The notes under the pieces: generated by a model | Seen by the model: the letters and a program-made list of their open reading frames with translations, nothing else | What the model was told of the DNA's origin: nothing | The model's database searches: none | Translations under genes and position numbers: made by a program | Assembly: GCA_949317995.1 (NCBI GenBank) | Contig: OX439045.1 | Location: 45,279,693-45,343,692, forward strand | Length of the DNA stretch: 64,000 bases | DNA from: Acholoe squamosa | Lineage: Eukaryota; Annelida; Polychaeta; Phyllodocida; Polynoidae | Direction of reading: 5' to 3' | Shown here: positions 1 through 64,000 of the stretch, piece by piece | Layout: every line of letters begins with the position of its first letter | How positions within the stretch are numbered: the stretch's first letter is position 1

Positions 1-1
1 A

Positions 2-1657
2 CCTCAACAAGTCTTCGCTCACTCTGGGTCTACACAACCTATCTACCAGTACCCACTGCATATACAGCCCACTGCTCAGGCACTTCTCCAGACCTTCACC
101 CCTCTGCCTGTGCCATCTAATAACCTGCCTGCTTCTATGGATCACTGCACAGATCCTGTTGTCAATTCAGATGTTCAGGCCCTTTTGGATACTGCTCAGC
201 AGATATCAGGTGTTAGGGGTAAGTTCACCCACCCACATCATTATATCACCAGAGGTCCTACTCGCCTTAACCTTTGGTGCCCAAGCACGCTTAAATGTTA
301 AATGTGCGGTTTCGGTCTTAAGTCCATGTACATTGAAGCATGATTGTCATTGAGATACTTCTACTGGTCCAATCTGCAAAGTTAGTCCTTCTACAGAACG
401 GCCATGACATCAAAAATCCAATGGGACCATCCATGTGACTGTCTCTTTATTAGTTCAAAAACAGTTAGTCAAAACATGAAAATATATTGCCCATTAGAGG
501 GTCAGCCTGCCATACAGCAAGCACCATGGCACCAAGCTATTGCTGGCTTATATTACCCCTAATGGTCACTCAAGAATTAGAAGTTATCCATTGTACTATG
601 TTATTCATTGATTGAAATCTTTCTGATCCATAACAATCTTTTCATGGTAACAACCATAATCTATTTCCTATTCAGTAGGAAAAAACATTGACAAGCTTGA
701 TAGGAATATGGAGATTATGCACAGAATGGCCTAAATACTTTCAAACAACAACAAATAGAATGTTTCGTTGCTATGGCAACCAAACTGGACCAGATATCTC
801 ATATCTGAGCTGAAAGACTTATAAATCAAGGGCATTCATAATCAGTAAATTTGATAAGAGGCCCATATCAAAACAGAAGATTGGAATAGCACATGGTATT
901 CAATGACAGAGTGATATACATGTGAAATTAGTAGGAAATTGTCAAATAATTCTGGGCACCATAGGGTTAAGACCTCTCTCAACCAGTTAAAATTGGCTGA
1001 ATACCTTTATGGCCTAATGATGCTAAAACCCCTGGTCTAAACAGGCCCAAGATGGTTTAGAATTTTCACAACATTATACAGGAAGCAAAGGACTTTGACT
1101 GGCTTCAGGTCAGGAGATGGTCTGGGGAGGTCATGTCGGGTGTGGCTGAAGTCACCATCAGGTGGTCTGACCCCCTTAACCCTTTATGGGTTGACCCCAC
1201 TATTGCTTCACCCCGCTCAGAGCTGTCATGTGTCAGGGAAGGTCACCTCTTCCCTACTGTTGCTTCTGTCACTGCAGTAGCTAAATCTGCTGCTACCAAA
1301 TCTGCTGCCAAGTCAGGAGCAGTAGCAAAACACATCTCTACTCAACAGTCATCCTCTCAGCATAACCAAAATACCAACATCAACAATAACAATCGACAGA
1401 ATTCCAACTAAGCCAAAGGCAACAATAACAGAGCTAAGCGATCTGCCCCTAGTGCTGTGGGCTGCTCTGATATTGTGTGTGAGGCATATAATACCCTGGC
1501 TGGTTGTACAAAAGAAGATGGTCATCTGGTGGCTGGTGTCAAGAATGGTCACCATTGCAACTGGTGCAGGTCTACACTTCAGCTGATCTATACTCACTCA
1601 TTTACATCTTGCAATATTAAGACCAACTACAAGGGCACATCATCCTTTCACGCATGA
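2..1657 (+). pseudogene. Gag-like protein of the DIRS element, broken
   Basis: The frame is open from base 2 (Pro/Gln/Thr-rich, ...PQQVFAHSGSTQP...) to 266, is interrupted by the MITE at 271-966, and resumes in register after it (TSLNQLKLAEYLYG) until a TAA at 1038. A second frame from about 1063 carries DFDWLQVRRWSGEV and downstream Ser/Asn/Gln-rich sequence. It passes through a TAA at 1409 and continues to 1657 with a Cys/His finger (VCEAYN, GCTKEDGH, HHCNWC). That finger resembles the C-terminal nucleic-acid-binding module of DIRS gag proteins. The damage is one MITE, at least one frameshift and two stops. The gag assignment comes from position and these motifs, not from an alignment. Confidence 0.6.
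271..966. mobile_element. piggyBac-type MITE, copy 1 (696 bp), TTAA target duplication
   Basis: The left end begins CCTTTGGTGCCCAAGC directly after TTAA (267-270). The right end is TTCTGGGCACCATAGGG directly before TTAA (967-970). The terminal inverted repeats (about CCCTTTNGTGCCCA) and the TTAA duplication are the signature of piggyBac-superfamily non-autonomous elements. No transposase is encoded. Removing the insert and one TTAA reconnects the gag-like frame of the host DIRS element without a frameshift. Internal sequence is shared with the copies at 13556-14265 (inverted) and 46909-47533 (same orientation). Confidence 0.88.
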
Positions 1658-1709
1658 GCCGGAACCCACCGGCTCCTCTGGTGATGACTTACCACATGAC
1701 TTCATATTA

Positions 1710-2537
1710 GTGGACATGACTTTACAGGGTAGTTCAGACCTACAACCTGCTTCCTCTTACTCGGTGCCTACATGCACCTCTACTATACACAGTGCTGCGA
1801 GTATACCACATCGACACCTCCACCATGCTCCACTACCACATGATCAGTGCTGTAGCACATGTACCTTGGATTGGTGTCAACCTACTACTACTACTACTAC
1901 TCATGTGTGTACCCTTGATCCACTACCAAATGATCAACACAACTCAGCACTGTGTTATAATGATGGCTGTAATATGGTCTCCCCAACTGATGTTCAGCAT
2001 GACCCCTCCTTACTGGATCATACTACCATTGAATATATATGTATTTGGTCAAGATGATACATGTGATGATACCCCATGCCTTGACACTTTACTTACTGAC
2101 CCTCTAGTTGGCCCAGTGCCCTATGCATTTGTTGCTACTAAGGATGCATTTTGGCCTGCTATTGTTCCTGAACAATGGCAGGTTTTTATCCAATATGCTC
2201 TGTTATACTCTGTGGTTAAAAACTCAAAACTACCTAACCATCTCAGTGCCCGCCTCACACTCCCTATTGCCCTCAATCTTGAGAACTGTGATAAGTTGTT
2301 GGTAGATTATCATGACACTCAGCTAAAAGACTATTTGAGGTATGGCTGCCCCATGGGTTATACTCTCGATACCCTTCTGATACAAGGAAGTTTATCGACA
2401 AAGAGTTGTGCTTAGGTGGTTTATAAGGCCCCTTTACAGCCCCACCCTTCACCCCCTGGGGTAATAATCCACCTCTCATGACAACACCCAAGAGAGACTC
2501 CACAGACCGATGTGTTGTACTTGACCTGTCTTACCTG
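1710..2537 (+). pseudogene. DIRS-type reverse transcriptase, N-terminal part, internally deleted
   Basis: About 2050-2350 encodes the conserved N-terminal region of DIRS-type RTs: a LPNHLSARLTLPIALN stretch followed by DYHDTQLKDYLRYGCPMGYT. After a frameshift, 2427-2537 encodes GPFTAPPF...MTTPKRDSTDRCVVLDLSY, the start of the RT palm with its basic patch and VVLDLS strand. The next expected segment, roughly 100 residues of fingers and palm with the first catalytic Asp, is absent. The sequence jumps straight to the YxDD-like motif at 2540. The protein would be catalytically dead. Confidence 0.72.
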
Positions 2538-2539
2538 GA

Positions 2540-3471
2540 TATATTGAAGACTTTTGTGGTGCTGCTGCCACACTCACCCAAGCCCAAAAGGATTATCAGG
2601 CCTTCCTGGATCTAGCACAGACCTTAGGTATCCAGTTGTCACCCCAGAAATGTCAGCCACCTACCACTGCTATGGAATGGCTTGGCTTTCACCTGGATAC
2701 TTACCTTATGACACTAACAGTTCTCACCAAAAGCTCTCTGACATTGAAGGTGAGTGCCTGAAATGGGGAAAGGTCAAGTATGATACTACAAAGAAGATAC
2801 AATCCCTGATCGGAAAACTTACACACATAACAAAATGCATACCATGTGCCCGTAAGTTTATGTGCAGGATACTCCATGTCCTGAGATGTGCCCCAGTACC
2901 TGGCCCAGTCTTTATATCCAATGCCTTCAAGTTGGATGTTCTTTGGTTTTACGACTACACCCGCCTCTCAAACGGCATTCATCTTCTGGAACCCTCACTT
3001 CACCAGATCAAGATTGAGTGTGACTCTACATTGTTGGCAGGAGGTGGTAATTCCATGTCTAAATACTACCAGACCATATACACTCCGGCTCAGAAAGCAC
3101 TCTACCCCCTCATCGTACACCTCGAGGCCTTTAACCTCCTACTGGCCTTCTGCAGCCTACTACCAGATGATACATGTGGGTGTCTGGTGATCATATTCAC
3201 TGACAACATGGCATCAAGCAGTGCACTACAATCTGGATGTGCCACTGACCCTGTGTTGGCAGTGTGTGCACGTCAGCTCTGGGTGGAGGCAGCAAGGTGT
3301 GACTCCCTCCTACTCAAACAACATAAAAAAGGGGAGCTTATACCACTAGCAGAAGCCCTCAGCCGCCCTCATGATGCCTTAACATCTTGTTATGTTCACT
3401 CTGAGGTCAGAAAGAGAGGCATTACAAAGGTCCCTCCATCTCTAGATCTCCTCATGTTTGATCCTATTTGA
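2540..3471 (+). pseudogene. DIRS-type RT C-terminal part plus RNase H
   Basis: It starts at YIEDF (2540-2554), where intact elements have YIDDF or YLDDF, so the first Asp of the catalytic pair reads Glu here. The connection region follows (LGIQLSPQKCQPPTTAMEWL) in a frame that changes near 2750 to the one running to 3471. RNase H features include IECDSTLLAGGG (first acidic residue), VHLEAFNLLLA (Glu), IFTDNMASSSALQSG (DN motif), DPVLAVCARQLWVEAA, and a final ALSRPHDA that matches the usual ADALSR ending. The recombinase follows within about 10 bases. Confidence 0.78.
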
Positions 3472-3481
3472 ATATTTTCAG

Positions 3482-4436
3482 CTTGTCCTCTCGGTGATCA
3501 AACTCTTGCATCACTCAATGCATCAGTCTCAGATAAGACACACTTTAACAGACTGAAACAGCCAACATACTATGTTGTGTTTGCATTCACATACTCCATA
3601 GATGTACTCACCCCTTCAATTCCTGATGCTGCCATGTTTAATCAATTTTTGGCCAATTCTTTGTCAGCACCCAGCTCTTGTAGAAGTTACATCTCTAGTG
3701 CTAAAAATTGAATTGACACTCGTGGGGGCGACTCATCTGCCCTGTCATCTTTTAAGAGTAACTGTGTTCATAAGGGTGCAACTGTACTTAGACCTCATAT
3801 ACCCACACCTGTACCCGCTCTGCTACCACAGGACTTAGTCAGTGTGTGCCAATATCTGGACTGTGCAAAATATACATCACCCATAAAAGCTGCACTGTAT
3901 ATCAGCCTCTTTGCATTTTTAAGAGCCTCTAATTTATTGTCACCTACTGTGTCATTGTGGTCTGGTCCCCATACTTTGTCCAGAGGTGATATCATCACAT
4001 CTAATGATGGAATACATGTGATTATTAGATCATCTAAAACAATTACACCTGGGTCAACCCCAGTCATACTACAACTACCAAGGATTAAGAACTCACCAGC
4101 ATGCCCTACTGCAGCCTGGGAAAGGTTCACTCAGAAATTCCTGCCTCTCCCTCATCACCAGCTTTCATCCTGTTCTCAGGGAAACCATTTACTCCATCTG
4201 TTCTGAATGACATTGTTAGAGATGGCTTGGTGTACCTGGTATGCTCATATGGACATAAATTTTCAGGTCACTCCCTCCGTAGGGGTGGATCACAGGCTGC
4301 TGTATATGCTGGTACTGACCCGAAAGACGTTCACAAGCGTGGGACCTGGTCATCAATCATGGGCATGAGACCATATGTTCCCTCTGTAGCTTCATCATGT
4401 GTTTCATCTTTGATGTCTACCCTGTTTGCCCAGTAG
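3482..4436 (+). pseudogene. Tyrosine recombinase of the DIRS element
   Basis: An N-terminal SAM-like region (3482-3800) includes FNRLKQPTYYVVFAF and SCRSYISSAKN, with a stop near 3710. The catalytic domain has LFAFLRASNLLSP (first catalytic Arg), a RSSKT strand, then after a frameshift near 4150 GHSLRRGGSQAAVYAG (His-x-x-Arg) and GTWSS...YVPSVAS, where the downstream Tyr in MRPYVP is the candidate nucleophile. This R...HxxR...Y order is diagnostic of tyrosine recombinases. It acts in integrating circular cDNA in DIRS-type elements. The frameshift and stop make this copy non-functional as read. Confidence 0.85.
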
Positions 4437-4559
4437 AAACTACCTCATACACATATAATATATCTCATTGTTCATGTTTACACACTTGTGTATGGTTACT
4501 ATGTCTGGTTACTATGTATCTGGTTACTATGTCATCATCTGTCGCCATGATTGGTCATC

Positions 4560-4742
4560 AATGGTGACTCCTTTTTGAGTGATAACTCATTCCCTCATCT
4601 TTCGCCACTGTGTGTTAGACTCACGTGGCATAGTAGTTGCTATTCCTGGTGATCTTGTGCTATAATGACGTCTTGGTCCATCTAGCGACATGTGTGAGCC
4701 ACTTCACACAGGTTGACGAGGACTCACGACAATTTGCTAGGT
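4560..4742 (-). repeat. Solo end of the 26289-type TIR element
   Basis: Read on the minus strand this begins AGCAAATTGTCGTGAGTCC and continues through a CACACATGTCGCTAGATGG block to a GATCACCAGGAATAGC block. That is the same order of blocks as 26290-26400. It is therefore a fragment or related member of that element family. A matching second terminus was not found nearby. Confidence 0.55.
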
Positions 4743-5362
4743 AATGTCTTTTGGGTAATTGAACCTCCATGTGTAGTGGTTGCCATGGTTACCAACCTTA
4801 TAACTTGTTCTTACTACTATATACTTGATTTAACGTCTCAAAGACCAGAGTGTATTTGTTTAAACTCACATATTTAATATACACGCTTGTTGGTCATTAT
4901 AGATTGGGCAGGGAAACAAGCATGCAATTAATGATAAATGATGAATGACTAGGCCATTAAGAACCCGTTTAGATTACGTGATTGCCACAATTGAATCAAC
5001 TGTATAAGAACCATAGTAGATGATTATACTCTTGTTCTATAAACATATGGAAACCAGCCACCTGGAATTACTGATAAATTCGTTATCTTCAAAGCTATGG
5101 AACACAGAGCATCCATTACATTTTCAGTAGATAAGCCCCATTATATAGGCCTATGGATACATCTGTCGGACAATTATGCTATAATGGATTGGTATCATAA
5201 ATCCGGGCTATAAAGAAAAATAAGTCCTTGATGCAAATTGGCAGATTAAACCTTTAAGGGAAGAGCAAAATTGGTTGCCCTGGCCATGGGGACGGCCTCT
5301 TAAAAAGTATAGTTCCTAGAGGAAAAGCCTATTTTTAATTCCTATACAAATCCTACATAATA

Positions 5363-5452
5363 GGTGTTGACTATAGTCTATACTAGGCCTACCATGGTGT
5401 CGACTATAGTCAACGCTAGGCTCACCATGGTGTCGACTATAGTCGATGCTAG
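5363..5452. repeat. 33-bp tandem repeat, about 2.7 copies
   Basis: GACTATAGTC recurs at 5369, 5402 and 5435, each followed by a CTAGGC..ACCATGGTGTC block. Each unit is built from short palindromes (GACTATAGTC, ACCATGGT). Confidence 0.85.
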
Positions 5453-5862
5453 CCCTAAATGAGTTTTAACCATGGTGGTATTCTAAATATGGTTACACCT
5501 GTATGAAGAAGATTATCTCATAAATACATTCGCTACCTGGAAACTGCTGATTCGAGGAATGTAGCTTAGGAGATTTCCCCTCATGAGATTCTGATGATGG
5601 CTGATATATTATGTATGTTATGAGGCTTTCTCCTTAACAATTAGCAAAAGGCTAGCGCAGATAGTATCATGATAGACCTAGCTAATTGCAGAGCATGGCA
5701 GTAGCCTCACCGAACACCTATTCCCGGACGAATCCATGTCCTTGAATCTACATAATAGAACTTTGAGGAAACATTTTCATCTGCCCTAGTATAAAATGAA
5801 TGTTTACTATGTCTGTGACTTGGGTTTTATATTAGTATTGTAATAAAATGAGGTTGACGCCA

Positions 5863-6271
5863 AGTAAAGTTTGAAGACTACTGTGATTATTTATTCAAAG
5901 GCCACAACCCGGCCTGCCCTTGGGCTTGGGACATCGATTATCACTTATAACTCTATGTATCGGGCCACCCAGCTCGCTTCAGCTCTTCCGGCGGACGGCT
6001 ATACTGCTTACGCTCCGGCGGATCTGCTCCCGGTTTCCGGCCTCGCCCCCATACATCTGCTCTGTTGAACTCCAAACTCACCGACCCCCTCCTTCCGTTC
6101 TGCACCTCCTTATATACTACCATCCGGACTCGTGACGTCACCCCTTTTCCAAATAAGGCCACCTCTGCCCTCCGGGGCGCCCCCCGGTGTCGGCTCCGCA
6201 CATTAACACCTGAATCTCCCGCCGGACTCTCCGTCTATCCCCGCCGTACTCGTATAACCGTCTCCATTACA
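5863..6271 (-). repeat. 3' LTR of the gypsy element (409 bp)
   Basis: This is nearly identical to 16634-17061. On the coding strand it starts TGTAATGGAGACGG. The distal end reads ..CTTTACT where the other LTR has ..CTTTACA, so the terminal dinucleotide is mutated. It carries the TATA-like CCTTATATA (plus-strand reading, 6108-6116), TGACGTCA (6133-6140), CCAAATAAGG (6149-6158) and an AATAAA (minus strand, 5890-5895). It lacks about 20 bp present between the CRE-like and CArG-like sites of the 5' LTR. Confidence 0.93.
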
Positions 6272-6284
6272 CTCCTCCCACCTT
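6272..6284 (-). promoter_or_regulatory. Polypurine tract of the gypsy element
   Basis: On the coding strand AAGGTGGGAGGAG lies immediately before the TGTAATGG start of the 3' LTR. That is where plus-strand DNA synthesis is primed in LTR elements. Confidence 0.65.
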
Positions 6285-7177
6285 ACTCACAACCGCCGGG
6301 GTGCCTTAGCGGCCTGGGTGTCCGTCCTTCTCCATACTAAAATAACCAATCATCTCAATAATCTTATGGTAACAATGACAGGATACAGGAACATCGGCGA
6401 TGTAGCCTCTGTAGGTATCAAATTACGCCTCTCTCTAACGTCAGGTATGCTCCATAACACTTAACTCCTAAGCCATCCCGCCCGGCGACTGGACATTCCT
6501 CTTACGATGGCACTTTTACAACACCCGCATAAATAATCCACCTCATCGGTTCACAAGGACAGGTATGTTTTCCTAACACTTAACAGCTAAGCCGTCCCGC
6601 CCGGCGCCTGGACATTCCTCCCCTGACGGCACCTCTACAACATCGACCTCATCGGATTACAATGACAGGTATGTTGTCATAACACTTAACATCTAAGTAC
6701 AAGTAATTCTGGTAACATCGTAGCATGACTTAAATAACTCTCCTTCATCTCTTTATACACAAAATAAAAATGTCCAGCGTCTTCCTAATCCTACCGGCAC
6801 CGGCGTGCGCCTTGGCTTGTCCTCCGGTGGAAATCCACCATTACACAAGTCCCGCCTAACAACATTCAGAACAGAACTATATACAGGTGGCCACTGTTGG
6901 CCTACAGACGTCGTCGCCCTGAGTGCTGGGGGTGAACCTCCTCAACGCCGACCCTCACGGCTCGTCCCTTCTCCGGTGGCTTCCTCTCCTGCCGGTCTGC
7001 CCCCAGGCGTCTCCCTCCCGGACGACCGCGCTGGCAGACCTTGCTGTCCTCCTCTCCGGCTCACCTGCAATGCAACAGACACCGTTTGTACAGCTCCCCT
7101 GACAGGCTCCTCTCCCAGCCCTCCCTTGAGACCTTCCCGGCGCTCCCCGGATCACTCCCCCACTCAGTCACCACCCC
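6285..7177 (-). other. Non-coding 3' region of the gypsy element with 106-118 bp repeats
   Basis: No gene is seen. CAGGTATG recurs at 6442, 6560 and 6666, and the first two are followed by AACACTTAAC..CTAAGCC(A/G)TCCCGCCCGGCG..TGGACATTCC. The repeat unit is therefore 106-118 bp with about 2.3 copies. The rest is C/T-rich on the plus strand. Confidence 0.6.
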
Positions 7178-8551
7178 TTATTCTGACAACATTTCCTTGA
7201 TTCTCTCATCAACAGACAGCGTCGCTTCACTACTCTTATTTTCTAGAGGTGATGCACTACTCCTATTTTCTAGAGGTGATGGGTGCGTACTCACCGGCCG
7301 GCGGAAGACCGTCTGGTACAATTGGTTGACTTGGACCAGATCCTCCCCCACTACATCCTCCCACCTGTGCTGTCGACCGGAGACAGGGAAAACTGCTCCC
7401 CATTCCTCGCCCGGTTGGTTCCCCGCTCTCCATCTATCAACCGCCGCCGGGCTGTCCTCCAGCCATGGTATCGTCACCGGGTAGGTGGGGAAACCGTCTC
7501 CTACTCCGGGTACTGGCCTCTGTAGCTGACCCCACACGTCGGGCCCCATGGGCAGCACTACCGGTAGTGGGGGTGGTGGTGGAGCCATAGCCCCTGTCGA
7601 GGGCCCGCCCGGAGTCAGGCTACTACCCGGCCGTGACACACCGGCATCCCCCATCGCCTCATCTCTGCCGTCGCGCTCCGGTGATCTTTCTTTCTCTGCC
7701 CATCGTCTATCCTCCTCCTCCTCTTTCTGGCGTCTTTCCTTGTCCTTCTCACGACGTCTCTTCTCCTCCTTTTCCCGTTCTGCCTTCTTCTCCTCCCGGC
7801 GTTTCTTATCCTCTCTCTCCTCCCGCCGTCTTTTCTCCTCCCTCTCTTCTAGTTGTTTCGCCTCCTCTCTCTTCCTTCTATCCTCCCTCTCTTCCGCCGC
7901 CTTAAGTTCCTCCTTTCTCTTTCTTTCTTTCTTCTCCCCTGCCACTCTTCTCTCCTCCTGTCTCTTCTCCTCTGCCTTCCTTTCGTCTCTTTTCCTCTTC
8001 TGTTCTTTCTCCTCCGCCGCCTTCTTTTCTTTCTCTTCCGCCGCTTTCTTCTGGTCTTTCCTCCTTTTCTGCTCTCTCTCTTCAGCCCGTTTTTTCTCTT
8101 CCTCTTTCTTTTTCTGCTGCTCCTTCTCATCAGCCACTCTCTTATCCTCCTTCCACTTCTTTCTCTCCTTCTCCTCCTCTGCCTTCTTCTCGCCCCTTTT
8201 ACTTGGCAGTTCCTTCCCCTCTTTCTTTCCCCCTTGTTGGCGAGCGTCCTCCTCCTCCACGCTCCCTTTCTCCCTACTGGCCTTCTCTTTCTCTTTAGAT
8301 GGCCGCCCCTCCTCTGTCTTCTTGCTACTAGCGTCCCTCTCCGTTTCTCCCCTCCCACCGGTCCCTTGTGGGTACGGCCCGCCTGACACCTGACCCTGAA
8401 GGTAGACACCGGGTGCCTCCGTCTCCGCTTCCGCCGAGCCTCCACTCTCAGAGGAAAGGAGTGACCTCTCCAGCACCTTCAATGGCCCCCCTTTTCCGGC
8501 TACCACTGCCTGGCCCGAGCGTTCGTCCTCACTCGACTCCGGTGTGGTCAA
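7178..8551 (-). CDS. Gypsy 3' ORF, C-terminal part: long charged helix protein
   Basis: A 457-codon open frame; the first codon here is TTG and the frame really continues from the preceding segment by a 1-base shift, so this is not an independent start. Residues 1-85 are acidic and Ser-rich. Residues about 90-290 are an almost uninterrupted Glu/Lys/Arg-rich stretch (runs such as EEKRQEERRVAGEKKERKR), predicted as a single alpha helix or coiled coil. Residues 290-340 are Pro-rich (MAPPPPPLP). The C-terminal 100 residues contain two copies of an SPLENRSS/SPLENKSS unit. No signal peptide or membrane segment is visible, so it is not an env protein. Position between integrase and LTR suggests an accessory or gag-like structural role, which is inference. 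Confidence 0.6.
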   Translation of the reverse strand: MTTPESSEDERSGQAVVAGKGGPLKVLERSLLSSESGGSAEAETEAPGVYLQGQVSGGPYPQGTGGRGETERDASSKKTEEGRPSKEKEKASREKGSVEEEDARQQGGKKEGKELPSKRGEKKAEEEKERKKWKEDKRVADEKEQQKKKEEEKKRAEEREQKRRKDQKKAAEEKEKKAAEEKEQKRKRDERKAEEKRQEERRVAGEKKERKRKEELKAAEEREDRRKREEAKQLEEREEKRRREEREDKKRREEKKAEREKEEKRRREKDKERRQKEEEEDRRWAEKERSPERDGRDEAMGDAGVSRPGSSLTPGGPSTGAMAPPPPPLPVVLPMGPDVWGQLQRPVPGVGDGFPTYPVTIPWLEDSPAAVDRWRAGNQPGEEWGAVFPVSGRQHRWEDVVGEDLVQVNQLYQTVFRRPVSTHPSPLENRSSASPLENKSSEATLSVDERIKEMLSE

Positions 8552-9149
8552 GAGAGCCCTGGGGTGGACAGGGCTCTCTTGTCCGCCGCCAGTACACGCC
8601 TCCTCGCTGCTTCATCCCCCAGCTGGGCCAGCTCCCGGTCTGACCTGTCTATTTCCCGTTCCAAGGCCCCCTCCGACGGTGCTGGACTCGACTCACAGCG
8701 GGGTGTGACTTGCTGGGAGTCTGACCTGTGGACAGGCGATATCAGGTGGCTACTCATCAGCGCCTGCAGGCGGCTTCCCGGCGGTGGGGTCCTCTCCTGG
8801 GGACCCAGGCTACCGGGGAACTTGCCTTCCCCATCCGTCCCTTTTAGGACTGACCGTTGCTGCTGCATACTGGGCCCTTCGGCGGAGGTCGCCCCTCCCC
8901 CTTCCGCGCCGGTGAGGGTCACCATGGACCTGGTCTCCTTCCCACCCGTCGCTGCTGGCACTTCCAGGGTGTCCATCTTGCCCCCCCCCCTAGCAAGTCG
9001 GTGAGCACCGTCTCGTCAAGGTCCCCGGTTGTACCCACCGCCGTGTCCGCCTCTCCGCTGGACTGTTCCTCCTTCCGGGCCTTCTTCACTGCCACCGCAC
9101 TGGAGGATCGCGGTGACTTCTGTGCGGGAGACAGCCCCCTCCTCTCTGA
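8548..9149 (-). pseudogene. Gypsy 3' ORF, middle part, frameshifted
   Basis: Downstream of a TAA at 9150-9152 the frame stays open (SERRGLSPAQKSPRSSSAVAVKK) until a run of ten C bases near 8981-8990 (G on the coding strand). There it switches to the frame running from 8976 to 8548. A homopolymer length change is the simplest explanation. The latter segment contains SPAPSEGALEREIDRSDRELAQLGDEAARRR, a helical charged stretch leading into the long helix. It ends TCT TGA, overlapping the next open frame by one base-shift. Confidence 0.5.
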
Positions 9150-10348
9150 TTAGGGCACCTTGTCCTCTTCTCCGGCGTCCCCAATGACACACACGGAGTC
9201 CCGCTCCCAACTACTTTCCCGGGATGATGTGGCACCCCTCTTCTCTCCCCTACCCCGCTGCGATGACTTGGCGACGGTCCTCTTCCCCTTGGGGCCAGGC
9301 ACCACCACAACGCTGGCTACCGCCGGCTGGGACGACTGACCCGAGTCTCCCGGCTCGTCCTCCTCTTCTGCCTCCGACGGGGAGGGTTCGGGCAGCTTAC
9401 GGTCACAAATCATAGAAAGTGTGCATATGGGGCCTCACATGTCATTCGCCCAGACATGTGCCCAGAATCATGAAAAATAATTCTTATAAGTATGCTTCTT
9501 TTATGATAGCAAGGACACATCTGATATAAATGATAATGTGATTTTCTTAATCTACAGGTCAAAATAGTCTGGACCTGAGATTTTCATGGAGGTATGATGA
9601 TTGTTTCTGTAGGAAATGAAACCCCCAACATGGCTTGTAACTTAGGCCCCTAAATGTCATTCGCCCAGACACAATTTCGCCCAGACAATTTTGGGCCCAT
9701 TTTACCCCCTGGAGCCCAAAATATTCATATGGGACCATCAGAACCCATATGTAACACAAAGATCTCATCCAGCCTGACACTTTGAGCCAAAAAAATAGAG
9801 GGGGAAACTAAAATTCGAAGAGTAGGGGCTGGAATACCTTCAAATTTGTCATATGCAAACCTTCTATGATTTTTTACCTTACGGCGGTATCTGATGTCGG
9901 CCGGGTCGGGGACGTTAGCGTATACACTCCAAGGGTGGGTGGGGTGTTTTGCACACATGTGCCGCCACATTTCCTTATGCCGCTTCCCCCGCACCTGTAA
10001 GTCGCACCCGCCGGCGGGGCAGTCCCACCCGGGGCCCTCTCCCGCATGCAGAGTGAGGTGACGCTTGAGCGTATCAAGTCGCCCCGTTGTCACCACACAG
10101 TCGGGCTCAGGACACGCATACCTTTTCTTGGCCGGCGACTTCTTCTTAGGAGTCTTCTCCTTGTCACCCCTCTTGGTCTTGACGTCCTTTTTGGGGCCCA
10201 TTTCCGACACAAACTTGGATTTCTCGTTGTCTCCGCCGCCACGCCGGTCGTACTCTGCCTGCCGCCAGTTTGAATATGGCCGCTGGCCTCGTTCTGGGTG
10301 GTGACCTACTTCTTGCGGAAAGAGGTCACGCTGCCAGACGTCTTCCCG
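9150..10348 (-). pseudogene. Gypsy 3' ORF, N-terminal part with two C2H2 zinc fingers, MITE-interrupted
   Basis: This frame opens after the TAA at 10349 and runs REDVWQRDLFPQEVG into a Lys-rich basic region. It then has finger 1 (YACPEPDC...LKRHLTLH, spacing C-x4-C-x12-H-x3-H, about 10114-10046) and finger 2 (WDCPAGGCDL...WRHMCAKH, C-x4-C-x14-H-x4-H). A 475-bp MITE sits at 9403-9877. Removing it with one target copy joins RYRRK directly to LPEPSPSEAEEEDEPGDS in frame. The frame ends in TAA at 9150. C2H2 fingers would bind DNA or RNA. In this position they could help target integration or bind element RNA, but there is no direct evidence. Confidence 0.65.
9403..9877. mobile_element. 475-bp MITE with 7-bp target duplication CTTACGG
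   Basis: CTTACGG occurs at 9396-9402 and again at 9878-9884. The ends form an inverted repeat: left AATCATAGAAAGTGTGCATATG and right (reverse complement) AATCATAGAAGGTTTGCATATG, a few bases inside the boundaries. No coding capacity. A 7-8 bp duplication would suit a hAT-like or related superfamily, but the terminal bases do not settle it. Confidence 0.8.
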
Positions 10349-10351
10349 TTA

Positions 10352-10855
10352 GGGCTCCCGGCGGCCCCACACCCGTCTGCGGCGGTCCTCCTGTTCGTGT
10401 CTCCGCTTCTTGTCTAAAACAATGTCCCTTATCCGAATAGACATGTCGTGTCGGCTCTCTTTTCCTCCCCCCTTATACCAGTGCCCCTCCGCCGGAGGGG
10501 GCTCCAGCGTCGGGATCCACCGCAGGACCTGAACCTCACTTCCCCGGTGCTTGGAGAGGAACCACTCCTCTTCGTTATCTCTGGCGTATAGCAGCTCCTC
10601 CCGGGGGGCCGCTGACCCACCAGGGATGGGATTAGGAGCCCTGCGGACCCCCCTTCCCCCTTCACAGAAGTCCTTTTTAGAAAAATCCGGGCACCCGTGG
10701 CCCTTTCCACCTTTCCTTCCCCCAAGGTCGCCAGCACCCCTCTCAGGTAAGTGTACCCTTCCTCTACCTTTCCCCACGCCCGTGGCACCAACGTGCGCCC
10801 CTTTCACACCGGCTGGCCCCTCCCATTCAATCAACTCTAGCACGGAGATGTGTTT
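10352..10855 (-). pseudogene. In-frame extension between integrase and zinc-finger region
   Basis: After the integrase TAG (10856-10858) the same frame stays open for 168 codons to a TAA (10349-10351), then continues in the same frame into the C2H2 region. The product is Gly/Arg-rich at first (GVGKGRGRVHLPERGAGDLGGRKGG) and then ARDNEEEWFLSKHRGSEVQVLRWIPTLEPPPAEGHWYKGGG, ending in a basic tail. No family recognised. Integrase, this segment and the fingers share one frame separated only by single stops. Either pol once continued through, or ORF3 lies in the pol frame. Confidence 0.45.
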
Positions 10856-12158
10856 CTATGCAATTATTACACTTCCTTCTTTCTTTTTCAGAACCCACGG
10901 GATGTAGGAAGCCCAGAGACGTGCGCCCCGGCCGATCCACAGGTCATCTACCCGACGTACGTCCATGACGTCTCCTGGTGACGTCACAACCGGCAGGGCG
11001 GGAAACGGCCAAGTACCCGGATTTTCGCTGGAGCCCGGCAGGGGCGGACAGGAACGCAGCACCCGAATCGTTTCCCGCTCAGGATCCCGGCGGGGGACCT
11101 TCTTTAGTAGGTCCCGGTGAACAACTTTCTTGCTCCTGCCGTCTTGGATCTCGAAGACAGGGCCGCCTAGGGCCCTGACGACAGTCCACGGAGCAGTATA
11201 GGGTAGGAGGAGCTTAGAAGACTTACCTATCTCCCTCTTGGGTACTAGGTAGTACACCTCGTCCCCCACCTCCAGAGCCTCTCCTCTCACCTTCCCCGAG
11301 TAAGATCTCTCCTGTTGCCTCACACTTGTGCCTGATTGTTCCCTGGCATACTGATGAGCCTGGGCCATCCTATACTGCATCTCCGCTGCAAAGTCACGGG
11401 GGTCCACGGGGTAAGGTACCTGCCTTTCCGGATAGAGCAGCGCCAGTGGAGCCTGGGTTTCCCGGCCTAGCATCAGATAATTCGGCGTCTGGTTGGTTGA
11501 CGACTGCACCGAGGACCTGTATGCAGACATCACGAAGGGCAACTGTAAGTCCCAGTCGGTGTGATTGCTCTCCACCGTCATCGCGAGCATCGCCTCCAGA
11601 GTCCTATTAAAACGCTCCACTAAGCCGTCAGACTTTGGGTTATAGGGACAGGTCCTTGTCTGGACTGACCCCAAAAGTTTCTGGACTTCCCTGAACAGGG
11701 CGGATTGAAAGTTCCGCCCCTGGTCAGAATGCACCACGGCAGGCGGTCCCAGGCGGCACACCACCTCAGCTACGAAACCACGAGCTACCGTCACCGCCTC
11801 CTGATCCGGTAGGGCCACCGCCTCCGCCCATCGGGTGAAGTAATCCATCACCACCAGTATGTGCTTGTTCTCCCTGGGGGTCTTAGGTAAGGGGCCCATC
11901 AGGTCCATAGCCACCCGCTCCATAGTCCACCCCACCGGCTGGTGCTTCATCATCACCTTGTCTTCTTCCGGCGCAGACAAGCGGTGCATGACGCACACCA
12001 CCGTGTCATGTCTCTCCTATAGTCCGGCCAGTAGTAAGATTGCTGAAGCCGCCGGATTGACTTGTCGCGGCCGAAATGGCACGATAGGGGCGACCCATGT
12101 GACTCCCCCATCACCTCCTCCTGCCGCGCTGCTGGCACCACCACCAGATCCGCCCTAA
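10856..12158 (-). pseudogene. Gypsy integrase with H2C2 finger and GPY/F-type C-terminus
   Basis: The zinc-binding region (GESHGSPLSCHFGRDKSI...WPDYRRDM...CASCTAC) lies at 12120-11965 in one frame. The catalytic core runs from about 11960 in another frame, so there is a frameshift between them. Core motifs: VAMDLMGPLPKTPRENKHIL (first Asp), HSDQGRNFQS (second Asp), LVERFNRTLEAML (Glu), the D,D-x-E arrangement of retroviral-type integrases. Downstream VGDEVYYLVPKREIGKSSKLL...YTAPWTVVRAL...VVHRDLLKK is the GPY/F-like module. It catalyses cDNA insertion. It ends in TAG at 10856. Confidence 0.9.
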
Positions 12159-12895
12159 GCACCCGGCTCTCCTTTCAAATCTCTCCAGTTGGTTCACTAG
12201 GGCCCTCACGGCATAGGGTTGTCTGGCCAACTCCCCATCGGCCGGGATCTCCGCCGTCCCCAATTTCCAGGCTAGCACCTGAGCCAGGAGGGGATCATCC
12301 TCCTGTGCCCTCTTCCACCCGGTCTCGCTGTCATCCTCCACCGGCCCATGAGCCCTTGTCACCACCCTGAAGCAGCCCTCCTGGGGGCCTCCCTCCGGTC
12401 CCCATCCACATTGATGGCATGGTCGGCGCAACAGTCCATCCGCATTTCCATGCAACCTACCCAGCCGATGTTCTATGGTGTAGTCATATGTCCCAATCAA
12501 CTGTAACCACCGAGCCACCTGCCCTTCCGGTTCTCTAAAGCTCATAAGCCAGCGCAGGGCGGCGTGGTCCGTTTGTATCCTTATGTGTCGGCCCACTAAG
12601 TAGTGGCGGAACTTCTTAAGACCAAACACCACAGCCAGCATTTCTCTCCTGGTGACACAATAGTTACGTTCCGGTTTATTCAAAGTCCTGCTGGCATAGG
12701 CCAAGACTTTCTCTTGGCCCCCCTGGTCCTGCGATAAGACAGCGCCCAGGCCAAGGTTGCTGGCGTCGGTGTCGAGAGTCAGATGGCCTTCTCCGGCGGG
12801 GTATGCTAGTATGGGTGCCTCCACCAGTTTCGCCTTTAGGGCATGAAAAGCTTCAGCGCAGCTCCTTTCCCAGCCACAGCTGCGAAGTCGGCCAC
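12111..12895 (-). pseudogene. Gypsy RNase H and RT connection
   Basis: The frame is open from about 12895 (CAEAFHALKAKLVEAPILAYP) with LTLDTDASNLGLGAVLSQ (first Asp), LAYASRTLNKPERNYCVTRREMLAVV (Glu) and IQTDHAALRWLMS (Asp-His), followed by YDYTIEHRLGRLHGNADGLLRRP. This is the RNase H of gypsy pol. Upstream, between VADFAAVA and this frame, the usual LHxLTxKGxxFxWxxE segment is missing and the frame changes. A small deletion near 12870-12890 is therefore inferred. The frame ends at 12111 with another shift into the integrase finger. Confidence 0.88.
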
Positions 12896-13555
12896 AAACC
12901 CCCTGTAGTACCCACACAGCCCAAAAAAACTCCTAACTTCCGAGACAGAGGTGGGTGTGGGCCACTCAGCCACCGCCGAGACCTTCTCAGGGTCGGTGCC
13001 AACCCCCCTCTCATCCACCACGTGACCCAAGAAGGCTACGCTGGGCCGAACCAACTGGCACTTCCCTGGCTTTATTTTTAGCCCGGCGTCTTCCAAGCGC
13101 CTCAGTACCTCCTCCAACCGCCGGAGATGGGTCTCCAGGTCCGGAGCGAACACAATGATATCGTCCAGGTAAACCAGACACTCCGACCATTGCATCCCTT
13201 CCATTACTACCTCCATCAGCCGCTCAAAGGTACTGGGAGCATTGCAAAGGCCAAAGGGCATCACCTCAAACTGGTATAGGCCACGGTGGGTTGTGAACGC
13301 AGTCTTCTTCCTATCCGCCGGGTCGACCTCCACTTGCCAGTACCCCGAAGCTAAATCTAACGTGGAGAACCACCGTGCTCCCGCCATGGAATCTAGAGAG
13401 TCGTCAATCCTCGGCAGGGGGTAGGCGTCCTTGACGGTGACCTCATTGACCTTCCTGTAGTCGACGCAGAACCGCATACTGCCGTCTTTCTTCTTAACCA
13501 GTACTACCGGCGACGCCCAGGGTCCATGGCTGCGCTCAATGACCCCTTTCTTTAA
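12870..13555 (-). pseudogene. Gypsy reverse transcriptase
   Basis: Directly after the MITE junction the frame gives KKGVIERSHGPWASPVVLV, then MRFCVDYRKVNEVTVKDAYPLP, LDLASGYWQVEVDPADRKKTAF (first catalytic Asp), YQFEVMPFGLCNAPSTFERLM and CLVYLDDIIVFAPD (YxDD, the catalytic pair), then FLGHVV and RSFFGLCGYYRGFVADFA. All catalytic residues are present. The frame breaks at about 12870 by deletion. The N-terminus of pol lies on the other side of the MITE at 13556-14265. Confidence 0.92.
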
Positions 13556-14265
13556 CCTTTATGTGCCCAGAATTATTTGATGATTTTCCATTTATTTCAC
13601 ATGTACATCACCCCAGTGATGAAGACCATGTATATATAATTCTGAACAGGTATTTGATATGGAATTCACATGATGTACCTGGTTCTTTTTTACTTCAACC
13701 TTCAGTTAAGAGAGAAATTTCTGACTGAGTGTGGTTACCATAGCAACCAAAATGTTCCTTTTGTTGTTATTCATTAGTATATAGCCTCTTTAGTGCTGGC
13801 CTGCTCTAATCTCATATAGTGTGTGATATTTGCATTACTATACTCAACTGTACTACCAGGGTGCAAAATGTCTTGGTCACAGTTCATGACATCATTTACA
13901 TCGATATGAACAATTCCTATGAATAGATTAGTTGTAAGGTTGGCAAGTCTATCAAAAGTGTGGAAATAGGGGACAAATGATCCAGCATCACCTTGCTATC
14001 ATGCTAGATCCTATCTTCTTGGCCGATTCCTTTCCAAAGAGTCACATGTATGACAACTAATTTTCAGGTTTTGACTCACTGTGTCTGAGGTGATGGAGAT
14101 ACGGTCACATGGATGGTCTCATTGGAATAGGGGGGTCATGGCCGTTTTAATGAGTGTATAACTTTGCAGATTGGACCAGTAGATGTTCCTGGATGATAAT
14201 TTGCTTCAATGTGCATGTATTTAAGCCCAAAACCGCGCATTTAGGCGCGCTTGGGCACCTAAGGG
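13556..14265. mobile_element. piggyBac-type MITE, copy 2 (710 bp), inside gypsy pol
   Basis: It is flanked by TTAA at 13552-13555 and 14266-14269. The left end is CCTTTATGTGCCCAGAATT and the right end GCTTGGGCACCTAAGGG. It is the inverted orientation of copies 1 and 3. Excision with one TTAA joins VDVEVDAML to KKGVIERS in frame, the typical gypsy protease-RT linker. Confidence 0.9.
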
Positions 14266-15302
14266 TTAACATAGCGTCTACTTCAACATCGACGATTTCC
14301 CGGCGGTGGGGTGCCAATCGCCTAGGAGGGAGTTTCACCGGCGCGGCGGTCCCGGTGTCAATGCGGTGGGAGACTAGGGCAGTGTGCCCCAGTTCTCCCG
14401 GCGCTAGCTGAAATGCTCCCCTGCGGCGACAGAGCATGTCTACCCACTGTGCCCTGTCCTCCAGCGGGGACTCCTTCAGTAACTCCACACACCAACCAGG
14501 CGGTTCGCCTCCCCCTGGTCCGGAGCCCACGACCTGCACCGAGTCCTCCTGCTCCACCAGGTGGGGCATCTCTACTCCATCCAGAGTGGCCAAGTTCATG
14601 CCCTCATACAGTGTCACCGGGTCCTGGCCCGGATTGAACACCAAGATAGGTACCAGAGAATTGTCAGGGCTTACTAAGGTCCGTCCCACTCTGAATCCCC
14701 GATTCAGCTCCACTTCCCCTACGCCTTCCACCACACCTGTGCGTCCCGGCGCCCATGGCCCCTCCAACCGCCCCTCTATCAAAGTCTCCTGCCGACCAGG
14801 CAGCACCGTAGTCGTGTCACTCACCACCCTACACTTGGTGGTGCAAAACTCTGTCCACAACAGCCTTTCCCCTGCCAAGTCCACCACTGCCCTCTCCTGC
14901 CTGACGAACTCGGCCCCTAAAATCCCTTCCGCACTGATGTCCGCCACCAAGAAATTGATAGGCCGTTCTGCCTCCCCGCCGCTCAACAGTGTAGTTAACT
15001 TCCCCTCCACCTCGATGGGCGTGCCATCTGCTGTTGTCAGGCGGCCATTATGCTGTTGCAAGTTGCCAGGAGAACCAGCTCCATGCCACCACTTAGCCGA
15101 CAGCAGATTAACCGTAGCTCCTGTATCCACCAGCAGCTGTATGTCCCTACCCCACAGCTGCCCTGTCAATTCCAATCCGTTCCCGGTGCGCTCCCGGCGC
15201 CCTCGCCACTCCAACGGCCTAGCAGCTGAGGCCTCTTCCTGGCCGCCGGAAGAGACCCCTACCAGTTTCCCGTCACCTGATTCACCTCCGCCGGACGGTT
15301 AC
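14266..15302 (-). pseudogene. Gypsy pol N-terminus: aspartic protease and linker
   Basis: Pol here is in the -1 frame relative to gag; it is open from just after a TAA near 15300 and has no ATG of its own. The apparent 15214 start is a TTG. The active site is LLVDTGATVNLLS (Asp at about 15127). Flap and C-terminal protease strands follow (FLVADISAEGILGAEFVRQ, with the ILGxxF motif). The rest is the usual linker to RT, ending HRREIVDVEVDAML at the MITE boundary. It is probably expressed as a gag-pol fusion through the heptamer at 15265-15271. Confidence 0.85.
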
Positions 15303-16569
15303 TGGGACTCTCCCATGCCAACCGAGCCTTGAACTTAGGGCAACTCCGCCGGAAATGGCCCTCCTCCCCACACTCAAAGCAGCCCTTCGGCCGGGCCGAC
15401 GAGCGCGAGCGTCCGGTGCCCTCCTGGAACTTGGCCTCCACGGTGGCCATGAAAGCATCGAGCTTCGACTTCAACCAGTCCTCCATCCCCGGGCTGGGGT
15501 GGGCAGACATCGCAGACGGCGGATCGTCGACGGCCCTCACCCTACTGTCGGACAGCTGATTGTCGTCCAGGAAGGCCTGCCCCTCCACAGCCGTCTCCAA
15601 TGCCTCAGACAGCTTCCTAGGTCTCGTTTGAAAGATCCACGCCTTCAGCTGGGGATCCCTCAAACTCTCCAAAAACCGATCCTTAGCCATCGTATCCTGG
15701 GTAGCGGCGTCGGCGGCCGGGTAAGCCAATCGAGTGAGACGTGTAATGTCATCTGCCAGGATGTGGAGGGACTCGTTCTTTTGCCTATATCTCGTCCTCC
15801 ACAACGCCTTATAGCTTTCGACCTGGTTCGGCGGCTGGAACCTATTAACCAGGGCACCCCACAACTTAAAATACCCGTCGACCTCCGATGGGTTAACAGC
15901 CGAGAGCAACCGGCGTGCAACCCCCGACAGGCTAATCCCGAGAAAAACTCCCGCTTCCTCCAATGTCCAACGATTCGCCTTAACACACAGGTCGAAATGG
16001 GCCAAAAATTCATCCAAATTCGTCGTCCCATCATATTTACCAGGCATGACCGCTGGTTTCTCCACCCTCCTGTTATCACCGCCCCCTCCAGAGGGCCGGG
16101 ACCCCCGCTCCGACTGTCCACCTGAGGGATCTCCTGGTAAAGCCTGCCAGCCGTCCTCACTGCCCCGATCCTGACGGGGTTCAGGCGCGTCATTGTGCCC
16201 GTTCCTACCACCGGAATCCCGGCGATCTTGCGACACGCCTATTCCGTACTTTCTGACTGCCCCGGACGAACCTGTCTCCCCCTGTGGGTCCCCAGAGCTC
16301 CACGCCTGCTCCCCCGCCGAGCCCGCCAGTCCCCGCCTCCAAGACTCATAGACATCCCTGAACTGACTCTGAACCTCCTCCCGCCGGCCCGCCGGAGTCC
16401 CTCGTTTACTATTTCCCGGTGTCGCATCCCTATTATCGCCCACCAGGGGCCGTCTCAGCAGAACACCCTCTTCCGACATATCCAATAAACTCCCGCGCCG
16501 CCCGGCTCCCAAAGCCTCCTCTAAGCGCGCTCTAGCCTCCCCCGTCGCCGGGGTTTTCCTTGACGCCAT
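15259..16569 (-). CDS. Gypsy gag (436 codons), intact
   Basis: The ATG is at 16569. Residues 1-165 are low-complexity and charged. About 180-300 is the retrotransposon gag capsid-like domain (LDEFLAHFDLCVKANRW, FLGISLSGVARRLL, LWGALVNRFQPPNQ, KALWRTRYRQKNESLHILADDITRLTRLAYP). A single CCHC zinc knuckle CFECGEEGHFRRSC lies at 397-410 and binds element RNA. It is the only full-length open frame of the element. It starts 64 bases inside the 5' LTR boundary, so the leader is very short. It ends with TGG TAG immediately after a GGGAAAC heptamer. Confidence 0.92.
   Translation of the reverse strand: MASRKTPATGEARARLEEALGAGRRGSLLDMSEEGVLLRRPLVGDNRDATPGNSKRGTPAGRREEVQSQFRDVYESWRRGLAGSAGEQAWSSGDPQGETGSSGAVRKYGIGVSQDRRDSGGRNGHNDAPEPRQDRGSEDGWQALPGDPSGGQSERGSRPSGGGGDNRRVEKPAVMPGKYDGTTNLDEFLAHFDLCVKANRWTLEEAGVFLGISLSGVARRLLSAVNPSEVDGYFKLWGALVNRFQPPNQVESYKALWRTRYRQKNESLHILADDITRLTRLAYPAADAATQDTMAKDRFLESLRDPQLKAWIFQTRPRKLSEALETAVEGQAFLDDNQLSDSRVRAVDDPPSAMSAHPSPGMEDWLKSKLDAFMATVEAKFQEGTGRSRSSARPKGCFECGEEGHFRRSCPKFKARLAWESPSNRPAEVNQVTGNW
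15265..15271 (-). promoter_or_regulatory. Candidate -1 ribosomal frameshift heptamer GGGAAAC
   Basis: On the coding strand gag reads ..ACG GGA AAC TGG TAG. The heptamer G GGA AAC has the X-XXY-YYZ phase required for -1 slippage, lies one codon before the gag stop, and pol is in the -1 frame. GGGAAAC is a known functional slippery site in some retroviruses. A stimulatory RNA structure downstream was not modelled. Confidence 0.7.
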
Positions 16570-16612
16570 CCCCGTTCTATATTCACCGCGCGGGTTCGAA
16601 ACCGCCTGTTTC

Positions 16613-16633
16613 GGACTACACCGCTGTCACCAA
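16613..16633 (-). promoter_or_regulatory. Primer binding site of the gypsy element
   Basis: On the coding strand the 5' LTR end ..CTTTACA is followed after one T by TGGTGACAGCGGTGTAG. This starts with TGG, as needed to pair with a tRNA CCA end. I cannot name the tRNA. Confidence 0.6.
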
Positions 16634-17061
16634 TGTAAAGTTCGAAGACTACTGTGATTATTTATTCAAAGGCCACAACCCGGCCTGCCCTTGGGCTTGG
16701 GACATCGATTATCACTTATAACTTTATGTATCGGGCCACCCAGCTCGCTTCAGCTCTTCCGGCGGACGGCTATACTGCTTACGCTCCGGCGGATCTGCTC
16801 CCGGTTTCCGGCCTTGCCCCCATACATCTGCTCTGTTGAACTCCGAACTCACCGACCCCCTCCTTCCGTTCTGCACCTCCTTATATACTACCATCCGGAC
16901 TTGTGACGTCACACCGTACGCCATGCCCCTCCCCCTTTTCCAAATAAGGCCACCTCTGCCCTCCGGGGCGCCCCCGGTGTCGGCTCCGCACATTAACACC
17001 TGAATCTCCCGCCGGACTCTCCGTCTATCCCCGCCGTACTCGTATAACCGTCTCCATTACA
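16634..17061 (-). repeat. 5' LTR of the gypsy element (428 bp)
   Basis: It starts TGTAATGGAGACGG and ends CTTTACA on the coding strand, so TG..CA termini are intact. In transcriptional order it holds a CArG-type CCTTATTTGG (16940-16949), a palindromic CRE-type TGACGTCA (16904-16911), a TATATAAGG box (16879-16887) and an AATAAA (16661-16666). The layout fits a promoter U3, then R and U5. Compared with the 3' LTR it has about 20 extra bases between the CRE and CArG sites. Confidence 0.93.
16879..16949 (-). promoter_or_regulatory. LTR promoter: CArG-type, CRE-type and TATA boxes
   Basis: Three textbook motifs lie in order within 71 bases: CCTTATTTGG (SRF-type), TGACGTCA (CREB/ATF-type, full palindrome) and TATATAAGG. 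The motifs are directly readable. Binding by host factors is inference. Confidence 0.6.
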
Positions 17062-19502
17062 GTATTTAGGACCCATTTCCTCAGTCAGTGTCACATTTTC
17101 TTGTCAATCTTAATTCAGGACAGAATTATAGAATTATAGCTTAGAAGTAGATTGAGATACAGAAAGCGACAAGTTATGAACAAACCAAAATACTTATCCT
17201 TGTATTGTCGATAAGGTTGACAGTTTATCAAATGTTCAGTCTAAGCCTGTAGAATGCCCTGCTTAAGGGATGCAAACTTACACATCTGAGAGTTTTCTCG
17301 AGAGGAGTATTACATGAGCTAGTATTCCATATCATGTTCTGCTACATGGCCCTAAAGAATAGTTTACATACAGTGGCCCATTGTGTATCTATTAATTAGA
17401 TAACATAGAGTCCACCTTTGACGTTCTGTAGACAAAATATGTACAGTTTATTCATTCATATGTATTGGAGAGATTTATAAAAAAAACCTCTTTATGAATA
17501 TTGATGGCTAAGTATCATGTATCAACTGGTGCAATGTGAAGTAGGATTCACTATATTTTAAGGTACATGATTTGCACATCAAAATATGGTCACCTTTTGT
17601 GTGGATAGGAGCGTCCGAAATGGGTGCTTTTACCCTACATAATCCCTCACTCTAAATGAATAATAACGAGAGGTTCCTCCATTGAACATGGACCTACAGG
17701 GGATTGGATAGCTGTACTAACACTACACCACAGAGTTAATATCCTGTTGTTGTACACAATATCCCTGAAGGCAGTCTAAAAATGTATGGAGAAAAATTTA
17801 GGGAAGGTTAATGTAATACAAACATTATGATGAGAAGAGCTTTTCTTCCTCCCACTCTGCCCACATGGCGTGGCACAGTACTGAAGGGTGGGCAGTGTAG
17901 TTTGGGTGGGGGATATTAGTCTTATCAGGGATACAGGTAGGCGTAATATCAGATACACCTACTGACAGGTAGGTTGAGAGGATTAAGGGATTGACTCTAC
18001 AGTATATAGGGTAGATGTAGGCGTTCAGCAGCCGGATCCTACGCCTGTAGTCGGCCTGCTGGGTTAATTAGCCGGAGAAGGACGGCCTGTGGATATCATA
18101 TCTGGGTTATGGAAAACGAGTGTGACTCATACTTCTGAAGCTTGTTTGGATTAGAGCTTTTTCAAGGAGTTAAGTAAAAAAAAATATGATTGGAATCGTA
18201 CCCTCTGATGGTTACCTGAGTAGGTTTAGTGGGTTTGGGAGTGTTTTTATTGGGGTTCTTCACTGAAAACCCGCCCCTATTGGTAAGTCGTCATATATGA
18301 CAAGTTTAGGGTCGTCAGGAGGTCGTCAGGTCATTATGACTACCCTAAGTCATCATACTGACCACCTTGGATATACTATTAGTTTGGATATGTGCCATGA
18401 GAGAGGTCCCCACTATGCATTTCCTTGAAACAAATGATGTCCCCTGGGGTGTACATTGAGCCTTATATTTACATTGTTCATGTTGTATAGTCTACTATGA
18501 AAAGGAGAATATAGGAAATGATTGATACAAATGTTCTTGTGAAAGGTAGGAAATGTTAAGTATACAGGATAGATAAAACATGGATCATTCTGGTAATGAC
18601 ACCTTTCTTATGGATATTGCTAGGGTATGACCCTTTATTTGAGTATGCCTATGGTATAATATGTGTAGATGGGTGTACTCACAATGTACTACACCATACT
18701 GTTTCACTGAACCCAAGATAGTGGGTTGGGAATACCCACAATAACCTCTTTGATGGTAGGTGGGGTAACGAGATATAATTAAAGGAATAATATTGGGAAA
18801 ATGCAAAGGACAATACCATTTATATATATGTAATATCTATACAGGAATATAATGCTATAAAGAACAGGCATAGTGACGACTTTAGGTCGTCACTGACAAC
18901 CTAAGGCTGTAGTTTTTGGTATTGTCAACCTTAGGACCTAAAGTCGTCACCATTGACGAGTTTTGGATCCCGTAGGTTTTCAGTGTTTTAAGATAAATCC
19001 ATTGCCAAGAGGAAATGTTTCTTGTGGTTTCAGATTTGTGTGTATTGCAAATTCATTACTAAGAGGAAATGTTCCTTATAGTTTCAGACTTGTGGCTATT
19101 GCTCACAGACCATGATGGAATGATTATCGCAATGATGTTGATAATAATTATTATGTGTAATATCCCTTGCTAAAATGATAGGATACTGTAACAGGAGGTG
19201 GGTCACCCCTGCATTACTTAGCATTGAATTCTCAGGATGGGACATGACACGTGGATAGCATGGATTACTATAACATAGCAAGGCAAAGCCGACCCCAGCT
19301 TTTTTAGGGGAAATAAAGAAGAAAGGGGGGGGGAGTGCCTGGGCTGAATCCTGTCAATTTCACCTCCATGAGTCGTGGCTGACAAATATAATTCATCAGA
19401 AAACGTCGGCAGGTGATTTTTTGAGTACTGTTTGCTCCTGAATAAAAAGAAAGACCCAAAAGAAAAGATTTGACCGCAAAAAGGGGGGTCTAGATGGGGG
19501 GT
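17062..19502. other. Non-coding stretch, no gene seen
   Basis: AT-rich anonymous sequence. It includes a short foldback at 18873-18950 and GTCGTCAGG-type repeats near 18290-18370 that echo it. No reading frame with recognisable motifs. Confidence 0.5.
18873..18950. repeat. Short foldback with GTGACGACTTTAGGTC arms
   Basis: GTGACGACTTTAGGTC at 18873-18888 and its exact reverse complement at 18935-18950 enclose 46 bases. Related TCGTCAGG/GTCGTCA motifs occur about 550 bases upstream (18290-18370), suggesting a small decayed inverted-repeat element. Confidence 0.65.
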
Positions 19503-19705
19503 CCCCATGTCACATGCCGATTTTAAGAAATGGTCATGTCACTTGTCACTAAATTTCTATTTTCCCATGTCCTTGTCACTAGGCTTCATGTCACATGTTG
19601 ATTTTAAGGAAAGGCCTTGTCTCTTGTCACTAACTTTTTCCTTTCCATGTCCTTGTCACTAAGCTCCATGTCACATGTCGATTTTAAGAAATGGCCATGT
19701 CACCC
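19503..19705. repeat. About 80-bp tandem repeat, 2.5 copies
   Basis: CATGTCACATGYYGATTTTAAG recurs at about 19505, 19589 and 19667, each followed by a TGTC(A/T)CTTGTCACTAA block where present. Spacing is 84 and about 79 bases. Confidence 0.75.
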
Positions 19706-20223
19706 TGTCGAATTTAGGGGTCTAGACCCATAAAAAGGAATGAATGCAAGAGCACTTTATACACTACGAGCAGCTCTCGAGGATACAGTGTGATGCAACG
19801 ACTCACAGCTGTTAACAACACTACAGGGATATGGGACACTGGACGTCGTGCAGACACAATGCCGCCCACGTGCCACCTCCTGGAGCCAAATCTAAGACAT
19901 GAGCTGCTCTTCCTACTCACACCGATCTCAGAGCAGCTCACCATTCCCAACAGATTCCCTCACGACGGTCCGACTTTTGTGCACGCCATATAGAGAGCTC
20001 AGGGGGTAGACAATACGGACATCAGGAAATACAGACGATCTGTGATTATCTTAGTCATAGTTAGAGCTCTTTGTAATATAGTAGAATGGGCGTAAACAAC
20101 AACAGTCACAGAAGGCATAGGTAATTCTGAAAACTGTAGCGAAATCACAAAATATTTAGTTGTAGGGCATTGGATCTACTGTCTAGACTGCACTGTTAGT
20201 AGTAGCCAGGGTTATTTTACAGC
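19706..20223. other. Anonymous stretch with a short open frame
   Basis: A 67-codon plus-strand frame lies at 19790-19993 in a locally GC-richer block. I recognise no domain and see no supporting splice signals, so it is not called as a gene. Confidence 0.3.
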
Positions 20224-20580
20224 AAAAACCCTTGGCAATTTTAGTTCCAATACATTTTGCTGTAAATCTACAGGAGGTGAGTTGCTGTAATTCTGCAACA
20301 CAATCCACAGTAATCATACAGTAGCAACCACTGTAACCATACATCAAGATCATTCAGATCTACAGAAACATATGCTGTAAATTACCAGCAACATAATTAT
20401 GTTGTAGAATTACATAAATATGTCTGTAAATGAACAGCAAGCTTTGCTGTAAATGAACAGCAGAATATACTGTAAATTTACAGAAACCTTTGCTGGCAAC
20501 TGAGGTTCCGGTGACTATTGCTGTAAATTTACAGAATAGGTGTGTAGAATTACAGCAAGAGGTGCTGTTAATCTACAGGA
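20224..20580. repeat. Degenerate array of CTGTAAATTTACAG-type palindromes
   Basis: Units such as GCTGTAAATTTACAG, GCTGTAAATGAACAGC, GCTGTAAATTACCAGC and TGCTGTTAATCTACAGG recur irregularly about every 20-40 bases over 350 bases. The core CTGTAAATTTACAG is a perfect palindrome. Possibly a minisatellite or foldback-element interior. Confidence 0.7.
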
Positions 20581-22060
20581 ACTGTATTGTATAATATGTA
20601 TAGGCACTGCTATATATACTCTACCAGTGAGCTGAGTCCATGATACAATCCCCATAATTCTTTTTTTATGCATGCACTCCGTGCATGCATTGGTACTATA
20701 AACAATGCATGCCTGATGAAGACAAGAATGTCTCCAATCCCAGTGAAGTGTAATCACTGAGAACGAGAGAAGTGAGAGAAGTAGACACCCATCTCTCCCA
20801 AACCATTTCATGGTCAGTCAGTTTTAACACTGGACTAACCTAAAGGCAGGTAGGCCTATGTAAGCTTCAAGCACTTGTATATACAATTGAGACACAGGTG
20901 TGGTGTCTTTGAAGTATATTACTGGTTGTTCCTAGTTTCTTCTCAGATAACCTTATACATTATTTATTGTGCACAATGCTAGATTGAACCCAATGAAGTT
21001 ACTGTTGTATTACAATTAATTGATAAGCTCTGGGGACATTTTTGGATTGAGGTGGCACTATAGCATATGCATTCTTTACAAATGGTGGATACTGCTGTCC
21101 CCAGGTAGCAGAACCTATAGCTACAGGTAAGTCTATTTTGGTAAAGCCTTTTAGGGTCACTCTGGTGCAGAGTGACTGCCTGGCCAAGCTAGGGTGTAAG
21201 AGAGTAATTATACAGGGCAACTCACTGTACACATGTGTGGATCAACAGGGTAAAAGGTACACCCGCCAGGGGGTGCGCAGGCGTACCTTTTACCGTGTTG
21301 ATCCACATGTGTCTACAGGTAGAAGCTTGTCACTAAACAGTGACACTCAATGTATTTCAGAATACTGCTCTTTCCCCTGTTGATTTACATAGAACGATGA
21401 TGTTATTTAACCCCAACTCTTTACAGTGTGTAGTCAGTTGTGCATCATAGGGTAGCTAGTTAATTCGTTTACCCTGTAAGGTGGATGACGTAGACTAAAG
21501 AAATATTGTGCTTTGTACATGGTTATGGTCCCGCTAATTTTTGTTCAATTTAGATGATTGAATTGAAATAAAAGATCAAGAATGCGGGGAGGGGGCAATA
21601 AATGCATCAAGCACTACAACCTTTGGGGCACCGGAGATATATGTAACACCAATACTTATTACCTGTAGTATGGAAATGTTTTGTTAACTCAAGTTTACGG
21701 GAAAGATGCAAGCAGGAATTTAGATTATTTCACTGACCATAGTTTTAAGTAGCTAAGTCATGCTTACTTCCATTTTCTGTACTTGCAGTATTGTGAGTGA
21801 TAATAGAGCTAATTGCCAAAAGATAATGTGAGTAGTAGTAGACGTTGTTGGTTGACTCGGGCAACAGTTCCCCTTCTATCGCAAGAACACTTCAGTGATG
21901 TGTCCTAGAAAATTTCATATTCATGATAACAGGGTGTGAACATCATTTAATTGTCAATCAACGTAGCGTTATTGTTGTGGAAATAATTATATGAAAGGAT
22001 TGAAAAAACTTCTTTTTATTGTAATCTTAAAATTCGTTATTTTCAAGTCATATTCTTTCA
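20581..22060. other. Non-coding stretch with a long hairpin
   Basis: No gene supported. It includes the palindromic ATGCATGCACTCCGTGCATGCAT near 20677 and the hairpin at 21229-21312. The remainder is anonymous. Confidence 0.4.
21229..21312. repeat. Strong hairpin of about 84 nt
   Basis: The left arm from 21229 (ACACATGTGTGGATCAACAG, GGTAAAAGGTAC) matches the reverse complement of the right arm ending at 21312 with one 2-base indel and one mismatch over about 32 positions. Partial pairing continues into a GC-rich loop. Size and shape are pre-miRNA-like, but it could equally be a small inverted-repeat element. Confidence 0.75.
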
Positions 22061-22067
22061 CGATTGC

Positions 22068-22251
22068 CACAGCGCTTCCCTAGTCCACTTAAAAAGGTCT
22101 ACTTCTCATCTTTCCTATCCCCTCAGGATGTGTGTGGTGCACATATGCGTGAACACTGACACATTCCTCTGTGAAATTGTGTAATGTCGTTCTCACCATG
22201 AATATGACCTTAGCTGTCGAAATGGCGTTAAACATCTATAACTCACTCAGG
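22068..22251 (+). repeat. Dispersed SINE-like repeat, copy A
   Basis: It shares collinear blocks with 56852-57030: ACTTAAAA.GGTCTA, CTTTCCTATCCCCTC, GTGGTGCACATATGC, ACATTCCTCTGTGAAATTGTG, ATGACCTTAGCTGT.GAAATGG and CGTTAAACATCTAT, ending in an ACTCACTCA simple tail. A common 3' body with a short tandem tail is typical of a SINE or LINE 3' end. No pol III boxes were identified. Confidence 0.7.
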
Positions 22252-23283
22252 ATTGCCACTTGTATCAATTGGTCTAGCAGACCCCAAACTCTGTCAGAGT
22301 AGTATCTTGTTTACCCAGCATGTTAGGGCTGGGGAGGTGAGGGGAGGTTCTAGCTTCGAATATGACCCATACCTTCCTGTGAGGATTTACTATAGTTATT
22401 TGCTATGGTCATATATTGTGGCCATATACCCGTGCTCTGTAGCCATTTACCTGTGTTCTGAGAAAATCTAACCTACACACCCATATTGTTTGATGCAGAA
22501 ACTACTATTTATTTACAACTGCACAGAACACTGCACAATAAATGTATTTGACATGCCCGCCTCCACCTCAGGCTTCCCAGTATGGGAGTATTAGCCGTAC
22601 ATGGGTCGGCAAGTGCTCAGGTCATAGTAAGTACACAGAGTGAAGAACACTGATCACTTTGACGCATACTGCACAGGTCACAATTTGTCTCCCACATGAC
22701 ATGTATGAAGGCATGTCGAATGAGGTTGATGCTCTCATATTTGGTTCGTCAACTCCACTTGACATGCATAATGAAGACACGTCACATATTTCTGATCCGT
22801 TCACCTGAGTGCTAGGTAATACTCTGAGACAATTATGTAAGGGTCAAGAGCAGTCAATAGCTATGTACTAATGGTTCAATCAAGGCAGGCCTATAATAGA
22901 AGGCAGTGGATATCATAGTCCCACAGGCCTGCAACACTAAGGCACTTTTTCCTATCTACAGAACTTCTACTTGACTGAGGACCTCTATGCAGTCCATAAG
23001 ACAAGGGCATGGAGGTGCATGGCAATGCCATCTGTCTCCATGTAAGGAAGATACTGAGGTTATAGACTGTCGGTTAGCATACAATCTTTTGGTTTTTTCA
23101 CTGACCCAAACACAAGGTGTCTAACCTCTCCAGTTGAAGAATTAGGGATTATGGGTGTCTATTTTGATATTCAATAACAAATGCAAATTTAACAATGACA
23201 TAGAATTCACTACCATTCGTTGATAGTATTTACAGGACTTAGTGATCTATTCTTCATGAAAACAAATTGACACAGATACATCA
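22252..23283. other. Non-coding stretch, no gene seen
   Basis: Anonymous sequence between the SINE-like repeat and the LINE fragment. No ORF above background. Confidence 0.45.
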
Positions 23284-24275
23284 AATGTCTCAAGAAAGGG
23301 AATTGTAAACTAGTTACTAATCTTAGGCCTATAAGTCTTTTGCCCTTACCGGGAAAGATTTTTGAAAAAATAATGGCCAATAGGTTAAGAGGTTTCTTGG
23401 AGGAAAGGGATATTATGACCAACACTCAACATGGTTTTAGGCCAGGACGGTCCACATTAACTGCAACTACCACATACCTAAACTGTCTGTATAATGCCAT
23501 AGATAAGAATAAGGACACATATAGCCTGTTCTTAGATTATTCCAAGGATTTTGATACTGTGTCACATCCATTGCTGATAAATAAATTAAAAGACTTGGGT
23601 TTATCAAGAAATACTTGTAGTTTGTTCTCCAGCTACTTAACTGGCAGAACACAGAGGGTTGTGGTAAATAATTCTGTATCACAGGTAAAGGCAGTGAAGT
23701 ATGGGGTACCACAAGGGTCAATACTAGGTCCCATATTGTTTACATTATATATAAATGAACTGCCAACATGTTTCCCCTTGTGTTCAACAGTCTTATATGC
23801 TGATGATGCTGTGATGTCAGTGCATAATTTTGGACAGATGAGACAGATGGTTCCTGCTGTGAACCAATGGTGTTGTTCCAACATGTTGACTATCAATAAG
23901 GATAAAACAAAATGGATGCACTTTGGTCCAAATAGTGAAGATACGAATGACAACCAGGTTGATATAAATAATCAGCAACTAGAACGTGTTAAGGAGTTTA
24001 AATACCTTGGTGTATTGATAGATGATGAATTGTCTTTTGATAAGCAGAGGCAAAAAACCAAATCAAATGTCATGTTTAGGGTGCACCAGTTAGCAAAGAT
24101 TAGGAGATATCTTGATGTACCAGGTGCAGTTAAGTTGTATAAAAGTAAGATCCTACCAATATTTGACTATGCCGATATCATATGGGACAACCACCAAGCA
24201 ACATATGCCCAAGATTTACAATTAATCCAGAACAGGGCATTAAGAATTGATAAACATTTTAGAAGCACACTATAG
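23284..24275 (+). pseudogene. 5'-truncated LINE reverse transcriptase fragment
   Basis: The open frame from about 23290 reads KKGNCKLVTNLRPISLLPLPGKIFEKI, then TQHGFRPGRST, FLDYSKDFDTVSHPLL (first Asp; Asp replaces the usual Ala of SKAFD), YGVPQGSILGPILFTLYINEL, TVLYADDAV (YADD catalytic pair) and FKYLGVLIDDELSF. The thumb region ends QLIQNRALRIDKH, with a TAG at 24273. Endonuclease and ORF1 are absent and the C-terminus is cut short. It resembles the ORF2 at 41076-42345 more than the one at 44128, judging by DNxCxxFxSYxTGR-type and LYADDA motifs. No intact neighbour element. Confidence 0.88.
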
Positions 24276-26288
24276 TCTAAAATGTGCCTGATCAATAGTG
24301 TTCTTCTTAGCAATTCAGCAAATCAAAAGATAAACAGCAATGTCATCATTTTATTGCCACGATTTCTATATGTATCTTCCACCTCCGCTCAATTTGCTCG
24401 CCATGCTGAGCTGATTCGTTTTTTTCCTATATATTATCTCCAGTTTCAAAACTGATAACTGCTTAATCAATACTCCATTACGCTAGGAGGAGACAGTCAT
24501 GTACTGCTATATGAACTCGCAAAATTCATGTTCTATGATATACCAAATATTCAGAACTGAAATGCCTGGTTGTATGTAGCTTTATCAGTCATGTTTGTTT
24601 TATACAGATTAAAAAGTCGTGGAGAGATTAAATGACTATACATATTCAGATTGTGTTTTCTGTGCCTTTGTTTGTTTTGTCCGGTAAGATGAAAATAAAA
24701 ACCCACGCATACGCCATTGGTATATGCATGAGACCCATTGCGTTATTCCCCTAGGGGAATACGACTCAACTCGCAATTTATACCTTTAACCTAGCCTTCA
24801 TATTTTCGTTACTGATATTGATACCCCTTCCTGTATTTCCTAAATGTACTCAGAATGGATTACATTATATCAAAGGGGTTCTTTGAATTAGAGAAAGACG
24901 TCCAATGCTATTTTTGGATCGAAATTAGATATTGGTTGTGATGTCTGAGAACGAATCCTTTACAGAGGCCATTTTCAAGGTTCTCTATTCTCTCAGATCT
25001 ATTTTGAACTCTACATAAGCTTCTTTAGAAAGCATAGATTCGGTGCACTTCGGATGTCAGTCTAAGTGATAGGACCTGTTCCTAGCCTTTCACCACCAGT
25101 GCAGAACCATAGCCCATACGACTTAGCAACGTGGTAGTCTTAGTGCCTCATTGCAATAGCATCTCTGCATATTCATAATCAAAATAATATCTCTATTCCG
25201 AGACCACATACTGTTGGTCGACATTGCTGTTCAATAGCTGTGATATGTGATGTTAAAGTGAATATATCAGTCAAAGAACATGAATCTTTCAAGTGGTTTA
25301 TGTAGCTTTTCCCCGAAATTTTATTGTCGCATAAAAGTAGATTTTTCGCCAGCAGTATTGCAGATATACCTCTACTAGACTAGCCCAGTTAACACAGAGT
25401 GAATGACTTAAGGTGGCTGGCGAGGATTGTTAGTTCACCATTTGGACACCAGGAGTCTCCTGCACTCTATTGAAATTACGTGAACCCTTTCGAGGAGAAA
25501 CGGTATGATCGGAAGTGTGTTCCTGGTACCGGCGAAAGTTGAAAGTTTACCTGCTCATATTTAACAAGCGAAATTGGCGCCACGTTAGCGCTTCTCCCCG
25601 AAAGACGTAACCTTGAAATTATGAGAAACAGAGGCAGCTGGGGTAGGGGATTTGGAAGGTACCATATAATCTAGATACATGTACCTATTCTACCTATTTC
25701 CCTTAAGAAAAATGTTCAATCATGGAAAAGATTAGAAATATGCCTGGGACCATATGTCAGAACTATACTCACTGCAAAGATATGCATATAATCCAAGTGC
25801 TGAGGAAATTATAAGAGAATGTAATTACCGTTGGATAAGAATCTGTGGATTTATGTGACATATTGCTGTATAATCCTATATGGTACTAAATGTTCTGTAT
25901 CACAGAAATATGCCTGGGACCCCCACATTTTTATTGCATAAATGAACAGTTCATATCATTTTGGGATTCTAGTGATAATATGGCGAAAAACTTCATTACT
26001 TTTATTCTATCCCCACTAGGTACCTTAACCCTTTTATACAGGGTAATCTACGGGGGAAGGTAACACATGTTCGCAAAAGGTGGAGGTAACAGCCTGTGCT
26101 GATGCCTCTACTATTCAAGGTGAATTTCCCTTTCTCGTCAGAAGCTGAGTTCTATGACCTACCCTGCTTAGTAAGTGACCTTTCTAAATGGTGGGCACGA
26201 GTAAAGGGCCCCAGGGATCGTGCATACTTGTAGGTAAGGGAAGGGCTGGTTCTACTCGTACAGGAACCCTTTTAGAGCTCATTAGACC
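24276..26288. other. Non-coding stretch with a 16-bp palindrome
   Basis: No gene seen. ATTCCCCTAGGGGAAT at 24745-24760 is a perfect palindrome. Otherwise anonymous AT-rich sequence. Confidence 0.45.
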
Positions 26289-27709
26289 CAGCAAATTGTC
26301 GTGACTCCTTGTCACCCTGTGTGAAGTGCCTCACACATGTCGCTAGATGGAACAAGATGCCGCTATAGCACAAGATCAACAGGAATAGCCATGGTGGTGA
26401 TCACATGGCCTCACCACAGATGGTGAGGATGGTGATCACTCAGACTCACCAGGGATGGCGACATGGGTGATCACTCACCTCGCTAGATGAAACATGTACC
26501 TTGTCATAGCGCATGTTCACCAAAGATGGCGAGGATTGTGATCACTCACCCTCAACAGGAATGGTGATGTGGGTGATCACTCACCTCGCTAGATGAGACG
26601 CATACCTCATGATAGCACAGGTTCACCACAGATGACGAGGATCGTGATCACCCACACTCACCAGGGATGGCAATGCGAGTGATCACTCACCTAGCTAGAT
26701 GAAACGCATACCATGCCATAGTGGCGAGGATCGTGATGACTGACTCACACTCACCAGGGATGGTGACATGGGTGATCACTCACCTCCCTAGATGAAATGT
26801 GCACCTTGTCATAGCACAGGTTCACCATGTATGGCGAGTTTGGTGATCACTCAGTCACCAGTGATGGCAACGCTGGTGATCAATCACCTTGTTAGATGAA
26901 AAGCTCATGGTCACAGACACATCATCAGCCTCACATCTGCCAGATTAAAGTATGTTTTGCCAGAAAATGTATTGCCATATATATTTTCCCTCTGACCACA
27001 GAAAAGGTGTTCATGTTGATATTTCCCTATGTATTTTTCCTCTAACCAGAGAAAAGGTGTTTATTGATAGTAGTTTTCATTTTAGGGATACCTCTATGTA
27101 AATTCAATTGATACTTCCTCTCTGTAGTCTTCTTTAATTCAACTCATAATAATTACATGGAATTTGATGTAAAACAAGGCACACATTGGATACTTTTTGG
27201 GAGTGATATACGCCCACACCTCCGTAACGGTCCAGACATCAAACAGTGCTGCTACCTGAACACCAAAAGAAGAAAAATGAGTGAGGTTCCACCATTTGTG
27301 TGAAAGTGAGGGCTGCATAGTCACACAGTGAGGGAGAATCATGTTGGCGAAAGTGGTGAGGCTTCACCACACTGAGTAAGAGTTGATGATGAGTGGCACA
27401 CAGTCACCCATTGGGTGATAATCATGATGGCCAGAGTGGTAGAGATTCTCCATTATTAGTGAGAGTTGACAGTGAGTGAGTGACAAAAAATGTTGGCAAC
27501 AACTGTGAATAGTCACAACATTGAGTAAAAGGTGACACACAGTGGCGGACAGTCACAAGGTTGGTGAGAAAATTGTTGACGACAGCGGTGATAATTTGCC
27601 ATGCCATGCAAGATAACGACGGCGCATTTCATCTAGCGACATGGGTGATCACTCAAAAAGGCCTCACCATGGATCACCAAACATGGCGACAGGTGACGAC
27701 AATTTGCTG
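26289..27709. mobile_element. TIR element with internal minisatellite (about 1.4 kb)
   Basis: The left end is CAGCAAATTGTCGTGAC and the right end GTGACGACAATTTGCTG, inverted repeats of about 17 bp with one mismatch. The interior at 26375-26900 is a tandem array with TAGATGA recurring near 26484, 26590, 26697, 26789 and 26893. The unit is about 93-106 bp and rich in GGTGATCACTCAC. No transposase frame. A relative lies at 4560-4742. Target duplication is unclear. Confidence 0.65.
26375..26900. repeat. About 105-bp tandem repeat, five copies
   Basis: Each unit contains GTGATCACTCACCT.GCTAGATGA followed by CATAGC.CA.GTTCACCA and a CACCAGGGATGGC block. It sits inside the TIR element at 26289-27709. 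Confidence 0.85.
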
Positions 27710-28440
27710 TGGAGTTGATCACATGAAAGGACATTGAAGCAGTTCTAGCCAACACACAAAGCTATTCAAGGGCTGATCCAAGCGTTTTCTGTGGAAAGAT
27801 CATTGCCTTTACAAATAACACAGATCTATTTTCATTTTATTTCGGTAAATTGATTTCACAAGTTGGATGACACAACTTACAGTAATGATACCATTATAAT
27901 AATGCTAGCTTTCTGGATGTACATTGATGTACAGAGGGAGTTATTCTAAGACTAGACGATGATTATTGTGTCTATGAGGTATTCACTTAAATACTTAACC
28001 ATTCATTACAAGAAAGGAAATATGTCCCAGCTTGGTTTATTCTTATTACAGTCCATCTTTCTGGCTATTGTTTGATAAACGGTAGCAAAAGATAATCCTT
28101 TATTTCCACTTTTAAGAAGTTCTGGTTTTCATGTAAATTGATCCATTATCAACACAAAGCTCTCAGGTCTTACATTCATAATACATCAGTATCTCTGACA
28201 AGCTTTTTACAGTTGCCAGACCATAACCGTTCATACTCCTGTTGTTCCTGTTCTTATGCGAGATGTGCCAACCCCTTGCTCCCACTAAGTATGTACTATA
28301 CCTGTCTACGGACTGTAGTATAAGCCTAATGCTTTCTTTTTGGTAGACTTTTGAATTAGATTGTTTATTTTTATGTGTGTGTATATATGGTTCTTTCTGT
28401 TGTATTATTGTTGTATAGTGTTCATCTCATTTTGTAAGTT
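27710..28440. other. Non-coding stretch, no gene seen
   Basis: Anonymous AT-rich DNA between the TIR element and the poly-T start (minus-strand poly-A) of the next LINE. Confidence 0.45.
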
Positions 28441-28759
28441 CTTTTTTTTTTAACGATTTAAACTTTTATTTGACCAAACAAGAAATTACATAAAGCATTC
28501 TTGGAGTAAGACGATCCTTGTGGATACAAATTGGTACTGGTCAACAAAGTTAATGATAGCATCATCAGTAAACTGTTGGAGTGATGCTATCAATGAATAA
28601 ATATAGCAAACCATAGATGAAACAATTTGTGAAAAGATAACAATTAACGTTGAGAGAAATGGCAAAGGCAACCATCAGTATACAATTAGCTAGTTTGACA
28701 CGCCTTAAGAAAAAAAACTGTTAACATAAATGACTTCCTTTGGATCATGGGCGCCTACA

Positions 28760-29260
28760 ACAAGATTACATTGAGGCATTAAGTCAGTATAGAAGCCACC
28801 ATAAGACTTTTAGCAGAATTTTTAAAGATATTATGGTCATTCATGTTTCTTTCCAATACACTTAATGCATTTCAGGCCTGAGCACTTAAAACCATTGGAG
28901 AATTTGCAAACGCTGTGCATTTGGGAATCGGATAGCATAATGCTGGGGCTTGATTTAGTCTAGTGAGTCTAACTGCTGGTTTAACAAATTGGGCATGTTT
29001 CTATCTCTTGTGTGCAAAAGTCTTTATATGGAATACTCTTCTCATTTCAAGAGTAGGAAGTAAGGCGTCTATGTGGATTTGAGCTGAGGAGGTGAGGATA
29101 TGAAGAGATAAGCAGGTTTTGATACACTTGTTCCGCATGTGTTGCAGTTCTTCCAGGTGGAACCCTTATATAATATGTCACAATAATCGATAACTGGCAA
29201 CATATAACTTTTGTAAATTTTCAATCTATGGCTACTATGGCCACCCATGCTTCTAATGTG
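28760..29260 (-). pseudogene. C-terminal remnant of LINE ORF2
   Basis: On the minus strand, shifting frames give YMLPVIDYCDILYKGS, then LEELQHMRNKCIKTCLSL, TLEMRRVFHIKTFAHK, VRLTRLNQAPALCYP and NMNDHNIFKNSAKSLM. This order (P-x-x-[DE]Y, LQxxxNKCI, RR..H/F..., Fk..lk) is the standard region after the RT thumb in CR1/L2/Jockey-type LINEs. Multiple frameshifts. No catalytic residues remain. Confidence 0.6.
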
Positions 29261-29604
29261 TAGATGTCAATCTGAGATGGGCCCTGGTTCATTTAAGAAA
29301 AAGATTTTAAAGTTGGCCGACCAGTGGGGAAAATTATATGACATATAGGCATACTATTAAACCGTTAGCACATATGACGCTGGTATATACCTGTGAGAGA
29401 AAACAAAATTGAACAGCTGATCTTTTGATTGTCTTGACCCACTGCTGTCATTATAAGGGTCTACCGCGTCCAAAATAGAATAATTATAGTGCTAAGTCAA
29501 CAGCATCTCGACAGATTTGGAAGTGCATAAGGTCAATGAGTTAAAATGTATGTTCATTTCACATAGGAATATTTAGGCCTTGGTTAGGAAAGTCAATTGG
29601 TAAT

Positions 29605-30810
29605 TTAGACTGGTGTAGCCTGTAGGTTATTTGTGACCTGTTCCTCCTGCTCCTCAAGTTCTTCATCACCAAAAGTATCATGTTCTTCAAGATCACTATC
29701 ATCTCCATACTCAGCATTCTCTGAATCGTTCTCTGAATACTCATCATCTTCATTCCATCCCCCATCTCTATCATAAGAGATGGGGGATGTTGTTCTGTCC
29801 TAATCCTTTCCAGAACTTTTCCAAGGAGATTTTTAGCCTTTAGGTTTCCCTGATAGCAATGTTTCGCTTGCCCTAGGTGGTAGCTACATGACCAAACAGG
29901 GAGGAAAGATGCTTCATATAAGTGGCCTTCTGTTTTCTGTAGTGCATCTCTACAAAAGGGTACGCTGAATTTTGCTTTGTTTATACAGTACATTATGCCT
30001 TCAGCTCTTTTGGACCAGTCAACTCCTTGTTGAACCTGTTTTCCCAACTCCATTATCACATAGGGGCACGAGGCACTCATTATGAGCTCTTCAATATCCT
30101 TTCTTCCATTTATCCTTGCCTTTATGCCTTGGAAAGCTTGTTCAGATGAATTGTAAGATACCCCCTCCACCGTAAATTCTACTGGAAACAGGTTAGATAG
30201 GCGATTATGTTGGGATCTGAACATGAGACCGTCGTCAGTGTACTCTGTCGTTGCATTTTCAAGATTAATGTCCAGCAATGGGATTTTGTTGAGCATGGCA
30301 TGTGTGTAGGACTTTCCTTCTATTATAACATATTTCTGGTGTTGCTGGCTGTTGTAGTTAAGAGATTGTGCGAGGAAGTGAATGGATCTTAAGTCAGTGA
30401 AATTACATTGTTCCTCTGCTGTTAACTTGTCGCCAATAGATACTGACCTCGATGTATCATTATTTTTCAGATTTTTGAGCAGAGACATCACTTAAGGCTT
30501 GGTGGTAATCTTGTGAAAAATCACTTTAATAGGGCGAATGGTGGGCTTCTTAGCCATACAGTCTTGACCTTCTGTAGGTGCTGAGCCTTCCCTAAACTTT
30601 GAGTTAATAGTGTCAACACCAACTTTGGCCCTGATGTCTATAAATAGCTGTGCTATTACCTGGGGTAAGTCTAAGTATTTCTCCTCTACTCCTTTGATGA
30701 TCAGAACCTTCTTATTGTAGTTGGCTTAAAGCTTCTCAAATTTAGCAGAGTGATCAGTAAGGACTCGAGTCTGGGCCTGAGCTACTACTGTCAAGCGCTT
30801 CATAGTTTTT
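29605..30810 (-). pseudogene. LINE ORF1, RRM-like plus NADAR domain plus acidic tail
   Basis: The RRM-like part (30745-30500) reads NYNKKVLIIKGVEEKYLDLPQ ... RPIKVIFHKI, interrupted by two TAA stops. From 30491 the frame is clean: CTD (VSIGDKLTAEEQCNFTDLRSIHFLAQ, YVIIEGKSYT), then NADAR at residues about 88-232 (30230-29796). NADAR motifs are GLMFRSQHNRLSNLFP, YNSSEQAFQGIKA, VDWSKRAEGIMYC, KAKFS, HLYEAS, a lone Trp at 200, and LKAKNLLGKVLERIR. After Thr232 a 1-base shift leads to a strongly acidic tail (WNEDDEYSENDSENAEYGDD) ending in TAA at 29605. The NADAR family (YbiA/DUF1768) includes N-glycosidases for ADP-ribose-linked substrates. Frame damage makes this copy inactive. Confidence 0.8.
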
Positions 30811-31144
30811 TCCGTTTCAGATAGTGTTGCTGTCATGCCTGAGAGTGTACCCTCTGTATACCCGACGTGATTGGATACCAGTTAAAGTTTTTGTAGTGTT
30901 TTTACAAGTATTCTCCAATTTAACCATCGTTGACTTTACCTTCTCTAGAGTTGTAAGTAATCCATAGTTTTTTTTCCTCAGTGTCACTGAAGCGTTGTCC
31001 CAGACCATTGACAGATTTGATTATGGCTGTTAGGCTAGCGTCCGGTGGGAGCAAATCATTTCGTCTTCTATCTCTGCCACTGCCCCTCATTTGGCGAAGT
31101 TCATCCACCTTTTTATCATATGTGTATAGTCTTGATTGTAACAA
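30811..31144 (-). pseudogene. N-terminal coiled-coil part of the same LINE ORF1
   Basis: The minus-strand frame from 31144 reads YDKKVDELRQMRGSGRDRRRNDLLPPDASLTAI and changes frame at a run of A residues (T-run at 30967-30974). It continues KVKSTMVKLENTCKNTTKTLTGIQ, a heptad-like region, then TATLSETEKTMKRLTVVAQAQTRVLTDHSAKFEKL in a third frame. Coiled coils at this position drive trimerisation in RRM-type LINE ORF1 proteins (family knowledge). Confidence 0.55.
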
Positions 31145-31317
31145 GGGAAAAGCAAGGTATCACCCATTTGTTGACATAACTATACCACTAGTATGTAACC
31201 TGTGATTTGTCAATAATATTACTTCAAACCTTGAACCTAGTCAGATAGCCACAGATATATACAGCTACTTTAGATGCCTTGAGCAGCTTACAATACACCC
31301 CAGTGCTGAGGAGACCT

Positions 31318-32416
31318 GGAGGTTGTTACACAAAGATTGAACTCTCGTTGTTGAAAATCCTCTTAAATCAACGATTTTCACTAAGTGATTATTTTGTACC
31401 TGTTACACAATAGGTTCTGCCTTTTCACAACGAGAATCGTTGTTGCTTTCTCGTTGTTGCACTGGGAACCAGTGTAACTTGACCTACTTAGGCAACAACG
31501 AGATTTTTGCCCATTTTCGGTCCCATGATATCTCTGATGATTCCTGTTGAAAATCCTTATTTCTAGTCCGATTTACATGCTGTAAAGTTTCACATGGATG
31601 CTTTAACATCTTATCTACCTAATTACAATGAGAAAACAGGGACAGATTGTAGATTTTCTCTGAAAATCAACACTGAAATCACGAAACGGTAGTTCCCACG
31701 ATTTCCGCTAGATGGCTCCACATTGTTATTTGAACCTACAGAGACCTCTTTGTGCAACTACATTAACCTAATAGTATCTCACGGATGTAATAGGTTTGAA
31801 ATAGCTTGAAGAAGTGGGGAATAATCAGATGAAGTCAGGAAATTAATAGGAGAGATCAGAAATGACCAGAACAAGTCATGAAATTAATAGGAGAGATCAG
31901 AAATGACCAGAACAGGTCATGAAATTAATAGGAGAGATCAGAAATGACCAGAACAGGTCATGAAATTGATAGGAGATCAGAAATGACCAGAACAGGTCGT
32001 GAAATTAATAGGAGAGATCAGAAATGACCAGAGCAGATCGTGAAATTAATAGGAGAGTTCAGAACAGATCGTGGAATGAATAGTAAATAACCAGAACAAA
32101 ATAAGGTCAGAAATTTTCAAGGTAGGCCTTAGAATTAACATAGGATGTCAGAAATAGCTACAACAAAGGTCCCCATAGGAACCAATGCTAAAGATGGAAA
32201 AGGCAGTACCTCTGGAGTAACTGCTTTTTTTTTCTCGTTGTTGACATTAAAGATAAGCCACAAAGACTTTTGCATAACGACTTTTTATTTGTGTAACACT
32301 TTTTTTCTCTTTGTGAAATTCTACCCCAAAAATCACAACGAGAAAACATTTGTGTAACGGTTTGGAGTATCAACAACGAGAATTGGTCTATTCTCTTTGA
32401 TTGTGTAACGACCTCC
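31318..32416. mobile_element. TIR element of about 1.1 kb with internal 41-bp repeats
   Basis: Left GGAGGTTGTTACACAA and right TTGTGTAACGACCTCC are inverted repeats with one mismatch over 16 bases. TCTCGTTGTTG blocks recur just inside both ends in inverted orientation. No coding capacity. Target duplication not obvious (AGACCT left, TGTGGT right). A non-autonomous DNA transposon is likely; superfamily unknown. Confidence 0.7.
31836..32075. repeat. 41-bp tandem repeat, about 5.5 copies
   Basis: GACCAGA recurs at 31864, 31905, 31946, 31985 and 32026. The unit is close to GAAATTAATAGGAGAGATCA + GAAATGACCAGAACAGGTCAT. Confidence 0.9.
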
Positions 32417-32510
32417 TGTGGTGTCATACAGGCAGAGAAGCCAATCGTCTAGGGCCTGCCAATTAGGCCCTTGTATGGGCCTAAAAACACCTCCTCAGGC
32501 CCAATTCATA

Positions 32511-36240
<3,730 letters not shown>

Positions 36241-36419
36241 TTCCAAATTAGTGGACTTATCCTATAAGGAGTGTGATAAGCTTTGGACAGGACTATTATA
36301 AGCACATAAGCTCCACACGGACACTGGAGACAGAGTGTTAATATATTGTGTAAGTCATATTTTTGTTCTTTTCTGTGTGGCACCCAGGGTTAGTGACAGT
36401 GACTGGTACAGTGTGCAGT

Positions 36420-37048
36420 GACAGTTTGTAAACATTGCCAGTGGTGAACAGGTTGACAGGTGGATAAATGAGTTCAGGAATAGAAAGACACACGCTACCA
36501 CAAAAGATGTTGATGAGGGCTGGACTAAAATAACAGACATATTACAGGCAATGCAAACTACACTCCATGACACAAAGATAGAGGTTGGAGAGGTTAGGGG
36601 TGACATTGAAGAGAATAGGGATTTGAAGGAATCACTCAATTTTGCCCATGATGAGATTAAGAGGCTCAGTAAAAATGACACCGAAAACAAAGGCAGATTA
36701 GATGCACAGGGTGACTACATTGATGACCTATCTAGAGAAGTCAACTTTACTAAGCATGACATTGTAAGTAATAAAGAGGCTATTATAACCTTGGATCATA
36801 ACACAAGGAGGAAGCATGTAGTTATAGAAGGTGTAGACTACTCAAAACATGAGAACTGCCACAACATAGCTTTCGACATACTAGTTAAGGTTCATCCAAA
36901 CCTAACATACACTAGCATTAATCTTGCATACAGAACCGGCCCTATAACATGGCGTAATAGGCCCATCACTGTGACCTTTTTAAGAGCAGAGGTTAGGGTC
37001 AAAATTATGACGTCTAAAAGCAGGCTCCAAAAGCTGCTCGATACCTAG
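36420..37048 (+). pseudogene. LINE ORF1 N-terminal half: coiled coil and RRM-like domain
   Basis: The frame opens at about 36420 and the first ATG is at 36551. The upstream EQVDRWINEFRNRKTHATTKD is probably also coding. Residues to about 75 are helical and charged, followed by a heptad-like NDTENKGRLDAQGDYIDDLSREV. The RRM-like part is RRKHVVIEGVDYSKHENCHNIAFDILVKVHP, INLAYRTGPITWRNRPITVTFLRAEVRVKIMTSKSRLQKL, matching the NNLVIxGI... and RPIxVxF..... xVkxxIm patterns of LINE ORF1. One TAG (37046-37048) separates it from the next half in the same frame. It binds element RNA (family knowledge). Confidence 0.75.
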
Positions 37049-37867
37049 AACATTTTCGTCTCAGAGGATACAAATCCGACCATAAAGGCACAGAAATCAG
37101 ACATTAGGATGATTTGTAAACTAGCATCTATCGCTGACAAACAAATTTCACCTAAGGGTTGGGGGCTTGTATATCAGGGTAGATTCTACCACCACAGTAC
37201 CCTTTCTGACCTCTCTCATGATCTCAGACTCAAAAATGCACGTACAAGAGTAGGGAATGACTTTGTCGCATACCATGGCCCACAGAGCCCATATTCAAAC
37301 ATTTTCAGTCGTCTACTAGAATTGGATGGTATAATTTATTGCTCAGTAGAGCAAGCGCTGTGTGCAGAAAAGTGTAGAATTGTAGGGGTTACAGCTACGC
37401 CAGAACAGGTGCTCTCTTGTGCAGACCCTTTCGAGGTCAAGCGCAAGGTGAAATCGATTACAATCCCTGATTTGCAGAACACCACAGAAGACCTACTGTA
37501 CAGGTATAACATATGTAAGTTCAAACAAAACAAGAGCCTTAGGGCAATCCTATTATGTGACCAAAGGGTCAACAAGCAATTAGTTGAAAGTACGCCGGAC
37601 CCTGTATGGGGGAGCCAGTGTGCTATTACGAGCAAGATGATTGCTGACAGATCATTTAAGGGTCAAAATAGAGGGGGGGCGGTACTTGAAAAAGTGTGTG
37701 CTGAACTACTAAGGCGCTACCCACCCCCACTCCCACCTCCAGGACCAACACCAGCGCCAATCCTGGTCCCTCAGCCACAACAACAGTCACAACCAGGGCA
37801 AAATCTGAACCCAGTGCCACCACAGCCTGCATTCCCAACCCCCGACCAAGGAGCACCTCAGGGTTGA
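37049..37867 (+). pseudogene. LINE ORF1 C-terminal half with NADAR domain
   Basis: It continues the frame after the TAG: NIFVSEDTNPTIKAQKSDIRMICKLAS (ORF1 C-terminal domain). NADAR follows, counting Met 37109 as 1, at residues about 48-205 (37250-37723): VAYHGPQSPYSNIF (SxxSN), GIIYCSVEQALCAEK, LLYRYNICKFKQ, NKQLVESTPDPVWGSQ, FKGQNRGGAVLEKV. These match the NADAR signature blocks (SNF, EQxxQxxK, KF, ExxxxxxWG, GxNxLGxxL), with Trp of the WxxxR..iM block missing. The C-terminus is Pro/Gln-rich (PPPLPPPGPTPAP). It ends in TGA. The parallel protein at 29605-30810 aligns block by block. Confidence 0.85.
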
Positions 37868-38348
37868 ATACCCGATTAAATGTGATCAGTTGATGTGCCA
37901 AGTGTAGTTGGTATTACTAGTGCACTACAAACGATACTGACCTACTGACTGACCGACCCCCATTAGGTGAAGTACTAAATCACTGTGTAAACATGATTTA
38001 TTCCATATGAGATACTACATTGGAATTATTAGTGTTTTTCTCTCAAGTATCCACTAGTGTGTATGCCTATATGTAGGATACTATAGGATTACTACTGAAT
38101 TCTGCCACAGACCTTTTGAACTATGTCAATGCCCTGGATGTGCGTGGGAATTGAACTATAGCATGTGTACAGTCTCACACACACACTGACTATATCACAA
38201 CTTTGTGGTCCCATAGCTTTAGTTATAAGCAACACACCATAAGAACGATTTATTTTTCCCCCCTTCCCCCCATGTGTTTTCATTTTTCATCTTAACCATT
38301 GTCCACTTACAAGATATAGATGTGGCCTTATCTGCCAGAATTGCATAA
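37868..38348 (+). other. Spacer between LINE ORF1 and ORF2
   Basis: About 480 bases without an open frame of note. It may hold the signal for ORF2 translation, but nothing specific is visible. Confidence 0.4.
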
Positions 38349-38709
38349 ATGGACCTGATGAGTGAATGCTCTGAGGTAAATGATTTCAGCCAATATAAAG
38401 GGTTGAAGTTTATTGGTTTTAACATATGCAGTCTATTTGGGAAAACTATTAAAATCTCATACACTCTTCCAGATGCGGATGTAATGGGTGTCTGTGAGAC
38501 ATGGCTAGACAGGCATCATGATACATCAATGGTATCATACCCTGGCTATAATATTATAAGGCTGGATCGACACTCTTATGTTGATAAAGATTGTGGCAGA
38601 TTACTTTTTTTTATGTTAAAGAGGACTCTATCATAACTTAATGTCCGCTTGAATCAGCAATAACTCCAAATTATAAAGTTTTGACTATTGACCTAGAGAT
38701 TCATAAAGC

Positions 38710-38745
<36 letters not shown>

Positions 38746-39287
38746 GTTATCCTAGTCTACAAGCCCCTGAGGTAGGAAATCAACATGTTATTGACTACTT
38801 AATTAATCTACTTAATAAAACTGTACCCACTCGAAAGATTGTAACTATGGGAGATTTTAATATTGATTTACTTACACTGTCTGACATAGATAAAAAAACT
38901 ATTAAGAAAAAAACTAATGTTAATGGTCTTAAGCAGTATGATATTATTACAATCCCAACAAAAGTAAAAGGTATATCCAAAACCGTTACTGACCATATGT
39001 ATACAAACTGTGATTATATGTAAGTCACCATGATACAGTTAATATTTGCCTGAGTGATCACATGCCTGTGTTTCTAATCTTAAAATGTGAAAGAAACAAA
39101 ATTCCTAAGGAATTAAAACCATTAGGGTGTACAGAAATTTTGATATTAATGTCTTTCACCATGACTTTTGCAATAGCAATTGGGTTGACTACAACTATCA
39201 CAAAGATGTCAATGGGCTATGCTCGATTTATATGGCTAACTTCCTTAAAGCATTAAGTGTTACAGCCCCCCTGAGGAGGACATATGT
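38349..39287 (+). pseudogene. LINE ORF2, APE-type endonuclease domain
   Basis: KGLKFIGFNICSLFGKTIKI (Asn motif), DADVMGVCETWLDRHHD (catalytic Glu in ETWL), PGYNIIRLDRHS, then after a (TA)n tract at 38712-38744 and frameshifts PEVGNQHVIDYLINLLN, VTMGDFNIDLL (GDFN), TDHMYTN and LSDHMPVFL (SDH). These are the metal- and phosphate-binding motifs of exonuclease-endonuclease-phosphatase LINE endonucleases, which nick the target DNA to prime reverse transcription. Several frameshifts and stops. Confidence 0.85.
38712..38744. repeat. (TA)n microsatellite inside LINE ORF2
   Basis: About 16 TA dinucleotides in the endonuclease region, disrupting the frame. Confidence 0.95.
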
Positions 39288-39747
39288 GACCCATCCTAAC
39301 AAAGTGGTACTGAAGTCGCACATTTAGAAGCCTAGATATAGGCTTCTCAAGTGGTATAGTGTCAAAAATATCATATTTTTTAAAATTGATATTTTTACAT
39401 TTTTCTAACCTATGGGTAGATATCTTTCAGAATCCTTGCCTACTAAACTGAATTTAAGCCCCAAATGCCTAGAAGACATAGCTATAGTTTTCTTGGTTAT
39501 ATAGAATTAAATGGGAATTATATAGGATTCATAAATTATTATATGTTTAAAATGTCAATTATCTCAGTTTAATCAATTTTTAATTCATCCGACTAAATTT
39601 ACAGACGAAAGATCCTTAGAGGACCACCTGGTTCAAATAGGCAAGTGTTATATACCAAATGAAAGCTCTTCATGAGCTGTAAATGAATATGCCAATAACT
39701 AAACATTTTGTATGTGCGACTTCCATACCATTTTGTAAGGATGGGTC
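39288..39747. mobile_element. 460-bp MITE in LINE ORF2, 8-bp flank ACATATGT
   Basis: ACATATGT occurs at 39280-39287 and 39748-39755. The ends are inverted repeats of about 35 bases beginning GACCCATCCTAACAAAGTGG on the left and GACCCATCCTTACAAAATGG on the reverse-complemented right. Removing the insert and one flank copy joins PLRRTYV to SVDEPEWLTNEI in frame. Because ACATATGT is itself a palindrome, the exact duplication (8 bp or shorter) is ambiguous. Superfamily not assigned. Confidence 0.82.
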
Positions 39748-40324
39748 ACATATGTGTCAGTAGATGAGCCAGAATGGTTAACAAACGAGATCATAGGTGC
39801 AATGAGGCTCCGTGACAATGCTTATAAACAAGCCAAGCTGTACAATGACCCAGGTAACAGGGCTGTTGATGATATGTTTGCCAAAAGAGTTGACATTGCT
39901 ATTGCTGTTAATAAAAAGAATACCCTGAGCAAGCTGCTGGAAAAGCATAAAACTGATCCTCATGAATTCTGGAGAGGTGTTAGAAAATTGCTCCCCAAAT
40001 ATAAAGGTGTCTGTATAAATCAACTCATTGATGACGAGACTGGGTACAAATATGGTCCCGCTCAAATCCCTGATTATATCAATAAATTTTTCACTAAATT
40101 GGTAAAATACTTCCAGATGTTTTACCCAAGGTATTATATAGGAGCAATATATCACCAATACATATAAAGCATGACCTACTTTCTACTCTGTTTGATAAAG
40201 ATGAGATCAAAAAAGCTTTTGTTGAAATTGATGTCACTAAGTCATCTGCTATCATGAATATGAAATCCTCCGTCATTAAGCAGTTATTACTTTGCGACTG
40301 TAGCAAGCTTACGGTGATCTTTAA
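39748..40324 (+). pseudogene. LINE ORF2, region between endonuclease and RT
   Basis: The frame reads VSVDEPEWLTNEIIGAMRLRDNAYKQAKLYND, then KKNTLSKLLEKHKTDPHEFWRGVRKLLP. This is the usual linker (PWxtxel...R...k.a......W..i). After a frameshift near 40105 it continues STLFDKDEIKKAFVEIDVTKSSA up to the MITE at 40325. Confidence 0.8.
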
Positions 40325-41039
40325 TCCCTTCGTGCCCAGGTTTATTTTGAGAAAGCTGGTTTATTTAACAAATTTGATATAGTAGAGGCTATTACCTATA
40401 TTATGTCCAGATTACAGTACTGATTCAAATGGTAACAAAGAGGGCAGTAAAAAAGGTTTCAGAAAATGTAATATCAAACATAGGTTAGAGTATTATATTA
40501 GTCAGTAAGGAATGATGATGGCACAAAAAGTTGAAAAGGACTGATTTGGATGAAAGTGCCCAGAATATCAATTTTTTTCCATTTTTGTGGGTAATAGGCT
40601 ATTTCCAACAAGGAAAGTGTTATTTTGACATTCCAAACAGGGCCATATTGATGGAAAGTGAAAAAAATATGCATCATAATTGGATTCCTCACGGAAAATC
40701 ACTTGAAAAAATATTATTTTATCAATATTTTTGGGATCTTCATTAATATTTCATGAATTTAATGAATTTTCCGTATTTTCCCTATATTCCCATGGCCAGA
40801 AAGTGCACTTATTATGTATTTTAAGCCTATTTCTAACCCCTTATTTTCTGCAATAGGACCTATTAATCATTACCTACCTAATACACTATGACAAATTTGG
40901 TATTGTTGGAACGCCCTTGCAATTATGAGTCTTCTGGTGTTAAAATTATCTTAATCTGATTAATATTACCCCCATGGTGGTATGTTGAACATATATACAT
41001 GCTTAAGAGCACACTTTTGCTAATCTGGGCACATAAGGG
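40325..41039. mobile_element. piggyBac-type MITE, copy 4 (715 bp), in LINE ORF2
   Basis: It is flanked by TTAA at 40321-40324 and 41040-41043. The ends are TCCCTTCGTGCCCAGG and CTAATCTGGGCACATAAGGG. The terminal repeats match the other three copies, but the interior looks different, so this is a separate subfamily. It separates the linker from the RT domain. Confidence 0.82.
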
Positions 41040-41043
41040 TTAA

Positions 41044-42345
41044 TAAAATCACTATTAGATGCAAGATTTCCTGATGTGTGGAAACATGCCATTGTCACCC
41101 CCATACCAAAGAAACCAAATAGCAAATCTGTGAATGATCTAAGGCCCATAAGCAAACTCCCACTACCTGGCAAAATTCTTGAAAAATTAGTTATTATAAG
41201 GCTTAAAAATTATGTGGAAGGCAAAAACTATATCACTTGTGCCCAACATGGTTTCAGGAAAAATCACTCTACATTATCTGCTGTTAGTGCTTACTTGGAT
41301 ATCGTTTATGAAAACTTTAAAAATAGGAAAACTACCTTCTCTATCTTTATTGACTATAAAAAGGCATTTGATACTGCTCCCCACCCCATACTAATACAAA
41401 AATTACCTGATTATGGACTTAGTGACAATACATGTGATTGGTTTAAGTCCTACCGGACAATTAGGAATCAGGAAGTTGGTGTGAATAACAAACTTTCTAA
41501 GACCTTGCCTTAAAAGTATAGAGTGCCACAAGAATCAACAGCAGGTCCTATTTTGTTCATTATCTATATAAATGACCTGGTGAAGCAGGTAGGAAACTGC
41601 AATATAGTCTGATGATGCTGTGATTTCCTCCACTGATCCGAGGGAGCTACAAGTTTCTTTAAACAAGTTGTCAAGTTGGTGTATTATGAACAGTCTTACG
41701 ATAAATCAGATAAAACACAATAGAGGTTCATTGGCCCACCACTGGCCATACATCCCAATTTCTATATGAGGGGAGTACAACTGGAAGAAGTACAAACCTT
41801 CAAATATCTTGCTGTAATTTTAGATAATAACCTATCCTTCAATAAGCATATTAATACTGTATATGATAGGGTAAAAACCAAGGTTATACAGTTAGCTAGA
41901 ATGAGAAAGTATACAGATGTTAATACTGGTCTGAATATCTATACTAGCACCATTCTTCCTCATTATGACTATTGTGATGTAATCTATGATGACAACTGTA
42001 AGGACTAACTCAAAGACTTGCAGCTCCTTCAAAACAAGGCATTGAGAATAGTATATAATGTAAGGGTTGGACCTTTCCCAAGCATGACCACTAGACAAAC
42101 TCATAATAGGGCCAAAGTCAAAAGTCTGAGAGAGAAGGAATATTCACTTAATTTACTATGCCTATGATCTAAAACTTAATGTTGATATCATTGACAATAG
42201 TGATTTACCAACCAGGCGTTTCGACAGTATGAGGTACCATTACACTCGCATCAAACATCCTGTATATGGTAAAGCAGGCAAATTTAGAGTGATAAACTGC
42301 TGGAATAACCTGTGTGCAAAATACACTAATATTCTGGAGAAATAA
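41044..42345 (+). pseudogene. LINE ORF2, reverse transcriptase and C-terminal region
   Basis: DARFPDVWKHAIVTPIPKKPNSKSVNDLRPISKLPLPGKILEKL, AQHGFRKNHSTLSAV, FIDYKKAFDTAPHPILIQKL (first Asp), a stop at 41512, YRVPQESTAGPILFIIYINDL, then a broken YADD region (sequence near 41610 reads through a stop into DDAV), FKYLAVILDNNLSFNKHI, MRKYTDVNTGLNIYTSTILPHYDYCDVIYDD and LQLLQNKALRI. The C-terminus is RRFDSMRYHYTRIKHPVYGKAGKFRVINCWNNL. It reverse-transcribes element RNA at the nicked target. Dead by stops and frameshifts. Confidence 0.9.
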
Positions 42346-43929
42346 TTACTCAAATTGTTTTATTATACCAATTAATACAGACTGGTTCAGACTGGTCTAT
42401 GTCCTTAATATTGCATTCTATAGTCATTTAAGGTATGACATATGGTATTACCACAGTTATTATGGATAACTGACATTTACGCTCGAGACTGAGGTGGGCT
42501 TTTCTCCTATGATAAGAGGTTTTTTGGCAATGTAGTTACTATGTCTGATGTTCATACTTTGCACACTTACATATTTTGCATTATATTTATCTTTCTTTTC
42601 AAAACACCATGTACTAAGTTGAATTCTCCAGGCACAGTATTAGATCTCTCCCTCATGGCAATTTTCTTTTGCATCCCTCTTTCTCTGCTCCTATGTTGAT
42701 GTCATCGTGCTAACATTGTGCTATAAGACTTTGGGTTACCTTTTCTGCTCCATTATGACTTACAATCATTATCAGCGCCTTATAGAGGGAGTAGCTCTGG
42801 TAGAATACTAATGCACCCAATCAACAATCATAAGTCTGGATTATAGGTTACCTTTTATTGAACATTCCATTTCCAGGTGAAGATACAATCCATAATCACA
42901 TTAACTCCTGTTGTGGTGTATTAGAGTTCATCCTAACCCTTAACATAGGTATATATTTCAATTGCATGTCGACCTCATGTCTGTGTGTGTGTGAGACCTC
43001 TGCCGGTAACCACTGAGGTTTAAGTTACAGCTTTATCTAACACTCGTAATCCTACATAGTGCTACTGATGATACAGCTGGTGCACTCTCCTATTGGATTA
43101 ACTCCGCGAGTATATCGCCTAGTTGTCGACCCTCTAGCTTCGTGTGTTATCTTACTCCAATAATAATATATCTCTTCCTTTATCGTCCTTTATGTGTATC
43201 CCTCTGTCCCTTTACTAGTGCATTATTCTTCAGGTAGGGACGCCTTATGCCCCTGATAACTTATAATCATACTTTGGCCCAGTTTACTACCTTGGGCCGC
43301 TTATGCTGGTAGTTACATGTAGGTTAATATTATCTTATTATTATGCTAGTTGTAAGGTGCCTTCTTATTCTCTGACTGTACTACCTTTTGGACAAGCTCC
43401 CTGGCTGGTCGGTGTAGGTGGGAGGGTGTATGGTATATCCTGTTTATGTGATTCTTCTAACCTTTACCAATCTCTTTTTATCTTGCAGGTGTGGTTCTCC
43501 CCAGTCTTCTTTCACCTCTATGTTAATCCTTTATGGACCATGCTAACTCTTTATGGATTGCAGTCTACACTTATGTACATTATTACATTTAACACTTGTT
43601 ATTTACAATAAACCATTTCTAACTACTCTCCTCTTATACTCCCTTGCACAACATCAATATATGTCTAGAGGCAAGAGAAAGGGTGCTCCGTGCTAAAGTC
43701 AACTTTAAAATTCAGATCACTAGCTTTTGCAAGAGAAGATACTCCTGTTAGTCTCAGAGGAATGGCTTGCTAAATATGGGTAGTTATGACCATTTCCTGA
43801 ATGGCAATAAGCTCTACATCTAATTGGTCATGAGATACATCTAGAATTAGCATTTTCATTCTAAATAGGAAAATCAATGATCTCATTTAAAGGAACTTTT
43901 CACGGGGTTTAATATGGTGAAAACAGAAT
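42346..43929 (+). other. Probable LINE 3' untranslated region and flank
   Basis: No coding motifs. CAATAAACC at about 43607 could be the polyadenylation signal of the upstream LINE. A 102-codon frame at 43303-43611 has no recognisable domain. Some GTAGTTACTATGTCTG sequence near 42530 recalls 4490-4530. Confidence 0.4.
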
Positions 43930-46712
43930 GAAAATACCATCTCTAGATCAAAAGTTGTTGTCCCCTATAAAGATATTGCTGATTACATAAATCGATATTA
44001 TGCCACAATAGGTAGCAAAGTCTACGAGCACCTTATAAGGGATGAAGCAATCCCAGTTAATATTCTGGATGAAGACCCTTTAGAGTTTGAAAATGCTGAT
44101 AACCTAGACGGCCTTGATATTGATCATTTGATAACTCATGACACTGTATCTATGATGGTTAATGCTATTTGTGTTGACAAGTCCTCCGGCATTGCAGCGG
44201 TAGGTAGTCGCCCTATGAAGGACGCATTTGAGTTACTAACTAACCAATTAATCACACTGTTAAAACTGTCCATAACAACGGGGAAATTCCCTAAATCATG
44301 GGCGTGTGGAACACTTGTCCCTATATCAAAAAAGGGTGATACAACCAAAATTAAAAACTGGAGGCCTATTACATTGCTACCCCTACCAGAAAGGCTGGTA
44401 GAAAAAATTGTTTACAAAGTTGTTAGTGACCATTTAGGAGATAACCTCATTCTGCATAAAAATCAATATGGTTTCCGACCGGGCAGAAGTACCAGCGATG
44501 CTGTAATGCATGTAGTTGAAGATCTGTATACATCATGTGACAATAACCATGTAACAATAGCATGCTTTGTCGATTATTCTGAAGCTTTTGATTCTATACA
44601 CCACCCTACTCTAATTACGAAGTTAAATAGACTACATATACACCAAAATATTAAAAAATCGTTAAGATCGTTTCTATCCTCCAGACAACAATGTACGATA
44701 GCCAATGGTGTACTCTCTAGACCAGCATCAGTGGATTTGGGTGTGCTACAGGGTTCCACAGTCTGTCCCTTACTTTTTGCATACTACATTAATGATCTCT
44801 GTGATGCCCTGACAAATGCTGAAGTTGTATTATATGCGGACGATATTGTGCTATATGTGAGTGGTGAAAACTTTGATGAAACCTGTATAAAAATGCAAAC
44901 AGATCTTAATTCCTTCCACCAATGGTGTCCCCGCAATCACATGACGGTCAATGTTGAAAAAACAATGATAATGTTATTCGGTACTAAACACAGGCTAAAA
45001 CAGCTAGGCAACCCTGAATTGTATATGGGCAATAGTGTATTGCCAGTAACTGACAAGTACTGTTATCTAGGTGTCGACTTAGATAGCTCTTTAACCATAC
45101 AGCCTCATATCAACAAAGTTAAGAAGAGTATGGGCAACAAACTATTCAAGCTCACAAAAATTAGGAAGTTTGTTCATCAAGAGGACTGTCTTAAAATCTA
45201 TAGATCTGTCATCTGTCCTACATATGATTATTGGAGTTTTTATACTGGTGGTGGCCCGATCAATGAGCTAAATAAGTTACAACGGCTACAAAACCAAGCG
45301 ATTCGGATATGTTGCAAACTGCATGTAAGGGGCAATAGTATTGCAGAAATGCACACAATGAATTAGTTGGACATGTTAGAAACCAGACGGAAGCGACAAC
45401 TACTGATTATGATGCGGAAGCGCTAAAAAATCGACAACTTGATTCTGGCACATGCTGCTAGAACACGGGGCGATCCAAAGGTGAAGTTCAGAATTCGCAG
45501 AGCAAGAACTGCATGCTATCAGCGAGGACCATTTTACAGAGGAGTGAAGGCATGGGACGAGCTGCCTGAGGCGCTCCAGAAAACACCAACGCTTCATGAA
45601 TTTAAACGAGGACTGCTATTGCACATGAACGCATAAACTCTACAGACTTTATAGCACAATATCATTCACTATGGTATGAACGACACAGCAAAGACCTTAG
45701 CTATTGCAGCCATCTCTACTTAACTCTTCCATTACCAGAGTATTTTAGGGCAAATTTTGGCTTGTAGTATGTGGTGTGACCTCTCAAAAACTGTTAGAAT
45801 TGTGTGAAAATTCCAATTAGAAAGGAAATTGTGATGGATTAAGCCAGGCTAGTTGATCGGAAAGTGCAATACCCACATTTTCTTTATCTACATTGCATTG
45901 CTGAGAAATGTCTGACAAATGTGGTGTTCTGAGGAGAAAATTTCATCATTCAACCAAATTTCAAATTATAATATCTCAGCACTCCCTGTATCAATTGTAA
46001 TGAAATAAAGTGCATATTGTAGGAAATATGAAGTATTTCTGGAATTGTGCTAAATAAGGATATTTAGAAAAAGTTCTTTTTGGTTACCAAAACTATGCAA
46101 ATTCAGGATTTTAGGATATCTGTTGCCATGGTAACCAACCAAAATTACCAATAATGCATCAAAATACACTGAAAATTTTGATATCATTTTGTTCAGCATG
46201 AAAAAATGTACAAAAAAGATTTTCACCAAAAAAATAGTGTTTTCTGAAGTTTTTCATGATTTTTAGCCTAAATATTGATTAAATCTGTGGAAAACTTTTG
46301 AGGTGATATTAATTTATGTCTCAAGTTTGCAAGACTGCCATATAATAAGTATCAGAGGTAGAGACTAATTCTTTGGGCTCTGTGGAAGACCCAACTCCAC
46401 CTGGGTCTGGTAAAAAAATCTAGGAGTTTCAATGGATTTTGAGGGAGTAACAGAGTACTCAAAATTGGTCAAAAATCGGCCAAAATCGGCCCAAACTACG
46501 CATAAATGCGTAATGGGTAAAGGAAGAGTTAATTATTAAATACAAATTACCTATTGTGTTCTTCCAAATTTCTAAAAGACAAGATCCATATACCTTGGTA
46601 GATGACTTTACTTGTATTCTGTTCTTCTGCTTGAAATGGCCAAACTGTACGCTGAAAAACGCCACCCTATAATGGCGATTCCATGCAATAAAAAGTATCA
46701 ATCAATCAATCA
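43930..46712 (+). mobile_element. Third LINE, 5'-truncated, with (TCAA)n tail
   Basis: It contains the end of the endonuclease-RT linker, a near-intact RT and C-terminal region, then about 1 kb without coding, ending GCAATAAAAAGTATCAATCAATCAATCAA (46684-46712). A short tandem tail instead of poly-A is usual in CR1/L2-like elements. The 5' part including ORF1 is missing, as typical for incomplete reverse transcription. Whether all of 45640-46680 belongs to the element is uncertain. Confidence 0.75.
43975..45636 (+). pseudogene. LINE ORF2 (RT) of the third LINE
   Basis: The frame from about 43975 (DIADYINRYYATIG) runs unbroken to a TAG at 45364. Motifs: VDKSSGIAAVGSRPMK, GKFPKSWACGTLVPISKKGDTTKIKNWRPITLLP, NQYGFRPGRSTSDAV, CFVDYSEAFDSIHHPTL (first Asp), LGVLQGSTVCPLLFAYYINDL, VVLYADDIVLYVSG (YADD), KYCYLGVDLDSSL and LQRLQNQAIRICCK. 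Further C-terminal sequence follows in another frame to 45636 (RTACYQRGPFYRGVKAWDELPEALQ). The RT core looks catalytically intact, the best preserved of the three LINEs. The endonuclease is missing. Confidence 0.92.
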
Positions 46713-46715
46713 AAA
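46697..46715 (+). repeat. (TCAA)n tail of the third LINE
   Basis: Four TCAA units immediately after GCAATAAAAAGTA, marking the 3' end of the element. Confidence 0.8.
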
Positions 46716-46722
46716 GAATGAA

Positions 46723-46755
46723 AATTTATGCTAATTTAGCTAATTAGCATAAATT
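46723..46755. repeat. AT-rich perfect hairpin
   Basis: AATTTATGCTAATT and its exact reverse complement flank a TAGCT loop, directly after the LINE tail. Confidence 0.85.
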
Positions 46756-46908
46756 ATGCTCATTATAGATGTATCTCATGACCAATTCGGCCTGGAGCTC
46801 ATTGACTTTCTGGATATGGTCATACCTACCTATATTTAGCAAACAATTTCTCCAAATCTAATGTGAGTATGCAATATATCACTGAAAAGCTAGTGATATA
46901 CATTTTAA

Positions 46909-47533
46909 CCCTTAAGTGCCTAAGCGCGCTTAAATGCGCAGTTTTGGGCTTAAATGCATGTAAATTGAAAGAAATTATCATCCAGATACTTCTACTGGTC
47001 CAATATGCAAAGTTAGACCCTCTTTAGAAAGGCCATGACCTCACAATTAGGATGCGACTATTCTGTTTCATCTCCAACATATCAGGCACAGGGAGTCAAA
47101 ACTTTAAAATGAGCTGCTATCTTATGTGATTCATTAGAGGGCAACCATAGAGGGACCTAAGATCTAACATCATACCAAAAGTGATTCTGGATCATATACA
47201 CCCAATTTTCTGCCAATTTGCCATACTCCCATTAGACTTTACAGGAACTGTTCATATCCATAAAGATAATCCATGCATTGTTACTAACACATTTTTTTTC
47301 CTCAGTGACAGTATACATGCAGGCAGAATCAGCTTTGAAAGATCTATAAGGTCTCTGGGTTGCAGGGATTATGGATATATAGTCCAAGGGAGACCAAATA
47401 CTACCAAATTACAAAAAATTGGAATGTTTCAGTAACTATGGTTACCAGACCAAAATAACACATGGTCTTAGCAACAAAGTGATACAATTGTTAACTAATG
47501 TAAAATCCTCAAATAATTCTGGGCACGAAAGGG
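46909..47533. mobile_element. piggyBac-type MITE, copy 3 (625 bp)
   Basis: It is flanked by TTAA at 46905-46908 and 47534-47537. The ends are CCCTTAAGTGCCTAAGC and ATTCTGGGCACGAAAGGG. The left 130 bases are closely similar to copy 1 (GCGCTTAAATG, GGGCTTAAATGCATGTA, ATACTTCTACTGGTCCAAT). No coding capacity. Confidence 0.88.
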
Positions 47534-47537
47534 TTAA

Positions 47538-48439
47538 GTAGCATTTTAGTAGGAGGAAAACGTAGAAAAACATCTAAGTTTGTAGATCATGAATGAACAT
47601 TGACGATTGAATGTCCACATACCAAGATCAAAAACTTAATTCAGACTAATTTGGTAGAATGAGTTAGGCTGGGGTCTGATAGGGCCCACCATGCACCCCC
47701 CCCCCACATCCCAACGTGGCAGGTATTTTTTCGATCCTAGGGTCCCCTGAACAAGATTCAAGATGTTAACATTGACTATCTTGGGATGCACTACCAGTTT
47801 TTGCTCATTATCCATGTGCGGGTTCAGACCACTTTTGGGTCAATTTTGCTACCATGTTATTCAAGGGGTATGCTAAGGGGTATGCTCAATTCCTAAGCTC
47901 TCAGACTATCTTACCTTGTCTGGATCCTTAAGCTATTGGTCTTGTTGGAAAGAAGACATAATAAGCCTCTCATTAAGCCCTAATACATGTTTTTAAGTTC
48001 AGATCTGAGTGTATCAGAAGGTTGGGAAGAAGGACGATTGAAATCACAAAGTTCCTTTTCTAACTGAAAATTTTAAATGCACTCCAGATACATGTATTAA
48101 ATTTGCTTTTATCCCCATCTAACCACAATATCTAATATGATTTATGTAGGCCAAACCTTCTGAGTAATATTTGCAGCATTTCCTATTGACTATGACCCAC
48201 GTTATTGCCTTGGAAGCGAAGACACTACCTTGAGCCAATACAATGCTGTTCCATTTCAAGGGTGCTGATTCGGAATATACATGTTTCTACTTCAAAAAAT
48301 TTAATGGTGAGGCTGTATATGGCTGAAATTCAAAATGGCCGATAATATATTCAAATGTCACTTTGAATTGCATATGTGCAGTCTAGAAAGTTTCGGGTGG
48401 GTCCCACCCCTATAAATCAGTTTAGTAGAATACAGTGGT
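47538..48439. other. Non-coding stretch, no gene seen
   Basis: Anonymous sequence. I see no repeats or frames of note. Confidence 0.4.
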
Positions 48440-48885
48440 GCCTTTGTTTTGTTGCTAGGTGGTGTGGTGTGGTTGCCGAGCAACAGTAGCTATGCATAGC
48501 AACAAAGCCTGAAAATATGCTTGAATGTGTACATCTGCATGGTTTCCTTTCAGCAACATACTCCCCTGATGTAAACTTGCATGTAACTCTTCTATGACTT
48601 CCATCATAGACTACGAATATAGGTGATAAAAGGTTGCTAGGTTGTGTGGTGGCCTAGCTACAGCAGTTTTGCATAGCAACAATGCCTAGATTCATACCTG
48701 TAAGCATATACTATGTCTTGTGCATAGTCTCCCCCCAAGGACATAGTTCACTGATTTCAAATTGCATATAGCTCCCTCATGCACATCACACAGTATGAAC
48801 ATAGGTAGTAAATGGTTGCTATGTCATGTGGTTGCCTAGCAACTGCAGCTTTATATAGAACACCATGTCCAAATCTCTGGAGATA
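48440..48885. repeat. 182-bp tandem repeat, about 2.5 copies
   Basis: GTTGCTA-starting blocks recur at 48451, 48633 and 48815. Each is followed by GTGTGGTGGC/GTTGCCTAGC..CAGC and GCATAGCAACAA.GCCT or a diverged equivalent. Spacing is exactly 182 twice. Confidence 0.8.
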
Positions 48886-49864
48886 GTCAGAGATAAATGT
48901 ATGGTCTTGCCTCAAGAATGAATTGCAACATACAATTCTCAATAGTAGTGTAGGTTAGGAAAAGGAACCTTGATGGTAAAGAGAATCTATAGTCATGATT
49001 ATGCTAGAGCATTGTTTAAATAGAATAGAGATCTGGATAGGAACTACAGACTTACTTACCCTTACTGGGGATGATGAGTGCTAAGATCATTGAACAGACC
49101 TCAAACGACAGATAATTTTTGAAAGTAAACCTAAAGTATTCGGATTCTGAAGTGATCAGTGAGAATCTGGCTGGGTTAAGAGATGATCAATCCCAGAAAA
49201 TCAGTCTAGTTGTGTGAAATTATTGGCCACAATAACACAAGAACAAAATAGTAAATGTGTGAAATGACAGCTCAAGTTGGAGATGGGGGGTTGTTTTTCC
49301 CCAGATCCTTGGGAATAGTTCCTTGAACTCCACTAGATGGGAGTTTGAGATCTCCAATCATACTTTATATTCCAAATATCTGTATAGGAGAGACAAGTAA
49401 AGCATTGGGGTGATAGGGTGCCCCTTGTGAGTGAGGGTGAAAACAGGGCATGATTGACTGGTAACTTCTTGTATCATGTCTCCAATATACGGGCAGGTTG
49501 CCAGCCAATATTCTAAAATGGCTAGTTTGATCTTAATAGCTACTTGCTAATTTGTGTCTATCTGTCAGATGTCTTGATAGTGGTCCCACATCCAATAAAC
49601 CCCCCATTAAGTATTCTGTCCATTCGTAGTTATGTATCCATCACAGCCATTCAACATACTATGCTTTTCTTTCTCCCCCACGTTAATCAAACCTTCCTTC
49701 AAAATGAGTTACAGAGTTAGTGGTCAAGTCTGTGATTGCTGTTAAAAAGATGCAATAGATGACTTGTGACTGTGGTGAGCAGCTCAATGTTTAAACCCTG
49801 GGTTGTTTTAAAATATGGCTATCAATTGTCAAAGGCAGAAAGATGATCTCCAGGCAAAGGATCC

Positions 49865-49868
<4 letters not shown>
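48886..49868. other. Non-coding stretch, no gene seen
   Basis: Anonymous AT-rich DNA. Confidence 0.4.

Positions 49869-49948
<80 letters not shown>
49869..49948. repeat. (GA)n microsatellite, about 39 units
   Basis: Uninterrupted GA repeat. Any open frame across it (Ser/Leu on the minus strand) is an artefact of the repeat. Confidence 0.98.
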
Positions 49949-49950
<2 letters not shown>

Positions 49951-51666
49951 CAGATTAAAGTGAAGGTGTACAATATGGATGACACTTCCCTCTTCTATGA
50001 GCTAGACCAATCCACCATGTCCACTGTAAATGATGTGGAATGGTAGAATATACTGAAGGTCTGTGTGCCAGATCTACCTGGGAGCTACGTAGTGCTTTTG
50101 TATGGTGTTCACTGGTCAACATCATCTTCGAAGCATTCTATTCTATATCCTGTTGTGCTACCAAACAATTGTAATGGTGCTTTGCGCGGTATTCCTTAGA
50201 TAAAAATAAATGGCAGCGAGGCAAAGCTAGGGGCTGCCTGTACCTTTAACATTGCAATTTACACCTACACATATCAAGGACCTTACCAAACTTGCACGCC
50301 ACCAGACACATGCACTATGCCTAAACTGCTTGTGTCAGCCACTTTATTTGTCCAGCACCCAAGGAGCCCTTATTAGCACATGTTGTGACCAGCTGTGTTA
50401 CACAGTAATTAGTTGACAGGTGTAAAGGTCGCCACATTCCTATTTCTTAGAATCAATTCTTTCAGAGATAATATGCTAACATTCAGAACATGGACGAAGT
50501 AAAATATATAGAAATAAACGAGATCAGAGTAAATCTGGTACTATAAGACGTTTCACAGAATATTCTACATTTCACAGAGACACTGCATAAATGTGATACT
50601 TCACAGATAGTATCAACTCTAGAAGATTGCAGAAAGGTCTTGGTCTCAACTGATAATCAATTGAAGATTAATCTTAACCCACAACATTCGTTTTCGATAC
50701 AGTGTATACTATATTGAGCCAGCTGGTTTATCAGGGAGATCACTGTAACAGGTTTCTTTCAACTCAAAACTATAGAGAATAACCAGTAGCTTAAGGGAAT
50801 CCTGGGAATGTTAAAGGAGTCCTCGAGGGAGGAAAATCAAAGCTTTACATGAGAATTGCTGACAAACCGTTCACTTTGAAGATAAAAAGTGACCTTTGTG
50901 AACTTAAGAGCTGCGATTATGATTATGTGAGAACAAAGGTTAGATTGAGTAAAAAAAGGCGATATAAATAGAATTATTAGATATTCTGGATTTCCTGATG
51001 CATCAATTGGTAACTAATAATCTAATGTCAGTTGTGCCTAGATTCTCTTAGAGTATAATCTTAGCAACATTTATTTCAAAAGGCTTAAATTTGATCTTAG
51101 ATAAGAAGTGAATACTCTATTTATAATCACCAGGGTCTGGTGTGGGGAGTAGATTCCTATTGGCGAAGTTTTGTTAATTGCGTTCAATCAGCTTTTCTTT
51201 CCTTTGTTTCTTTAGTTATTAGAGGAATTTTGAGTTCCAGATTTCTATCGAACCACAATGACTGAATAACATGACAACAAACATGGACTGTGGTCAAACG
51301 CAATTTTCATGGACACTAATGACTCTTTTGTTTAATATTGCGTTCTACGAGTAATCGCAAAAGCAGCCTTACAAAACCGAACCTGAGACGATAATTGAAA
51401 ACTCCCAAGCTTTCTTGAACCCTCTCACATCGGGCTTGCGTCGGGAAATCGGCATATCTGCGACCAACTCATGCATGTATGCCGAATAATTGCGACCGGT
51501 TTTAGAAAGTTTGACACTTGGAGAGAGAATCATTATCATTTGAGTTTTTTTCCTCATAATTATCAATAAGTTGCATACCTTCCAAGTTCTGCAGCTGTAC
51601 GTGCCTCTGATCTAGTTAAAAAGAGACCACAACTCTCACTGTGGTTTTGGCTGACGTAATAGTTTT
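49949..51666. other. Non-coding stretch, no gene seen
   Basis: Anonymous AT-rich DNA without recognisable coding or repeat structure. Confidence 0.4.
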
Positions 51667-51928
51667 GGAGGGTCTTGCCAAAAAGAAAACGTCAACCCAA
51701 AACCAAAAAGAAAAGTGCACGTTTTTGCATTGCTGAACGACTGTTTTGATAATCATTTGGATAAAACATGCAAGTTTTTCACTTCCCAAAAAGAGTTTTC
51801 CATGCATTCTGCTGTATCTTTTTTTTTGTCAACACCATGAAAATGAGGAAGGCCATACACATTTTCCTGAGTACTCTCTGAAAAAAAATTCAAAGGTTCT
51901 TCCTCGTCTTCTTTTGGCAAGACCCTCC
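51667..51928. mobile_element. 262-bp TIR element (MITE-like)
   Basis: Left GGAGGGTCTTGCCAAAAAG and the reverse complement of the right end GGAGGGTCTTGCCAAAAGAAG are inverted repeats of about 20 bp. No target duplication is evident and there is no coding capacity. Confidence 0.7.
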
Positions 51929-54330
51929 TGGTCAGAGCATGATCATTATCTCTGAAATTGAGGGCACACTTTAGTTGACATTAACAGGTTTTGCCTTGAC
52001 TTTTAGCCCAGTATTGAGCGAGCCTTTCAACGTGACAGAAACGTTTGTTGCCAAACGAGTTTTTGTAGGATTTTTTAACCTAGCGCATGAGAACTCTCGA
52101 TTTCTGATTCCTCATGGTTCTACCATATGACTCTATTGGAAAGAATGGTACCTGCTTCTTCATACAATACGTGATCTTACGTAACTGTCATTTAAATTGA
52201 CAGGAACTTGATTTCTTTAATGTCTTGAAGTAACAGATGTAAAATGTATAAGTCATCCACATGCTGGCGGATATGGAATAAAACATACTTTTGAGTGTAG
52301 GAGAGAATTTCATCACGAAAAGCTAATACAAACATCACTTTCCACAGTTCATCACCTTTTGACATAATGTCTAGATTGAAAGTGTTTTAAAGATACATCA
52401 TATATTTTGCTAATAAATAGATTCCTTCTAGAGGCAGCACTGTAGATTTGACAATGCAGTTCCCCCACCTCTTTTATCAACTTTGCTGGTTCTACCCATG
52501 GCTTAAAAAGAGTAGTATTATGGAAAGTTTATACCATCAATGTTCATATGTGTGAATTGCAAGTTCATGTCTTGAGATAAGACACGATGTACTTGATATC
52601 TGTCCAATAACAAGAGGTGGCCCAACCAAGAACCCTCCCTTCTTACTCCTCTCAACGCCCCTCATACTCCCCTTCTTACCGACCCACCCATCCCCACTCA
52701 CACACCGACCAAACCACTACCACCCATGCAGCGCCTTGGACAGCCTTAGGCGCCGTTATGACAGAAGAGGTTCATCTCCGACGGTGAGGGCGACCAGAGC
52801 TGAGAGAGCGCTTTCAGCTTTCATCCTCACGAACCTGTGTCCAAATCCCCACTAGTCTAGAGCCCACAGAGAAGCTCAGGGGCCAGGCTCGCCCGTGCCA
52901 GGGTATTGATGGCGAGTGATTGCCGAGCAGCAGCCTTGTGCTGATGGAATCTCCACCTGTGATGGCTGTCATATCGACATCCCCTCGGATCGGCCAGGGC
53001 CAGAGGGCACAACCCGTCCTCCCATAGATATCACAATGAATAAAGATCGAGGGGTCGACCTGATCGGCCATTCCTTCTTACTCCAGGGCATGCAGAGGGA
53101 GAAAAGCATCCGTGGCCTTTGCTAAAGGGGTGGGTGGAGAAGAGAGTCTTACCCCTCAGGGGACCCACCTTTCGACCTGGGGTCCCTTCTCAAGATATTG
53201 ATTCTCAGATGTCTGCAGTTCCACCTGCAATCGCTGGTCGCTGCCAACCCCTAATTGGTGATGGGCGATAATGAATGGAAGAAACAAGGCATCTTTGGCA
53301 TCGCCATGAGAGCATGTGGGGGTCGTGAAGGCAAAGCTGTTACAAAGGGGCCGTTGTCAAGTAGGAGTCACTCCCTTGTGACTCTAGAAGCCACCCTCTC
53401 TGTCCTGCTCATTTGAGCTGCTCGCATTCCTTAGTGTTAACGGTGGGAGGGTGTAGGCTGCATAGGAGGGGTTAGATGGAGGGGGTGGGAGTGGCCAATT
53501 CTCTATTGTCAGCCAGGGGTCAGGGCCCAAAAAAGAGATGGCGGCAGGACGGACAAAGACGTTGGAGTAGGGCACTGCCGGCGCGGCGGAAGTGGCCATT
53601 AAGGGTATTCAGGGTCCATTATGGGGCATTATGGGAGCAAATATCCTGGCTGCTAGTTGGGGACGTGTGACCAAAGTGGAAACCTATGCTGCGTCTGCCT
53701 CAGGGTCTGGGGCTGGCCCAAGGAGGCAGGCACGGTAGAGACACGGTGTGGCCCTACCAAATAGCATCCACCTATATCAGGTTAGGTCCGTAATGTCCGC
53801 TCCTAGCTGCTATACGCCCACGCTGGGTAATATCAGCAACCATCCCAAAAGAAGACGACACCAACTTAACCTCCACCACAAACTCCCCACCTCCTCCTCC
53901 CTAGGCTGATTTGTCCATCTGAGGCATGGTTTTCTTGATGATGTTGAATGCCTTTAGTTACAGGAAATAGAACATGATTGGGTTTGGCCCCGGGAAGTAA
54001 TAAGACGAGGGGCCACGCTCTGAATCGACAAAGTTAATCTAAAGTGATGTTTGGGAGGAGATAGCCCCCAAAAAGGCCTGATGTTATTTGCGGTTGTCAT
54101 GACAATATGGCCCAGCATCTCCCTTCTTGTTGAGATGGTCCAATATCCGCTGCTGGTGCATTGCTGTCATAGAATAGACGCAACTGAAGCAGTCCCCATT
54201 CACATGACTCTCACCAGACATTATGGATAAAGAAATTTGGTGATCAAGGACGTTTTCTGGCTACAATTGTCTATAGCCAATACAAGCCTCTCATACATCT
54301 AAGTGGGGGTGACATTTACATATTTTGTAA
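51929..54330. other. Anonymous stretch, GC-richer from about 52600
   Basis: From about 52600 to 54150 the base composition rises and repeats vanish. Short open frames occur on both strands (for example 52916-53125) without recognisable domains. It may be single-copy regulatory or exonic DNA. No gene is supported. Confidence 0.35.
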
Positions 54331-54331
54331 C

Positions 54332-54366
54332 TTATTCTCACCCGACATTCAGTCGGGTGAGAATAA
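54332..54366. repeat. Perfect 15-bp hairpin with 5-nt loop
   Basis: TTATTCTCACCCGAC, loop ATTCA, then the exact reverse complement GTCGGGTGAGAATAA. Confidence 0.92.
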
Positions 54367-56851
54367 TATTTTGCCACGTCTAATAATATTTTACCACCGT
54401 ATATGAGTATGCTTTTATCATTTGTATGTTCACGCACTGTTCAAATATTGGACATGTGATTTGTAGGCTTACACATTCAGCTAATTGACCTAAAGAGCCT
54501 CTGATGTAACGTCCAAGCACCCACGGGAGGTGTTCCAAACTATGATATAGGCTACACTCTGCCTTGTTTTCCACTGTCCTGGAAACAGAACTGCACCCAT
54601 TTCACTTGTTTGATCAGGTTTTCTGTCTAGCCTGGGCACGTTTTCCATTGATTCTCATAATGTTCTAGGAATAAAAAAAAAGGGATATGTTATTCATCTT
54701 AAAAATGTGAGATGCAATTTTTGTAGGTCACGACTCCACACTTTAGAATATCATGTCCAGGACCTTAAGCAGGCATGCTGATAACTAAAGTGACCCAGTG
54801 CCATAGAGGTTTCAAAATGTTAGCCAGGAATTGAATTTCTATTTTAGCTACCTCTGTGGAGAGGGGCATTCCCCAGGGACATGATCCTTTCCATGGGATA
54901 TTGTACCACGTCTAAACACAGAAGTCTGACATTATGGGTAACATTTAAGCGACATTTAGCATCTTCATGAGCACTTCAAGGTACTATTTGGAATCTACCG
55001 CTTCCCTTTAACTTAATAGTGCCAGATAAGCTAATGGCTATATTGTATGAGAAAGCCATTATGAACCAATTACATCGACTATGACGTTGATAACGACATT
55101 ATCAAGTTTCGGAAATACCTCCAACATAATTTCCTCTTCTGGATGAGTTCGAATTATATTTCCTCGGATTTGATTGTTGCTTCAACCTTTACATAGGTTG
55201 GCCCTCTTCAAATTATGCTAAAAGACAATGATACCTATATACAAGCTTGTAAACGCTCACTTCCAACCCCAGATGAGTATCATGAAATTATATTCACAGA
55301 ATCCGATCAAACGTTCATATTTGCGTAAAATGGAAATGGGCAATGCAGAGTAATGTTATGTTAATATCTCTATTCACTGGCATAATTACGCCATACAAAT
55401 GTACAACGACAGACATATCTAAGCTTTTCCTCCCTTGCTTTAAGTATTTCAACAGAAAATGACTTTGACATCCTGTAAATATGATTGTCTAATTATGACT
55501 AAGAAACCTGGCTCCATCAACAAACCGTACTTACCTTTTCTCTCTTATAAAACCAGGATGGTTAGGCAGAGATATGTAAGCTGGAATTCCTAGATACAAC
55601 CTAGCTTCAGATGCTCCAGCACTTCTAAGACTTCAGTCATCACCAAATTACATGAGTCGTCATAAAAGTGGGAGGGCTAGTAAGGGCGCGTATGGCATCC
55701 CTTTTAAGCTGGAACCCCATGTCTTTTATCTGAGCTATGGACTAAGCGGGGATTCGGGAATGCCTCTTAATACTGGTCGGTGTATGTGTGTACAAAGTGA
55801 TATCTTTCTGATATTGAGATGTAAGACGTGGGATATACAGTTGTTATGAGGAGAGGTTCAAGGTTGGAAAGATTTGGCGCTGTTCGTGGTTTTCTTACTA
55901 CCAATTTTGATTCCATGAAAGAACCCCATTCTCCCTGGACAAAATACAATTGAACAGTTGTGTTAGCTTGACATTACTTGCAGATTCTGACAGGAATGTT
56001 AATTTTACAGAAATCAAAATGTTTTTGATTCAGCGTTGGAGAATCGGATAAAGGTTTAGTTCTACTAGTTTGTGAACGTATCCTCATAATCAAAATGACA
56101 TAATTTCTGATCCGCTCAAAGAATAAATTTTCAAGATTTAGAACGTTATGTGTAGCCTTGAGTCCCTCCCGACCCCTGGACCCCGTACACCCGTCCCCCT
56201 ACACTTCCATAAGACTTAGGGGGAAAGTAAATATACATGCTATACTATGCATTCCATCCATAGACTATTTGGTTCCCTGAGAAGAAGACTACATAGTCTA
56301 TAAAGTGGTAACCGAGAGGATGTATGGACGCCATAGCTAGCATTAGCCATCAACTGAAGACATTAACAGCACAACTCTGGTGTAAGTCACAATCACCTGA
56401 TGTACTCCCATTTCCTTTAATCCTCGCCAGGAGTGGGAAACACCTTGTGTAAATTACATTAAGAGAGCCGGATGTAAAAAGAGTCGGGTGGGTGTATTAT
56501 GCTGAGTGTGCACAGTTGATGGTAGGTGTAGGGGAGTCAGGGGACTTCGGATTGTGACGTGCTATGCGTGATGATAGTGTCAGCCGTGACTAGCTCGGGC
56601 TACTCACGCCCGGAAGCACGTGGCCCACCCACCTGTCACGTTAGACGAGCAGCTCCTATGGGGTGCTCCGTGTTGGGGATAGTAACATACAGAGAGATGA
56701 GAAATTGTAAAGTAAATGCAACCATAAACAAATTACTTGCGATACATTTATCACTGAGCTTGATTTACCCAGGTGACTGAAAGTAGTATTGTAGGTCATG
56801 CACTGTACTGCTATCAAAACACAATGTTCATTCAACCCCATTCCTCCGAGT
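54367..56851. other. Non-coding stretch, no gene seen
   Basis: Anonymous sequence without recognisable frames or repeats. Confidence 0.4.
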
Positions 56852-57030
56852 TCTGGGCTTCCCTAGCCAACTTAAAAGGGTCTATATCTCCTCTTTCCTA
56901 TCCCCTCGGCTGTGCGTGGTGCACATATGCACAGGCACATTCCTCTGTGAAATTGTGTAAAGTTTGATCTCGCCATGAATGTGACCTTAGCTGTTGAAAT
57001 GGCGTTAAACATCTATTACTCACTCACTCG
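56852..57030 (+). repeat. Dispersed SINE-like repeat, copy B
   Basis: Same orientation and block order as 22068-22251, again ending AAATGGCGTTAAACATCTAT and an ACTCACTCACTC tail. It differs by small indels and about 15-20 percent substitutions by eye. Confidence 0.7.
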
Positions 57031-57780
57031 CTTCCGAGTTCACCCAGTATTCACATATGATTTTGTGAGTCTTTTCATAGTAACAAGTCATATAAGAGAC
57101 AGACTGGGAACAGTGAAACAGGATACAATTCTATTCTCTGATATACCTAGCACGGCATAGTTCTTGGGTTACATGATAGACAGCTCTTCTTCTACCCCTA
57201 CCCCCGTTCTTCTCCTGTATCCACACATGGCATGGTGAGATGACAGGGGAGGATATAAGGTACCAACACGATACGCCACTATGTTCCATGTAAGAAACAC
57301 CTGCCTCGCTGATAAGGCACACACGTCTGCACGCAGGCTGATAAGGAACGTTTTAACAAGGGTTACTGGAATTGGTGGATCAATGATGTTATCTGGAAAC
57401 TGAACGATATTCAAAGGACGAGACAGTTATGTATGTCACATGCACAGGTGTAGTGTCGACACAATTGTCAAAGGGTTAGCCTAAGAAAATTAATATCTAC
57501 ATTTGTTATGTAGAAACTTATAATTCTGTTATACTGCATGAAAGTGGGTTATAGTTTAAATAAAAGTGGACTATTTTATAAGCTATATCTGTAGATATAA
57601 TTTATTGCTTTATCCGCATATTCTTGATATAACTTTGAATCATTTTGCTGTAGCAGGATGTGTAGATGTGAGATTCTTTACCACAAATCGAAATTTCACC
57701 TGCCAATGCCTGGGTTCCTCATTTACTATCATATTGACATGACCCTATACTAATTGGCCACTACAGTCTGTGTCATTACT
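57031..57780. other. Non-coding stretch, no gene seen
   Basis: Anonymous DNA between the SINE-like repeat and the 40-bp minisatellite. Confidence 0.4.
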
Positions 57781-57784
57781 TCAC

Positions 57785-58160
57785 TCCAGCACACTACTTA
57801 CTACCGCCTGAGTCATTGCCACACTCCTATACACTACTTACTAGAGCAAGGGTCAATCCTACATTCTTATATACTACTTACTTCACCCTGAGCCATTACT
57901 GCAATCCTATGTACTACTTACTACCGCCTGAGCCATTGCCAAACTCCTATATACTACTTACTAGAGCCAGGGTCATTGCCACATCCCTATACTACTTACT
58001 TCACCCTAGCCATTGCTGCAATTCTATGCACAACTTTCTACAGCTTGGGTCATTAGGCAGCTTCTTTATATATACTACTTAATACGGCCTGCGCCTTGGT
58101 CGTACCGTACTCCTATGTACTACTCCCTGCAGCCTGAGCTATAGCCACACTCTGAGACGC
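57785..58160. repeat. 40-bp minisatellite with 120-bp higher-order repeat
   Basis: ACTACTTA recurs at about 57793, 57833, 57873, 57913, 57953 and 57991. Following blocks cycle CTACCGCCTGAG, CTAGAGCAAGGG, CTTCACCCTGAG and then repeat in the same order, giving an A-B-C-A-B-C structure. Diverged units continue to about 58160. The 88-codon frame at 57816 is a by-product of the 120-bp periodicity. Confidence 0.85.
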
Positions 58161-61100
58161 ACTACATACTACGGGCTGAGAATACACTAATATATACTAT
58201 CTTCTACATCCTTGATCTATGGACTGCCTCTACACTACCTGCCACATCCTGATCCATTTTCTCACGTAATCCGTACTACAGTCTGGGTCAGTGCAATGAG
58301 ATATAATGCCGGCCCCATTTATAAGCCCTTGTGAATAATATCCGCCCTTTCTTTTAAATCTACTCATCGTATGCTCACTCTCATTTGCTTACTATAAGTG
58401 ATTGGACTTCTTCTCTACTATTGGCAATTGTATTCTATGCGATATACGGTCACAACTGAGTACCGATATACAACTGAGTACCAGTATCTTTAAAGGGAAC
58501 CGCCAACCTAGTCATACTATCAGGGTGTTTTCGTTGGCGTAGCCTCACACTAGATTCCTGACATGTTTTTTTGTCAGGCCGGGAACAGCTCGCTAGAATT
58601 AGAGTTAGTACTCTGCTATGTCACCGTATATCGATTGATATGAGCATGGCCTTGGTACTTTGATATTCACAGTTGGACGTCTAAACTTAAACTGTAATTA
58701 GGGTATCAGAACAACCACAACATGATGTAAGCCATTTAATAACAGTGTTTTACCATGAGTAATTTAAACAGCTCTGAATGATATATAGTTTGCTATTTCC
58801 CTAATTATGCTATGCCTAATAAGAGTTATGGTCGATGTTCTTTCTAATGTATAGGCATTGCCTCAGATACCGGTTTTAAAGAGAGAACAAGAGAGATTTA
58901 TTTTGAGAAAGACGTTTTAGATTTATGCTTTAGAGGGGAAGTATGCCTTCAATCATATAAATCAAGATTAGATTCAGGCCCCGAAATACATGGTTGTCGT
59001 GGTAGCTAAATCGCAACTTTGATGGACATTAGAATGGTCACCAATTCACGTGTATTTATCAAATAGAACAATTTTCAAATGTAATGAAATTGCGCATGAT
59101 TTCGGGGCACCAGAAATGCGTGCACAGCCTCGCTCACTTTAGATTACCAAGTTTTGCTCGGGAGATAATGAGGATCGTGTTAGCTTGGCAGTGGGGATAG
59201 ACCACAAAAATATGTATCCATAGAACATGGCACCAAGTACACGAACGTATTATATAAGTAGTGGATAATGAGGTTATCTTCACTGTAGTACAGTTTGCCT
59301 TTCCAGCTACTTTTATATGAATGCGCTCAACTACATCTCCCTAATATGCTGGAAACATGACATGTTCATTGTCTGTTCTTCTGGGTCGCTTCCACATAGC
59401 CTGGCTCTCTGCCATACACGATGTTTGAGGTGGGAAAGCCCTGTACAAAACAGTATCATTGGAAGGGTATCCTTGATCCTTGACCGGATCTTTCCTCAAG
59501 GTGTTTGCATTTTTCATACTCAATTGTCCAGACTCACAATTCCTTAGCATTAGCCCTTGGCTATACTGTGCACTCAGACCAGACTGATGGTGGCGGCCAT
59601 TCAAGATTGAATCCATTACGACAACATATCGATCGGAAAGCATTTCAATGACATCTCAGCTTGGTCTAGCTCCTCCAGCATTATGTAAATGTTTGCATGC
59701 TGCTAACCCTACAAAGGTACCAAGTGGGTGGAAAGTGTGTTGGCAGTTTTTGTTTCCTGGTCAACTCGCCTCCAGCCGGGCATCAATACTATCGAGTGTT
59801 TGTTTTACATTAAATGCTGCCTCGCTAACAACCAGCCTCCTTCCACTCTTGCTATAGATGCGCCACCACCAGGGGTCTGTTTCAATTGTACATACGATCG
59901 TAGATTCTAAAGTTATCTAAGACATTCGCTATACTTCTCATACAAGTATATATAACATAGGGTTTAGTAGAGGGTATACGCATTACTATCACTAACGTAG
60001 GTCTGCAACAGCATCATAGCGAGGGCTTCCCCATAATTTGAAGTGGTAGTGGACATCGTATAGGATCTTTTGAAATATTCTCCTGGAGAGGGTGTGTGTG
60101 TGGCCAAGGGGTTGGTATAGAGTGAGGGCGTCGGCCGCCGTTGGAGGTTCAATACCAAGCAACAGCCACCATTGACATGTGCTATTTATGCCACTGACTG
60201 AAGACCGACAACGTACCTCCTCCTGGGTTTTAGTTAGCCGCTTCGTGTTCGCTCCACTGGGACCTTCAATGCCCTGGCCAGCTTGTTAGCCATTCCATAG
60301 CCACATTGGCTAGGAAAAAAATATCAACTTTTTTTATTCATGACCCTGCGGTTGCAGCCCACAGCACCCGCCATGGGCTTCCCAGTTACTGATCTTTGGG
60401 CCCGGGGTATGATATTTCTTCTTCTTGGCTTGTTTGATCATTCTTTTTAGGCTCTACCTATTCTTTTTTGGTGCATTACTCATTCCCATCGCGTTCTCCA
60501 ACTTGTCCCTCTGAGTAAAAAGTTCAGTATGAGAGTACACCGCGGCGAACGTTATGTCATCTCAATTACCGCTGTTCATTGACATTTCGATAAACACGAG
60601 AACTCTGCTTTCATTTTATCATTGCATGGAAAATAAATGTAATCCTTCGCAATTTGACTAATTATTTCAGAAAGGGGTCAATCGTTTCTGGGATTTCTTT
60701 CGAGATCCTCTGCCCTCACATCTTCATTCCTTTCACAGCCCAGTGTTCACTCACGTTGCCTTTATCGATTTCCATATGATGTGGCTCCTCCTTTGGAGCA
60801 ATAAGGTCCTCGTCAGTAAATTACGCTTATCTTCATAGAATGACACGAGTAATGTCACCATAGGCTGTCATGGTAGGGTGAAAGGGGGATGTCTATATTG
60901 GAACTGGTTCTACTGATATCAGATGTAGACCTGGTAGATACCAACACTTGCCACCACCTCCACCCCAGTCTGACGGCCACTTATTGGTACCATCCCGCAC
61001 CCCTTATCTACATAAATTCCCAAATAATAATGACCCCGAGGGAATGCTTCAAGTGCCTTACCCCAGCCTTCCTGACTCCTGTTCTACCCACCTCCAGGCC

Positions 61101-63065
61101 GTTGGAGTCGTGAGTTTTGACGTGATTTAATTTGTGTGGTGCGCCCTCTTGCTGTGGGTAGTAGTATTGGGTAAGGCACCCCCAAGGGGTGAGGCAGGAG
61201 AGATATGGTAATGGCGCCCTGGCTGCTGAGCACTAGCTGCGAGACCTACCATGATCAGGCCCGGTTACTGATAAGGCTACTCTGTCAATTTCACAGGCCG
61301 CTGGGCACAGCAGGGCGAGGTACGACCAGCAACCCGACCGTCTCGGGATAGCCACCCGGGACACCCCGGTCTCAGCCACTTTCTCCGCGGCTCTCCTCAT
61401 CCAAGGCCTATCCATCCCGCCCCTTACCAGCTACCCCCTTACAGCTCCACCGTCCCCTCCCGTTCACCATCAAACGACCATCTTGTGACGCCCTTAGTGT
61501 CTGTGGACAATCCCCTAGTTTCGGCCTCAAGTCCACTGGAATCACCCCATCCAAAAAGAGGTTTTCAAATAAGGGGAGCATCAGAGTGAGGTATAGACTT
61601 AAGTAAGGTATTGGTCAAAGGGTGAGTCTCTCGAACCTGGTCTAAGGCCTTGGACTTATGTAGCTGTGAGGTTGCCGCCAGAGATGTCAGTGGGCGGAGG
61701 ACATGTGCCTTGGCATAGGATCAAGTAACACAACATATCTTATTCCCCAAAACCTTTTCTCCGCCTCTTTGTGTGGCACTAATCTGTGGCTTAACATTGG
61801 GCCTATGCGCCGTGTGGGTAAGGATTCCCGATGTAACGGCTAGTACAGTTGGCTGCGGCAGAGCATCCTGGTCAGACAATCACTTACCTTTAATACAGTA
61901 GAGGCTGCGCACTTTAGTACAAATATAAACATTTTGATAGAGTTAATAATTGTGCTTTATTTTCTGCTGACTAGGATGAATGTGTCACGCGTGATGCGTA
62001 TGTCTACTACTCTCATCCTTCTCGTGACATCATCAAATTATGGGTTATTTGGTAAAAATAAGAGGATTTGTTAAACATATACGAGAAAATGGGCAATTCA
62101 TTAGACAGGTGTACGAGCAACAACACTGAAGACAAGTTTCAGCTCATCTTAAGTGCGACTCTCAGAGGTTCCTTATGTTCTGAAACAAATTTTCAATATT
62201 TTCATCAAGGGCGTGAGGCATCATGGAGTAGAATGTGAATATGGGTGATTAAAGTGCAATACCAAGTGCTAACATTTCCATAAATGAGATTATATTGACA
62301 GAAGAGCGGTTGCATGTCCCAAGGGAGCTACCCACTTTGGCTCATTCTAAATCCTCTCAATGTTATATGCACCCATGAGAGTCTTGGTGACTAAGAGAAC
62401 TACGTGACTGAAATCTCATTTTTACTCATACTGAATTGAGTCTAATTCTATGGATTTGAAAACAACTTTTATAATTTAGGCCAATCTGAATTTTAGATAG
62501 GATACCCCTCTAGCTACTCTCACCACTTGCCATTAATTCTGCCGTTATTGTGAGTACAAGCAATGTGCCATAGTCAATTGGAGTCCTGTGGATCTGAATC
62601 AAATTTCACAATTAAAGTTTGTATTAGATAGTCCAGCTATTTCTGATAGCAATATGTTCCCTTTGATTACTAACGCCAGATTTGCATCTTCATACACTGA
62701 TGATTAAACCTATAGTCAGTATTGACTACACCAGCTTATTTTCACCCCCTCAACTGACTTCAGATAGGCACATATATAGCCCTCCTTGTGCAGTGGATAG
62801 ACTCATATACTATGCATGTTTACTAGAGGATGGAAAGGCAGCTGCTGGTTTCCAGAATAACTGAGTCGATATGACTATAATTATTCTTAGACATTTTACA
62901 TACACTACATTGTTTGTAATAGCTTTCTAAATCCGGATCGTTCTCCAATCTTGCATTACTTATAGTACGCTTGCCATTAACATATGTATCGTGATATAAT
63001 AGTGGCGTTAGTCTTGTTATGCCATCTAGTAATCTACAGAGTCCCATATAGGACATACCAAAATT
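58161..63065. other. Anonymous stretch, some GC-rich blocks, no gene seen
   Basis: No supported coding region or dispersed repeat. GC-richer blocks lie at 60180-60450 and 60940-61520. A pol III-like A box (60101) and B box (60147) pair is noted separately. Confidence 0.35.
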
Positions 63066-63069
63066 AAAA

Positions 63070-63405
63070 TTTCCACTGAAAAAATATTCTTGCGGATACT
63101 GAACAATTTTTGTGGAAACTAAACAATTCTTGCAGATACTGAACAATTTTTGCAGAAACTAAGCAATTCTTGTGGAAACTAAACAATTCTTGCGGATACT
63201 GAACAATACTTGTGGACACTGAGCAATTCTTGTGGAAACTAAACAATTCTTGCAGAAACTGAACAATTCTTGCGGAAACTGAGCAACTCTTGCAGAAACT
63301 GAACAATTCTTGTGGAAACTGAACAATTCTTGTGGAAACTGAGCAATTCTTGTGTAAACTAAACAATTCTTGCGGATACTGAACAGTTCTTGTGGAAACT
63401 GAATG
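63070..63405 (-). repeat. 20-bp minisatellite array, minus orientation, about 16 copies
   Basis: Plus-strand units are close to AACAATTCTTGTGGAAACTG. On the minus strand the unit reads about CAGTTTCCACAAGAATTGTT. Copies differ at a few positions (GGA/AGA, AAACT/ATACT). Confidence 0.92.
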
Positions 63406-63429
63406 ATGATAAACTCCTCAAGCCCCAAC

Positions 63430-63790
63430 ATGAATGTTTCTGTACCCGCAAGACTCGTTTCTGTACCTGGAGGAATATTTTCTGTACCTGCAAAAATATT
63501 TCTCTACCCACAAGAATAGTTGTTGTTGAAAAAAAAATTTTTTTTACATGTTTTAAACTCAAAATTTAAGAATGCTACTGTGTCCACAGGAACATTCTTG
63601 TATCCACAGGAATCTTCCTGTACCCACAGGAACCTTCCAGTACCCACAGGAATCTTCCAGTACCTGCGGGAATATATTTTGCATGAAAAAAATCTTTTTA
63701 GTATGTTCCTGTTTCCGCAATAATGCTCCTGTTTCCGCAGGAATGTTCCTTTACCCGTAGGAATATATTTTGCATGAAAAAATAAATCTT
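63430..63790 (+). repeat. 20-bp minisatellite array, plus orientation
   Basis: Units such as TACCCACAGGAATCTTCCAG and TTTCTGTACCTGCAAAAATA repeat every 20 bases at 63435-63520 and 63585-63680, with further copies to 63765. An internal duplicated block (ATATTTTGCATGAAAAAA...TTTTTAGTATGT) occurs at about 63673-63704 and 63766-63799. They are related to the inverted array at 63070-63405. Confidence 0.85.
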
Positions 63791-64000
63791 TTTAGTATGT
63801 CCTTTTAGGGGTTCCGTAGTAATCTGAACACAAGTGTACTATGTTTTGTGTGATACCAGGGTACACTTACAATCAAATCAAATGATAATGGTGGATTCTA
63901 TTTCAAGCCATATTGCCATATGAACAGAATCAATGCACAACCCTACAAGGTTATACTAAAACCAACCATATCACATATCTGGTTTGGTACAGTTATCAAT
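63791..64000. other. Right edge of window, nothing recognised
   Basis: Short anonymous tail of the window. Confidence 0.4.

Follow-up and report, generated by a model that had tools for sequence, protein, structure and literature searches.

Does ORF1 of a LINE copy in the polychaete Acholoe squamosa end in a NADAR domain, is such a fusion a regular part of these elements, and what might the domain do for them? The questions were raised by a plus-strand locus in the window, i.e., the whole 64,000-nucleotide stretch of contig OX439045.1 that was analysed. The ORF1 frame there occupies 36422..37867 (+; first in-frame ATG at 36551, stop codon included). Its parts follow one another as an approximate coiled coil (36509..36805, +; from alignment, the sequence itself and relatives), an approximate RRM-like part (36809..37045, +; aligned to intact ORF1s), an in-frame TAG (37046..37048, +) at a position that is open in at least two relatives, an approximate L1-ORF1p-like CTD (37049..37228, +; aligned, with the predicted fold of a relative, P0002, as guide), the NADAR domain (37229..37729, +; bounds from structure, Pfam envelope 37319-37708) and a proline-rich C-terminal tail (37730..37864, +). 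In this copy itself, the coiled coil, RRM and CTD were assigned by alignment only. A phmmer search of the PDB with the window ORF as query gave no match.

The ORF2 of the plus copy is represented by remnants. The N-terminal endonuclease-like (APE) remnant, in two frame pieces, spans 38349..39020 (+); it gave no Pfam endonuclease match, and the APE similarity came from tblastn only, in which 38397-38648 resembled the N-termini of ORF2s of class A (defined below). The RT and C-terminal part (41037..42164, +) has broken frames, matched RVT_1 (7.1e-16 on 41037-41510) and was tied by tblastn to class A ORF2s over 41052-42140. A probable insert within ORF2 (39280..39755, +) has inverted ends with 18 bases matching exactly (39280-39297 and 39738-39755), and by its sequence is probably a small inserted transposon. 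By eye, a possible second inserted element lies at about 40320-41040. A search for a target-site duplication of the plus copy found none. The plus copy is a dead LINE copy whose ORF1p, with its coiled coil, RRM-like part and CTD, ends in NADAR.

A second copy lies on the minus strand. The N-terminal part of its ORF1 (coiled coil, RRM-like) is at 30495..31159 (-) in broken frames, its CTD and NADAR are at 29562..30491 (-; PF08719, 8.7e-16), and its ORF2 is mostly deleted, leaving a C-terminal RT remnant at 28782..29227 (-) that tblastn matched to class A ORF2s at 43-83% identity. Over 30857-29790, this copy was 77% identical to the ORF1 of an intact-frame locus elsewhere in the genome (L051), and its CTD and NADAR had genome relatives at 78-91% identity, many of them with open frames. 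The plus and minus copies were homologous over 209 residues, extending upstream of NADAR; they belong to different families, because their identity is only 25%.

The initial annotation had read the plus copy as a NADAR domain fused to LINE ORF1, and this reading held for both window copies: the PF08719 profile gave 54.1 and 59 bits against a curated cut-off of 35.1, with ORF2 remnants downstream in each. The YbiA-like fold that marks the NADAR superfamily was likewise found. In P. nicotianae NADAR numbering, the plus copy has the active-site Glu at 37349-37351 (E43) and Lys at 37370-37372 (K50), the last-strand Glu at 37586-37588 (E125), Asp at 37598-37600 (D130) and Trp at 37607-37609 (W133), all on the plus strand. 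In the P. nicotianae structure 8bau, E43, K50 and W133 contact ADP-ribose and D130 is a ligand contact; in an E. coli C7 NADAR, K95 is essential, as is D171 at the E125 place, while E88Q is inactive and E88A nearly normal in vitro (available part of PMC11543638). Both window copies, and 20/20 class A ORF1s, hold E, K and E at the E43, K50 and E125 places. A last-strand Glu instead of Asp or His is the rule for the YbiA subfamily (PMC11125620, in the part available), and both window copies carry this mark.

Other positions were more variable. Neither the W89 equivalent nor the G78 position survives in the plus copy; Leu replaces D130 in the minus copy, and the D130 place in class A is His (17/20) or Asn (3/20) and never Asp (0/20), despite strong selection on the domain (L040-L059). 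Across a wider set (n=66, gaps set aside), E43 was kept in 52/52, K50 in 51/51, W133 in 44/44, E125 in 40/45 and D130 in 38/43. The W133 motif was without Trp in all five full-length rows of a further group, class C, a loss that could possibly mean a change of activity. The spacing from E125 to W133, a feature recognised only in hindsight and one that could arise repeatedly, was 7 in nearly all LINE NADARs read, with P0054 as the exception at 8; it is mostly 8 in stand-alone NADARs, with 9 in one phage protein (the counts leave out L006-L009, L014 and L023, and the pattern misread P0031 and P0049). As far as sequence and predicted structure go, the fold and most active-site residues are plausibly compatible with a competent ADP-ribose eraser.

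The part of ORF1 upstream of NADAR was predicted to be L1 ORF1p-like in a relative. The 511-aa P0002 was predicted to fold as an L1 ORF1p RRM-CTD plus NADAR, with coiled coil, RRM and CTD in the same order as in human LINE-1 ORF1p (2yko). Human ORF1p ends after the CTD; in the ORF1p described here, in contrast, NADAR is placed after it. The class A ORF1 profile aligned colinearly with that of P0002's group (class B) at an hhalign probability of 99.8; it matched 8bau (2.1e-12) and YbiA (1.9e-5), and had no match to L1 ORF1p at E<=0.1. The relatives came from a search of other assemblies, in which 7993 candidates were scored and 65 proteins obtained, one of which, P0067, was dropped before counts. 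Of the remaining 64, 33 span RRM, CTD and NADAR, five have NADAR without RRM, 16, which are fragments or ORF1s without the domain, span RRM but less than 30% of NADAR, and ten are none of these types. The dropped protein (812 aa, from another source) has NADAR joined to an ADP-ribosylglycohydrolase domain (PF03747). A protein search gave no match when only the NADAR piece served as query, probably because its length window shut out full ORF1s, and scans of viral contigs and bacterial genomes gave only stand-alone NADARs (five and three loci) or nothing.

Searches of the 1.48-Gb assembly (63 contigs) indicated that the fusion is widespread in this genome. PF08719 gave 3224 first-look candidates, and the best 150, which were scored, were all above the cut-off (150/150, including two stand-alone NADARs). 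Out of 2914 candidates, the minus copy as query drew at least 128 matches including itself; many of them had 78-91% identity and frames near 520 aa. The plus copy gave at least 101 matches, with 89 scored of 3662 candidates. At least 53 of these had at least 67% identity and, once pieces of one copy had been joined by hand, represented 34 places including the query, mostly broken or partial. At least 47 had 30-36% identity, started at residues 52-117 and ended at residues 434-478, 40 of the 47 being free of stops; one short piece at 53% was also among the matches listed. The listed numbers 150, 128 and 101 are lower bounds; a few of the matches are shared between searches and some are pieces of one copy.

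Intact elements were found in class A, which comprises the minus copy's family and nearer subfamilies, and from which 20 loci (L040-L059) were chosen for long ORF1 frames. ORF1 was open in all 20 of these chosen loci (458-524 aa), and ORF2 was open over at least 925 aa in eight. The search for ORF1-NADAR beside an APE-RT ORF2 found ORF2 similarity downstream of ORF1 on the same strand in 20/20 class A loci of this genome, and in all four of the open ORF2s scanned, RVT_1 (1e-32 to 2e-36) was accompanied by an above-cut-off match to an endonuclease family. Two of the loci share 99.15% identity along 5314 bases. Some relatives of the window copies elsewhere in this genome are intact and recently copied; these intact ORF1-ORF2 elements, like the selection measure below, belong to the minus copy's family, in which ORF1 has only 18-22% identity with that of the plus copy.

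Selection on the domain was measured as pairwise NG86 dN/dS in class A, using domain pairs with dS of 0.15-1.2 and excluding saturated pairs. NADAR had a dN/dS of 0.05 (29 pairs), the CTD 0.02 (35), the coiled coil 0.08 (41) and the RRM 0.11 (40), and the tail, which served as internal control, 0.38 (70); the pairs are interdependent and the loci had been chosen for open frames. Eight NADAR motif positions, including E43, K50, E125 and W133, were invariant in 20/20 loci. The NADAR of class A is under strong purifying selection, and this hints at a use of the domain in shielding the element's RNA or DNA. Together with the many genome copies and the ORF2s downstream, the low dN/dS supports the fusion as a module of such LINEs, as the initial annotation had proposed, and no accident of one copy.

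How might the domain serve the element? In the explanation that we prefer, and that we hold to have about an even chance of being right, the NADAR of LINE ORF1p strips ADP-ribose from guanines of the element RNA, the cDNA or the target DNA as a counter-defence. ORF1p would coat the element RNA; host ADP-ribosyltransferases would put ADP-ribose on guanines of that RNA, of single-stranded cDNA or of target-site DNA; the NADAR domain would take it off; and the template would thus stay readable for reverse transcription. Because it is carried on the RNA-coating protein, NADAR would be well placed to keep these guanines clean. The explanation builds on the domain, its predicted fold, its active-site residues, the LINE context, the amplification and, in the minus copy's family, the selection, and adds a putative enzymatic activity, substrate and counter-defence role. 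NADARs reverse guanine ADP-ribosylation in DNA (PMC11543638, available part), every NADAR tested in the accessible part of PMC11833690 took ADP-ribose off guanosine in RNA, and some animals are able to write such a mark, as N2-guanine transferase activity occurs in six edible clams, with CARP-1 purified from one (PMC11209040, in part). The DarT-type pairing that the initial annotation had mentioned found no counterpart: PF14487 gave 0 matches genome-wide (a control matched in 1/14 genomes), so that no DarT partner was found and these NADARs stand apart from DarT1-NADAR toxin-antitoxin systems with their linked DarT transferase. Weighing against the preferred explanation are this missing partner, the non-Asp D130 place of class A, the altered W89, G78 and D130 positions of the window copies and the Trp-less class C.

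The substrate could be of another kind. NADAR may be an active hydrolase of protein-linked or soluble ADP-ribose, which would silence host NAD/ADP-ribose antiviral signals or remove the modification from ORF1p and from host factors inside the particle; identical active-site conservation and selection would be expected of it, and NADARs have other substrates as well, namely riboflavin intermediates and perhaps soluble derivatives of ADP-ribose (PMC9503650). We nevertheless consider this unlikely, as the fusion to an RNA-binding protein points toward nucleic acid and the tested NADARs act on guanosine bases, not phosphate ends (PMC11833690, same part).

A role as a reader of ADP-ribose instead of an eraser, in which the domain would anchor the particle to nicks or chromatin that carry ADP-ribose and would steer integration, is in our view distinctly improbable. 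Poly(ADP-ribose) occurs at LINE integration sites, the ADP-ribose-contacting E43, K50 and W133 are kept, and the non-Asp D130 place of class A and the missing W133 tryptophan of class C would suit a reader. However, K50, E43 and E125 are kept nearly always, and their equivalents matter for hydrolysis by the E. coli C7 NADAR.

Lower still do we rate a structural or RNA-binding add-on whose catalysis plays no role in mobility. ORF1 proteins bear varied accessory domains and the activity of these NADARs is a prediction, both of which would fit an add-on; a dN/dS of 0.05 with invariant E43, K50, E125 and W133, against 0.38 in the tail, exceeds what folding would seem to need and favours a catalytic role over the fold alone. 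A frame open by chance, a host pseudogene or a single fusion event confined to a dead copy would fit the broken state of both window copies and is otherwise ruled out, with a probability close to nil, by the numerous matches with many open frames, the downstream ORF2s, the low NADAR dN/dS, the relatives in other assemblies and the separate grouping of the two stand-alone NADARs (L012 and L013).

The PF08719 loci yielded further forms of ORF1-NADAR: class C (L015, L017, L019, L023, L025), class E (L022) and class D (L020, L028, L030, L031). Class D has coiled coil, NADAR and an extra C-terminus in ORF1-like frames of 572-774 aa; the C-terminus of L030 gave a weak SASA esterase match (0.0034, below cut-off) and no PDB match of note, so that this region may be SGNH/SASA-like. 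In another locus, L060, the first 114 codons gave a 97-100% match to the end of class D ORF1, and the downstream ORF2 (1043 aa, RVT_1 1.2e-29) was only 26% like class A. Class A queries found no ORF2 beside classes C and E in their 3.4-kb loci, and their LINE nature is therefore suggested by ORF1 form and copy number. The stand-alone NADAR ORFs, L012 (1483-1998, -; 171 aa) and L013 (1333-2016, -; 227 aa), are probably host genes.

In the NADAR tree, L012 and L013 paired firmly (100/99) and formed one group (93/95) with the NADARs of phage, viral contigs and P0067, apart from the LINE classes. Equally firm were the minus copy plus class A (100/99), class C (100/99) and class D (100/100); class B, taken without P0054, was weaker (92/98), and the tree gave no clear order among the deep branches. 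In AU tests on an earlier tree, with groups named after tree inspection, one clade of 39 relatives and both window copies was not rejected (p 0.21), nor was that clade with P0054 added (p 0.39). The spacing of 7 versus 8 would favour one NADAR origin in most LINE domains, P0054 excepted.

In a 12-row RT tree, the plus-copy RT joined a window RT at 23340-24275 (95/98) and stood outside classes A and D. Because these RTs group apart, ORF1-NADARs seem to adjoin at least three RT types, the plus copy and class D being one locus each. Against the PDB, the plus-copy RT piece matched L1 ORF2p (1.3e-4) and a second entry (7.6e-4) that we take to be R2-type, matches that single out no one clade. The class A ORF2 motifs GVPQGSILGPL and LNARSIRNK look, we assume, CR1/Jockey-like rather than L1/Tx1-like. 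Two window RT ORFs, 23271-24275 (+) and 43921-45366 (+), are LINE (RVT_1 about 1e-34), the first being nearest the plus-copy RT.

NADAR roles in eukaryotes, animals included, are said to remain unclear (PMC11125620, same part). If E43, K50, E125 and W133 are kept at a dN/dS of about 0.05, ADP-ribose on something that the particle meets would limit mobility. Lineages of several types with NADAR would further imply that the host ADP-ribosylates guanines of retrotransposon RNA or cDNA and that the elements reverse the mark. We put forward, tentatively and at somewhat below even confidence, an arms race over nucleic-acid ADP-ribosylation across an animal genome, in which several LINE lineages with differing ORF1 and ORF2 types share a NADAR eraser, joined in one of them by an esterase-like domain. 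If ADP-ribose does limit mobility, nucleic-acid ADP-ribosylation would be a candidate anti-transposon defence in animals.

The initial annotation had known of no earlier description of such a fusion as a LINE module; one sentence of 2025 does report YbiA-family NADAR in ORF1 of several Crassostrea gigas Tx1 LINEs (PMC12477816). Like the elements here, these are animal LINEs with NADAR in ORF1; they were compared by description, they are possibly identical with the elements here, and the available part of that paper analyses neither selection nor copy number nor ORF2 in them. The same part describes an Ectocarpus Gypsy Pol with NADAR and suggests a role of NADAR in processing RNA intermediates. 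The Gypsy case too is a NADAR captured by a retrotransposon; unlike here, the element is a brown-alga LTR element with NADAR in the N-terminal Pol region, and its mostly bacterial matches led the authors to suggest possible horizontal transfer (PMC12477816). In the open literature on NADAR with retrotransposons (without subscription journals and Repbase), no title among those listed concerned selection, ORF2 context or NADAR-esterase; the selection, the intact ORF1-ORF2 elements and the several ORF1 and RT types are new here. NADARs in animal RNA virus polyproteins likewise place an ADP-ribose-processing domain on an RNA-based parasite, and differ in lying within a polyprotein with an RNA-dependent RNA polymerase (PMC9503650). 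Stand-alone NADARs (8bau; E. coli YbiA, 2b3w) have their fold in common with the LINE NADARs, the E43/K50/E125/D130/W133 positions in common with the plus copy and, in the YbiA type, the last-strand Glu; the LINE domains differ in being fused to ORF1, in a W133 that lies one residue closer to E125 in nearly all of those read and, in class A, in lacking the D130 Asp.

Other repeats were seen in the window. A 134-base stretch at 25479-25612 (-) is 100% identical to the flank of L012 (1091-1224) on another contig, and is probably a short, young dispersed repeat. A probable Gypsy-type LTR retroelement with gag-, protease-, RT- and integrase-like ORFs, recognised by eye, lies at 10856-16569 (-), and 31770-32105 holds tandem repeats of about 41 bases each.
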